Source: Capitulum mitella (lineage: Eukaryota; Arthropoda; Thecostraca; Pollicipedomorpha; Pollicipedidae). From it: 64,000 nucleotides of DNA. The position numbers were made by a program, and so were the translations under genes. The stretch spans positions 10,080,144-10,144,143 of the forward strand of contig CP099849.1 in the NCBI GenBank assembly GCA_030062745.1, written 5' to 3'. Of this stretch, positions 1-64,000 are shown one piece after another. The notes beneath the pieces were generated by a model. It was not told the origin of the DNA. It saw only the letters and a list, made by a program, of their open reading frames with translations, and did no database searches. Positions within the stretch are counted from its first letter, which is position 1, and each line of letters begins with the position of its first letter.

Positions 1-935
1 GAGAGATTATGGATAGGGCTTTTACCATGGGTCCGCAAATCTGAAATTTTTAGAAAATTCATGGGCGTTCACAGGGTTTCAAAAATAGGAGGATTAATTT
101 TTCAACAACTGAATGAACAAAAAAGGCAAAAACACTTTTTTGGCTTCTGCTAGTCATGCTATGCCAAAGAAGTACAAATCGTATTGCAATGTTGGTATAA
201 TGTTAGCATAGGCGGTGCCAGGGACATGAAAAAGGGGGAACTATCATGGTCACACGTTCCTCAGATCAACTTGTGACCTTTGACCTTAAATGACCTCCAG
301 TGACCTTGGGGTCACCTGGAATGATCTCGTGTGCATCTGATACTATCTGTAAACGTTTTCAATCATCTGAATTCACTCTATTCCAAAAATTTCATTTTAT
401 GGCTATTGCGATATAAGGTACGGGCACTGACATTTTAGGTCATAGCTCCGTGACCCGACCTGATATCAAGCTGAAACTTCGTACACAAGTAGAGGGTACC
501 TTTGTACGTCATACATATTCCGGGTTTGGCATTTGAAAAAACATCGCCGAAATTATTGCAAAAAAACAAATTTTGACTTTTGACTTTGACCTGACCTTCT
601 AAAGTGACCTCAGATAAACAAAATTTGGTGTGCACATTGCTTAACTATTAAGCTATACATCCATATAAATTTTTAAGTTCTAACTTTAAAACTCTGTTTT
701 TGGCAGACATTTTCCTTTTACCCTCAACATGGCCAAAAATGACCTGAGGTTCCTCCCAAAAACGTTGCCTGGCTCCGCTCCTGAGCAAAGTAGAATTGTG
801 AAATTTTGTCACAGCGCGTAGAAAGGATAGCTAGGAAAAGTCACCAAGTTTCGTGAAGCTGCGTCAAAAAGCCTGGAATTGGCAAGCAAAAAACCCGAGG
901 GGGGGCGGATTCCGCCCCCCCTGCCGGGAATAGGG
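1..935 (-). mobile_element. F1 MITE (TTAA-type, piggyBac-like), truncated by window edge
   Basis: The right edge reads CTGCCGGGAATAGGG followed by TTAA (936-939). This is the inverted complement of the left terminus CCCTATTCCCGG of the complete copy at 25901-27101, and the interior matches that copy in reverse orientation. There is no transposase frame, so it is a non-autonomous element. The TTAA flank and CCC-starting terminus are piggyBac-like; the superfamily is inferred. Direct-repeat AGGTCA half-sites lie at 274-286. Confidence 0.8.
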
Positions 936-1223
936 TTAATGCCCACAAAAACGGTTATATTTCTTTCTATTAACGTCACGTATGATACAAAAAGCTGCCA
1001 CGTACACTTGTGCTGATTACTCCTGAAATCATAGCCAGAATCGTCTCGTTTTGTAATGGGCGGCGAGTGCCATTAGATTTAATGACTACCATATCTGAAA
1101 AACTTTGGGATTTATATTTAATTCCGCGATAACAGTTATTGTCTGTCGACGATAATCCCACAATGCCTTTTTTAAAGCGTAAGGTTGATTTTTACGATTT
1201 GTTTAATGCAGTGACAAGAATTT

Positions 1224-1249
1224 CTGGGGGAAAACATAGTTTCCCCCAG
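1224..1249. repeat. Short perfect hairpin
   Basis: CTGGGGGAAA and TTTCCCCCAG face each other across a 6-nt loop. It may belong to a degraded repeat, because a terminus-like CTGCGCCCCTG occurs near 1482. Confidence 0.5.
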
Positions 1250-3894
1250 CTGTCAAGTTGAAGGGGTGACCGTCCTTCCTGCCCCCTTTTCCGCCGTCGC
1301 TGCCCCCTCCCCAGCCTCAACTTATTGGTTTCTAATCCTGGCGCAGCCAAGGGGGCTACCCCAGGCCCTCATTTGTTGTGACAGCCATTGCACATCGTCT
1401 TTCCAGCAGGCGGTTTTGGGTGATTTCAGTTCAGACTGTGCACGCCCCCCCCCCCCTTAAAAAAATTCTGCCTGCGCCCCTGATTTCTTACACGCCCACT
1501 GCCAGAATCTTTTCTCCCCTCTTGTCTCGATACAGCCCAAGCGGCAGCCACGTTTCACGGCGCGGCGGCGGATTGGCCGGGTGACCTGACCCCAGGGCAG
1601 GCGCAGGTGTGTTCTGGTCAGCCTGCCGTCCCGCGCCCGGCGACCGGCCCGACCGGCCGCCTGTGACGTCAGAGTCGTCGCGGCGCCACCTTCCGGTGGG
1701 CGCGTGCGCCGTCCGCCGTCCGACGGCGTGCCGGCACATCGCAGAGAGCGGCGGCGCGGCGAGGAGGCGGTGTCGGGCCGCGTCGTCACCCGAAGACCGC
1801 GAAACTCGCGCCAGTCGGCTGGTTGGGCTGAGACGCCCGTCCGCAGACCGGTGACAGCCAGCGACGCAGGTGAGCGGACCTCGTGCTCCTCAGACATCGA
1901 CCCGCTTCTCTCGGAGGGACAGAGCGTAGCCCAGAGGCGTGACGTCCTCCTGTAACGAAGACGTCTCCGCAGAGTTGTGCGAGCTGTATGGTGCGTTGAT
2001 GGAACACCACTTGGCTGGAGACTGGTGATGGATGACGTTGTACTGAGGCGTGTAATTGCTTTGTCACCGAACATTGCGTGGAGTTATTCGAATATTTTTA
2101 TTTGATCCTGACGGGCGAACACGAAACTTTACTTGGCATCCACATGGAGGCAACGCGTACAGAAACCCCATTCACCTATTTGCAGTGCTAACGTGGCCGA
2201 TACCTTGACCTCCGCGGTAACCTTGGAGCATGTGACGCGTGATCCAGCCGTGACACGCGGTCCCGGGCGCGCGCCGGATGTGAACGGAGCTCTTCTGCGC
2301 AGAACGTCTCTCGCATTCTTCCGAGCGCACGCGAGCCCGTACCGCCAGTATTGTGACGGCCGAACACAATGGCTGACGCGTGGCGCGGAGGCCGCGCTGC
2401 CGGCGGCGCCACCGTCCCGTGCACGTGTCCGGCTCGCGCCATCTGATTTGGCGCGCCGCCGGCGGTGGGCCCGCCGGACGGGGCGGCGCATTCCCACGCG
2501 ACAGGGCGCCGGAATGCGGCGGTGACGGAGCATGGCCGGTCGCCGGCGGCCCCGCCCACCGGGCCGGTGCCGGACCGGACTGACGCCGACGTCACCGGAA
2601 CGTCACGTCAGCGGCCCATGTCTGGCCTGGTCGAGGGACAGGCCACGCTCGCAAAGCTGACGCGGCTCTGCCCCAGCCGTTTTGCAGACGTACCGAGCTT
2701 GTGACGTCACGTACCCGAGAAAACGTCGACTGAACCGAGCCAAGTTAGTACGGAGACGGTGGTAGGGGTTCTGCATTGTTTCCTGATGTATTGTGGACGA
2801 CGCGACGCCCTGGGGAGGTGTGGCCTGGACTGGACACGACCTAATCTTGGGACGCAATTGATACCTCATATAGTGGCATCTTTGTTCAGGGTATGTCCGA
2901 TGGGAGGAAATCGTGATGGGACTTAGCTGTTGGCGGATTTGATTACAGGCTGATCTGTAAAAAGTTCGGTCTGACGCCGGCCTGATTTGGAACAGCCGTG
3001 TGCGAGGCGAGTCTGGCTGGGTTGGGCCTGGCCAGGGTGCAGCTTGATCCAGCTGCAGACCGGCCAGGGCGCTGGTCGATCGTCCGAAGTCGGTCCGGCC
3101 CCAGCCAGGGCTTCTCAGCTCACGCGGCGGTGCGTGCCGGCCGCCCGGCCGCCCGGCAAGTGAGTCAATGAGATGCGCCGCTGGCGGGGCGGCGGCCGGC
3201 TCCGGCTCTGGCTCCGAACCTCGCAGCCGGAGGCGACGCGCCTGCCCAGTCGCTCCCTCCTCCCCAGAACAGGGCACATTCGGGGATGTGGTGTTCCAGG
3301 ACCAGGACCGGCCAGGGTGAGAACGCTCCTGAGCCAGAACCATTCGGGGATGATGTGCCTGCGGGCGAGATTACCTCGGATTCTGGTGCTCCAGAATCAG
3401 GATCAGTCAGGGACGTGGTGCTCCGGATCGGAATCAGAAAATGTGTGCTCGAGGGCGTGTCAGGATCCCGCCGACGCCCAGGAATCAGACAGCTGTAGCT
3501 GGGGATCGGCGGTGGATCTTCAGCCGGCCATCTCCGGCGCGATGATTTAGAAACCGTTCGGCCGGGACCCGTTCAACTGAGTCTCCGCCGCTCACGTGAG
3601 CCTGAGCGGTCCCAGCTTCAGGCCAGTTACGCCCCGCAGCGGTGGCCTTGTCCCCGGGCCGACGGGTAGGTCTCGCAACTCGCGGACTGCAGGGCGCCGA
3701 CGGCCGTGAACCCGGCCCGGCACCCACAGTTTGCGTGAACCCGCCCCGGCACTCACGGCTTACGGCCCGGTCCGAGCCGGCGAGAGCCGCTCAACCGCCG
3801 AGAAAGTCCCACGACCACAGTCTGAACACGACTGGTGGTTTTCGACGGCACGCAGCTTTGTGATGCCGCGTGGACCTCCCGATGAGGGACCGGT

Positions 3895-3975
3895 GCGGAT
3901 CGGTGTTGCGGTTACCTTCCGGTGTTGCACTCCAAGGGTCTGGAGTTCGAATCCCGCAGCCTGTCTTTCCTTTGG
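3895..3975 (+). repeat. Possible tRNA-derived SINE remnant
   Basis: GAGTTCGAATCC near 3943-3954 resembles an RNA polymerase III B box, but a cloverleaf T-stem cannot be drawn well. It is more likely a SINE head than a tRNA gene. Its antisense translation gives the spurious peptide GIRTPDPWSATP, a string typical of tRNA-like DNA. Confidence 0.3.
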
Positions 3976-6284
3976 TTTCGTGATATGATAGCAAGGCGTG
4001 AGAGTCGCGGCGCCTTTAGCATTACCACCTCATGTACGGCTACCTAACCTCCAGCCACGCCCAGTCCGCGAGTCGACTAATTTATCGGCGAAGTAACCGC
4101 AACCAGTCAGCCAAGCTGCGCCGGTAACCAGAGACCAGTGCGACCGTCTGTGTTTTGCTCCTCTTTTTTTCTGGGCCAAACATCTCACCTGCTTTGCATA
4201 TCGGGCCACTTATTTTCCATGAGCCGACGAGCGCGATGAAAACGCCCGTCACAAAGGCAGACGAGCCGCACGAAAATGCCAGGTGACGTGACGTGAGGTG
4301 AAACTGACTGACGGACGGCAGACGCCCTCCATTGTCGCCGCATTTCGTCCGGCGTCGTTGGCGGGTCGGCGCCGGGTTCTGGATCGACTCAGACTCGATC
4401 TTATCTGTCGTTCGGTCGCGCCGCCAGCCGGCCGCTCAGGGCCACTGTGTCTGCCGGGGTGTTGAGGGGGACTGTTGCCTGCATGACTTTTTAATCAGCC
4501 GTGCTGACTGGCGCTGACGTCTGCGGGGCTCTAGCGCAGATGAGCTCTGCATGCGGGGAGCCTACGGCTCTCGATGCCGACCCCTGGAATCAAGGTCCAA
4601 AATGTTGCGGATCACTGAAGCGGATTTGCCTCCACAACCGGGAGCTGTTCTCCCGGCTTCGGCAAAAAGCGAGGCGTTAACAATGGAGCAAAACAGACAG
4701 GCCAAACAATGATGCAAAACACACCGGCCGGCGCATCTGCTCGGCCCAGCCAGTGCACTGGTGTGAGTCGCCGCGCCGCCTCGCCGGTCTCCATGGCGAC
4801 AAACGGAGCGTGGGCGGCCAGGCGCCCCCGGTGGCTGATTTTAAGCGGACCGTATGCCGAGACATTGTGGCTCGCGTGACCGTGCATAGCGCGTTCCATT
4901 TCCATCCGAAGCTGTTCAGAGCGGTCCCGTTTCCCAGCCTGTCCTCCTGGCGCGCTCGAGATTCAGGCGGTGGCCTGATTACAGTTTGAGGTAGCCTAAT
5001 GTGTCGGATGAGGGCTTAAGCAAGTCTTCTGGTTTGTGGGCCATTGTGCCGGCCGATTGTTTAAGATGGCATCCGCGGTCGATGGGAAATTCGTGGATTT
5101 CCTGACGTGTTTTAGGGCATACATGGGAACCTCCGCATTCAACGTAAACGGGTTCTGTTTCCCTTCGTTGGATCGAATGTCAGTCTAAGTGTACGTCCTT
5201 TGGAGACCGCGACGCACACAGGCAGACCGGGTCTCCAGTCTACACAATCTCCGTGGAGAGTTGCTCTTCAAGGCGTTGAATATTGTGCTCTTTTTTGCGG
5301 TAGACCTAGGTTTGACGAGAAAGTCAACCGGCCGTTGTGGTGTCTAGTGGTATCAGGAATGTCACCTGCAAACCACTTCGGATTTTCCGAGCATCAGTCT
5401 CCCTCGAGTTTTTTTTAACCTAACGAACCTGACCGTAAACCACAATCCAAAACCAGACCGGAGACCCATTAACGTCTAATTTCGCTTTTCAGCACCACCC
5501 GGTTTTGCACACTTTCATCCCCTCCCAATCTGCCGCCATCGGTGACAGCAGCGAACGACTCCTGCCGGTATGAGGGGGCCCGGCACCACCAGACATCCTC
5601 TGCAGACCGGCCAGTCCTGACGGCTTCCCGTTCCTGCTGTCCGGCGCTGGCCGGCCGCCGGCCCGACCCTGGCTCGAGAGTGACCGTCACGTGCCGCGGC
5701 CGCCATGCCGGTCACGTATTTCGGGTCTCACCGGCCGGCCATCGGTGATCTCATGGTCCGGCCAAGGTCTCGGCCGGCGTCCTTCCGTGCCCTCTCAGTT
5801 CCGTGTACGGGCCGGCCGGGTCGCGCCGGCGGGACGGCCGGACGACGCCAGCTCAGTGTGCTCTGTTCCGCTGTGGCCGGAGAGGGAAAGCTACGCCATG
5901 CCATTGTGTTCCGCGTCTCGTGGCTAGACACAGCACCACAGCGGGTCAGCGTTTCACGCGGCATTGTTTTAGGGAGCGTCAGGTTGTCACACTGCCCCGC
6001 GTCACAGTGCACTGACAGAGAACACTGCATCAGGTCCGTGTTGCCCGCGGTATTATACAGGAAGTTAAGAAAAAAAACTGTACCCGAGTTTGTGTTAAAA
6101 ACTGCTGTGATTCTTTTACATGCATCAAAGTTCCACAGTAATTTCTCCGTTCCGTGTGTGATATGTTTGGCAGGTTTCAACAGCATAAGGAAATGGTTCT
6201 TAAATGACAGGTAATTATTAAAAAGCGGTTTTATCACATACTTTAATGGTTCGTAAATCTGCGCGCAAAGAAAGCGCAAAAATC

Positions 6285-6840
6285 CGAGATTTCGCTTTCG
6301 GTCATCATTTTGTTTGTTCGCTTTCTTCGCAGGTCGTTTCAGTCGCTATTGTTGTGGAAGCAGCCAACCCTTTGCAAAAATGAATGGTACCCTTCTCATT
6401 GCATGTTGTATCTCATGGCATGTTTGGTATCCAACACGTGTTGGATACCAAACATGTTGTGTTCGATCCGCGAGAAGGCATTTTATGCAGAGCTTTACAT
6501 GAAAACCGGATCCTTAAAACCCACACGAAAAGACAGTCTGGATTTAATGGAACTGTAGAGTAACCCAGTGAAGATCAGAATACCGGAATGGACTGACAAA
6601 TTCAGGAATCACTCCGGATTTTGTATTTTTTGGTGTGTTTGAAGGATGCGGTCCCCATGAAAGACTCTACTCAAAGTGACTTTTCGCAGTCACCATGGTA
6701 TCCAACATAGGTCAATGAGAAGGGTGTCATTCAACTTTGCAAAGGGTTGGCTGTTTCCACAACAATAACTACAGAAACGGCTGGGGAAAAAACGAAATTA
6801 TGACCAAAAGCGAAAAATTATGACCAAAAGAAGCCAAAGC
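6285..6840. mobile_element. Foldback / inverted-repeat element
   Basis: The left arm (about 6295-6420) and right arm (about 6690-6830) are inverted copies of each other, roughly 80% alike by eye; both contain the reverse-paired string CAGCCAACCCTTTGCAAA. No coding capacity is visible. The family is unknown and target duplications are not clear. Confidence 0.65.
6419..6456. repeat. 38-bp perfect palindrome
   Basis: CATGTTTGGTATCCAACAC is followed directly by its exact reverse complement with no spacer. It sits at the inner end of the left arm of the foldback element. Confidence 0.95.
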
Positions 6841-8815
6841 CAAAAGTGAAAACAAAAACAAAAGTTGGTAATTGGTGCTTTTATTGCGCGTCAGACTGAT
6901 AAATGATTAAGACAGGTGTGGAAAACAAACGTTATTTTAATAATTATCTGCCATTGTAGAACCCTTTCATCTACTCCATTGAACTCGGCGAAAATATTAT
7001 GCACAGAGTAGAGATACTCCCGTGGTAAGTTTGGTGTATTTTAATGAATTACAACAAAAGTTGTTAACAGAAACTCGCCAACCGTTTTTTTCTTTTTTTA
7101 GAAACTCCCTTTATTTAGGGAGCGCAACATCAGTTCAGTGTCCTGCACCAATGTGCCTAGGCAGGGCGCGTCAGGTCATTGTGCTTCTCTCGACCTAGAC
7201 GAAACATGTAAGTGTCCCTCGATACTATGTGTCTTCGATCTGGACGTATCTAGTCGCCACCAATTGCACGCAGCCGCGCCTTATTGTCCGCCGCCGCCAC
7301 TAACCCCGCATCGGCGGAGACCTGCGATGTTCGGCCCTGTGTCGCGTCCACCTACCTCATGCCGGTCGTGGTGCCTCCCCGACAGGCCGCAGACCTCAGG
7401 TCAGCCGTGACCGGGCGCGGATCCACCCTCCGCAGCGGCCGGCTCAGCCTGTCTGCTGACGCTCTGAGAGGGGTCGCCGGAAAACTTCCCGGGGACGCCG
7501 CGGAACCCGGCCGGGGACGCGGCTTGCGACCGTCTGCTCGGCGCCGCGTCGCGCGAGCTCGCGACGTACCCTCGAAGCGACCCGCGCTCCACAGTCGCCG
7601 CCAATTGCGCTGATTCGGCTGCAGGGTCTGGAGGTGTGGTGGTGACGTCAGGCCGGCCAGCTGACCTCCAAAGGACCCCGGATCTTCTCGGTGTCGGCGG
7701 CGGCGGAGCGGGCGAGCTGACGCGATCGGAGAGGCCGGCGCAAAAGTGGCGCTTATCTGACCAAAACGGGCCACCGGAGTTTGTTCGGCCTTGGCTGGGA
7801 ACGCGGTCCAATATCTTTTCGAACAGGACGTTAATAACATGAGACTGTGCCAAATTAGGGGCATTTCAGGTCTGCAGAGAGGTTTTCAAGGATTGGCCGG
7901 CAGATTTTCTGTCCTGTTAGGCTTATCTCCTTCGGCACCAGCAATCTGCTTATCGGGGTCTTACGAAGTTTCCAGACAAAGCGCTCACCGGCTGGGCTGG
8001 TATTGGCAAGTCTGAGAACTTCATGATCTTTGCGATCCATGGACCTTGATCCTCATCGGATATTGCCGATAACGATGTATTAAGTGCTTGGTATGGTGAC
8101 GGAGCAGCGACACTATGTTACAAATGGTGTTGTATGTTTTGGAAATGAAGATTTCCTTAGTCGGCAGCTATGTTCACAAAATGTAATTGTTTCATTGTAA
8201 TCGGAAGCTCAAAGCAGTTTTCCAGAACCTCTGAGACATCCAGAAATAGAAATTCGACGTATCTACAGACCCGGCCTGCGCGATGTCGGGCGTAATCGGG
8301 GAAGGTCACTGCGTCGGCGGCAGCCAGGCCGAGCGGCCGACGCGAGGGTATTTTCGTCCGCAGGCTGCTGATGTTGGCGCCGGCCGGCCGCCCGGTCCGC
8401 GCCCGCCACTACTCGGTACCCGGCCACCATGCCGCGCCGGCCTGCAGGGCGCGAGGCTGCCAGGACTGGGCGCGTCTGGGCTGCTTACTTGGAGGTGCTC
8501 AGCCTGCTCCGTCTCGCCTGCTCGTGGTTAGCTGTTCTGGGCCAGTTCCTGTTACGTCATTCCCTGCAGTTTCTGCCCCGATTTGGCCCGCCACAACGCT
8601 TCATTATCCATCGGCCCTTGAGTCCATTTTCTTCAGGTGGGAGGTGCTCTAGGGGCTCCAGGTCTACGTGCTGCTGGTTGGGCCGATTCTCTGCCTGTCG
8701 TGGTCTGTCTTTGTCTGTCCCCTGGTCCACAGTTTTTACCAGTCCCTGACGCGCCTGCCTACCTGGCACTTCGCCTCGTTAGCCCCATTCTGTCCGCTCC
8801 TAGCCGACGACGAAG

Positions 8816-9030
8816 TCCGGCGGACACCGTCAGAGCCGCGGTTGGGTATAGCGGATACCGTTGGGGGCACGGCCGATACCAGCAGATACTGTTAGGGCCA
8901 TGGCTGAGTCTGGCGGGTACGGCCGAGGGCGCGGCGGGGACCGGCGGATACCGTCAGAGCCGCGGTCGGGTCCAGCGGATACCGTCATGGTCGCGGGCCG
9001 GGTCCGGCGGATATCGTCAGGGTCACGGCG
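8816..9030 (+). repeat. Degenerate minisatellite, about 40-bp unit
   Basis: GCGGATACCGTCAGAGCCGC and variants (GGATACCGTC, AGATACTGTT, GGATATCGTC) recur about every 40 bp, five or six times. The open frame across it is a product of the repeat. Confidence 0.6.
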
Positions 9031-10860
9031 GGGACCGCAGGCGCACCTGCGGCGGCCGGGAGGCCCGGATCCTGGCTGATCCCGGGCCGGTCCGCAGACG
9101 GGGGCCGGCGCGGGACGCCGTGCAGTGCTGATCTCAGGCGAGTTCGACGAAAATCGCCGGCAGCCGCCCGCCGCGGCGGCCGCCGATTAGCCAGACGTAA
9201 GCGTGCTGCTGAAGAAATGCCCGTGCACCGCGCTTCAGCGAGCACGCGGCTGTTGTGACGCTGGGCCTGACCTGGATGGATGGGATAGCTCCGGGCGTGC
9301 GGCGAGCGAGCTCACGGTCAGCTCGGCCCCCGTCATCACCGTTTGATGAGGAGGAAGACCACTCCGTTGAGCGCTCTGTTCGAGAAGATGCTCTTCACGT
9401 CACCGCGATGGGGTACCGACTCTGCTGACTCCGCTGTGATTGTTTTATCCACGATGATGGCAACCACGGTTTTTCCGTCTCTTGCGGAGGGTGGAGGCGT
9501 TCGCTTTTGCCGATGGATGTGTGCCGCGTCATCCCCACAGAGGCACTAGAGCGCCAGTCACTGAGGAGCGCAGACGCACTGGCCTGTCACGTTCCAGTGG
9601 CCGGGCGGCGTTCAAACCTCTGAAGGTTCGCGTGCTTTGATTGGTATTTCGAGGCCAGCGTTCGAGTGACGCTTGTCTTAGTAGAGGCTCTGCGGCCTTT
9701 CATCGAATACCTCTGGTCGGTCCGGGACCAATGTGTTTTCATGCTAGTTCGACTATGATTCATCCGTCGGAATCGCTCGTGTGACTCTTTGATCGTAAAA
9801 TGTGTACCCGATTATCTTTCAGGTATCTGAAGGTGCCTGTCATGTTCAGCGTTTTACTTCTGACCGAGGACGGCGAAAGCGACCGCCTGCAGGGGCAGCT
9901 GCCCCTTTCCCCGTAATTTGGGGAATTTATCATTAGCCCTACGGCATGGCACGGAAAGAAGGGACTTAAAATGACTCTGTACCCCTATATCTGAAAACGC
10001 GCCGCAGCTTATGCTTCCGCTTTGATATTACATAGAAACACTTTAGTTGCAACACCATCCTTGATTTTGTTCAAGCTTCTTCCATTCTGAGAAGGCACTT
10101 CGTCGTATCTATCGTTATAAAAGAATGTGAATGACGCGATTGTTTTCAGAGGCCTCATCAGGTCAGACACAAGACAAACGGCGCATTGTTCCGACTTCCT
10201 TTTCCGTCTGTCACTGATTGCTGGTCACCGCCAGTCGTTAGTTTCTTCTGAACGCGACGCTCCTTGTTCAGGGAGAGCGACTCGGCTTCTGGTATCCGGT
10301 GGGGAGCTGCTGTCTAGACACCAGTCACCTTGCGGCTCGATATTATTTTCCCTGTTGTTTTTGCGTGACATCATCTGACTGTATCGGCACGCTCATGTCA
10401 TCAGCCGCACTGGCATGAAGAGTGATCGCTGGTTACGAGCCACCGGGCGCTGATCACGGCACTTTTCAGCCACGGGATCACGAGCGATTGTTTCCCGGGT
10501 CTTATACCTCCTCATAAACCTAATCCTGGATTTTGCTCCGTGTTTATCAATTAAATCACAGCCTTCTAACATCCTCTTTGTCAGCTCACACAACTAAGTT
10601 ATGCCTTTGTCCAGATCCTTGAAAATGCGGCCTCTCAACAGGGCTTAGAACGGTGACCCAGCGGTGCTTGCACCCCTGGCCGTACCTGCTGTCCGCAGAC
10701 TCTTTCCTGTTTCGCGCGAGCGGGGCCGGCGCTGCGGCCAGTCGTGACGGAAAAAGCAGCCGCCGGCCGGTGCGCCGTGCCGCTCGTGGTGTCCACAGCC
10801 AGCGAGACCGGACCGGCGAGGCGGCGCGGCTCCAGTGGCCCACATCCCCGTGCGCGCCGT

Positions 10861-10926
10861 GGCCAGGTGGTGACCTGCCGGCGGCCAGGTGGTGACCTGC
10901 CGGCGGCCAGATAGTGACCTGCCGGC
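10861..10926 (+). repeat. 22-bp tandem repeat, three copies
   Basis: The unit is GGCCAGGTGGTGACCTGCCG plus GC; the third copy has small changes (AGATAGTGACC). Each unit contains GGTGACC. Confidence 0.85.
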
Positions 10927-11712
10927 GGCGGACGCGGCGGATCACGGGTCTTGTGGACGCAGCTGCGTGTGGAGCCACACGGAGCTTACGTGGCTGTCGT
11001 GACGTGGCTGGACGGCACCGTTGCTGTTGTCGCTGCAAGGCACGTGAGACATGACTTTGAGAGGCACTGAAAGGCATGGCGCAAGTATGGCTGTCTTGAC
11101 ATGTTTGCAAGCTGGGAAATGTCGTCATGCTGCATTGTCGTGGGCCAATGTCAGCTTAAATAAAGACAAGCCCTAGACGTGCCGAAAATGATAAAATTGT
11201 GGCTTATCTGGGCCGTCAATTGATCTATTTCTACCTCGCCTTTCAGAAAATACTTTATTTCCACCGGGGAATTTGACCAGAGCGCACGAATATGTTCCAT
11301 TTTTTAGGAACATGTCATCTTCATCGTGGTTACGACCGCCATGCTGGACCCGAACGAGATTCCGTTCACCATGTGCCACACCGAAAAACAAAGTTCTGCT
11401 GTCTGTCACAGCCGTATAGCCGGTGCTGAACAGGAGTACGGAGCAGAAATGAATTCCTTCAAACCTCGGCACTGCGTCGTCTCACCCGGTCTGCCACGCA
11501 GCGGCGTCGGAGGCCGCGTCGGCAGCTGCGGCCCGGCCGTCGGTCGGGCCAGTCCGGGACGGTGGGGGACGCACTTGTGCCACTATCGATCGCACCGTCT
11601 CCCCTCCGGTGCCGTCACCCGCCCCCCCCCCCTGCTCAGCCGGCTCCCTGCGCTGGATGGCGGCCGGGAGCCTGCTCGCCTCCGTGAGCACCATGTAGCG
11701 ACGCTCGGTCCT

Positions 11713-11868
11713 TCCCGCCCGTCCCGTCCCGTCCCGTCCCGTCTTGGCCCAGTCCTCCCCGTCCCGCCCCGTCCTGTCCCGGTCCGTCCCGTCCCATCCT
11801 GTCCCATCCTGGCTCATCCCTCCTCGGCCCGGCCCGGCCCGGCCCGGCCCGGCCCGGCCCGGCCCGCG
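11713..11868 (+). repeat. Pentanucleotide microsatellites (CCCGT)n and (GGCCC)n
   Basis: Runs of CCCGT from about 11715 pass through imperfect variants into a clean GGCCC array at about 11826-11868. Proline- and arginine-rich frames on both strands come from this repeat. Confidence 0.9.
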
Positions 11869-12837
11869 TGACGGCGGCTCGCATTGTGCCGTCAGTTTGG
11901 CGCGGACGGCGCGCCGCCGCCGAGGCCTCCGCGGCATTCCTGGGCCGGGCGAGGGCTGCACCGCCGGCCGGGCCGGCTGTTCCGGTGCCGCCGTACTGGT
12001 CACGGCCAGCTCAGGCGTCCCGTCCCACGGAGAGAGGTGTCGCCCGCAGGCCCGGACTGACTCCGGCCTGCCCGGGACGGCAGCACGGAAATCATTAAAA
12101 GAGGACGATGCGGAAGCTCGTCCATTGAAGCTGTGGGCACCTGGTGAAGCCCTGTGAAGCGACTGCGGAGCTAGGAAGGTTTTTGTCGTCGCAGTTTCGT
12201 CTCCATAGTTCTGTTCGCAGAAACTCAGCAGCGTAATCTTGTTCGAGTGATGTCTTCAGCGTCGACTTCATGGGCTCAGCCCCTCTGAGTACAGCAGGCA
12301 GGGTGTTGTATTTGGAGTCGATCGTGCAGAAGTTTGTCGCCATAGTCTAGCCAGGGACATTCTGTCTCTGACGTTTGATGTCTGCTTGCAACGCAAAGCC
12401 CGTCAGCCCAGTAACCACCAGTCTGGCGGGGCAGCCAGAACGGAAAGACACGAGCATCAGTCTTGAGAAGGCGTGCCGTTCTCGGTCGGAAAAGGCGCGC
12501 CCGCCTGCTATGGTTTTGGCGCGTACGGCCCTCCCCGGAGGCATGTCCAGCGGAAAGCCCGCCAATAACTCAGACTGCCTGCCAGCACGATGTGTCCGCC
12601 CAGAACGTGGTGTTTGCACCTCCCCCCTCCCCCCGATCAGTAGTTAGCAGCCCGTGTAGGCTGGCTGGCGGTCGGACATGCCGAGGCGTTCCGCTCCCTG
12701 CAGGCTGGCCGCAGACGGGCCGGTCCGTGCGGACGCGTCAGACCGGGCCGTCAGACGGACCACGTCGACTCCGCTGCCGTGGACCGTGGACGCGTTGGCC
12801 ACGATTCAGTGGACTACCGGAAGGCAGAATCTGGCGC

Positions 12838-12980
12838 GACGGCATCTTGGTCTGATGCCATCCAGGGGGCAGAATCGGTCACGACCGCGTCTCAGGTTAA
12901 TGCCCTCCCAGCGGGCAGATTCTGCCGCGACCGCGTCTCAGTCTGACGCCCTCCCAGGGGCAGATTCTGTCGCAGAGGTG
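12838..12980 (+). repeat. About 46-bp tandem repeat, three copies
   Basis: Each unit contains GCCCTCCCAG, then GGGCAGATTCTG, then CGACCGCGTCTCAG, with minor differences. It lies about 150 bp upstream of the first MsrB coding exon. Confidence 0.75.
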
Positions 12981-13132
12981 TCGCCCTGAGCGCGGTCCCA
13001 TCAGTGATGACTGTCCGAATGCCACGACTCTGAACTTCCGTCCATCAGGCGCTCCGCGGCTGCTGACCGTTGGGCGGTGAGTCTGCTGCTGTGCACGCTC
13101 TGTGTGACTGACGCGGCCTCCGGTTTCAGACG

Positions 13133-14614
13133 ATGAGCCGGACGCCAGAGGGCGGCGGCCAGAGGGCGCAGAGCGCGTCGACGCCGGCCGGCGATTCGTT
13201 CTGCCTGGACAGGGCGGCTCTGAGGAAGCGCCTGACGCCGCTGCAGTACCAGGTCACGCAGGAGAAGGGCACAGAACGGTGAGGTCAGACGCCGTGGGAC
13301 GGCAGTCCGTGGGAGAATACAACATGGTGGCGAGGAAGAGGCCGCGTACTGCTGTCTGTCGGCAGTGGTGTTCCCATCGGAACTAAAAACATTTGTCGTG
13401 AAGAATAGCCGTACATCAACACTGCGCACGCAAACACTGTAGTTTTAACCAGTTATTGTATGGTAGTGTACCACATTTTGTAGGGTTAACTTTTTACCCG
13501 TAATTAGAATGAGAACATGCGAATGAACGTGTTTACATAACGGTAATGGACGTGTAGAACTACGGTGCTCTTACTCAGCTTCGGTGAAAGAAAAAACTCG
13601 TGAGGCGAACGATACCGCACGTGCCGCGGACGTAAACGCCGTTTTCTGATTGTCCCTAAACAGGACCACGAAAGCGGCAGCAGCGACACTATTACGCGTC
13701 GCTATCAGAGACCGCAGCAAACACGAAACATTTTCGCCCGGCGCCCGACGCAAACTGACCTACATAAACATGCCCATTGGCCGCCTGCCCGCCGCCGGTC
13801 CTGCCTGATGCGACGCCAGCACGCGATGTTGTCGCTGGCGACCGTGACAGGTGCCTGCATTGTGTCCTAGGGGAAGACGGCACACTGTGTTGGGCGGTTC
13901 TGTGTTATAAGCGGGACTGTGTTTTGTTGCGCATGACATTGCCGCATGTCGCAGGAAGCTGCTGTGCAGTACCCCGCGTCGTGTTCCCCCTCCCGATCTT
14001 CGAACAGCCGGTGCTTACATCCCCAGGGCTTAGAACTGGTTGTGCTAAATTAATTGGTCGGATTTGTTTCGTTGCTTCATGGAAGTTTTGTTTTGTTTAG
14101 CGATGACTGATTTTCTGAGAAAACTTCACGTACATATACTTATGTGAATTTTGATTCAGGTAGCATGAAAAAGGCAACGCAAAATCCCCTGTATCACAAG
14201 AAATTTATTTCATATCTTCATACTTAAATCTGCTACTTAAAACGTTCAAAGAAGGGGCGGAATGAAGCTCTTCATGGAAGGTTCTAACTTATCTGTACAT
14301 AATCCTGACCAGAAGGTCAGTAATTCCCGTGTACCGTGCCTTCGTCTTATCGGCTTCTCTGGTGGCACATTCGTGATCGGGGAATTCAACACTGCGTCAC
14401 AAAGCGACAATCGCTGGTGCATGAGCCGGAACATCCTGAATACATTTCATCACCCCCTGCGTCACGTGATGACAGGAAATAGGTATCCGTCGGGGTGCGG
14501 TTTCAGAAATGCTAACCGCATGACTGGACGGACCTATCTCCGGCAGTACAGAGGAAAGGTCACGATGAGGGGAGGTTTCTGTGCCCACTCATTCTCTCAT
14601 TCCCATCCTGGTTT

Positions 14615-14694
<80 letters not shown>

Positions 14695-17600
14695 TTGCAG
14701 TTTCCCTCGTTACTTTACTCCTCTCGGTCTTTCTCCAGCTCCGTTTTTGTTCCGTTTTACCCCCCCCCCCTTTCTTTTTATAACGCAACGGTTCGGTAAC
14801 AGATCGTCTCGCTTGGCTCGGTGATCAGTGCAGAGCACCAGGCGATAAAATGAAATAAGAAACTGCGACAAAGTCGCCCGTGCCAACAACTGTCTTACCG
14901 ACCATTTTCCATTTCCTAACTAAGTGGTCCGTAGAACGATAGTTTTGGTCACCGACAGCCGGTCTGGCTTGAAATCAGGAGGCGGCAGACCCATGTAATG
15001 GCACATGTAAAATTACGTGGACTGACGCAGCGAACCGCGTGTCCCGCGTGATGCTGTCCGTTGCCATCTCTAAATAATGATTCGAGTGGAATGTCTGCAA
15101 GTACGCTCGCTCACCAGCTGCAGACATGCGCTCGTGTGCTTTAGCTCAGAAAAGGGGCAGATAAGAGGGGCGAGTGTTGACGGAGAAAAGAGAGAGGGGG
15201 CCGGGGCGGGAACGCAAAAACCTGTTTTCGGCCGTCGAGCGCGGCGGCAGCTGCGGCCGATCATCGGGCCGACGATCGGCGTCGGCGCCTCGGCTGGACG
15301 GCGGCCATCTGGCGCCGCCGGGCGGCTGCGGCGTGCAGCTCGGGCGCCGCCGCCCACGCCGGCGCGGCGGCAAGTTCACGGCCGCGGCGCGGTCGGCCGG
15401 CGTCGGCTTCTCCCCGGCGCTGACTCACCTGGCCAGCGGCGGCCTCACGGGGCCGACCGGACGCCGACACCGGCAGGGTTTTCGACGGGGCGGTCCAGAT
15501 TGTCGATGGCGAGACGCCGTCAGATGGCCTGACCTGACCTGGCCCGATCTGACCTGACCGACAGGGCCTTCACCGGCCGCTTCAACAAGCACAAGGAGCC
15601 GGGCGTGTACCGGTGCCTGGTGTGCGGCCAGGACGTCTTCAGCTCGGCCACCAAGTACGACTCCGGCTCCGGCTGGCCCAGCTTCTATGACGTCATCGAC
15701 CCGAGCCGCGTTAAGCTGAAGTCGGACCTGTCGCACGGTACGTGCCGGTCCGGCGGCGTGCGGGGGAGAAGCCGGGTGCCGCGTTTGCACTGCATGTTGC
15801 ATGACGTAGAACTGTTAATTTCGTTTTCGTCAAGGGACGTAGCTATGGTGCATGATTGGAATCACGAGCGATTCGTTTGAACGACGAATGCTATCTGAGC
15901 ATGAAACAAAATCTTTTCATCTCCGGACTTTTTCTGACGATTGAGCTTATTGCAGATGGTTTCATTACGTCGTTAGATTATTCACTGCAAACTGAAATTC
16001 GAACTGAGCGTCAGGATCGAAAATCAGGCTTTTCATACATTTCATTCATCACTCATAAATATACCATGGCTACGTTCCAACATTACAACTGCAGCCGAAT
16101 GGCTGTGTTGGGTGCACTGAACCAATAACGTTTTGATGGTGGTGTAAACATTGTCGGGCGATGAGTCGGAATATGACGCCCGCTCATGTCATCTGATGGG
16201 CTAATTTTACCCCCAGTGCCCCAGTTTTTGCTCCGGTGCTATTATTAGCTTCCTCGTTGAGCGTGTCACAGGCGGGCTTCCGGCACGTGCTCAGCTGGTG
16301 ACGGCGAAAACCTCTCCTGATTGGTGCTGCCGTGTGGCAGGTGGTGACGGTGCCACCCCTGCTGAGTGGTGCTGCCGTATGATAGCTGGTGACGGCGCCG
16401 CCTGTCCTGATTCGTGCTACCATGTGGTAGCTGGTGACGGTACCACCTCCCCTAATTGGTGCTGCCGTTTGGCGGCTGATGCCAAATGCCCGTCGCGGAT
16501 GATTATCATCCCGTGTCACTGTCAGCTCGGGTCCTGGTGGAGGGTATCAGTGGGTCCGGTTCGCAGCCACGTTGCGTAGCTAGTTGCGTCAGTCCTTCGT
16601 GAAGGCCCCTTGAAGAAGGGGTATTTTGTGACGTAACGACCCGTCAAAGTAAAGTTATAACGTGCGAACAAACAACGCCATTTAGTCGTCATGTTTAGTC
16701 TGAAAACGTACTTGATTTGTGACCGCGGCATGACTTTTGAAACCGCTTGTATTTGAATTAACCAACTAACCGACATTCCTTTTGCTTTCTCTTTTCACTG
16801 CATGAGTTACGAGTGGCAGATTTTCTCTTTTTTTTCTCGTTTTGATCTCGCTGTTGTCAATCTGTTGTTGCTTACGTTTGCTGGAAACAAATAACATCTC
16901 TTTATTACAAAAATAAAAACAGAGCACATCATTTAGGAGCGGCAATGACGTTGAATCATTTTAGTCTTCAGCCACAGTCAAGCATTGCTGACCATTGGCA
17001 AATCGTTGTAAAGTTTATCTGCATTAGGTGGAGTCTCAACATTGTGTTTGCCTAGGCAGTTCTAATTTTCTTTTAATGACACTGATCTGACGAATGTGGC
17101 CCCTGCTGGCGCGAGATACCTGATGGCTTGCTGGCCTTTTTACCGAAGAAATGTACTCGCTTGACGCCCTGCATACGCGGGAGCTGGTGGCTGTGTTCGA
17201 AACTAAACGGCGCGCTGGGTCGCTAGGTGGCACTGCTGCTTCACTAACCCGCGAGGAAGCTAACAGGACTGTGTTCTCTGACTCAGTTGGCGGCAACCTC
17301 CTACTTTTGATTGCCAACCCAGGGATGGAGCGGACAGAAGTGAGCTGCTCGCGCTGCTCCGCCCACCTGGGTCACGTGTTCAAAGACGGCCCCAAACCGA
17401 CCGGAAAACGCTACTGCATTAACTCCGAGGCTCTCGACTTCGAGCGCGACGACTCCATCGACGTGGTGGACGGCAAGGTGGAGTTCTTCAAGGGCTCGTG
17501 CGGTCTGGTCGGCTCGTGCGGCAGCCGTGCCGGCCCGCGGACCCCGACGGGGCGGCCGGCGCGCGGAGGCAGTGCCATCTCGCGGGTGGTTGAGAAGTAC

Positions 17601-17714
17601 AACCGCCTGGATGGTGACGCTAGTGAGCCGGTCCCGGTGACCGCCAAGAGTCTCGCCGAACAGTCCATCAGTGACCAGATTCAGGGCGTCCAGGTGTTGA
17701 ACGGACGGGCTTAG
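13133..17714 (+). CDS. MsrB: Methionine-R-sulfoxide reductase B (three coding exons)
   Basis: Reduces methionine-R-sulfoxide in proteins. Coding exons are 13133-13278, 15565-15737 and 17323-17714 (or 17287-17714). All junctions are GT-AG and keep frame, giving 236 or 248 residues. Exon 1 ends with the family's [15 protein letters not shown]. Exon 2 has zinc-ligand pair CLVC (66, 69) and GWPSF (85-89). Exon 3 has the second pair CSRC (115, 118), AHLGHVF, and catalytic Cys138 in RYCINS. Residue 84 is Ser in SGSGWPSF, where E. coli MsrB and fly SelR, as I recall, have a resolving Cys. About 90 residues follow the catalytic Cys with no known domain, so the C-terminus is extended. The first ATG follows an acceptor-like TTTCAG by 3 nt, so an upstream exon, possibly with alternative N-termini, is likely. 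Introns are 2286 and about 1.5 kb. Confidence 0.92.
13279..15564 (+). other. MsrB intron 1
   Basis: Donor CG|GTGAGG and acceptor CCGACAG|G join the two halves of an Arg codon. The intron holds the TC microsatellite and a GC-rich patch at 15.2-15.5 kb whose frames look spurious. Confidence 0.85.
14617..14690 (+). repeat. (TC)37 microsatellite
   Basis: An uninterrupted TC dinucleotide run inside MsrB intron 1. The Ser-Leu and Arg-Glu frames across it are artefacts. Confidence 0.98.
16295..16478 (+). repeat. 46-bp minisatellite, four copies, in MsrB intron 2
   Basis: Units begin CTGGTGACGG (or GTGGTGACGG) and contain GGTGCTGCCGT; each is 45-46 bp and moderately diverged. Confidence 0.8.
17285..17323 (+). 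promoter_or_regulatory. Tandem alternative 3' splice sites of MsrB exon 3
   Basis: Two acceptors, CTCAG|TT ending at 17286 and CCCAG|GG ending at 17322, lie 36 nt apart and give the same reading phase. The proximal site makes SHGMERTEV. The distal site replaces that Gly with Val and adds 12 residues, reading [12 protein letters not shown] before GMERTEV. The inserted peptide resembles GGNILLLIAHP in Drosophila SelR isoforms as I recall them. Confidence 0.75.
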
Positions 17715-18737
17715 TCCTGTGGACAGGTGCGGACTTTGTGAACAGTGTGATGCTTGTGTCAAATCGTCCATGCGAGCGGCTGCGATAGACGTACGGCGCG
17801 TGCATCGAATTAATTTCGCGTTCTAAGCTACGCCGGAGGACTTCAACGTAGTGGAACAGTGACTAACATGACGTTTGTTTATTATATATCCTGCTGAGGC
17901 GGTTTTATGTTTTTTCTAATGTGTGTATTTGAAATATACGTTGTGATGCGAACGGTCTCCTATGATGTATGCTGTGCGCTCTTGTGATGTACAGATTTGA
18001 ATAGCCTTCCTGTTCCAAAGTATAACATGTTGGATGACGAAAATAACATAACAGAAAAGGAGGAAAACGAGGAAATCTAGGTCTGCAAGTGAAGTGTTTT
18101 GTTTTTTTCAATGATGGAGCGTTTTCCGGTAGGCCCTTTCAAGGTAACGCGTTATCGCTGTCATCCCATGATTTACTATCTCTTATTTTGACAAAGTTTG
18201 CTACATGCATGAATCAATGCTCCCGTCGCTGTCTTGCCGAGTAGCTTTAGGTGCGCCGGTTTAGACTAAGCCAGCAATTCAAGGATCGAGACGCCATCTC
18301 CGCTTCATGTCACTTACTTGAACACATTCGACATTGCGACCGGAAGACCAGGTTTGGGACGCAGTGAATGGATTCTGTTGTTGAAAGACAGGCATTTCCA
18401 ATAACGAACGACGCACTTGCCGTGTTGGAATGAATGTAGAAATAATTCGCGCTTTTATTCACTGGGTCTACCAGTCAAGGAATTGTTCCACCGACGTCCC
18501 TATGGAGATTCCATTGAGCATTGCACGGGAACCGCTTGAAGAACAAAGTTGATTGTGAGCTGAAAAGATGCAAAGTGCAGCGTGGATAAACGTAAGAACG
18601 ACAACCAGGCAATGTCAACTTTGCACTCATATTCTGATTATTTTTTTATCTCCACAGATTAGGGTGAGTTGCTTACGAAGCTGGGTTGAGACAAAATTAA
18701 AATGTCTGCGCGGCATGCGTTGTATGTGTGGCATGCG
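17715..18737. other. MsrB 3' flank and intergenic DNA
   Basis: Contains the MsrB 3' UTR, but I see no clear AATAAA signal. No other gene is apparent. Confidence 0.5.
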
Positions 18738-19951
18738 TAATATTCCCGGAGGGCTAAGCGGTATAGCCGATCCCCGGCAGGGGTGGGGGATTCGGCCCCT
18801 TAAGATCCCGAAAACCCTTCATCCGATTTCATGGTAACAAACAACAATGGATTTTCTATGGCGTAAACTGCATTTTTTACAGAAAAAAGATTTCAAAATC
18901 TTGAAAGGGTGAATATAGAAGAGAAAAAGTAAAAATTGGTGCATTTTTCGACTTGTTATGACTCGCTGTTCATAGACCAGTTTTGATGCCATTGATGCAG
19001 TTAATGCAACTGAATCGGAAGCTTATTGATGTGGCTCTTCTCATTGGCTCATGCGTTTCATTTTTTTTTTTGAAATGCATAGGCTTCAGAGGGATTCGAA
19101 AATGGGAGGAATATATTTTATTTCAAAAACTGAATAGCATAAAAGTTAAAACATTTCTTTGGCTATGACTAGTCATGTTATGCTTAACAAGTACAAATCG
19201 TATTACATTGTTTGGGAAATGTTGGCATAGCCGGTGCCACAGACATGAAAAAAGGAACTGTCATGTCCACATGTTTATCAGGGGCATCTTTCAGCTTTTG
19301 ATCTTAAATGACCTCAAGTGACGTCAGAATCAAATGGAATAACCTTCAATGAATTTTATAGTGTTCAGAAACGTTTCCAGTCATTTGAATTTGCTATATG
19401 TGTGAAATTCTTGTTTATTATTGCCACGATATGGGGTGAGCGCGCGGACATTTTAGGCCACAGCCCGTGACTCGACCTGTGACTCTGTGCACAATTAGAT
19501 GAGCCTCTCCTAAGTCACAAACACCCCGGATTTTTTATTTCGAAAATTGACGTCAAGAGTATTCATATAAAACCAGGTTTTTACTTTTGACCTTGATATG
19601 GTCATATGAAGTGATTTCAGATTAACAAAATAATTTTTGTATGCTTACTGAGCTATTTACCTATACGCCCTTATGAAGTTTTATGTTCTATCCTAAAAGC
19701 TCCATATTTGGCAAACATTTTTCTTTCACCTCAAACAGTGCCAAAAGTGGTCTGAGGTGCATCCCAAAAATGTGGTTTGGCTCTGCTCCTGAATAAAATG
19801 AAATTATGAAATTTTAGTGCAATACGTAAAAAGAATGGGTGGGAAAAGTGGCCAAGTTTTTCCTGAAGCCGCTTCAAAACCCTGGAATTTGCGAGCAAAA
19901 AAATCGGAGGGGTGGGGGAGGGGTTTCGGACCCTCGCTGTCGGGAACAGGA
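18738..19951 (-). mobile_element. F1 MITE, old diverged full-length copy
   Basis: The left edge ATTCCCGGAGGGCTAAGCGG matches the inverted right terminus of the copy at 25901-27101. The right edge GTCGGGAACAGG matches its inverted left terminus. Length is about 1.2 kb. Termini and the flanking TTAA have decayed, and the interior differs from the other copies much more than they differ from each other, so this is the oldest full copy here. Confidence 0.8.
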
Positions 19952-21728
19952 TTGAGCATTCCATAAAAAAGGAAATCTTGCATGTCGGGCCCAACAGCTA
20001 CTCAGATAGCAACCAAAGGCAAGAAACCGCGAAAGCTCAGTCCCGCCTGATGCAGAGCTCCGTCAACGAAGCCCACGGACAACAGCCGTCAGAAGCGGCT
20101 CCAGCACTGAACGCGTCCACAAGCGTTACCATGTGACCGGTAGGCGTGACCGAGCGAGACCGCGTGACGACCTGGCCCCGCCACAGCGGCGGCCGCGCTC
20201 GGTGGCGGGAGTGGGGTCGGCCACACGTGACCTGACATCTGGTCATGTGTTGGGAGGGTCGCCGGCCTCTGTCCTGCCCTTGGGGTTGCTACACACATGA
20301 CTACAGGACTTCACATGATGCCATGGATTGTAATTATGTTCTCAAAGATAAACGGGACGACTTGACTGTGCTTCAAACAATATCTCGAAACGATTGCTTA
20401 TCATACTTCATGAAATCATCTTAGACTTGAACTCATCGAGCTTCATGTTTCATAGTTCACGCGCTCATCGCGTGGGTACAGCTCTTGTGCAGCCTCACTT
20501 TACGACGTTTTTACGACACTTAACACTTTACAGTTTTTACAGCAGGCACGGCATTTCGTGTAACGACGTCGGATGGTTGAACGATTTATTACGAGTCTTT
20601 TTCGTTTACGCTTCTTACAATTATTCGTCTAGAGCAGCTTTTCGGACGGAGTATGTAATACTATATACGTATGAACATGTATATTTATATGTACCTATGG
20701 CATGCGAAGCCCATGAAGATCACTGCACAGTTGCCAATAATTGCGCAAACCTCTGTGAAATGGTAGTTAGGACTCTGCAGACAGGACGGAACGATCAGCT
20801 GATATGCCCTGGTCATAATTCAATCGCGCTGGTTGAAATACCAAGGGCACGGCTGCAGGTTGTGCGATAATTGAGATACGCGGTGACTGGCGATAATGCT
20901 AATATCGCGTTACCTGCGATAGCTGTAGGCGGCGGGCGCGCGCAACTCGTTCCCGGCGGCGGCTCCTCCGTTTAAGCGGAGCGACCGTGACCAGCAGCCG
21001 GCGGCCGCGCCCACTGAAGGTCAGGCGCCGCGTGTGACGGGGTCAGGCCGCGCGAGCCGTGGGATCGTGGTCAGGACATTGCGCCGCCAGCCACACCGAA
21101 CGGGTGACGCCCGCGGTACGGCAAAACCGCGACATGCAACACTGGAGCGGCTGTGTTCTCGCCGACAATGGCTATGTGAATCGACTTGGCGTTTGGCTCC
21201 GGTAATGTTCATGCATTGGATGAGTGGGTTGACTTTCGTTTTTTTCATTGGTAATGCTTAACCATGGACGAACAAAAGACAGCGTTCTTAGATCTCACGT
21301 ACGATCCGTTTTGTTCATTTGGCTTCAAGGATCGCCACAAAATTTATGATCCCTCTCTGAATGAAAGTAACGGTTACACCAGTATCAGAACTCAAACTTG
21401 ATTTCGATGCGTTGTTGATAGTATCATTTCCTTTTTTTTGGTCCAGTGAGTTCCCAGGGAATGGCGTGAGCACTAAAACAGACAAAGAGGTGAAAACGTA
21501 ACGACAGTTAGGCTGAAAGTTCCTCACCATGTTCATGTGAATTCCAGAATTGCGCGTATTGTACGCAGCAATAAACTTAAAACTTACGATGATTACTGTC
21601 CAAGCAGCAGTATTTAACAAATACTGCTGTATTTATATTAACTGTATTTATATTATATTAAACAAATATTTAACAACTTCACTTTGAATGTGTTGATGAA
21701 CATACATTCCAGACCTTAGATATAAAAT

Positions 21729-21767
<39 letters not shown>

Positions 21768-23640
21768 CACACACATATATATATGTGTGTGTAAATATAT
21801 AAATAAGTAAATAAATAAATAAATATGTATATATATACCTATTTATATATGATTGGTGAGTGGTTCAATGTCACCAAATGAACTTACATGTACTTCTTAT
21901 TCACTTGAAGGGCCTCTTCAAAATAAATGCCTGTGACTTCATTGACGTGTGTCACACAAGCGTTGGCATAAAGCACATCAGTATTGCAATAAAATGCAGA
22001 AACTGAGAATTACTTTTTACAATGAAATGCGGGCTCTGCACTGCAAATCACTTACCTAAATCAAAGGTCAAGGCTCCAGCCAGGTGGTATTATTATTTTT
22101 TTAGTCTATCGTATCGGTTTATTAAAGGCATTATAATATTCACGTTTCACACAATGTTCATATCAAACATACAGGTGAAAAACAGTACCGCAGCTCGGCC
22201 TTAACGTTAACAACGTGGTTTTGTTCAGAGATACTCCATATATTCAGGTGCGCTATAGTTGGCTCCCAGACGCAAATATACAGTTTCACAATGCTCCTGG
22301 GAACCAGATACATATATATGGTCGGGATGCTGCGGCTCTGCGCTTCCGTATTTAGTGCTTCCTAGAATTAAACGTATAAAAATACTCACATTCGGAAGAA
22401 CTCGCCCAACAGCATGTAGTCCAAGGACAACGGTGGAGAGAGTTAGATCTCGACTCAATCGTAATTTGATCTTCAGATGACCCGAGGAACAGGTGACGGT
22501 ACCATTCCGTGCAGCGGCACAGTACCAGAGGATAGTAGTGATGCAGCTGCCTCCGGTAGCCTTGGGATCAAATTTCGCCCAAAATACACCTTATCATGAG
22601 GACATAACTCGCTACCCAAGTAGTGAGAGTCACGGAATTGGTCTGCCCAGGATCGTTACTACGGCAGGAACGTTGTGTAAGCGTTGGAACATCAAAATAA
22701 TTTGAATATTACAAAGGCGTAACCAAGGGGTGGATGGATCGGCCATGTCCTGGAGGAGAAAAAAACAGAGGGGAAAAAACGCGATAGGACGAACTGGCCT
22801 GTTCAACGTTTCATACAGTTTACACCCCCAGCCTCTCATAAAAACTCTGGTTGCATGGTTGCATCCCCAATTGCACTGCGCGTGCTTATCACATAACATG
22901 CGAATTTTCCTTCTTGAACAAGAAATGCCGTACTCATTGTGAATCATGGCCACTGGTCCTTCCGACCCAGCATAAAGGTGAATTTCTCTCCCCGATCATT
23001 TTGTTTTTGTTTCTCAAGACAAGAACCCCAGTAATGTTCATCATCTCCTTTAAATGAAGACTAGCAGCCTCAATTTTCCTTTTGTTAGGATGCAGTAAAA
23101 TTTCCGAACTATACTTGTGAAGAACAAGTAAACACGAAATATATTTCGAACATTTTTAACAGCTTTACTGGTTCTCGAACTTAAGAAAAACATCCCACTA
23201 TTACAACAGGACTAAGGAAAGTGTTACAATGCTCACATCTTCTAGACGCTCTAAAGCAGCGGGAGAAATTAAACCTAAACTCTTCAGAATACTTTACGAG
23301 GATGACAATTGTAAAAGTGAGAAGGTAAGAACTAGCTCAAGAATTATGTCATATGCTTTGCTCAACGATCTATCTCTGACCTCAGGAACCCGAAACAATC
23401 GCATCTGGCTGACGGCTATTCTGGACAATAGCATCTCAGCTGAAACCTCACACCGGGCCCTCATATCAAGCCGGAGGGGCACGCAGGTATCACCTTTTAC
23501 GAGATTGTCGGTCACCTCAGAATGCCTCGGTAAAATATTCCGACGGCTGTTGCGTAATCGGGTCGGCGCAGAACAATTGCCATCAGATACGGCCAGCGAA
23601 TTTGGCTGCGCGGCGGCGGCAGCGGGCCGCAGGGGCCGTC
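19952..23640. other. Intergenic DNA upstream of the cuticle array
   Basis: AT-rich for the most part, with a GC-rich patch at 20.05-20.25 and 20.9-21.1 kb. The longer frames (for example 20394-20870 on plus) have no family features. It contains the AT/AC palindrome listed separately. I see no supportable gene. Confidence 0.5.
21758..21801. repeat. 44-nt palindrome inside an AT/AC microsatellite
   Basis: An AT run from about 21731 leads into TTTACACACACATATATA and its mirror complement. A short AAAT repeat follows to about 21823. Confidence 0.9.
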
Positions 23641-23653
23641 CCGGCTGCGCCCA

Positions 23654-23720
23654 CACCAATGTCAAGGTCACGGCACCCGACCGAATAAAACCGGCCGACC
23701 GACACACCCTGGCACCAGTC
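23654..23720 (+). promoter_or_regulatory. Core promoter of cuticle gene 1
   Basis: In order: CCAAT (23656-23660), TCAAGGTCA (23662-23670), TATA-like AATAAAA ending at 23690, and initiator-like CCAGTC with probable start A at 23717. TCAAGGTCA is the consensus site of FTZ-F1, a known regulator of insect cuticle genes. Placement is from sequence only. Confidence 0.65.
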
Positions 23721-23746
23721 TCCTGCCTGCTCCACACTCCACAGCC

Positions 23747-24630
23747 ATGAAGGTAGGAGGGCGCTTCACCGGTGTGGCGGCCGAGCCGGCTGGGACACAG
23801 TGGCGCAGCTCTGCGGTTCGATATGAAGTGGATAGGGCATTTTGGCACTGATGGTCTCACAACATCGCGAACTTCGCTTGGTCGTGCTGTAATTGCCGTT
23901 GGACCCTAGTTTGCAGCGCCAGCTAATTTACTGAAACTTCTTGACTGCATAAACATGGAAATGAAACGCAAAAACAGAAAAGCCATTTGAAAGCAATCTC
24001 TCGTGTTTAGCAGATCATATCTCGACGCCAGGACCAGGGCCACTATTTATTTACAATCAAGAGTCGAATCGCCTTATCGTTAAGTGCGGATCAAAATCTT
24101 CCGGTCTGAAAGCTACCAGACCGCTCTTGACAGTCGTCCGTTGTCTGTGCCTATAGTCTACTGCTGTGATCCAGTTCCGAAGTGACCCCTAATGGCGCCG
24201 GTGACCTCGGCAGGTTCTGATCGTCGCCGCCCTGGTGGCAGCCGCCACCGCCGCCGACAGCTACCGCCCGCAGCCGGCCTACCAGCAGCCCAGCTACCAC
24301 CAGCCGACCTACAAGGAGCCCGACCACTACCACCAGCCGTACCAGTTCGACTACGCCGTCAACGACCACTACTCGGGTGCCGTGTTCTCGCAGAACGAGA
24401 ACAGCGACGCCAAGAACGTCAACGGCTACTACTCGGTGGCTCTGCCCGACGGCCGCACCCAGCACGTCAAGTACGTCGCCGACCACGACGGCTACGGCGG
24501 CTACAACGCCGAGGTCACCTACGACGGCGAGGCGCGCTATGACGATCACAAGCCCAGCTACCACGCGGCTCCCGCTTACAAGCCGGCCCCCTCCTATGCC
24601 CCTGCCCCTTCCTACAAGTCTCGCTACTGA
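23747..24630 (+). CDS. RR-2 cuticle protein, gene 1 of 8
   Basis: Secreted structural protein of the exoskeleton. Exons are 23747-23752 (Met-Lys) and 24214-24630, joined by a 461-bp GT-AG intron; 140 residues. Residues 1-16 (MKVLIVAALVAAATAA) are a signal peptide. Residues 17-44 are rich in Pro, Tyr and Gln. About 45-108 form an RR-2 (chitin_bind_4) domain starting YQFDYAV and containing GYYSVALPDGRTQHVKYVAD. The tail repeats AP(A/S)Y and ends YKSRY. The Met-Lys start is chosen because splicing completes the signal peptide, a usual layout for arthropod cuticle genes. AATAAA lies at 24719-24724. It is the only copy with Gln22 and Thr14, and its intron is the least like the others. The 3' flank is of the same type as in genes 4 and 5. 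It defines the left end of block A. Confidence 0.93.
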
Positions 24631-25900
24631 GTGACTGTGATTCTACCCGCCAGTGTGTATTTAAATGAGTGTTCGTTTGAAGTGAGTGCCTGCAGACTTC
24701 GTGTACAATGTTGAATTGAATAAATCAGTTTCTTGTGCAGTTCGATGCGTGGTATTGTTCGCTGTTATTACTAAACGATTTAAAGTAATCGTCGGAAACG
24801 GTGAAACGGCGGAGACGACACTCTCGAATTATACATAGACAACATAATATGAAGCTCAAGTATTTTAGATGAAACTGGAAAGTTTTTGAAAAATGAAGTT
24901 ATCGCTTGGCGAAAACTGCATGATTTAATATGCAGTGGCGAGCGAGGCGTCAAACAAGTTAAGGCTGTGCTGATGAATTCTTTTTTCAATTATAGTAATA
25001 TGCATTCGGTGTGCAGCCTCGTAATGAAGCTCCTAGCGAAGTGTTTGGGGCCAAATGTTTCACTCATCCTGAGGTGCAGAGGCTCCCAACTGACCGGAGA
25101 TTTACATATGTCATTAAATTCAGAACTGTTTGTACCACAATAAGCCTGAAAGCACCATTGCATTTTAATGTTATTAATTTACTCATTAATATATTTGATT
25201 ATTTAATTTGTTTTATACATTTACTTAATTGTTATTTGATATATCTAATTTCATTTCTTATTTTAATGTTATTCGTTTTTGTTTAATGGAAAACATTCAT
25301 AATAGGATTTCACTGTCTGCATAAATGCTCTAGGAACAAAAGCTTATCTTTAACGTAAAGATATCGATATTTATGCCGGAGGAACTCGCTTTTTTAAAGT
25401 TTTTCATGTTAACCAACACTCCTTCATTTGAGGTTTTGAAACCAGTAATCATATCTAACCAGTATACCAACTTTGTGGGCTCATTTCCTATTTATTTTAT
25501 TGTTTATTTTCTCCTTAGATCCCGTTCGAAAATTGTGCAGAGAGAACACCGAGACAGCGTGCTCTTCTTCCGCCGTGTTTAACCCGCGCCCGACTGTGGG
25601 TCAGTAATGCACGCCCGACTGGGGGGCATGGCTCCCCCATTAACTCCCGAACAGTTGGTCGTACGATACAAATAACCACATCGTTGGAAAGCTTGTGACA
25701 AGTAGAGCTCAAAACTGACCTCATTTTTAGTTTTGGATAACATGTAAGGCATCTCCGCCTTATGCAGCTACGCCTGCATGAGACCAAGAAACAGAACTGG
25801 ATCTCGAAGGCTGTGACTAATAAAGTCTAGATAAAGATACCAGCGGACGGATAAAAGTCCCCAGATGCCGACGCACGCCCATTTTCTCAGATTTGTTTAA

Positions 25901-27101
25901 CCCTATTCCCGGCAGGGGGGGAAGGGGGTGGAATCCGCCCCCCTCGGGTTTTTTGCTTGCCAATTCAAGGCTTTTTAACGCAGCTTCACGAAACTTGGTC
26001 ACTTTTCCTAGCCATTCTTTCTACGTGCTGTGACAATTTTATCTTGCTCAGGGGCGGAGTCAGGCAACGTTTTTGGGAGGCACCTCATGCCATTTTTGGC
26101 CATGTTAAGGGTAAAAGGAAAATGTCCGCCAAAAACAGAGTTTTAAAGCAAGAACTTAAAACTTTATATGGATGTATAGCTAAATAGTTAAGCAATGTGC
26201 AGATGTAATTTTGTTTATCTGAGGTCATTTTACAAGGTCAGATCAAGGTCAAAAGTCAAAATTTGTTTTTTCGCTATAATTTCGGCGCCATTTTTTCAAA
26301 TGCAGAACCCGGAATATATATGACGTAGAAGGGTGCCCTTTACTTGTGCACCAAGTTTCAGCTTGATATCGGGTCGGGTCACGGAGATATGACCTAAAAT
26401 GTCAGTGCGCGTACCCTATATGGCAATAGCCGTAAAATGAAATTTTTGAAATAGAGTGAATTCAAATGATTGAAAACGTTTACAGATAATATCAAATGCA
26501 CACGAGATCATTACAAGTGACCCCAAGGTCACTAGAGGTCATTTAAAGTCAAAGGTCACAAGTTGATCTGAGAAACGTGTGACCGTGACAGTTCCCCCTT
26601 TTTCATATCCCTGACACCGCCTATGCTAACATTATACAACATTGTAATGCGATTTGTACTTCTTTAGTATAACATGACTAGCAGAAGCCAAAAAAGGGTG
26701 TTTGCCTCTTTTGTTCATCCAGTTGTTCGAAAACTAACCCTCCTATTTTTGAAACCCTGTGAACGCCCATGAATTTTCTCAAAATTTCAGATTTGCGGAC
26801 CCATGGTAAAAGCCCTATCCATAATCTCTCGATTGATGCCAGTTTCATCGAAATCGGTCCATAAACAACGGAGTTATAAGAAGTGCAAAAGTACCCCCCA
26901 TTTTGATTTTTTTGCCCCCCTGTATCCACAAATTTCGAAATTTTGAAAATTTCTTTTTATAAAAATGTAGTTCACGTCACGGCCAATCGATTGCTGTTTG
27001 TTGCGATGAAATCAGACAAGTAGTTCTCGAGATCTCAGGGGGGGCCGAATCCGCCCCCCTGCCGGGAATCGACCATACCGTCTAGCCCTCCGGGAATAGG
27101 G
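25901..27101 (+). mobile_element. F1 MITE, complete 1201-bp copy nested in F2
   Basis: Termini CCCTATTCCCGG and CCGGGAATAGGG are a perfect 12-bp inverted repeat. TTAA is duplicated on both sides (25897-25900, 27102-27105). Equivalent F2 copies at 40.4 and 43.9 kb have a single TTAA, so they are empty sites. The interior is non-coding and rich in TGACCT/AGGTCA half-sites. It arrived after block A and block B separated, or was lost cleanly from B. Confidence 0.93.
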
Positions 27102-27450
27102 TTAATGTGTACATGGAAACGTTGAGTTAAAGATTTTCGCAATGCTGCACGGCGGGCACCGCCGACGAAGGCGGAATGATATTAACGGGAACTAATTTTA
27201 GCGTTCTTTTATGTTCGCGAGACATCCCATTCTCAGTGTTGTTTCTTCATCCAGTTGGTTCTTGGGATGATTTCTCGTGCTCAAATTTGGAAAAAAACTC
27301 ATTAGTTATCAATCTACACAACTAGTGGAGGTTTATTCGCGAAAGTCTGTTTATTTCCAAAGTAAGCAAGTTTTTGAAACTTTTTCAACTTTTTGGTATT
27401 AGCTGCAGCTGAGCGAGCCAGTTCAGTCATTTTCAACCCGATCTGAGCCA

Positions 27451-27518
27451 GTCAAAATGCACTGCCTTCAAAATCGGCGATGAATGCATCGTCGATTTTG
27501 AAGGCAGTGCATTTTGAC
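27451..27518. repeat. Palindromic duplication in F2 copy A
   Basis: GTCAAAATGCACTGCCTTCA and its continuation face their inverted copy across a few bases. F2 copies B and C have only the right arm. Confidence 0.85.
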
Positions 27519-27684
27519 TCATAACAGTTATTCGTGACCTGAACTTAGGTCAGTGGTTGGAGGTCGTTGAAACTTTGCGCACTGACGGAAACTTGATGTC
27601 TGGATCTCCCCACACTCAAACTGTTTTAAAAAATTCCGTCCGTTTTCAAAAAAAGACGAATTATGTTGAAACGGGCTTGACCTC

Positions 27685-27697
27685 AGGTCATTGACCC
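27685..27697. promoter_or_regulatory. EcRE-like inverted repeat (IR-1) in F2 copy A
   Basis: AGGTCA-T-TGACCC differs at one position from the palindromic EcR/USP consensus. It lies about 650 bp upstream of the probable start of gene 2. Function is inferred. Confidence 0.45.
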
Positions 27698-28279
27698 GTA
27701 CATTTCTGAAAAATTTGAGATGATATATTTGTTGTATATTTAAAAATTTCTAACCTTAGACAGGTTTATTCTGATATTGTGTTTTGCAAAAAAGTTACAG
27801 GGCGCCAAATTTTTTTGGACATAAGTCCATTTGAAATGACCTGAGTCAAACACCTTAGTTAACCTGAGGACAAAAATTGGCTGCAAGGTGTAAAAATGAT
27901 TAAGCTAAAGCTACACCAAGTTTCGTGGAGCTGCGTTTGTTTGTTCTCTCGCAGTCTCAAAAACCTAAAGGGGGGGGGGCGGTGAACGGCCCCGCCCCCA
28001 GTCGGGGGTAGGTTAATATCATTTCGATTCGGGAATGCTACATCATTTAGCAAGGCCACATACGGTCTCAGGCTGTCCAGTGATTTCGCACCTCCTTATG
28101 GGTTCTCATCACGACCGATTATTTTCTGCGAAAGGCACATCGCTAGACTCGCAGTTACCACAGCCCCTTCTGTAATCCTCCACGGTTTCGCGCCCCCTGC
28201 TGGCCCGCTGTCCTGGGCGCGGAGCCTTTCTCTTATATCGGTAGTGGGTCACAAAGTCAGTCTCAGCCTCGCCGACACC

Positions 28280-28345
28280 AATGCCAGGGTCACCGCACCT
28301 TCGGCACGGATAAAACTGGCAGACCGACACACCACGGCACCAGTC
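28280..28345 (+). promoter_or_regulatory. Core promoter of cuticle gene 2
   Basis: CCAAT (28278-28282), CCAGGGTCA (28284-28292), ATAAAA (28310-28315) and CCAGTC (near 28340). The FTZ-F1-like motif deviates from TCAAGGTCA at two positions, as in genes 5 and 6. Confidence 0.6.
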
Positions 28346-28371
28346 TCCTGCCTGCTCCACACTCCACAGCC

Positions 28372-29391
28372 ATGAAGGTGGGAGAGCGTTTCACCGGTGT
28401 GACGACTGAGCCGGCGTGCCAGCATAGAAATTCGTACTCAGATCAATGATTCAGCATGAACTGGTATTACATAAGCGGTGGAACCTAGCGTTCGATATGG
28501 CCTTTTGGCACTGATAGTCTCGTTATTTCCAGGCAGGGGCGGCTTAGCAAAGTGCTTACCATGCTCGTCTTGTGGCCGAAAGGTCCTTGGTTCGATTCCG
28601 AATGATAGCGGCATTTCGCCGTCCTTTACGACAACCGTCGTGAGTGTCTGCGTCACGAAGTAACCATGTCAGTCGACAGCGTTGTTCAGTAACCCAGCAA
28701 CCAACTAGCCAACAGATTCACAATCTTTGGTTGGAGGTGCTTTGGGTTGCAGCACCCGCTACTTCAGCAACTAAACGGCAGGACCAGGATCCCAGTATAA
28801 TATTCACCTTCCGTATATAGACCGATCGTTTTCACTCTGAATGGACCTTGAAGTCCTCCAATTTTTCTAAGAAACCGGACCGCTCTTTACCGGCGCCCGT
28901 AGTCTGTACCGGGAATCAGACCTGCTGTGACCCAGTCCCGGGGTGACCTCTAACAGCGCCGGTGACCTCGGCAGGTTCTGATCGTCGCCGCCCTGGTGGC
29001 CGCCGCCGCCGCCGCCGACAGCTACGCCCCGCGGCCGGCCTACCAGCAGCCCAGCTACCACCAGCTGACCTACAAGGAGCCCGACCACTACCACCAGCCG
29101 TACCAGTTCGACTACGCCGTCAACGACCACTACTCGGGTGCCGTGTTCTCGCAGAACGAGAACAGCGACGCCAAGAACGTCAACGGCTACTACTCGGTGG
29201 CTCTGCCCGACGGCCGCACCCAGCACGTCAAGTACGTCGCCGACCACGACGGCTACGGCGGCTACAACGCCGAGGTCACCTACGACGGCGAGGTGCGCTA
29301 TGACGATCACAAGCCCAGCTACCACGCGGCTCCCGCTTACAAGCCGGCCCCCTCCTATGCCCCTGCCCCCTCCTACAAGTCCCGCTACTGA
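28372..29391 (+). CDS. RR-2 cuticle protein, gene 2 of 8
   Basis: Exons 28372-28377 and 28975-29391; 597-bp intron; 140 residues. The signal peptide is poly-Ala rich because of a GCC run. It has the same RR-2 domain as gene 1. Distinct residues are Ala20, Leu33 (shared only with gene 3) and Val109. The tail ends YKSRY. No AATAAA is seen; AATACA at 29480-29485 is the likely poly(A) signal. The intron holds a tRNA-derived SINE. Its block B counterpart is gene 6. Confidence 0.93.
28535..28690 (+). mobile_element. tRNA-derived SINE in gene 2 intron
   Basis: A-box-like TTAGCAAAGTGCTTACC and B box GGTTCGATTCC are spaced as in tRNA genes, followed by an unrelated body. The same insertion occurs in the introns of genes 5 and 6, so it predates the duplications. 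Confidence 0.7.
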
Positions 29392-30237
29392 GTGATTGTG
29401 ATCCTGCCCGCCAGTGCGTATTTAATAGAGCGTTTGTTTGATATGAGTGCCTGCAAACTCCGGATACAATGCTGCTTTGAATACATACAGGGAACGTTAG
29501 TGAGTTCTTTTGCTGTTAGATGCATGATATCGTTCGTTGTCATTGCTGAACGATTGAAAGTAATCGTCCGAAACCGTTGAACGGCGAGAACATAACCTTG
29601 GAACGATACCTGATGAATGGAATATTGAAGCTGCAGAGTTTTAGATGACACTGTAAAATCATCAAATGATGAAGCTATCGCTTGGTGAACACCATATGAC
29701 TTGATATGCAGTGACGAGCAAGGTGCCACACGAGTTACGGCCGTGTTGTTCAATTTTTATCTGCCTGTTGTATTAATATTCTTTCGGTGTGCGGCATCAC
29801 TTGTAATGAGTTCCCTAGCAAAGTGTTTCGAACCAAATGTTTCACTAACCTTGGTCGTAGACACCCTTAGGAAATGTATGGTCAATGCCATTTTAACTAA
29901 AAAATCCATGGTGCTGCTCCCTTCTGGTTTGGTTACAGCCATTACAGTAACTAGAGGACTGTTTGAGTTGCATACTAGAACACCGTGAAATAGAAACCAT
30001 TACGAGAATTATTTTATTTTTCCTCATCATATTCGTTTAATACTTAGAAAACAAAAAAAAAATAGGAAAATCACGAAAGACACAGCACTGACCGCACATT
30101 TTTCTGAAAAGACCGTTGTTTTTATGTCAATGAAATGTTTGATGTGTAAATTAACTTTTTTCTGAGTGCCCTTGAATAATCCAATACTTTCGTTTGAAAA
30201 CACGTAGCACGGGAATCCTAAAAGCACCGTTGGCCTT

Positions 30238-30293
30238 GCTTTCGTTTCATATACTATTAAACGAAAGCATTCAAAATGCTCTCGTTTGAATGC
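30238..30293. repeat. Two abutting hairpins downstream of gene 2
   Basis: GCTTTCGTTT pairs with AAACGAAAGC. Sharing the final GC, GCATTCAAA pairs with TTTGAATGC. The copy in block B is near 47031-47086, with one change in the second stem. Role unknown. Confidence 0.75.
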
Positions 30294-30599
30294 CTTTAAA
30301 TTTTTAAATTTCCCGAACTAAATTGAAAGTACCATTTTAGGCTACAACAAAGCGATTTCATTTTTGGAAATTCTATAAAGGAGCTAGACACAAGCAGAGG
30401 TTTCCCTTGATATCTAGGATGATATGGTTTTGACAGAGCGTTTACTTTGATCGCGGGGTATAGCTTTTAGCAAATATGTTTCGTAGCCTCAGGTCTGTTT
30501 CATAAAAAAACGCATTATGTATGTTCGGCAAGTTTTTGGTGCCTGCTTAGCTGGAGAAACTTCGTCCTAGAGACACTGTGTTGCGTTTCCGCCAGAACA

Positions 30600-31100
30600 A
30601 TATAGTTTTAATTTCCAACATCCAGGTCCATTTTTACAAGCACTACACCTAAAGCCATCAAAAATGAAGCAGGTGTCGATATCGATTAAATCTGTCCTGA
30701 ATCCCTGCTGCAAGTATGCAAACTTCCAGGCGTGCCTAACATTGCCTTGATTTGACTATGCATTCTTTGAGAGATAATCAAACAGTCGGGTATTCCTAAA
30801 TAAGGTACAACCAAAATGCTAATGCAACACACTGTTGTATATAAATGCGGCCTGCAGTGGCAAAAAAATTCTTAAAACCCATTCTAAAAATGCGTACGTT
30901 GGTGTTACAAAGCCTGGTTCCGGAAAGTTTTTCACGTTATCTTCATTGTACAAGTATCATGTAACAAACTGCAGCCAGCAGAGAAAAGCTTTCGATCCGA
31001 TACTTTTGGGACCCAAAATGAACTATCGGATGGCCGTTTCTGCCGTTTATCGGATCGGTCGTTCCTGGAAATCCACGGATACGGACTTCAGCTAATTTCA
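30600..31100. repeat. Conserved upstream module, first of eight
   Basis: A roughly 500-bp module precedes each gene or broken copy: about 30.6-31.1, 31.8-32.2, 35.0-35.5, 37.4-37.8, 47.4-47.9, 48.6-49.0, 51.8-52.3 and 54.2-54.6 kb. Shared strings include CTGAATCCCTGCTG, TGCAGTGGCAAAAA and GGTGTTACAAAGCC. Frames on both strands are open in some copies, but they break or shift in others, so I read it as non-coding. Confidence 0.7.
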
Positions 31101-31199
31101 GTTTAGTTCAGACTAGAAGATGATCTTTTAGCAAAGCCACGTTAGATCTTTGACTGTCCAGCCGTCACAAGCCTCTTGCCAGTTCCACACTCGACATCC

Positions 31200-31410
31200 A
31201 TGAAGGTTGGAGGGTGCTTCACAGATGTGGCGGGTCAGCCGGCTTAGACAGAGTGGCGCAGCACTGTGGTTCAATATGAACTGATCTCAGGTAAATGATG
31301 GTCTGTTGGCTGAATGGCTGTTTGATACTCAAATTAGCTTTTTTATTGCCCTTAAGCGATCCAAAAGTTTTGTGCCACGACATGTGGTAGCACGAAAACT
31401 TTAAAAGCAC
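31200..31410 (+). pseudogene. Broken cuticle gene copy, exon 1 only
   Basis: ATGAAG|GTTGG at 31200-31207 with the family leader (TTCCACACTC) and intron start. The region that should hold CCAAT, the FTZ-F1-like motif and the TATA-like box is deleted. After about 150 bp the intron joins downstream-type sequence (CACGACATGTGGTAGCACG), so exon 2 is gone. Confidence 0.75.
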
Positions 31411-32471
31411 CGCTGGGCGTGGATTGAAGAAAACTTTTGTTTGACAGACGCCATGACTCTGTTTCGTGTTATCAGTCTGAAAGGCTCTTATGTTTTGAAA
31501 GTCGGTGAAATAAACCCTGAACTATCATTTCAGGCCACCACATTGCGATTCTGATTTTGTTAATCTCAAGTGGGCTATTCACATTCATTAGTTTTCCTTC
31601 ATATCTAATGTGATGTGGTTTCTACAGTGCGTTTACTATGAGCGCAGTTTATAACTTTTAAGAAAAATGCTTCGTCTTCCGAGGTCCGTTCCATAAAAAC
31701 ACATCACATCTAATAACCTTTTTGGTGGTTCCTGAACTGGAAAAGTTCGGCCCTAACGGCATGGTTGATGCTGGGTTCCGACCAGAACAATGATAGTTTT
31801 CGTATCTAGAATCCACATCGACTTTTACCACCACTGCACTCAATTCCATCAAAATCAAAGAAGATGTCGATGTCTGTTGAATGTGTTCTGAATCCATGCT
31901 GAAAGCTTGCTAATTTCTGGATGTATCTAACACCGCCTTGTCTGACAGCTGATTCTTTCAGAGATAAGCAAACAATCCTATACTCCTGAAAAAGGCGCAA
32001 CCACGATGCTGATGTAACATGCCGTGGCATAAAGTGCAACCTGCAGTGGTAAAAGAATCTTTAAAACCAAGATGATGAATGTGCACGTTGGTGTGACAAA
32101 TCCTGGTTCGAAAACAACTTTCATGTTACTTCGATGTCCGAGTATCACGCAACAAACTGTAGCAAAATCTGGCCAGCATGACGTAGCTTTCGGTCCGATA
32201 CTATAGCAGTCCACGCCCATGCAGTTCAGGGATGCTACGTATTTAGCAAAGCCGAGTACGGTCTTCGTCTGTCCAGTGATCTCGCATCTCCTTATGGATT
32301 CTCATCACGACCGAGTGTTTTGTGCGAGAGGCTCATCGCTACACTCGCAGTTACCACAGCTTGTGCTGTAATCCTCCACTGTTTCGCGCCCCTTGGCCCA
32401 ATGTCCTGTCCAAGGAGCCCGTCCCACGTACGGGCAGCGGGTCGCAGAGTGAGACCCAGCCTCGCCCACAC

Positions 32472-32537
32472 CAATGTCAAGGTCACGGCATCCGACCGGC
32501 ATAAAAGCGGCCGACCGACACACCCCGGCACCAGTCT
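32472..32537 (+). promoter_or_regulatory. Core promoter of cuticle gene 3
   Basis: CCAAT (32471-32475), TCAAGGTCA (32477-32485), ATAAAA (32501-32506), and CCAGTC near 32531. The FTZ-F1-type site is perfect, as in genes 1 and 7. Confidence 0.65.
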
Positions 32538-32562
32538 CCTGCCTGCTCCACACTCCAAAGTC

Positions 32563-33761
32563 ATGAAGGTAGGAGAGCGTTTCAACGGTGTGGCGGCCCA
32601 GCCGGCTTAGACATAGTGGCGCAGCTCTATGGTTCAGTATGAAGTGGTCTTGGTTCAACCGTGATAGGTGTTACAGAGTTTGATGCGACGTTTTGTTTCT
32701 GATGGTCTCACAAATTCACATCTTTATGTTCACTGTGCCACTACGGGCTTTAGTTTGCTATGCCTACGAATTTACTGAAACGATCTGATTAGTGACAGAT
32801 CATAAACATAAGAATAAAAATGCGGTCTAAAATGAATATCCCCTGTTTTAAGGGAACAATCTTGACGCCAAGACCACAGGCGCATAGCCAGGATTTTCCT
32901 CAGAAGGGGGGAAGGGAATATGAAATCTTGTCATATGCCACTGGCATACGATGAAATTTACAGGAAAAATCAGCAGTGCTAAGTAATTTGCCTGATATTT
33001 AATGCACCAGAAATCATATCATGTTTGTTTTTGTCAGATATATATGATCATTATTCCGTATTCGTGCGAAATCGCAATATATCTAGTAAGAACCGCCTGG
33101 CTCGGGGGAGGGCCATGGCCTCCATTGTCCCCCCTTGGCTACGTCCCTGCAGGACCAGATTTTCTTTACATTCACCTTCCTTATGTAGACTGATCGTGTT
33201 ACCATTGACTGCGCCTCGAAGTCTCCGGATTTTTCCCTCAGTCCCTGGACCACTCTTGACCAGCGCCCGTAGTCTGTGCCGGGAATCAGACCTGATGTGA
33301 CCCAGTCCCAGGGTGACCTCTAACAGCGCCGGTGACCTCGGCAGGTTCTGATCGTCGCCGCCCTGGTGGCCGCCGCCGCCGCCGCCGACAGCTACCGCCC
33401 GCGGCCGGCCTACCAGCAGCCCAGCTACCACCAGCTGACCTACAAGGAGCCCGACCACTACCACCAGCCGTACCAGTTCGACTACGCCGTCAACGACCAC
33501 TACTCGGGTGCCGTGTTCTCGCAGAACGAGAACAGCGACGCCAAGAACGTCAACGGCTACTACTCGGTGGCTCAGCCCGACGGCCGCACCCAGCACGTCA
33601 AGTACGTCGCCGACCACGACGGCTACGGCGGCTACAACGCCGAGGTCACCTACGACGGCGAGGCGCGTTATGACGAGAACAAGCCCAGCTACCACGCGGC
33701 TCCTTCCCACAAGCCGGCCCCCTCGTACGCCCCTGCCCCCTCCTACAAACCCCGCTACTGA
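32563..33761 (+). CDS. RR-2 cuticle protein, gene 3 of 8
   Basis: Exons 32563-32568 and 33345-33761; 776-bp intron enlarged by a 273-bp MITE; 140 residues. Same signal peptide and RR-2 domain as its neighbours. Distinct residues are Leu33 (shared with gene 2), Gln79 inside the RR core, Glu113-Asn114, and His124 where the others have Tyr. The tail ends YKPRY. The poly(A) signal is probably AATACA (33848-33853). Its block B counterpart is gene 7. Confidence 0.93.
32877..33149 (+). mobile_element. hAT-like MITE in gene 3 intron
   Basis: Left end CAGGCGCATAGCCAGG and right end CCTTGGCTACGTCCCTG form an imperfect inverted repeat. Flanks CAAGACCA and CAGGACCA look like an 8-bp target duplication with one mismatch. 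Other gene introns have one uninterrupted copy of this flank. The 8-bp duplication and CAG terminus suggest hAT. Confidence 0.75.
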
Positions 33762-35634
33762 GTGACTGTGATTCTGCCCGCCAGTGTGTATTTAACAGCG
33801 TTTATTTGATATGAGTGCTTGCAAACTCCGTAAACAATGCTGCTTTGAATACATAAAAGGGACGTGAGTGAGTTTCTTTTGCTGTTAGATGCATGATATC
33901 GTTCGTTGCCATTACTAAACGATTGAAAGTAATCGTCGGAAACCGCTCAACGTCGGGAACATAATCTTGGAACGATACCTGAAGAACGGAATATTGAAGC
34001 TGAAGGGTTTTAGATGAGACTGTGAAATCATCAAATGATGAAGCTATCGTTTGGTGAAAACCATATGATTTTATATGCAGTGACGGGCAAGGTGCCACAC
34101 GAGTTACGGCCGGGTCGCTCAGTTTTTCTCTGCCTGTTGTATTAATATTCTTTCGGTGTGCGGCATCACTTGTAATGAGTTGCCTAGCAGTGATTGGAAC
34201 CAAATGTTTCACTTACCTTGAGCGTAGACACCCTTAGGAGATGTAGGGTCAATGCCATTTTAACTAAAAAATCCATGGTGCTGCTCCTTTAACAAATTTG
34301 GGTGGGTCTAATATCATCCGGTTTGGTCACAGCCATTACATTATCTAGAGGACTGCGTGAGTTGTATACCAGAATGCCTTGAAATTGAGACCATTATGAA
34401 AATTATTTTATTTTTCCTCATCATATTCGTTAATACTTAGAAAACAAAAAAACATTGGAAAATCGCGAAAGACACAGCACTGACCGAACATTTTCCTGAA
34501 AAGACCATTGCTTTTATGTTAATGAAATGTTGTTTAATGTGTAAATTAACTTCTTTCTGAGTGCCCTTAAATAATTCAATGCTTTCGTTCGAAAACACTT
34601 AGCACGGAAAGTTCAAAAGCACCGTTGGCCTTGCTTTCGTTTCATAGACTATCAAATGAAAACATTCAAAATGCTTTCGTTTAATGGAGGTTATGGCGTC
34701 TTTCCTTATCAGTGGGGAAATGCCTTTAAGTTTTTAAACTTTCCGGGCTAAATTTAAAGTGCCATTTTAGGCTACAGAAGAGCGATTTCACTTTTGGAAA
34801 TTTTATAAAGGAGCTAGTCAGAAGCAGATGTTTCCCTTGATATCTAGGATGATATGGTTTCGACAGAGCGTTTACTTTGGTCGCGGATTATAGCTTTTAG
34901 CAAATATGTTTCGTCGCCTCAGGTCCGTTTCATAAAAATGCATTATGTATGTTCGGCAAATTTTTGGTGCCTGCTTAGCTGGAGAAACTTCTGCCTTATG
35001 ACATGATATTGGATTTCTGCCAGAACAATAATCGTTTTAATAATAGTTTTAACAATAATAGTTTTAATGTCCAACATCCATGTCCACTTTTACCACCACG
35101 ACACCGAAAGCCATCAAAAGCGAAGCAGGTGTCGATATCAATTAAACCTGTCCTGAATCCCTGCTGTAAGTATGCAGGCTTCCAGACGTGCCTAACGTTG
35201 CCTTGATTTGATTATGCATTCTTTGAGAGATAACCAAACAGTCGGGTATTCCTGAATCAGGTACAACCAAAAATGCTAATGCAACACACTGTTGCATATA
35301 AATGCAACCTGCAGTGGCAAAAAATCCTTGAAACCCATTCTAAGAATGCGTACGTTGGTGTCACAAAGCTTGGTTTCGGAAAGTTTTTCACGCTATCTTC
35401 ATTGTACGAGTATCATCTGACAAACTGCAGCCAGCAGAGAGAAGCTTTCGATCTGATGCTTTTGGGACCCAAAATAACTATCGGATGGATAACGGTCGTT
35501 TCTGGAAATCCACGGATACGGACTTCAGCTAATTTCAGTTTAGTTCAGAAATGCTCTATCTTTTAGCAAAGCCACGTTAGATCTTTGACTGTCCAGCTGC
35601 CACAAGTCTCCTGCCAGTTCCACACTCGACATCC

Positions 35635-36123
35635 ATGAAGGTTGGAGGGTGCTTCACCGATGTGGCGGGTCAGCCGGCTTAGACATAGTGGCGCAGCACT
35701 GTGGTTCAATATAAAGTGATCTTACTTTAATGGTGGAAGATGGTACATGGTTTGATTTACATGGATGAATTTACATGGATTACATGGTTTGATTTACATG
35801 GATGTTGTGTTCCTGATGATCTCACAAATTCACGTGCTTTGGTTAGCTGTGCCACGATGAGCTCTCAGCTTTAGCTTTCAACGCCTGCTAATTCACCGAA
35901 ACGATTTGACAGGATGTAAATCGCGAACATAAGAATAAAATATTATCTTCAGAAAAAGTCTCCCTGTTTTATCCGATGAAATCTTATGCCGGGACTAGGA
36001 TCCCTTTATATTCGCTCTCCGTTTATCTTGTGATCACTTTGTCTTTGCGCCTCAAAGCCCACAGATTTCCCTCTAAGCCACCGGACCGCTCTAGATCAAT
36101 GCCTGTAGTCTGTGCCGGGAATC
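35635..36123 (+). pseudogene. Broken cuticle gene copy: exon 1 and intron, exon 2 lost
   Basis: ATGAAG|GTTGG at 35635-35642, then a nearly full-length gene-type intron ending TGTAGTCTGTGCCGGGAATC. At that point intact genes continue to the acceptor, but this copy runs into an F1 MITE terminus. The core promoter is deleted as in the 31.2 kb copy. Confidence 0.85.
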
Positions 36124-36154
36124 GACCATACCGTCTAGCCCTCCGGGAATAGGG
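36114..36154 (+). mobile_element. F1 MITE terminal scar at the deletion junction
   Basis: GCCGGGAATC (36114-36123) is shared by the gene intron and F1. From there the sequence is the F1 right terminus to CCGGGAATAGGG, followed by TTAA (36155-36158). Confidence 0.85.
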
Positions 36155-36249
36155 TTAAGCCTTGCTGTGTATATGGGTAATTGTCCTGGGTAGCATGCAA
36201 ACATATTTTCATTGACTTTCGGCGTTTTACACGGTAAGGCCACGGTAAA

Positions 36250-37050
36250 AAATCGAAAACTGATTTTGCGTACACTTGTTTGCAATTATTTTCAAAATCG
36301 AAAGATGGAATATATATGCCTTGTTTGGGCTTGTCTTCTATATCTTCGATATCTTCTACTTGTGGTTTCAGTTTCAGTCGATATTAAAGTCAAGTGATGG
36401 AACTATAGCCTAAATTGTTTACCAGGATGACCACATAACACAACGGCCATAAACAGGATAATGCCTGCAACAACCCAAATAACTGGGATTCTCAAATTCT
36501 CAAATCTAAATTCTCAGACACTATGAAATGAGTCCAAGGTCATTATACATGACATTGGAGCCATCGAAGGTCATCTGAGGTGAAAAGCTCAGACACCGAA
36601 CTAATGAAAATGCAACTGTGACAGTTACCGTTTTATTTGCTCCTGGCACTACTAATGCCAACATTATGCAATCAATGCAAAACAATTTGTACTCGTGGAG
36701 CATCAAATGAGAAGTATAAAGTTCTCCTTCCTCTTTTCAAGCCCTGGCAAAGCATGCCATATTTGCCAAAATTCTAAACACGCTGCCCAAAGGAAGAACT
36801 CCCATAAACATGCTCTCATTTCATGCCAATTACATCACAATCGTTCCATATACATCGGAATTGCAACTAGTCCCAAAAATGTGACCGTTCCCGACTTTTT
36901 TGATGTCCTGCACACACCCTTTAGAATATTTTTAAAATATATTCTTTTCCAAAAATGTAGTTTACGTCATGGCGAATCCAAACACGATCAAATCGGACGA
37001 ATGGTTCGAGAGATTTTGAAGAGGGGAGGGAGGCGGGGATGGGAAGAAGC
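36250..37050 (+). mobile_element. F1-related MITE, degenerate
   Basis: The interior aligns with 26.3-27.05 kb: GTGACAGTTACCGTTTT, TGCCAACATTATGCAA and AAAAATGTAGTTTACGTCA have close F1 equivalents. Termini are not recognisable. It is repeated in block B at about 53.02-53.83 kb. Confidence 0.6.
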
Positions 37051-38071
37051 CACCATACAAGAAGTGTCCATAGACGAGGATACGAGAACTGAGATAACCT
37101 AAGCTATTGTTTAAGGCTGCAACATTACAGCTTTGGGACGATATTATAAATGGCCCGATGACACCGGGAACTCTCGTTAGACATGGAGTTGAACATAATT
37201 TCGACAGTCTGTTTTTTAGGAGTACCGGAAGGAACTTTGTCTCTTCTCCGCAGGTCTACTTCATGAAGTATTCCGTGTTTGGCCAGTTTTCTGTGTTTGC
37301 CGAAACGGAGGAACTGGGCCTTCGAGTGGTACTGAATGCCCGCCAGGAGGAAAATTATTTTCGTAACAAGTATTAATTGCTGCACCACATACTGTCGAAA
37401 TCGAAGAGATCATCAATATCTGTTGGAACTGCTCTAAGCCCCTGGTGAACGACTGCTAACTTCTGTGAAATAAACAGTGTTGTCTTGGTAGTGCGTACTT
37501 CGTGATGTGAGCTTACAGTCGTCTATTCCTGAGTGAAGACCAGAATTCTAATCTAACACACTGTTGGGTGTAGATGCAAGCTGTACGTGACAAATGATAT
37601 TTGAAATGAATTTCACGAACATCCATCTTGGCCTGACAAACCTTGAATGAAGGACGATTTTTGCATTGTCTTCTTTATACCCTGAAAATACAGTAAAACC
37701 TCAACAATATTTTGCCGGAAGGGCGAAGGTCTTCTTCAGATATGGTAGGGCCCATGCTCAACTAACGAACATGAAACCGGTACTTCTCCAGACCGAGAGA
37801 CACGGAATGCCGCAGCATTTAGTAAAGATGCGTTTGGTTCCTGACTGCCCATTACTTAGCCCATTAGTCTGACTGCCCACTACCCGCAGCCCACTGTTTC
37901 CACACCTTCCTTGGATACTTTGCATGACCGAATATGTTCTGCGACAGACTGCAGAGCTCGTCCCTGAACTGGCACATCCCACAGTCGATTCTGCAATGCT
38001 CCACTGCCTCGCACCATTGTTTCCCTCATATCGGTAATGGGTCACAAAGTCAGTCTCAACCACGCCCACAC

Positions 38072-38138
38072 CAATGTCAGGGTCACCGCACCTCCGGCAC
38101 GGATAAAACCGGCTGACCGTCACATTCTGGCACCACAC
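38072..38138 (+). promoter_or_regulatory. Core promoter of cuticle gene 4
   Basis: CCAAT (38071-38075), TCAGGGTCA (38077-38085), ATAAAA (38103-38108). The initiator region reads CCACACTC instead of CCAGTC. Gene 8 has the same promoter type. Confidence 0.6.
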
Positions 38139-38166
38139 TCTCCTGCCTGCTCTACACTCCACAGCC

Positions 38167-39121
38167 ATGAAGGTAGGAGAGCGCTTCACCATTGTGGCGA
38201 CCGACTCAGCATGGAAATACATACTCAGATTTATGATTCAGCATGAAGTGGTATTACATAAGCGGTGGGAGGATTGTAGGGTTTTATATGGCTTTTTGCC
38301 ACTAATGGTCTCATAAACTGACATGCTTTGGTCGATCGTGCTGTAAAGAGCTTCCAGTTTTAGGTTGCAGCGCCCAGTTATTCACTGGAACGATTTGATT
38401 AAAGATAGATCGAAAACATAAGACTAAAAATGTGAACTAAAAGAAAGATCTTTCCGTTTTAAGCAGATCAAATCTTCAAGCCATGTACATTCACCGAGGA
38501 TCCCCGTATGTTCACCGAGTATCCCTGTAGAATCACATTCCGCTTATAGTTCGATCTTGTTACCATTGAGTGAATCTCGGAATCCTCGGGTTTCTCTCTC
38601 ATTATCGGACCGCTCCTTACCGGCGCTCGTGGTGTGCGCCAGGAGTCAGATATGCTGTGGTTGAGTCCCGGGGTGACCTCTAACAGCGCCGGTGACCTCG
38701 GCAGGTTCTGATCGTCGCCGCCCTGGTGGCCGCCGCCGCCGCCGCCGACAGCTACCGCCCGCGGCCGGCCTACCAGCAGCCCAGCTACCACCAGCCGACC
38801 TACAAGGAGCCCGACCACTACCACCAGCCGTACCAGTTCGACTACGCCGTCAACGACCACTACTCGGGTGCCGTGTTCTCGCAGAACGAGAACAGCGACG
38901 CCAAGAACGTCAACGGCTACTACTCGGTGGCTCTGCCCGACGGCCGCACCCAGCACGTCAAGTACGTCGCCGACCACGACGGCTACGGCGGCTACAACGC
39001 CGAGGTCACCTACGACGGCGAGGCACGCTATGACGAGCACAAGCCCAGCTACCACGCGGCTCCCGCTTACAAGCCGGCTCCCTCCTATGCCCCTGCCCCT
39101 TCCTACAAGTCTCGCTACTAA
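38167..39121 (+). CDS. RR-2 cuticle protein, gene 4 of 8 (chimeric)
   Basis: Exons 38167-38172 and 38705-39121; 532-bp intron; 140 residues. The promoter, intron and most of exon 2, up to Glu113-His114, match gene 8. The last ~80 coding bases, TAA stop context, 3' UTR with AATAAA (39210-39215) and downstream DNA match genes 1 and 5. The gene therefore looks like the product of an unequal crossover within exon 2, between about 39035 and 39060. The encoded protein is intact: signal peptide 1-16, RR-2 about 45-108, AP(A/S)Y tail. Confidence 0.93.
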
Positions 39122-40072
39122 GTGACTGTGATTCTGCCCGCCAGTGTGTATTTAAATGAGTGTTCGTTTGAAGTGAGTGCCTGCAGACTTCGTGTACAAT
39201 GTTGAATTGAATAAATCAGTTTCTTGTGCAGTTCGATGCATGGTATTGTTCGCTGTTATTACTAAACGATTTAAAGTAATCGTCGGAAACGGTGAAACGG
39301 CGGAGACGACACTCTCGAATTATACATAGACAACATAATATGAAGCTCAAGCATTTTAGATGAAACTGGAAAGTTTTTAAAAAATGAAGTTATTGCTTGG
39401 CAAAAACTGCATGATTTAATATGCAGTGGCGAGCGAGGCGTCAGACAAGTTAAGGCTGTGCGGATGAATTCTTTTTTCAATAATAGTAATATGCATTCGG
39501 TGTGCAGCCTCGTAATGAAGCTCCTAGCGAAGTGTTTGGGGCCAAATGTTTCACTCATCCTGAGGTGCAGAGGCTCCCAACTGACCGGAGATTTATATAT
39601 GTCATTAAATTCAAAACTGTTTGTACCACAGTAATCCTGAAAGCACCATTGCATTTTAATGTTATTAATTTATTCATTGATATATTTGATTATTTAATTT
39701 ATTTTATATATTTATTTAATTGTTATTTGATATATCTAATTTCATTTCTTATTTTAATGTTATTCGTTTTTGTTTAATGGAAAACATTCATAATAGGATT
39801 TCAATGTCTGCATAAATGCTCGAGGAACACAGGCTTATTTTTAAGGTAAAGATATCGATATTTATGCCGGAGGAACTCGCTTTTGTAAGGTTTTTCATGG
39901 TAATAACACTCCTTCATTTCAGGTTTTGAAACCAGTAATCATATCTAACCAGTATAACAACTTTGTGGGCTCATTTCCTATTTACTTTATTGTTTATTTT
40001 CTCCTTAGATCCCGTTCGAAAATTGTGCAAAGAGAACACCGAGACAGCGTGCTCTTCTTCCGCCGGATTTAA

Positions 40073-41269
40073 CCCACGCCCGACTGCGGGTCAGAGTCAT
40101 GCACGCCCGACTGGGGGGTATGGCTCCCCATTAACTCCCGAACAGTTGTTCGTACGATACAAATAACCACATCGTTGGAAAGCTTGTGACAAGTAGAGCT
40201 CAAAACTGACCTCATTTTTAGTTTTGGATAACATGTAAGGCATCTCCGCCTTATGCAGCTACGCCTGCATGAGACCAAGAAACAGACCTGGATCTCAAAG
40301 GCTGTGACTAATAAAGTCTAGATAAAGATACCAGCGGACAGATAAAAGTCCCCAGATGCCGACGCACGCCTATTTTCTCAGACTTGTTTAATGTGTACAT
40401 GGAAACGTTGAGTTAAAGACACGGTGATTTTCGCAATGCTGCACGGCGGGCGCCGCCGACGAAGGCGGAATGATATTAACGGGAACTAATTTTAGCGTTC
40501 TTTTATGTTCGCAAGACATGCCATTCTCAGTGTTGTTTCTTCATCCAGTTGGTTCTTGGGATGATTTCTCGTGCTCAAATTTGGAAAAAACTCATTAGTT
40601 ATCAATCTACACAACTAGCGGAGGTTTATTCGCGAAAGTATGTTTATTTCCAAAGTAAGCAAGTTTTTGGGACTTTTTCAACTTTTTGGTATTAGCTGCA
40701 GCTGAGCGAGGCAGTTCAGTCATTTTCAATCCGATCTGAGCCATTCATCGCCGATTTTGAAGGCAGTGCATTTTGACTCATAACAGTTATTCGTGACCTG
40801 ACCTTAGGTCAGTGGTTGGAGGTCGTTGAAACTTTGCCCACTGACGGAAACTTGATGTTTGGATCTCCCCACACTCAAATTGTTTTCAAAAATTCCTTCC
40901 GTTTAAAAAAAAGACGAATTATGTTGAAAACGGGCTTGACCTCAGGTCAGTGACCCGTACATTTCTGAAAAATTTGAGATAGCATATTTGTTGTACATTT
41001 AAAAATTTCTAACCTTAGACGGGTTTATTCTGATATTGTGTTTTGCAAAAAAGTTACAGGGCGCCAAATTTTTTTGGACATAAGTCCATTTGACATGACC
41101 TGGGTCAAACACCTTAGTTAACCTGAGGACAAAAATTGGCTGCAAGGTGTAAAAATGATTAAGCTAAAGGTACACCAAGTTTCGTGGAGCTGCGTTTGTT
41201 TGTTCTCTCGCAGTCTCAAAATCCAAAGGGGGGGGGCGGTGAACGGCCCCGCCCCCAGTCGGGGGCGGG
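40073..41269 (+). mobile_element. F2 MITE copy B, upstream of gene 5
   Basis: Termini CCCACGCCCGACTG and CAGTCGGGGGCGGG with TTAA at 40069-40072 and 41270-41273; 1197 bp. It contains the unoccupied TTAA equivalent to the F1 insertion site. Flanks match copies A and C, so all three descend from one insertion. Confidence 0.9.
40944..40956. promoter_or_regulatory. EcRE-like IR-1 in F2 copy B
   Basis: AGGTCA-G-TGACCC, about 655 bp upstream of the probable start of gene 5. Confidence 0.45.
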
Positions 41270-41536
41270 TTAATATCATTTCGATTCGGGAATGCTACAT
41301 CATTTAGCAAGGCCACATACGGTCTCAGGCTGTCCAGTGATTTCACACCTCCTTATGGATTCTCATCACGACCGATTATTTTCTGCGAAAGGCACATCGC
41401 TAGACTCGCAGTTACCACAACCCCTTCTGTAATCCTCCACGGTCTCGCGCCCCCTGCTGGCCCGCTGTCCTGGGCGCGGATCCTTTCTCTTATATCGGTA
41501 GTGGGTCACAAAGTCAGTCTCAGCCTCGCCGACACC

Positions 41537-41603
41537 AATGCCAGGGTCACCGCACCTTCGGCACGGATAAAACTGGCAGACTGACACACCACGGCACCAG
41601 TCT
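41537..41603 (+). promoter_or_regulatory. Core promoter of cuticle gene 5
   Basis: CCAAT (41535-41539), CCAGGGTCA (41541-41549), ATAAAA (41567-41572), CCAGTC near 41597. Confidence 0.6.
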
Positions 41604-41628
41604 CCTGCCTGCTCCACACTCCACAGCC

Positions 41629-42651
41629 ATGAAGGTAGGAGAGCGTTTCACCTGTATGGCAATCGAGCCGGCGTGCCGGCATAGAAATTCGTACTCAGAT
41701 CAATGATTTAGCATGAACTGGTATTACGTAAGCGGTGGAAGGGCTCCAACGTTCGAAATGGCCTTTTGGCACTGATGGTCTCATTATTTCCAGGCAGGGG
41801 CGGCTTACCAAAGTGCTTACCATGCTCGTCTTGTGGCCGAAAGGCCCTTGGTTCGATTCCGGGTGATAGCGGCATTTCGCCGTCCCTTGCGACAACCGTC
41901 GTGAGTGTCTGCGTCACGAAGTAACCCTGTAGGTCGATAGCGTTGTTCAGTAACCCAGCAACCAACTAGCCAACAGATTCACAATCTTTGGTTGGAGGTG
42001 CTTTGGGTTGCAGCGCCCGCTACTTCAGCAACTAAACGGCAGGACCAGGATCCCTGTACAATATTTACCTTCCGTATATAGACCGATCGTTTTACACTGA
42101 ATGGACCTTGAAGTCCTCCAATTTTTCTAAGAAACCGAACCGCTCTTTACCGGCGCCCGTAGTCTGTACCGGGAATCAGACCTGCTGTGACCCAGTCCCG
42201 GGGTGACCTCTAACAGCGCCGGTGACCTCGGCAGGTTCTGATCGTCGCCACTCTGGTGGCCGCCGCCGCCGCCGCCGACAGCTACCGCCCGCGGCCGGCC
42301 TACCAGCAGCCCAGCTACCACCAGCCGACCTACAAGGAGCCCGACCACTACCGCCAGCCGTACCAGTTCGACTACGCCGTCAACGACCACTACTCGGGTG
42401 CCGTGTTCTCGCAGAACGAGAACAGCGACGCCAAGAGCGTCAACGGCTACTACTCGGTGGCTCTGCCCGACGGCCGCACCCAGCACGTCAAGTACGTCGC
42501 CGACCACGACGGCTACGGCGGCTACAACGCCGAGGTCACCTACGACGGCGAGGCGCGCTATGACGATCACAAGCCCAGCTACCACGCGGCTCCCGCTTAC
42601 AAGCCGGCTCCCTCCTATGCCCCTGCCCCTTCCTACAAGTCTCGCTACTAA
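41629..42651 (+). CDS. RR-2 cuticle protein, gene 5 of 8 (chimeric)
   Basis: Exons 41629-41634 and 42235-42651; 600-bp intron; 140 residues. Promoter, SINE-bearing intron and the start of exon 2 (Thr8, Arg42) match gene 6. The end of exon 2 with TAA, the 3' UTR with AATAAA (42740-42745) and the downstream DNA match gene 4. It is thus a second crossover product and the extra unit of block B. It alone has Ser70 in place of Asn. Confidence 0.93.
41792..41950 (+). mobile_element. tRNA-derived SINE in gene 5 intron
   Basis: Same insertion as in gene 2. B box GGTTCGATTCC is intact; the A box reads TTACCAAAGTGCTTACC. Confidence 0.7.
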
Positions 42652-43603
42652 GTGACTGTGATTCTGCCCGCCAGTGTGTATTTAAATGAGTGTTCGTTTG
42701 AAGTGAGTGCCTGCAGACTTCGTGTACAATGTTGAATTGAATAAATCAGTTTCTTGTGCAGTTCGATGCATGGTATTGTTCGCTGTTATTACTAAACGAT
42801 TTAAAGTAATCGTCGGAAACGGTGAAACGGCGGAGACGACACTCTCGAATTATACATAGACTACATAATATGAAGCTCAAATATTTTAGATGAAACTGGA
42901 AAGTTTTTAAAAAATAAAGTTATCGCTTGGCGAAACCTGCATGATTTAATATGCAGTGGCGAGCGAGGCGTCAAACAAGTTAAGGCTGTGCTGATGAATT
43001 CTTTTTTCAATTATAGTAATATGCATTCGGTGTGCAGCCTCGTAATGAAGCTCCTAGCGAAGTGTTTGGGGCCAAATGTTTCACTCATCCTGAGGTGCAG
43101 AGGCTCCCAACTGACCGGAGATTTATATATGTCATTAAATTCAAAACTGTTTGTACCACAGTAATCCTGAAAGCACCATTGCATTTTAATGTTATTAATT
43201 TACTCATTAATATATTTGATTATTTAATTTGTTTTATATATTTATTTAATTGTTATCTGATATATCTAATTTCATTTCTTATTTTAATGTTATTCGTTTT
43301 TGTTTAATGGAAAACATTCATAATAGGATTTCACTGTCTGCATAAATGTTCGAGGAACAAAGGCTTATTTTTAACGTAAAGACATCGATATTCATGCCGG
43401 AGGAACTCGCTTTTTTAAACTTTTTCATGGTAACCAACACTCCTTTATTTGAGGTTTTGAAACCAGTAATCATATCTAACCAGTATAACAACTTTTTGGG
43501 CTCATTTCCTATTTACTTTAATGTTTATTTTCTCCTTAGATCCCGTTCGAAAATTGTGCAGAGAGAACACCGAGACAGCGTGCTCTTCTTCCGCCGGTTT
43601 TAA

Positions 43604-44803
43604 CCCGCGCCCGACTGTGGGTCAGAGTCATGCACGCCCGACTGGGGGGCATGGCTCCCCCATTAACTCCCGAACAGTTGGTCTTACGATACAAATAACC
43701 ACATCGTTGGAAAGCTTGTGACAAGTAGAGTTCAAAACTGACCTCATTTTTAGTTTTGGATAACATGTAAGGCATCTCCGCCTTATGCAGCTACGCCTGC
43801 ATGAGACCAAGAAACAGACCTGGATCTCAAAGGCTGTGACTAATAAAGTCTAGATAAAGATACCAGCGGACAGATAAAAGTCCCCAGATGCCGTCGCACG
43901 CCCATTTTCTCAGATTTGTTTAATGTGTACATGAAAACGTTGAGTTAAAGACACGGTGATTTTCGCAATGCTGCACGGCGGGCGCCGCCGACGAAGGCGG
44001 AATGATATTAACGGGAACTAATTTTAGCGTTCTTTTATGTTCGTCAGACATGCCATTCTCAGTGTTGTTTCTTCATCCAGTTGGTTCTTGGGATGATTTC
44101 TCGTGCTCAAATTTGGAAAAAACTCATTAGTTATCAATCTACACAACTAGCGGAGGTTTATTCGCGAAAGTATGTTTATTTCCAAAGTAAGCAAGTTTTT
44201 GGGACTTTTTCAACTTTTTGGTATTAGCTGCAGCTGAGCGAGCCAGTTCAGTCATTTTCGACCCGATCTGAGCCATTCATCGCCGATTTTGAAGGCAGTG
44301 CATTTTGACTCATAACAGTTATTCGTGACCTGACCTTAGGTCAGTGGTTGGAGGTCGTTGAAACGTTGCCCACTGACGGAAACTTGATGTCTGGATCCCC
44401 CCACATTCAAACTGTTTTCAAAAATTCCGTCCGTTTTAAAAAAAAGACGAATTATGTTGAAAACGGGCTTGACCTCAGGTCAGTGACCCGTACATTTCTG
44501 AAAAATTTGAGATAACATATTTGTTGTACATTTAAAAATTTCTAACCTTAGACGGGTTTATTCTGATATTGTGTTTTGCAAAAAAGTTACAGGGCGCTAA
44601 AATTTTTTGGACATAAGTCCATTTGACATGACCTGGGTCAAACACCTTGGTTAACCTGAGGACAAAAATTGGCTGCAAGGTGTAAAAATGATTAAGCTAA
44701 AGGTACACCAAGTTTCGTGGAGCTGCGTTTGTTTGTTCTCTCGCAGTCTCAAAATCTAAAGGGGGGGGGGCGGTGAACGGCCCCGCCCCCAGTCGGGGGC
44801 GGG
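43604..44803 (+). mobile_element. F2 MITE copy C, upstream of gene 6
   Basis: CCCGCGCCCGACTG to CAGTCGGGGGCGGG, TTAA at 43600-43603 and 44804-44807; 1200 bp. Unoccupied F1 target site. Confidence 0.9.
44477..44489. promoter_or_regulatory. EcRE-like IR-1 in F2 copy C
   Basis: AGGTCA-G-TGACCC, about 655 bp upstream of the probable start of gene 6. Confidence 0.45.
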
Positions 44804-45069
44804 TTAATATCATTTCGATTCGGGAATGCTACATCATTTAGCAAGGCCACATACGGTCTCAGGCTGTCCAGTGATTTCACACCTCCTTATGGATTCTCAT
44901 CACGACCGATTATTTTCTGCGAAAGGCACATCGCTAGACTCGCAGTTACCACAGCCCCTTCTGTAATCCTCCACGGTTTCGCGCCCCCTGCTGGCCCACT
45001 GTCCTGGGCGCGGATCCTTTCTCTTATATCGGTAGTGGGTCACAAAGTCAGTCTCAGCCTCGCCCACAC

Positions 45070-45137
45070 CAATGCCAGGGTCACCGCACCTTCGGCACGG
45101 ATAAAACTGGCAGACCGACACACCACGGCACCAGTCT
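45070..45137 (+). promoter_or_regulatory. Core promoter of cuticle gene 6
   Basis: CCAAT (45069-45073), CCAGGGTCA (45075-45083), ATAAAA (45101-45106), CCAGTC near 45131. Confidence 0.6.
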
Positions 45138-45162
45138 CCTGCCTGCTCCACACTCCACAGCC

Positions 45163-46184
45163 ATGAAGGTAAGAGAGCGTTTCACCTGTGTGGCGACCGA
45201 GCCGGCGTGCCGGCATAGAAATTCGTACTCAGACCAATGATTCAGCATGAACTGGTATTACATAAGCGGTGGAAGGGCTCTTGGGTTCTATATGGCCTTT
45301 TGGCACTGATGGTCTCATTATTTCCAGGCGGGGGCGGCTTAGGGAAGTGATTACCGTGCTCGCCTTGTGGCCGAAAGGCCCTCGGTTTGAGTCCGGGTAA
45401 TAGCGGCATTTCGCCGTCCCTTGCGACAGTCGTCGTGAGTGTCTGCGTCACGAAGCAACCCTGTCAGTCGATAGTGTTGTTCAGTAACCCAACAACCAAC
45501 CAGCCAACAAATTCACAATCTTTGGATGGACGTGCTTTGGGTTGCAGCGCCCGCTACTTCAGCAACTAAACGGCAGGCAGGATCTCTGCATAATATTCAC
45601 CTTCCGTATATAGACCGGTCGTTTTCACTCTGAATGGACCTTGAAGTCCTCCAATTTTTCTAAGAAACCGAACCGCTCTTTACCGGCGCCCGTAGTCTGT
45701 ACCGGGAATCAGACCTGCTGTGACCCAGTCCCGGGGTGACCTCTAACAGCGCCGGTGACCTCGGCAGGTTCTGATCGTCGCCACTCTGGTGGCCGCCGCC
45801 GCCGCCGCCGACAGCTACCGCCCGCGGCCGGCCTACCAGCAGCCCAGCTACCACCAGCCGACCTACAAGGAGCCCGACCACTACCGCCAGCCGTACCAGT
45901 TCGACTACGCCGTCAACGACCACTACTCGGGTGCCGTGTTCTCGCAGAACGAGAACAGCGACGCCAAGAACGTCAACGGCTACTACTCGGTGGCTCTGCC
46001 CGACGGCCGCACCCAGCACGTCAAGTACGTCGCCGACCACGACGGCTACGGCGGCTACAACGCCGAGGTCACCTACGACGGCGAGGCGCGCTATGACGAT
46101 CACAAGCCCAGCTACCACGCGGCTCCCGCTTACAAGCCGGCCCCCTCCTATGCCCCTGCCCCCTCCTACAAGTCCCGCTACTGA
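45163..46184 (+). CDS. RR-2 cuticle protein, gene 6 of 8
   Basis: Exons 45163-45168 and 45768-46184; 599-bp intron; 140 residues. The donor is GTAAGA where the other seven intact copies have GTAGGA or GTGGGA. Thr8 and Arg42 are shared with gene 5. It lacks the Leu33 and Val109 of its block A counterpart, gene 2. The tail ends YKSRY. The poly(A) signal is probably AATACA (46273-46278). The intron contains the SINE. Confidence 0.93.
45328..45485 (+). mobile_element. tRNA-derived SINE in gene 6 intron
   Basis: Third copy of the same insertion. The B box has decayed to GGTTTGAGTCC. Confidence 0.65.
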
Positions 46185-47992
46185 GTGATTGTGATTCTGC
46201 CCGCCAGTGCGTATTTAATAGAGCGTTTGTTTGATATGAGTGGCTGCAAACTCCGGATACAATGCTGCTTTGAATACATACAGGGAACGTTAGTGAGTTT
46301 CTTTTGCTGTTAGATGCATGGTATCGTTCGTTGTCATTGCTGAACGATTGAAAGTAATCGTCCGAAACCGTTGAACGGCGAGAACATAACCTTGGAACGA
46401 TACCTGATGAATGGAATATTGAAGCTGAAGGGTTTTAGATGACACTGTAAAATCATTAAATGATGAAGCTATCGCTTGGTGAAAACCATATGACTTGATA
46501 TGCAGTGACGGGCAAGGTGCCACACGAGTTACGGCCGTGTTGTTCAATTTTTATCTGCCTCTTGTATTAATATTCTTTCGGTGTGCGGCATCACTTGTAA
46601 TGAGTTCCCTAGCAAAGTGTTTCGAACCACATGTTTCACTAACCTTGGTCGTAGACACCCTTAGGAAATGTATGGTCAATGCCATTTTAACTAAAAAATC
46701 CATGGTGCTGCTCCCTTCTGGTTTGGTTACAGCCATTACAGTAACTACAGGACTGTTTGAGTTGCATACTAGAACACCGTGAAATAGAAACCATTACGAG
46801 AATTATTTTATTTTTCCTCATCATATTCGTTTAATACTTAGAAAAGAAAAAAAAACATAGGAAAATCACGAAAGACACAGCACTGACCGCACATTTTTCT
46901 GAAAAGACCGTTGTTTTTATGTCAATGAAATGTTTGATGTGTAAATAAACTTTTTCTGAGTGCCCTTGAATAATCCAATACTTTCGTTTGAAAACACGTA
47001 GCACGGGAATCCTAAAAGCACCGTTGGCCTTGCTTTCGTTTCATATACTATTAAACGAAAGCATTCAAAATGCTCTCGTTTAAATGCCTTTAAATTTTTA
47101 AATTTCCCGAACTAAATTGAAAGTACCATTTTAGGCTACAACAAAGCGATTTCACTTTTGGAAATTCTATAAAGTAGCTAGACACAAGCAGAGGTTTTCC
47201 TTGATATCTAGGATGATATGGTTTTGACAGAGCGTTTACTTTGATCGCGGGGTATAGCTTTTAGCAAATATGTTTCGTCGCCTCAGGTCTGTTTCATAAA
47301 AAAACGCATTATGTATGTTCGGCAAGTTTTTGGTGCCTGCTTAGCTGGAGAAACTTCGTCCTAGAGACACTGTATTGCGTTTCCGCCAGAACAATATAGT
47401 TTTAATTTCCAACATCCAGGTCCATTTTTACCAGCACTACACCTAAAGCCATCAAAAATGAAGCAGGTGTCGATATCGATTAAATCTGTCCTGAATCCCT
47501 GCTGCAAGTATGCAAACTTCCAGGCGTGCCTAACATTGCCTTGATTTGACTATGCATTCTTTGAGAGATAACCAAACAGTCGGGTATTCCTAAATATGGT
47601 ACAACCAAAATGCTAATGAACACACTGTTGTATATAAATGCGGCCTGCAGTGGCAAAAAAATTCTTAAAACCCATTCTAAAAATGCGTACGTTGGTGTTA
47701 CAAAGCCTAGTTCCGGAAAGTTTTTCACGTTATCTTCATTGTACAAGTATCATGTAACAAACTGCAGCCAGCAGAGAGAAGCTTTCGATCCGATACTTTT
47801 GGGACCCAAAATGAACTATCGGATGGCCGTTTCTGCCGTTTATCGGATCGGTCGTTCCTGGAAATCCACGGATACGGACTTCAGCTAATTTCAGTTTAGT
47901 TCAGACTAGAAGATAATCTTTTAGCAAAGCCACGTTAGATCTTTGACTGTCCAGCCGTCACAAGTCTCTTGCCAGTTCCACACTCGACATTC

Positions 47993-48203
47993 ATGAAGGT
48001 TGGAGGGTGCTTCACAGATGTGGCGGGTCAGCCGGCTTAGACATAGTGGCGCAGCACTGTGGTTCAATATGAACTGATCTCAGGTAAATGGTGGTCTGTT
48101 GGCTGAATGGCTGTTTGATACTCAAATTAGCTTTTTTATTGCCCTTAAGCGATCCAAAAGTTTTGTGCCACGACATGTGGTAGCACGAAAACTTTAAAAG
48201 CAC
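47993..48203 (+). pseudogene. Broken cuticle gene copy, exon 1 only (block B)
   Basis: ATGAAG|GTTGG at 47993-48001. It has the same promoter and exon 2 loss as the copy at 31200, its block A counterpart. Confidence 0.75.
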
Positions 48204-49264
48204 CGCTGGGCGTGGATTGAAGAAAACTTTTGTTTGACAGACGCCATGACTCTGTTTCGTGTTATCAGTCTGAAAGGCTCTTATGTTTTGAAAGTCGGTG
48301 AAATAAACCCTGAACTATCATTTCAGGCCACCACATTGCGATTCTGATTTTGTTAATCTCAAGTGGGCTATTCACATTCATTAGTTTTCCTTCATATCTA
48401 ATGTGATGTGGTTTCTACAGTGCGTTTACTATGAGCGCAGTTTATAACTTTTAAGAAAAATGCTTCGTCTTCCGAGGTCCGTTCCATAAAAACACATCAC
48501 ATCTAATAACCTTTTTGGTGGTTCCTGAACTGGAAAAGCTCGGCCCTAAAGGCATGGTTGATGCTGGGTTCCGACCAGAACAATGATAGTTTTCGTATCT
48601 AGAATCCACATCGACTTTTACCATCACTGCACTCTATTCCATCAAAATCGAAGAAGATGTCGATGTCTGTTGAATGTGTTCTGAATCCATGCTGAAAGCT
48701 TGCTTATTTCTGGATGTATCTAACACCGCCTTGTCTGACAGCTGATTCTTTCAGAGATAAACAAACAATCCTATACTCCTCAAAAATGCGCAACCACGAT
48801 GCTGATGTAACATGCCGTGGCATAAAGTGCAACCTGCAGTGGTAAAAGAATCTTTAAAACCAAGGTGATGAATGTGCACGTTGGTGCGACAAATCCTGGT
48901 TCGAAAACAACTTTCATGTTACTTCGATGTCCGAATATCACGTAACAAACTGTACCAAAATCTGGCCAGCATGACGCAGCTTTCGGTCCGATACTATAGC
49001 AGCCCACGCCCATGCAGTTCAGGGATGCTACGTATTTAGCAAAGCCGAGTACGGTCTTCGTCTGTTCAGTGATCTCGCATCTCCTTATGGATTCTCATCA
49101 CGACCGAGTGTTTTGTGCGAGAGGCTCATCGCTACACTCGCAGTTACCACAGCTTGTGCTGTAATTCTCCACTGTTTCGCGCCCCTTGGCCCAATGTCCT
49201 GTCCAGGGAGCCCGTCCCACGTACGGGCAGCGGGTCGCAGAGTGAGACCCAGCCTCGCCCATAC

Positions 49265-49330
49265 CAATGTCAAGGTCACGGCATCCGACCGGCATAAAAG
49301 CGGCCGACCGACACACCCCGGCACCAGTCT
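49265..49330 (+). promoter_or_regulatory. Core promoter of cuticle gene 7
   Basis: CCAAT (49264-49268), perfect TCAAGGTCA (49270-49278), ATAAAA (49294-49299), CCAGTC near 49324. Confidence 0.65.
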
Positions 49331-49355
49331 CCTGCCTGCTCCACACTCCAAAGTC

Positions 49356-50534
49356 ATGAAGGTAGGAGTGCGTTTCAACGGTGTGGCGGCCCAGCCGGCT
49401 TAGACATAGTGGCGCAGCTCTATGGTTCAGTACGAAGTGGTCTTGGTTCAACCGTGATAGGTGTTACAGAGTTTGATGCGACGTTTTGTTTCTGATGGTC
49501 TCACAAATTCACATCTTTATGTTCACTGTGCCACTACGGGCTTTAGTTTGCTATGCCTACGAATTTACTGAAACGATCTGATTAGTGACAGATCATAAAC
49601 ATAAGAATAAAAATGCGGTCTAAAATGAATATCCCCTGTTTTAAGGGAACAATCTTGACGCCAGACCACAGGCGCATAGCCAGGATTTTCCTCAGAAGGG
49701 GGAAGGCAATATGAAATCTTGTCATATGCCACTGGCATACGATGAAATTGACAGGAAAAATCAGCAGTGCTAAGTAATTTGCCTGATATTTAATGCACCA
49801 GAAATCATATCATGTTTGTTTTTGTCAGATATATATGATCATTATTCCGTATTCGTGCGAAATCGCAATATATCTAGTAAGAACCGCCTGGCTCGGGGGA
49901 GGGCCATGGCCTCCATTGTCCCCCCTTGGCTACGTCCCTGCAGGACCAGATTTTCTTTACATTCACCTTCCTTATGTAGACTGATCGTGTTTCCATTGAC
50001 TGCGCCTCGAAGTCTCCGGATTTTTCCCTGAGTCCCTGGACCACTATTGACCAGCGCCCGTAGTCTGTGCCGGGAATCAGACTTGATGTGACCCAGTCCC
50101 GGGGTGACCTCTAACAGCGCCGGTGACCTCGGCAGGTTCTGATCGTCGCCGCCCTGGTGGCCGCCGCCGCCGCCGCCGACAGCTACCGCCCGCGGCCTGC
50201 CTACCATCAGCCCAGCTACCACCAGCCGACCTACAAGGAGCCCGACCACTACCGCCAGCCGTACCAGTTCGACTACGCCGTCAACGACCACTACTCGGGT
50301 GCCGTGTTCTCGCAGAACGAGAACAGCGACGCCAAGAACGTCAACGGCTACTACTCGGTGGCTCTGCCCGACGGCCGCACGCAGCACGTCAAGTACGTCG
50401 CCGACCACGACGGCTACGGCGGCTACAACGCCGAGGTCACCTACGACGGCGAGGCGCGCTATGACGAGAACAAGCCCAGCTACCACGCGGCCCCCTCGTA
50501 TGCCCCTGCCCCCTCCTACAAACCCCGCTACTGA
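49356..50534 (+). CDS. RR-2 cuticle protein, gene 7 of 8 (shorter tail)
   Basis: Exons 49356-49361 and 50136-50534; 774-bp intron with the hAT-like MITE; 134 residues. It lacks six tail residues present in gene 3, an in-frame 18-bp loss within the AP(A/S)Y repeats. Arg42 is shared with genes 5 and 6 although its own lineage is that of gene 3 (His42). His26 is unique. The tail ends YKPRY. Confidence 0.93.
49669..49940 (+). mobile_element. hAT-like MITE in gene 7 intron
   Basis: Duplicate of the element at 32877-33149, with the same termini. The left flank has lost one base. Confidence 0.75.
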
Positions 50535-52409
50535 GTGACTGTGATTCTGCCCGCCAGTGTGTATTTAACAGAGCGTTTATTTGATATGAGTGCTTGCAAA
50601 CTCCGTAAACAATGCTGCTTTGAATACATAAAAGGGACGTGAGTGAGTTTGTTTTGCTTTTAGATGCATGATATCGTTCGTTGTCATTACTCAACGATTG
50701 AAAGTTATCGTCGGAAACCGCCCAACGTCGGGAACATAATCTTGGAACGATACCTGAAGAACAGAATACTGAAGCTGAAGGGTTTTAGATGAGACTGTGA
50801 AATCATCAAATGATGAAGCTATCGTTTGGTGAAAACCATATGATTTTATATGCAGTGACGGGCAAGGTGCCACACGAGTTACGGCCGGGTCGCTCAATTT
50901 TTCTCTGCCTGTTGTATTAATATTCTGTCGGTGTGCGGCATTACTTGTAATGAGTTGCCTAGCAGTGTTTCGAACCAAATGTTTCATTTACCTTGAGCGT
51001 AGACACCCTTAGGAGATGTAGGGTCAATGCCATTTTAACTAAAAAATTCATGGTGATGCTCCCTTACCAAATTTGGGTGGGCCGAGTATAATCCGGTTTG
51101 GTCACAGCCATTACATTATCTAGAGGACTGCTTGAGTTGTATACTAGAATACCTTGAAACTGAGACCATTAGGAAAATTATTATTTTTTTCCTCATCATA
51201 TTCGTTAATACTTAGAAAACAAAAAACATTGGAAAATCGCGAAAGACGCAGCAATGACGGAACATTTTCCTGAAAAGACCATTGCTTTTATGTTAATGAA
51301 ATGTTGTTTAATGTGTAAATTAACGTCTTTCTGAGTGTCCTTAAATAATTCAGTACTTTTGTTCGAAAACACTTAGCACGGAAAGTTTAAAAGCACCGTT
51401 GGCCTTGCTTTTGTTTCGTAGACTATCAAATGCAAACATTCAAAATGCTTTCGTTTAATGGAGGTTATGGCGTCTTTTCTTATCAGTGGGGAAATGTCTT
51501 TAAGTTTTTAAACTTTCCGGGCTAAATTTAAAGTGCCATTTTAGGCTACAGAAGAGCGATTTCACTTTTGGAAATTTTATAAAGGAGCTAGTCAGAAGCA
51601 GATGTTTCCCTTGATATCTAGGATGATGTGGTTTCGACAGAGCGTTTACTTTGGTCGCGGATTATAGCTGTTAGCAAATATGTTTCGTCGCCTCAGGTCC
51701 GTTTCATAAAAATGCATTATGTATGTTCGGCAAATTTTTGGTGCCTGCTTAGCTGGAGAAACTTCTTCCTTAAGACATGATATTGGATTTCCCCCAGAAC
51801 AATAAAAGTTTTAATAATAGTTTTAAAAATAATAGTTTTAATGTCCAACATCCATGTCCACTTTCACCGCCAATACACCGAAAGCCATCAAAAGCGAAGC
51901 AGGTGTCGATATCAATTAAACCTGTCCTGAATCCCTGCTGTAAGTACGCAGGCTTCCAGACGTGCCTAACGTTGACTTGATTTGATTATGCATTCTTTGA
52001 GAGATAACCAAACAGTCGGGTATTCCTGAATAAGATACAACCAAAAATGCTAATGCAACACACTGTTGCATATAAATGCAACCTGCAGTGGCAAAAAATC
52101 CTTGAAATCCATTCTAAGAATGCGTACGTTGTGACCACAAAGCTTGGTTTCGGAAAGTTTTTCACGTTATCTTCATTGTACGAGTATCATCTGACAAACT
52201 GCAGCCAGGAGAGAGAAGCTTTCGATCCGATACTTTTGGGACCCAAAATGAACTATCGGATGGATAACAGTCGTTTCTGGAAATCCACGGATACGGACTT
52301 CAGCTAATTTCAGTTTAGTTCAGAAATGCTGTATCTTTTAGCAAAGCCACGTTAGATCTTTGGCTGCCCAGCCGTCACAAGTCTCCTGACAGCTCAACAT
52401 TCGACATCC

Positions 52410-52898
52410 ATGAAGGTTGGAGGGTGCTTCACCGATGTGGCGGGTCAGCCGGCTTAGACATAGTGGCGCAGCACTGTGGTTCAATATAAAGTGATCTTAC
52501 TTGAATGGTGGAAGATGTTACATGGTTTGATTTACATGGATGGATTTACATGGATTACATGGTTTGATTTACATGGATGTTGTGTTCCTGATGATCTCAC
52601 AAATTCACGTGCTTTGGTTAGCTGTGCCACGATGAGCTCTCAGCTTTAGCTTTCAACGCCTGCTAATTCACCGAAACGATTTGACAGGATGTAGATAGCG
52701 AACATAACAATAAAATATTATGTTCAAAAAAAGTCTCCCTGTTTTATCCGATGAAATCTTATGCCGGGACCAGGATCCCTTCATATTCGCTCTCCGTTTA
52801 TCTTGTGATCACTTTGTCTTTGCGCCTCAGAGCCCACAGATTTCCCTCTAAGCCACCGGACCGCTCTAGATCAATGCCTTTAGTCTGTGCCGGGAATC
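52410..52898 (+). pseudogene. Broken cuticle gene copy: exon 1 and intron (block B)
   Basis: ATGAAG|GTTGG at 52410-52417, with an intron up to the shared GCCGGGAATC at 52889-52898. Duplicate of the copy at 35635. Confidence 0.85.
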
Positions 52899-52929
52899 GA
52901 CCATACCGTCTAGCCCTCCGGGAATAGGG
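52889..52929 (+). mobile_element. F1 MITE terminal scar (block B)
   Basis: Same junction as 36114-36154, followed by TTAA (52930-52933). Confidence 0.85.
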
Positions 52930-53019
52930 TTAAGCCTTGCTGTGTATATGGGTAATTGTCCTGGGTAGCATGCAAACATATTTTCATTGACTTTCGGCGT
53001 TTTACACGGTAAGGCCACG

Positions 53020-53830
53020 GTAAAAAATCGAAAACTGATTTTGCGTACACTTGTTTGCAATTATTTTCAAAATCGAAAGATGGAATATATATGCCTTGTT
53101 TAGGCTTATCTTCTATATCTTCGATATCTTCTACTTGTGAGTTCAGTTTCAATCGATATTAAAGTCAAGTGATGCAACTATAGCCTAAATTGTTTACCAG
53201 GATGACCACATAACACAACGGCCATAAGCAGGATAATGCCTGCAACAACCCAAATAACTAGAATTCTCAAATTCTCAAATCTAAATTTTCAAACACTATG
53301 AAATGAGTCCAAGGTCATTATACATGACATTGGAGCCATCGAAGGTCATCTGAGGTGAAAAGCTCAGACACCGAACTAATGAAAATGCAACTGTGACAGT
53401 TACCCTTTTATTTGCTCCTGGCACTACTAATGCCAACATTATGCAATCAATGCAAAACAATTTGTACTCGTGGACCATCAAATGAGAAGTATAAAGTTCT
53501 CCTTCCTCTTTTCAAGCCCTGGCAAAGTATGCCATATTTGCCAAAATTCTAAACACGCTGCCCAAAGGAAGAACTCCCATAAACATGCTCTCATTTCATG
53601 CCAATTGCATCACAATCGTTCCATATACATCGGAATTGCAACTAGTCCCAAAAATGTGACCGTTTCCGACTTTTTTGATGTCCTGCACACACCCTTTAGA
53701 ATATTTTTCAAATATATTCTTTTCCAAAAATGTAGTTTACGTCATGGCGAATCCAAACACGATCAAATCGGACGAATGGGTCGAAAGATTTTGAAGAGGG
53801 GAGGGAGGCGGGGATGGGAAGAAGCCACCA
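53020..53830 (+). mobile_element. F1-related MITE, degenerate (block B)
   Basis: Near-identical duplicate of the element at 36250-37050. Confidence 0.6.
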
Positions 53831-54844
53831 TACAAGAAGTGTCCATAGACGAGGATACGAGAACTGAGATAACCTAAGCTATTGTTTAAGGCTGCAACAT
53901 TACAGCTTTGGGACGATATTATAAATGGCCCGATGACACCGGGAACTCTCGTTAGACATGGAGTTGAACATAATTTCGACAGTCTGTTTTTTAGGAGTGC
54001 CGGAAGGAGCTTTGTCTCTTCTCCTCAGGTCTACTTCATGAAGTATTCCGTGTTTGGCCAGTTTTCTGTGTTTGCCGAAACGGAGGAACTGGGCCTTCGA
54101 GTGGTACTGAATGCCCGCCAGGAGGAAAATTATTTTCGTAACAAGTATTAATTGCTGCACCACATACTGTCGAAATCGAAGAGATCATCAATATCTGTTG
54201 GAACTGCTCTAAGCCCCTGGTGAACGACTGCTAACTTCTGTGAAATACAGTGTTGTCTTGGTAGTGCGTACTTCGTGATGTGAGCTTACAGTCGTCTATT
54301 CCTGAGTGAAGACCAGAATTCTAATCTAGCACACTGTTGGGTGTAGATGCAAGCTGTACGTGACAAATGATATTTGAAATGAATTTCACGAACATCCATC
54401 TTGGCCTGACAAACCTTGAATGAAGGACGATTTTTGCATTGTCTTCTTTATACCCTGAAAATACAGTAAAACCTCAACAATATTTTGCCAGAAGGGCGAA
54501 GGTCTTCTTCAGATATGGTAGGGCCCATGCTCAACTAACGAACATGAAACCGGTACTTCTCCAGACCGAGAGACACGAAATGCCGCAGCATTTAGTAAAG
54601 ATGCGTTTGGTTCCTGACTGCCCATTACTTAGCCCATTAGTCTGACTGCCCACTACCCGCAGCCCACTGTTTCCACACCTTCCTTGGATACTTTGCATGA
54701 CCGAATATGTTCTGCGACAGACTGCAGAGCTCGTCCCTGAACTGGCACATCCCACAGTCGATTCTGCAATGCTCCACTGCCTCGCACCATTGTTTCCCTC
54801 ATATCGGTAATGGGTCACAAAGTCAGTCTCAACCACGCCCACAC

Positions 54845-54912
54845 CAATGTCAGGGTCACCGCACCTCCGGCACGGATAAAACCGGCTGACCGTCACATTC
54901 TGGCACCACACT
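54845..54912 (+). promoter_or_regulatory. Core promoter of cuticle gene 8
   Basis: CCAAT (54844-54848), TCAGGGTCA (54850-54858), ATAAAA (54876-54881). As in gene 4, the initiator region is CCACACTC. Confidence 0.6.
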
Positions 54913-54939
54913 CTCCTGCCTGCTCTACACTCCACAGCC

Positions 54940-55957
54940 ATGAAGGTAGGAGAGCGCTTCACCATTGTGGCGACCGACTCAGCATGGAAATACATACTCA
55001 GATTTATGATTCAGCATGAAGTGGTATTACATAAGCGGTGGGAGGATTGTAGGGTTTTATATGGCTTTTTGCCACTAATGGTTTCATAAACTGACATGCT
55101 TTGGTCGATCGTGCTGTAAAGAGCTTCCAGTTTTAGGTTGCAGCGCCCAGTTATTCACTGGAACGATTTGATTAAAGATAGATCGAAAACATAAGACTAA
55201 AAATGTGAACTAAAAGAAAGATCTTTCCGTTTTAGGCAGATCAAATCTTCAAGCCATGTACATTCACCGAGGATCCCCGTATGTTCACCGAGTATCCCTG
55301 TAGATTCACATTCCGCATATAGTTCGATCTTGTTACCATTGAGTGAATCTCGGAATCCTCGGGTTTCTCTCTCATTATCGGACCGCTCCTTACCGGCGCT
55401 CGTGGTGTGCGCCAGGAGTCAGATAGTCAGAGTCAAATGCTATAGCCAGGAGTTATATAGATAGTTAGAGATAGCCAGGAGTCAGATATGCTGTGGTTGA
55501 GTCCCGGGGTGACCTCTAACAGCGCCGGTGACCTCGGCAGGTTCTGATCGTCGCCGCCCTGGTGGCCGCCGCCGCCGCCGCCGACAGCTACCGCCCGCGG
55601 CCGGCCTACCAGCAGCCCAGCTATCACCAGCCGACCTACAAGGAGCCCGACCACTACCACCAGCCGTACCAGTTCGACTACGCCGTCAACGACCACTACT
55701 CGGGTGCCGTGTTCTCGCAGAACGAGAACAGCGGCGCCAAGAACGTCAACGGCTACTACTCGGTGGCTCTGCCCGACGGCCGCACCCAGCACGTCAAGTA
55801 CGTCGCCGACCACGACGGCTACGGCGGCTACAACGCCGAGGTCACCTACGACGGCGAGGCACGCTATGACGAGCACAAGCCCAGCTACCACGCGGTTCCC
55901 GCTTACAAGCCGGCCCCCTCGTACGCTCCTGGTTCTTCCTACAAGCCTCGCTACTAA
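54940..55957 (+). CDS. RR-2 cuticle protein, gene 8 of 8
   Basis: Exons 54940-54945 and 55541-55957; 595-bp intron; 140 residues. Promoter and intron are of the gene 4 type, but the tail and 3' flank are unique: Val121, Gly-Ser at 133-134 and YKPRY. It is also the only copy with Gly67 in place of Asp. The 3' UTR diverges from all the others after the stop; AATACA at 56046-56051 may be its poly(A) signal. Gene 8 probably keeps the original right-hand end of the array. Confidence 0.93.
55412..55490 (+). repeat. Local tandem expansion in gene 8 intron
   Basis: GCCAGGAGT occurs three times with AGATAGTTAG-type spacers. The gene 4 intron has it once, and this accounts for the extra ~63 bp. Confidence 0.8.
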
Positions 55958-55969
55958 GTGTCTTTGAGT

Positions 55970-58334
55970 CTGCCCGCCAGTGTGTATTTAACTGAGCGTT
56001 TGTTTCACACGTGTGCCTGTAAAGGTTTCTCAGAATGTTGATTTAAATACAAAATGAAAACAATATCATCTACTTTGCTTATTTTATGTGCATATAATTA
56101 CTTTTCTCACAAAGAATGCACATTTCATTCCATTGCACAAAACGTTCCATTAAGGTATCGGAATGTTACTGACAGACGTTTCATTTCTTTCAAGAGTAAG
56201 TGAATCGAACTAATGAAATTAGGAAAAGTTGCCAGCGATTCAGTGTCCGTCTCAGTGACAAAAAATATGGCGAAGACTTATGAAAGTATGCGTCGTTTAC
56301 GTTTACCATTTATGTAAATGTCGGAAATTGTTTGGTATATATTCCGTTTAGGTTTAGCATTAACGCTGAAGCTAATCCATTTTCTCTAAAGAAAACGAAA
56401 CGGCGAACGAGAGCTGATGCATACGTTGTCTTCTTGTCTTGCCGGAAGATTATTTCGAATGGTACAAAATATGGAAAAGAAAACGTTTTGGTTTTGCGCC
56501 TCGGTTATTATTATATTATCCACAGTACAGTTTACTGAACCAGATTGTAAATATGTATTTTCATTTGCTACTCACGGGTTCTAAAATTATTTTTCAGAAC
56601 CACAGCTATGATTATTGATCGAGGCAAATTGCAACGTACCAGCTTCATTCACGACGAGCTAGTTTTAAAATAATTTGGCGGCCTATGGTCATTGTGCTGA
56701 CATTATGGCATCTCGCTTTGTTCTCATAAACTATAACTGCACCAATGAATGTGTGTTAATCTGGAAAGAAAAACCTATGTGTTAACCTGAAGAGAAAAAC
56801 AACTGACAGCAATACAGACCATGGTGAAATACCACTTTTTGCGTCTCGTGTGATTTCGTTTTGCAAACTAAAAAGGTGTGTCTTATCCCAACGATTTCTT
56901 GCTGACTGTTTTACTCTGGCAGGGAGAAAAAATGCATCTTTCTTGTTGACGTTTCTGTTTTAGGATAATTCGTGTAATTTCGTTACAAAGGATGTACGAC
57001 GAGCGAACTGCCTTCTGCGATATTCATCCACTCCTTATGTAAATGCTTCCATCTGATACCTTTTGGATAACTTAAAACACTCAGTGCATGTTTCCGATAA
57101 AACATTGAGATCAAGAGATCAAGAGAACATGAGATCAAGCGAGAAATCGAGCCGCGAGTCCGTCAGGAGAGGGGTTCTGGAAGCCTACGTTGTCATTCCG
57201 ATGACTGGCAGATTTTGAGGGAAATTCTTCAAATTTAAGCAAAATTTCGTTTGTAAAAGACTTACCATACAAGGCAGGCGTATCATAAATGCTGCAGGAA
57301 CCGTCGCTTTAGCTGATTTCTGGTCCCCCGCTGTTGTAGGGTTTGTATTGATCTATAACGAAATTATTTGTTTGGCATTGAGCGCAATGACTATGACTAT
57401 TATTGAGCAAAAGTTAATTGGAAAGAAGTGATGAAGTTAGGTGACTATCTTGAAGGCTATTTTATGTTTAGGCCAGTTTATTGAGTTCTTATATGTCAAT
57501 ATATCACTCAGAAATGTGGAAACTCTTTGCTGGTGTTCATATGTTTGGAAACTAACAGAAAGCTCGCAGAATTATTTCAAACCTGCAACTGAAAAACAAG
57601 TTTTCTGGAAAGAACATTTATGCGCTTTCACTGGAACGCTTCTCTGCTTGCTATTTTCCCAAGCTGTTTCAGGTACCTCAAACATGCTTTCATGACATAG
57701 TATCACCAAGACAAGAGCAATACATTGCAATACATGCAACATATTTCTATCTGTAAGTTGGGTAACCGGGTTGTTACGTTGACGAATTGTTGGTTGTAAA
57801 CACGGCTAGAGGTTTCCGAAAACTATTGTGGTTTCTTAAAAGGGTTCAAACCATTTCTTTCCACTGTCAACATCAAAACCTGGGGTTAGATTCTCTGAGA
57901 AGTGGCGGAAGGGGTTAGACCCGTCCGACACCGAGGATCTCAGGCCATGATTGCAGTGATTGCAGTCGTAGTCTACACTGGGAAAAAAACCTGAGACTTC
58001 AATCAATAGCATCCGCAGGGACTGGTCCAATATACGTTTGGACACAGATATCTCATTTAGGTTAGACAAAACAGCACTTTTATAACGACAGCCCTCAGTC
58101 ATGCACCATTCCATTAAAACCAGGTGAGCCGCTACAACTGACCTAAACAATGGTTTCACAGGTAGTTTTCTTTCGACTACCAGAGGTAAAACAAAGCATT
58201 CAAGTGAAACAAAACAATACAAATGAATACGGTAATATACACTGTAAAATCTCTCACGTGACGGTGAATTTTCTCCACCCCAGCGGGACCTTGTCACAAC
58301 AGACACTGTCGGCGACAGGGTACGCTGCTCGTCG
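55970..58334. other. Intergenic DNA between the array and neuroligin
   Basis: AT-rich. The right part (about 57.5-58.3 kb) is probably the neuroligin 3' UTR on the minus strand. TTTATT at 57477-57482 could be its poly(A) signal (AATAAA on minus). The frames at 57441-57695 (+) and 57836-58375 (-) have no family features. Confidence 0.4.
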
Positions 58335-60380
58335 CTAGACTCGCAGCTCTCCCAGCCGGTCGTGCGACCCCCCACTGGACGCCGCCTGGCGACCTTCTGT
58401 CCGGGCCAGGGAGCCAGTCACGCGCATAGGTCTGTGCGTGAGCGGCGCGGCGGCCGGCTCCCGCGCCGCGCCGCGCTCGCACACCCCCTCGAGCAGCGCC
58501 GGCGGCGGCAGGTCGGCGAACTGCGGCGGCGGCAGCGTGGTCTGCATCAGGGCGCGGGCGCCGCAGGACGCCGGCGAGTCGGCGTCCGTCTTCAGCGAGC
58601 ACGTCTCGCCGCTGGTCACGCTGCCAGCCCGGCCGCCGGCGCCGCGCTTGCCGGCCTCGGCGCGGCCCTTCTCGCGCTGGTAGTAAACGCCGGCCAGGAT
58701 CAGCACGTTGAGCACCAGCAGCGAGCAGCCGATCGCCACCGTCACGCTCAGCGCCGTGCTGTACGCCGAGAACGCGTCCGACAGCGACGCGACGTCAGCG
58801 GCCGCGGGCGGCGCCACCGTCGCGCCGCCAGGGGCGCTGCCATCGCGGACGGCGCTGGCGTTCGTGTCGCTGGCGGCGGCGGTGGTGGCGGCCGGTGGCA
58901 GGGGGCGCCAGGTAGCGGGCACGGCGCGGACCGGGCCAAGGTACAGCTGCGCCCGATCGTGGCCGTCGAACCGGTGGTGGCTGAGCGCCGGTAGGCCGCT
59001 GGTGCCTCGCCGGTGGATCTCCGGCAGCAGGTGCAGCCACAGCGCCACACGCCGCGACCGGTAGTGGCTCCGCACACGCGGCGCGGGACCTCGTGGACGA
59101 GAGGGAGCATTAGAGTTACGGTCACAGTACGGAGCTGTACACGTTCCATCCAGTAAAATTCGCTGCAGTCCAGAAAAGGCACGTTCATAATAATGCCAGA
59201 AAATATAACGTTTAAATCACAGGCTTGTTTTTACATTTAAAATAGCGTTTTTTTGGGACAGGCCATTCAATTGTAAAAGCCCATAGGCTGTTACGGGAGC
59301 ATATGAACATATCAGCAAGTTGGGGGGGGGGGGCTGCGATGTTTTTCTTACTGTGGTGGCGTTAAATAAATAAGTGTGATCATGAACCCTCTGTCCTCCC
59401 ATTCCTTCGCCTATGCCTCTACACACAGTAATCAGTCTTCTGCACAAATATGCAAAGCGAAATGACGATGCTTACCGATTGAGAAATATTTCTTGCGAAG
59501 ATGGTCGTACGGTGCCCATGATAATGTTCGATATTTCTGTTCGTCGGAGTCGCGAAATTTCAACCTTTCTGGCTTATTCGGGTCCCTACAAAAAAGTCAA
59601 AAGAATCTGTCATTCATTGCGGCTGAAATTCATGTTACAGCTACGATGTTCAGGCTATTGCACACACGAACAACAAAGTACATAACATCACTTGATCTTA
59701 CTTCGGAAGACTACTGATGAGATCTTTGGTTTGTGCGTTAGTAAGCTATGTTTTTCACTTCTCGTTGGTATGTTTCACTGCAGATAGTTAGATCAACTCA
59801 TGGAGTAAATAAAGCCAGCTAGTTAAATAAACTCATGAGACGTCAACGAGTTCGACATTACGAAGAATTAGCAAAGGTACTGCCAGACAGCAATGCACAG
59901 AAAACCCGGATTCACATCCAACCATGTTTTTAGTTGAATATACTTTTTCTCAAAAGGAGATAGAACGTATTTTCCCTGCTTCCACCACGGGTTATATAAA
60001 TCACTCCATTCACATTACAGATCACAAGGCATTCCTACTCTTTGAGTGCCCTGGCCATACTGACCAGGTATTCCGCTCTTCGCCCTGAGCTGATGAAACC
60101 GACCCGGGATATCAGTCTCCGAACCTGGTATGGCAAAGTTACCAGAACACACATTTACCTCAGCCTAGCTTAATGGCGTTAGCGGCGCACAGTCTCATCT
60201 ATCGGTGACTCAGCCCAGTTGCCGGAACACATGGCCAGCTCACCCTGACTTGGCGAAGTTGGTCCAGCCTGTGATGGTCAGTCGCGCCAGGGCGCGGTCC
60301 TGCGGCGACCAGTCGGGACCGGCCGAGGCCAGCGGCGCTCCGAACACGTACGCCAGCTCCGAGCCGAAACCAGGGACGTC
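58335..60380 (-). CDS. Nlg: Neuroligin-type adhesion protein, last three exons (5' part outside window)
   Basis: A synaptic cell-adhesion receptor with an inactive esterase-like ectodomain, one membrane span and a short cytoplasmic tail. Exons on minus: 60380-60244 (ELAYVFGAPL to GWTNFAKSG), 59585-59476 (GDPNKPERLKF to KKYFSIG) and 59089-58335. The joins are GT-AG and keep frame, and the order matches neuroligins: AYVFGAP, WTNFAKSGDPN, then a basic PRVRSHYRSRRVALW. The last exon holds a Pro/Thr/Ala-rich stalk, a membrane segment (STALSVTVAIGCSLLVLNV onward, about 58754-58680) and a ~114-residue tail ending ELRV. The membrane segment and the following YYQRE are insect-neuroligin-like. Gliotactin is the main alternative. 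Phe occupies the place of the esterase His (FGSELAYVFG against HGDE), fitting a non-catalytic protein. Confidence 0.85.
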
Positions 60381-60393
60381 CTGCTGGGCACGG

Positions 60394-60560
60394 CACGGCC
60401 AGAGCCACCTGTCACTCTCTGCCGGGTACAGTGCGGCCAGAACGACCGCTCACTCTCTGCCGGGCACAGCACGGCCACAACGACCAGTCACTCTCTGTCA
60501 GCCACAGCACGGACAGAACGATCTGTCACTATCTGCCAGGTACGGTACGGCCAGGGCGAC
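60394..60560. repeat. 38-bp minisatellite, about four copies, in neuroligin intron
   Basis: Units of AACGACC(G/A)(C/G)TCACTCTCTG followed by a CCGGGCACAGCACGGCC-like part. The array ends within about 15 bp of the neuroligin exon acceptor and reaches a poly-G run near 60600. Confidence 0.8.
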
Positions 60561-62868
60561 GGGACAACACCGGGGGCAGGGTAAATGTAACCGACGGGGG
60601 GGGGGGGGGGCACAACACCGACGGAGACAGGGTAAATGTCCGCTAAACACGACACGAACGAATAGGTGGGTCATAGTCTAAAGCTATACTGACTTTGGCA
60701 CTTCACTATCAGAGATGCAAATTATGCGCAAACGGCTCGCAATGTGTTACCAAGCAACTCTGAGATGCGTGCTGAGCGAGGGCAATACGTATGTCGTATG
60801 TCAGTGTCAGTATGGCCGTATGTCAGTTTCCGAGAGGCAGTTTACACAAGGTTGGCGTGGATGATGGCATTGCTTAGCTATGATCTCGGCTGAAAAGCAA
60901 CATCTCTTGTTTCATAAATGCCAGCATCAAGCTTCTACAGAAAAAATTGGGTCATCATTAACCACCTTGTACCTTCTTTTCACGCAGGACAGGAATGGGC
61001 GCAGATGAAAGATAAGGTGTCTTCCGCGCACCAACACAGTTTCAAACCGGCAGGCTCGCCTGCTAAACATAAAACTTCCATTCGCATTAAGGCAAGGACA
61101 TTGATTAATGTGGTACGTTTAGGATAATGCACACAGTCCATTCTGTAGCCTTAATGACTCCATACGCGTCAGCCCCATTTTGCAGGAGTCTGTGTCTGTG
61201 TAGTAACGTCAGTCGGAGTGATCCATCCCAAAACCCGTCAGCAGACGTTGTTCTGCGACTCTGCTGACTCTAATCTTTATCTGTCTCTGCTGACTCTAAT
61301 CTCAGACAGCCTGGATCTCGGCAGCAGACACTGTTCTATGACTCCGTGACTCTGCTGTGTCTGTTCTGCAGCTTAGGGCGAGGTGAGTTGTCCCAAATTT
61401 CGTCGGCAAACGACATTGTTCTGCGTCGGGAACAGTGTCTGAGGAATTCTCGGCCTCGTCATCAGCAAATTATCGGCCTGATTAGGCAGTTACGGGGCTG
61501 GAGCCGCCGTCAAACCGCGGACGTCGATCTGTAACGGGAAATCGGACGGCAGAACCTACCGGTGTCGAACCTCTTCGCTCTGATCGGAGTAGCTGCCTGT
61601 GTCGCGCGGGCCGCAGACAGTGACAGTGTTGTTGCCTATGACGATCGTTCCATTGATCTCAACCGACGGAACAAAACGAACAGACACATTCGTTCAGGCA
61701 CAGCCTGGAGTCTTCGAGAACATTGCGGGAATTGCTGCGGAGTTCGACTCCTTGGGGCTGTGCCGCTGGACGACAGGAAGATACGTAACCAAGCCGGAAA
61801 ACAGCTCGGTCATTTCGGACCCAGAAAACCAGATCCATCGAACTGCCCGACACCGAAATCAGCCAGAGTAGGACAAATGACATTCTAGATGACTCTTGCT
61901 CCTAATTCTGAAGATCAAGGTAGCTGCCTCTGGCGGGTCATATGTAACGACGTTAAATTCACCACCTGCAATGCTTTAACCCCAGCACTCCCGGGTGTCA
62001 TCTAGAATCGCCGTTCGCTTACCCTGGGGAGAGGGGTTCTCAAAACCCCCCAAGATCTCGTGAACCAAGAATGCCATGGAGATGAGAGTAATACCAGTCG
62101 AAAGCTCGTCAAATTTTATGAAGAATGAACGCATATTTATTGCCTCTGAGTCCGTGTTTCAGGGTCGCGAAGTCAAACGTCATGTCATTTCATGTCATGA
62201 CGTCCAAAATCGTTGGGCAATAAAAGCAAACATGACGTACCTATAAACTGAGTAGTGGACAGTCCCGAAAGGGCTAGGAAAGTTTTTTTTATTGTCAAAA
62301 ACTAATCCGCTTTTCCTCAGACCAAGTCAGGTCAGGTCGACAGCCATTGAAATGCAATGCTGATTTGTTATGAAACCGGCACTCAAGTAAAGTTATTTAA
62401 AGCATACTCTCTGCAGTAACCATCGCGAATTTCAGTCGCATACGGCAACTTTTACGAGAAAAAAGATTAATGAAGGCCACCTGAGGTCCTATCAGCCCAG
62501 CTACGGCCAGATCTTACAACATTCGTATCTCCTGGTTGAGTAAAGCTACGAATATCAAACAAACGTCATTTAATCGCTACAGTCATGTTACCGTGTTCTT
62601 GAATGACATGAAAGTCAAGAACAAGTCAGTTCAGGTCAGGATAAGAACGACAGCAGGCAACATGTATCTGTCTCGTTCGAAACATCACGGTGCCACAGAA
62701 CAAAACCAAGTATTGATATACGTCTACGATAATAAAAACAGACTGAGGTCACTAATAAAATAGCTCTCACGATCAATACAGTAATGCAAGGTCAACATAG
62801 GCCTAACTGAAAATTGCATCTCAGAAACAAACCAATGTACATATATGAAACCAACTCTATACGTTGTC
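60561..62868. other. Probable neuroligin intron or intergenic DNA
   Basis: No further neuroligin exon was recognised on the minus strand. A plus-strand frame at 61599-61871 (90 residues) is unusually peptide-like (VFENIAGIAAEFDSLGLC, RWTTGRYVTKPENSSVI), but I cannot assign it. A CTGCTGACTCTAATCT repeat lies near 61.26 kb. Confidence 0.4.
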
Positions 62869-62872
62869 TTAA

Positions 62873-63744
62873 CCCGCGCACGACCGTCCGTCGGTTTCGA
62901 ACATGCGCGACTGGAGGGGGGGGGGCAGTTGTCCGCCCCACCTCTAACTCACGAACGGTTGGTCGCACGATAAACATAAGCATACCGTGGAAAGCTTGTG
63001 ACGAGTAGAGCTCGAAACTGGTCTCATTTTCAGCTTTAGATAATATGTAAGCAATTTACGCCCTATATATGTTTTCTCATAGCCAGCTCCATGAGACCGA
63101 GAAATGGCCTGAATCTCAAGGGCTGTGACTAATAACGCATAGGTAAAGGCACCAACGCACAAGTAAAGGTCTGCGGATGCCGACACATGTCTAATTTCTC
63201 AGATTTGTTAAATATATACGCCCAAACGCTGAGTTAAAGACACGGCAATTCTCGCGCCAGCCTTCGGCCTGCGCCGCTGCCATATGCAGTGAGAAATTGA
63301 CGGCAACTAATTTTAGCGTTCCTTTATTTTCGCGAAAAAAGACTATCTATGTAAATTTCATTGATCTTAGTGGTTCTTGTGATGATTTTTCATGCTTAAA
63401 TTTTGGAAAAATTGACTTTAGGTCAATGACCCAGCAAATTCCGAAAAGTCTGAGATAGCAGATTTGTTGCATCTATCACGATCATTAATCCCTGAAAGTA
63501 TTATTGAGATGTCTTGTTTTGCGAAAAAGTTAGAGGGCGCTAAAACTTTTTGGACATAGGTCTGTTTGACCTGATCTAGGTCAGGCACCTGACCTGACCT
63601 GACGTCAAAATTTTGACACGAGATATAAAAATAATGAAGCAAAAAGTACACAAAGTTTCGTGGCTCTGTGTTTGTTTGTTCTCTCGCAATCCCAGAAAAA
63701 CCTCAGCAGGGGGGCGCTCAACTGCCCCCCCAGTCGAGTACGGT
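62873..63744 (+). mobile_element. F2 MITE copy D, diverged
   Basis: Left terminus CCCGCGCACGACCG after TTAA (62869-62872); right terminus CAGTCGAGTACGGT before TTAA (63745-63748). About 870 bp, shorter than copies A-C through internal loss. It is an independent insertion with different flanks. Confidence 0.8.
63420..63432. promoter_or_regulatory. EcRE-like IR-1 in F2 copy D
   Basis: AGGTCA-A-TGACCC, one base from the palindromic consensus AGGTCAATGACCT. It occupies the same place in the element as in copies A-C. Confidence 0.4.
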
Positions 63745-64000
63745 TTAAAACATTTCATGTTTTAAGACAACGACGTCTGAAGTGAAATACTACGGCGTCT
63801 AAAGTGGCAAGTGACCTTTGAGATGATATCAGGTCAGTCAGGATATCAGATCACGCCGCAAAAGCTCATGGCATTTCAAATCCTTTATGTGCATACACTG
63901 AAAGGCACACTTATCATTTCCCACCAGAAGTAAATGACAAATGTATTTCATACCCATTTTGTCGTACGTTCGATTTTGTAACCAAATGACCTGATCTCAG

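Follow-up and report, generated by a model that had tools for sequence, protein, structure and literature searches.

The 64-kb stretch of Capitulum mitella DNA analysed here (the window) holds a tandem array of eight cuticle genes, and three of them are preceded by copies of a repeat, F2, which contains an inverted repeat of the kind bound by the ecdysone receptor EcR and its partner USP. The locus thus raises the question of whether a transposon has rewired the moult control of genes 2, 5 and 6, as a sequence-only reading had proposed, or whether the palindrome merely travelled with the genes.

The palindrome, the element and the genes

Regarding the palindrome, AGGTCA-N-TGACCC (AGGTCANTGACCC) had been noticed in F2 copies A, B, C and D with the spacers T, G, G and A, and the four sites were confirmed as exact inverted repeats with a 1-bp spacer (IR-1):

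27685..27697, + strand: IR-1 AGGTCATTGACCC, inside F2 copy A, spacer T, exact match
40944..40956, + strand: IR-1 AGGTCAGTGACCC, inside F2 copy B, spacer G, exact match
44477..44489, + strand: IR-1 AGGTCAGTGACCC, inside F2 copy C, spacer G, exact match
63420..63432, + strand: IR-1 AGGTCAATGACCC, inside F2 copy D, spacer A, exact match

With up to two mismatches, AGGTCANTGACCC has 16 matches in the window, against a shuffle mean of 3.8 and a largest shuffle value of 11. In copies A–C, an additional half-site lies just upstream of IR-1, which extends the arrangement to TGACCT-N-AGGTCA-N-TGACCC. The elements that carry these sites are the following:

25579..25900, + strand: 5′ part of F2 copy A, beginning with TTAACCCGCGCCCGAC, downstream of gene 1 and upstream of gene 2
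25897..27105, strand unassigned: TTAA-ended insert of 1.2 kb nested in copy A, from a second repeat family, ending with TTAACCCTATTCCCGG
27102..28016, + strand: 3′ part of F2 copy A, terminating with GGTTAA
40069..41273, + strand: F2 copy B, uninterrupted, between genes 4 and 5
43600..44807, + strand: F2 copy C, in the spacer between genes 5 and 6, complete and with TTAA at either end
62866..63757 (approximate limits), + strand: F2 copy D, of the main subfamily, an independent insertion

Copy D is 88.5 and 92.0% identical to L010 over its two pieces, and has an internal deletion of about 345 bp directly before IR-1.

As for the genes, the Chitin_bind_4 domain was checked for genes 2 and 5 of the array, and the features next to F2 are:

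28372..29391, + strand: cuticle gene 2, Chitin_bind_4; exon 1 starts with ATGAAG at 28372, exon 2 from about 28975
28310 and 28284, + strand: gene 2 promoter, with the TATA box (ATAAAA) and CCAGGGTCA, respectively
41629..42651, + strand: cuticle gene 5, with CCAGGGTCA 88 bp before the ATG
45163..46184, + strand: cuticle gene 6, with CCAGGGTCA 88 bp before the ATG
23662..23670, + strand: proximal YCARGGTCA of gene 1, TCAAGGTCA; gene 1 has no upstream F2

In genes 2, 5 and 6, the ATAAAA box is 62 bp upstream of the ATG. Copies A–C had been placed about 300 bp upstream of these boxes, and the distance is indeed 294 bp in each case (F2 ends at 28016, 41273 and 44807), so that IR-1 starts 685–687 bp upstream of the ATG. 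The absence of F2 upstream of genes 1, 3, 4, 7 and 8 also held, none being found there when the window was scanned with nhmmer at E values up to 1e-3.

One insertion, copied with the array

The alignments indicate that copies A–C are one insertion, carried along by segmental duplication of the array: both the left and the right flanks are common to all three, their mutual identity within F2 is 96–98%, and the best F2 copy outside the array, among 40 candidates scored, reaches 83%. Each of the three sits between a 3′ flank of the 1/4/5 type and a promoter of the 2/5/6 type. Therefore, the repeated placement of an element upstream of three genes is the part of the sequence-only reading that did not survive, and three independent insertions before genes 2, 5 and 6 are rejected on the shared flanks; its non-coding transposon, its EcR/USP-type IR-1 and its gene subset 2/5/6 all stand. 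The non-TE stretch from F2 to the TATA box is 98–99% identical among the three, and the intron 92–95%; thus, within the array, F2 is slightly more diverged than the promoter-side flank and better kept than the intron. The empty site was not seen before genes 3 and 7, where homology resumes near the right end of F2, because the left flank has no alignment there.

That the half-sites stay constant while the spacer varies is true as a pattern, but it is weak evidence, since intact half-sites are expected in copies that are so similar throughout F2; their constancy was rejected as a sign of selection on this ground. The spacer is G in all four fetched relatives of copies A–C and A in the main consensus, so that only the T of copy A is a private change.

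Nature and abundance of F2

Judged from its ends and its copies, F2 is a high-copy, non-coding, TTAA-targeting family, probably a non-autonomous one of the piggyBac type. It is about 1,225 bp long, with TTAA/CCC ends, and no open reading frame of at least 100 amino acids was found in copies A, B, C and D of the window; its length fits less well with its description as a MITE. TTAA occurs at both ends of 31 of the 35 end-to-end copies aligned (the exceptions are both L038 copies, L021 and L008), the ends read CCCG(C/T), and the 16-bp arms, TTAA included, are 81% complementary. The terminal criterion used for piggyBac was a CC[C/T]T-type motif with a terminal inverted repeat (TIR) of 12–19 bp, CC[C/T]T being the motif given in PMC2872659; CCCTT, CCCTC, CCCAT and CACTA have been reported as well. 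The genome has 118 matches to the PF13843 transposase, and the two loci examined have 19-bp TIRs, TTAACCCATTAACGCCCAG, which share TTAA and CCC with F2 and differ in the rest; hence, no autonomous partner with the ends of F2 was found in these two of the 118.

The closest likeness is with the coral CMITEs (PMC2872659), which also target TTAA, have CCC termini, are non-coding and present in many copies, insert into each other's TTAA and possess a conserved internal region. F2 differs from that description by its length (about 1.2 kb against about 0.1 kb), its CCCG instead of CC[C/T]T, its imperfect terminal repeats, a G/C-rich subterminal palindrome and the internal AGGTCA cluster. As one would expect, F2 had no match in a near search of a phage collection.

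Regarding abundance, the first look returned 4,378 candidates with the 3′ part of F2 and 8,124 with the whole of copy C. The exact IR-1 words number 4,684 in the genome (2,283 + 2,401), some seventy times the reversed-word control of 65 (36 + 29), and the majority of those listed and sampled are in F2: an F2 word stands at the right offset in 68 of the first 100 places among those listed, and F2 covers the motif in six of eight loci picked by IR-1. Five 12-base words of F2 were counted over the whole genome, and that of IR-1 is the commonest (4,684 vs 3,742, 3,299, 2,594 and 731).

Two observations were made on C1. Of the four cuticle loci within the part of C1 that was listed, one has, by eye, an IR-1 about 2 kb upstream, too few for a test. 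A cluster of IR-1 at C1:5.77–5.84 Mb was considered as a second co-duplicated cuticle array and discarded, as one 4-kb piece of it turned out to be more F2-like sequence, with no cuticle exon seen by eye among its listed open frames of at least 70 amino acids.

Retention of the palindrome and its possible causes

Host selection for IR-1 is not visible in young copies, because there the palindrome decays no differently from the remainder of F2. In copies with at least 90% identity, it is intact in 30 of 47 and ranks 612 of 1,213 windows, about the median; of 30 loci picked by an anchor word distant from IR-1, 29 span the palindrome and 15 of these have it intact, with a median window at 47% and 398 of 1,174 windows higher. 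Had the site been co-opted, host copies should keep it better than other parts of F2, and no such excess was found in the young ones. At the family level, IR-1 is perhaps not simply neutral: besides its abundance among the five words, its rank in the comparison between subfamilies is 15 of 1,213 windows, and five of seven non-consensus rows have it intact, a level reached by only 19 of the 1,213 windows. This better retention between diverged subfamilies weakly suggests a role for the transposon itself.

Two explanations of the half-site cluster have to be weighed, the 1,225-bp F2 consensus having ten AGGTCA/TGACCT (overlaps counted) against a mean of 0.57 and a maximum of 3 in 1,000 shuffles. 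This excess, together with the subfamily rank and the word count, agrees with selection acting on the transposon to keep an internal region bound by its transposase or a host factor, as has been proposed for the conserved interior of the coral piggyBac-like MITEs in PMC2872659; copies with less than 85% identity point the same way (IR-1 intact in 6 of 14, where the median is 0, and at rank 43 of 1,165), but four of these six come from a single subfamily that was chosen for its likeness to the IR-1-bearing copy C. The site is also lost in L005b and L033b, it falls below the median in copies of 85–90% identity (2 of 7), and no transposase partner emerged from the two loci examined, so that such selection is a tentative proposal. 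The half-sites may instead have arisen, without any function, from short duplications inside the element (GACCTNAGGTC units), since the 20-bp unit GACCTGACCTCAGGTCAATG occurs three times in L010 at 80–100% and retention in young copies is average; the unit that holds IR-1 is nonetheless highly conserved between subfamilies, and this origin is plausible at somewhat less than even odds. A broader proposal joins these threads: a piggyBac-type family would have evolved an element-selected cluster of receptor half-sites with IR-1, scattering several thousand sites for the moult-hormone receptor over the genome. As a whole, this appears improbable; if true, the scattered sites would be a ready reservoir for regulatory rewiring, and the F2 before genes 2, 5 and 6 one instance of it.

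The receptor side

By its sequence, the F2 palindrome has the makings of an ecdysone response element (EcRE), namely inverted AGGTCA half-sites with a 1-bp spacer, and it falls within what we take to be the degenerate EcR/USP consensus, RGKTCANTGAMCY; its TGACCC half is inside that presumed consensus and is not the perfect TGACCT of the canonical element. Both partners are encoded in the genome: the fragment L087 matches EcR chains best (4umm_E, E 2.1e-25), and L078 has an RXR-type DNA-binding domain (DBD), assigned by eye only. IR-1 of F2 may be competent for EcR/RXR binding in vitro. The canonical EcR/USP element is an inverted repeat (PMC4777130 and PMC5494300), and the F2 site resembles it in the two inverted AGGTCA-type half-sites and differs in that it resides on a dispersed transposon and is a putative response element.

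A functional EcRE giving genes 2, 5 and 6 a moult response unlike that of the other array genes would be in keeping with this match, with the encoded receptors, and with the position of the site and its upstream half-site in all three copies, in an element better kept than the intron. The idea is ordinary rather than implausible, since predicted EcR sites precede 25 of 26 silkworm RR cuticle genes in PMC2848646. The single insertion removes any repeated recruitment, though, and the intact half-sites are those expected from the identity of the copies; thousands of further IR-1 words exist in the genome, young copies give no sign of constraint, and F2 has diverged slightly more than the flank at its promoter side, so that a working EcRE is very unlikely here. 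Rewiring by F2 is no more than a possibility, because IR-1 belongs to a transposon with thousands of copies, which landed in the array once and was copied with the genes.

The dispersal of nuclear-receptor sites by AGGTCA-containing Alu repeats is comparable in that a repeat family scatters receptor half-sites genome-wide; F2 differs as an arthropod DNA transposon with IR-1 geometry, whose sites are putative. Nothing recognised as a transposon-borne EcRE appeared among the titles and abstract starts of an open literature library.

A promoter-proximal site in all eight genes

A simpler candidate for moult control common to the array is YCARGGTCA, an FTZ-F1/SF-1-like motif found in all eight genes, whether F2 precedes them or not. 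It stands at −85 to −90 relative to the ATG (86–90 bp before it in genes 3, 4, 7 and 8), some 15 bp ahead of the TATA box. It matches YCARGGYCR, which we take to be the FTZ-F1/SF-1 consensus and which has 20 matches on both strands of the 64-kb window. The eight promoters are paralogues, 73–100% identical, so that the shared motif is not independent evidence of function. Two FTZ-F1-like DBDs, L071 and L072, were recognised by eye in the genome. Control of the insect cuticle genes EDG84A and BMWCP5 by β-FTZ-F1 is mentioned in PMC7559895 and PMC2848646; the likeness is an FTZ-F1-type candidate site in a cuticle promoter, here near the TATA box, and the difference is that here it is a sequence match to the presumed consensus, while the site used in PMC7559895 is TTAATGA.

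Gene 5 combines a promoter of the 2/6 type with a 3′ flank of the 1/4 type. As a consequence, the proposal to tell genes 2, 5 and 6 from the rest by their 3′ UTRs is unworkable, since the 3′ flank of gene 5 shares 98% identity with the 3′ flanks of genes 1 and 4 and groups with these F2-less genes.

Conclusions

In conclusion, the preferred reading, to which we assign a probability of roughly 0.7, is that the F2 palindrome is a passenger of one old insertion duplicated with the array, mostly neutral in the host, with moult control exerted proximally. In the F2 consensus, AGGTCA half-sites are clustered, and two of them pair up as a perfect IR-1; a single old F2 copy would have entered one spacer of the cuticle-gene array, duplication of array segments would have left the F2-bearing spacer in three places, and genes 2, 5 and 6 would have inherited the palindrome by this route. 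We infer that IR-1 is mostly neutral in the host, and shared moult control is more likely to act through the proximal elements of all eight promoters (YCARGGTCA near the TATA box). If the half-site cluster does persist from one F2 subfamily to another, this more likely serves the transposon, through binding of its transposase or a host factor, than the cuticle genes.

The locus is a case in which a lone insertion, multiplied by segmental duplication, can be mistaken for three recruitments, and in this array the promoter-proximal site common to all genes is a better first suspect than the F2 palindrome. If the IR-1 sites bind the receptor, F2 would be the main source of signal in any EcR ChIP or motif study of this genome, and would allow a test of whether transposons tune moult control.

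The cuticle-gene array and its palindromes

The window lies at C11:10080144-10144143 of a 477-Mb, 16-contig assembly. The exon-2 frames of its eight tandem cuticle genes start at the following window coordinates, each being the first in-frame start codon and not the exon edge:

Gene 1, 24235
Gene 2, 28996
Gene 3, 33366
Gene 4, 38726
Gene 5, 42256
Gene 6, 45789
Gene 7, 50157
Gene 8, 55562

A Chitin_bind_4 domain was checked in genes 2 and 5, and in all eight an ATAAAA box stands 62-64 bp ahead of ATGAAG, the short candidate first exon. Identity reaches 98-99% among the promoters of genes 2, 5, and 6. The 3' flanks cluster differently, as 1/4/5, 2/6, and 3/7 (97-98%), with gene 8 separate; gene 5 (41629-42651) is chimeric, joining a 2/6-type promoter to a 1/4-type 3' flank, a sign of unequal exchange inside the array. 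Elsewhere, at least 150 Chitin_bind_4 matches occur in the genome, 150 of the 627 first-look candidates having been scored. Many of the matches listed belong to tandem arrays, and they do not include the eight of the window. At window 17151-17711, an open frame encodes a SelR domain (methionine sulfoxide reductase B).

As for the IR-1 palindrome, exact AGGTCANTGACCC occurs at window 27685, 40944, 44477, and 63420, as had been read from the sequence for copies A-D of the F2 repeat. F2 also lies, as described, about 300 bp upstream of the TATA boxes of genes 2, 5, and 6 (its end is at 294 bp), and nhmmer detected none in the window upstream of genes 1, 3, 4, 7, and 8; the sequence observation was therefore right. 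The right end of the window cuts through a fifth exact IR-1 (63999 onward; L009:2066), 579 bp from that of copy D.

One insertion upstream of genes 2, 5, and 6

The sequence-only reading went further, proposing that F2 may have rewired the moult control of these three genes, and the regulatory argument leaned on its repeated placement. Such placement did not hold up: the sequence flanking F2 is common to copies A, B, and C on both sides, window 27102-38652 is repeated at 43920-55425 (96.9% identity) and 38518-43085 at 42047-46640 (93.7%), and these common flanks and duplicated segments rule out three insertions. F2 always has a 3' flank of the 1/4/5 type on one side and a promoter of the 2/5/6 type on the other, and the closest copy outside the array, among the 40 of 8,124 candidates scored, is 83% identical to copy C. 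Together with the shared flanks, this makes it very likely that a single F2 insertion came first and was then spread by the duplications; the proposed rewiring thereby loses its main support.

Within the array, A, B, and C are 96-98% identical inside F2, 98-99% in the stretch from F2 to the TATA box, 97-99% in exon 2, and only 92-95% in the intron, so that F2 has been kept better than the intron but not as well as its promoter-side flank; the 13-base site differs in its spacer only. This divergence is no clear signal of constraint on F2, and nothing in it speaks against constraint.

A better suspect than the F2 palindrome may be YCARGGTCA, present in 8/8 promoters, where it starts 85-90 bp ahead of the ATG and is separated from the TATA box by 14-17 bp; its variants are TCAAGGTCA (genes 1, 3, 7), TCAGGGTCA (genes 4, 8), and CCAGGGTCA (genes 2, 5, 6). 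This motif fits the FTZ-F1/SF-1 consensus. Control of insect cuticle genes by FTZ-F1 is reported, with mentions in PMC7559895 and PMC2848646. The eight promoters are paralogues, and for this reason conservation alone is no proof.

By eye, nuclear-receptor DNA-binding domains form similar pairs at separate loci (L069/L070, L071/L072, L073/L074, L075/L076, and L084/L086), which would fit the ancient genome duplication proposed for barnacles (PMC11331182).

F2 as a transposable element

F2 is about 1,225 bp long in the genome copies fetched, which align from end to end, and 31/35 of them are bounded by TTAA on both sides; the termini are CCCGCGCACGAC and CCCGTCCCCGAC, and a G/C palindrome lies in subterminal position. 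Within the window, C is a full-length copy and B an uninterrupted one, copy D is without ~345 bp, and copy A is interrupted by a second TTAA-ended element with ends TTAACCCTATTCCCGG. This nested element (window 25897-27105) belongs to a second repeat family, with relatives at 1-939 and 18741-19912, and one end of it weakly resembles the F2 3' end (nhmmer matches 801-940 and 26052-25894).

TTAA with CC-type ends is the piggyBac signature. The terminal motif of piggyBac elements is given as CC[C/T]T (PMC2872659), whereas F2 has CCCG; among 118 piggyBac transposase matches in the genome, the two checked have TTAACCC ends but belong to a different family. Membership of F2 in the piggyBac group is accordingly likely but unproven.

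Retention and abundance of the palindrome

Among 30 loci picked through a word 713 bp from IR-1, 29 cover the site and 15 keep it, against 47% for the median window, with 398/1,174 windows higher. The site is retained by 38 of the 68 F2 copies examined from loci not chosen by IR-1, which places it 439th among 1,213 windows: 30/47 at ≥90% identity (rank 612), 2/7 at 85-90% (rank 739), and 6/14 below 85% (rank 43 of 1,165), although four of these six are L089-L092, a single subfamily chosen for likeness to copy C. Between eight diverged F2 rows, the IR-1 window ranks 15 of 1,213, the site being intact in five of the seven non-consensus rows (L089-L092 and copy C). No host-level retention is visible in these counts, and with such biased sampling they give a modest hint of constraint on the element itself. 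The F2 consensus contains 10 AGGTCA/TGACCT half-sites versus a shuffle mean of 0.57.

Genome-wide, the 13-base IR-1 word occurs 4,684 times versus 65 for its reversal. Four 12-base F2 words picked at fixed consensus positions (351, 601, 851, and 1101) occur 3,742, 3,299, 2,594, and 731 times, against 30, 24, 60, and 55 for the same words reversed; a 17-base F2 word occurs 2,244 times, a count not comparable with these. The first 100 IR-1 places listed are all on contig C1; in 68 of them an F2 word stands at the expected offset, and some of the remaining 32 may be diverged F2. At least nine IR-1 places fall inside 66 kb at G000:C1:5773197-5839243, and the single 4-kb piece read there is partly F2-like DNA.

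Our literature searches, in the portions of text they returned, gave no published account of a transposon family dispersing thousands of exact IR-1 sites; it is such a family, scattering these sites through the barnacle genome, that is the notable residue of the analysis.
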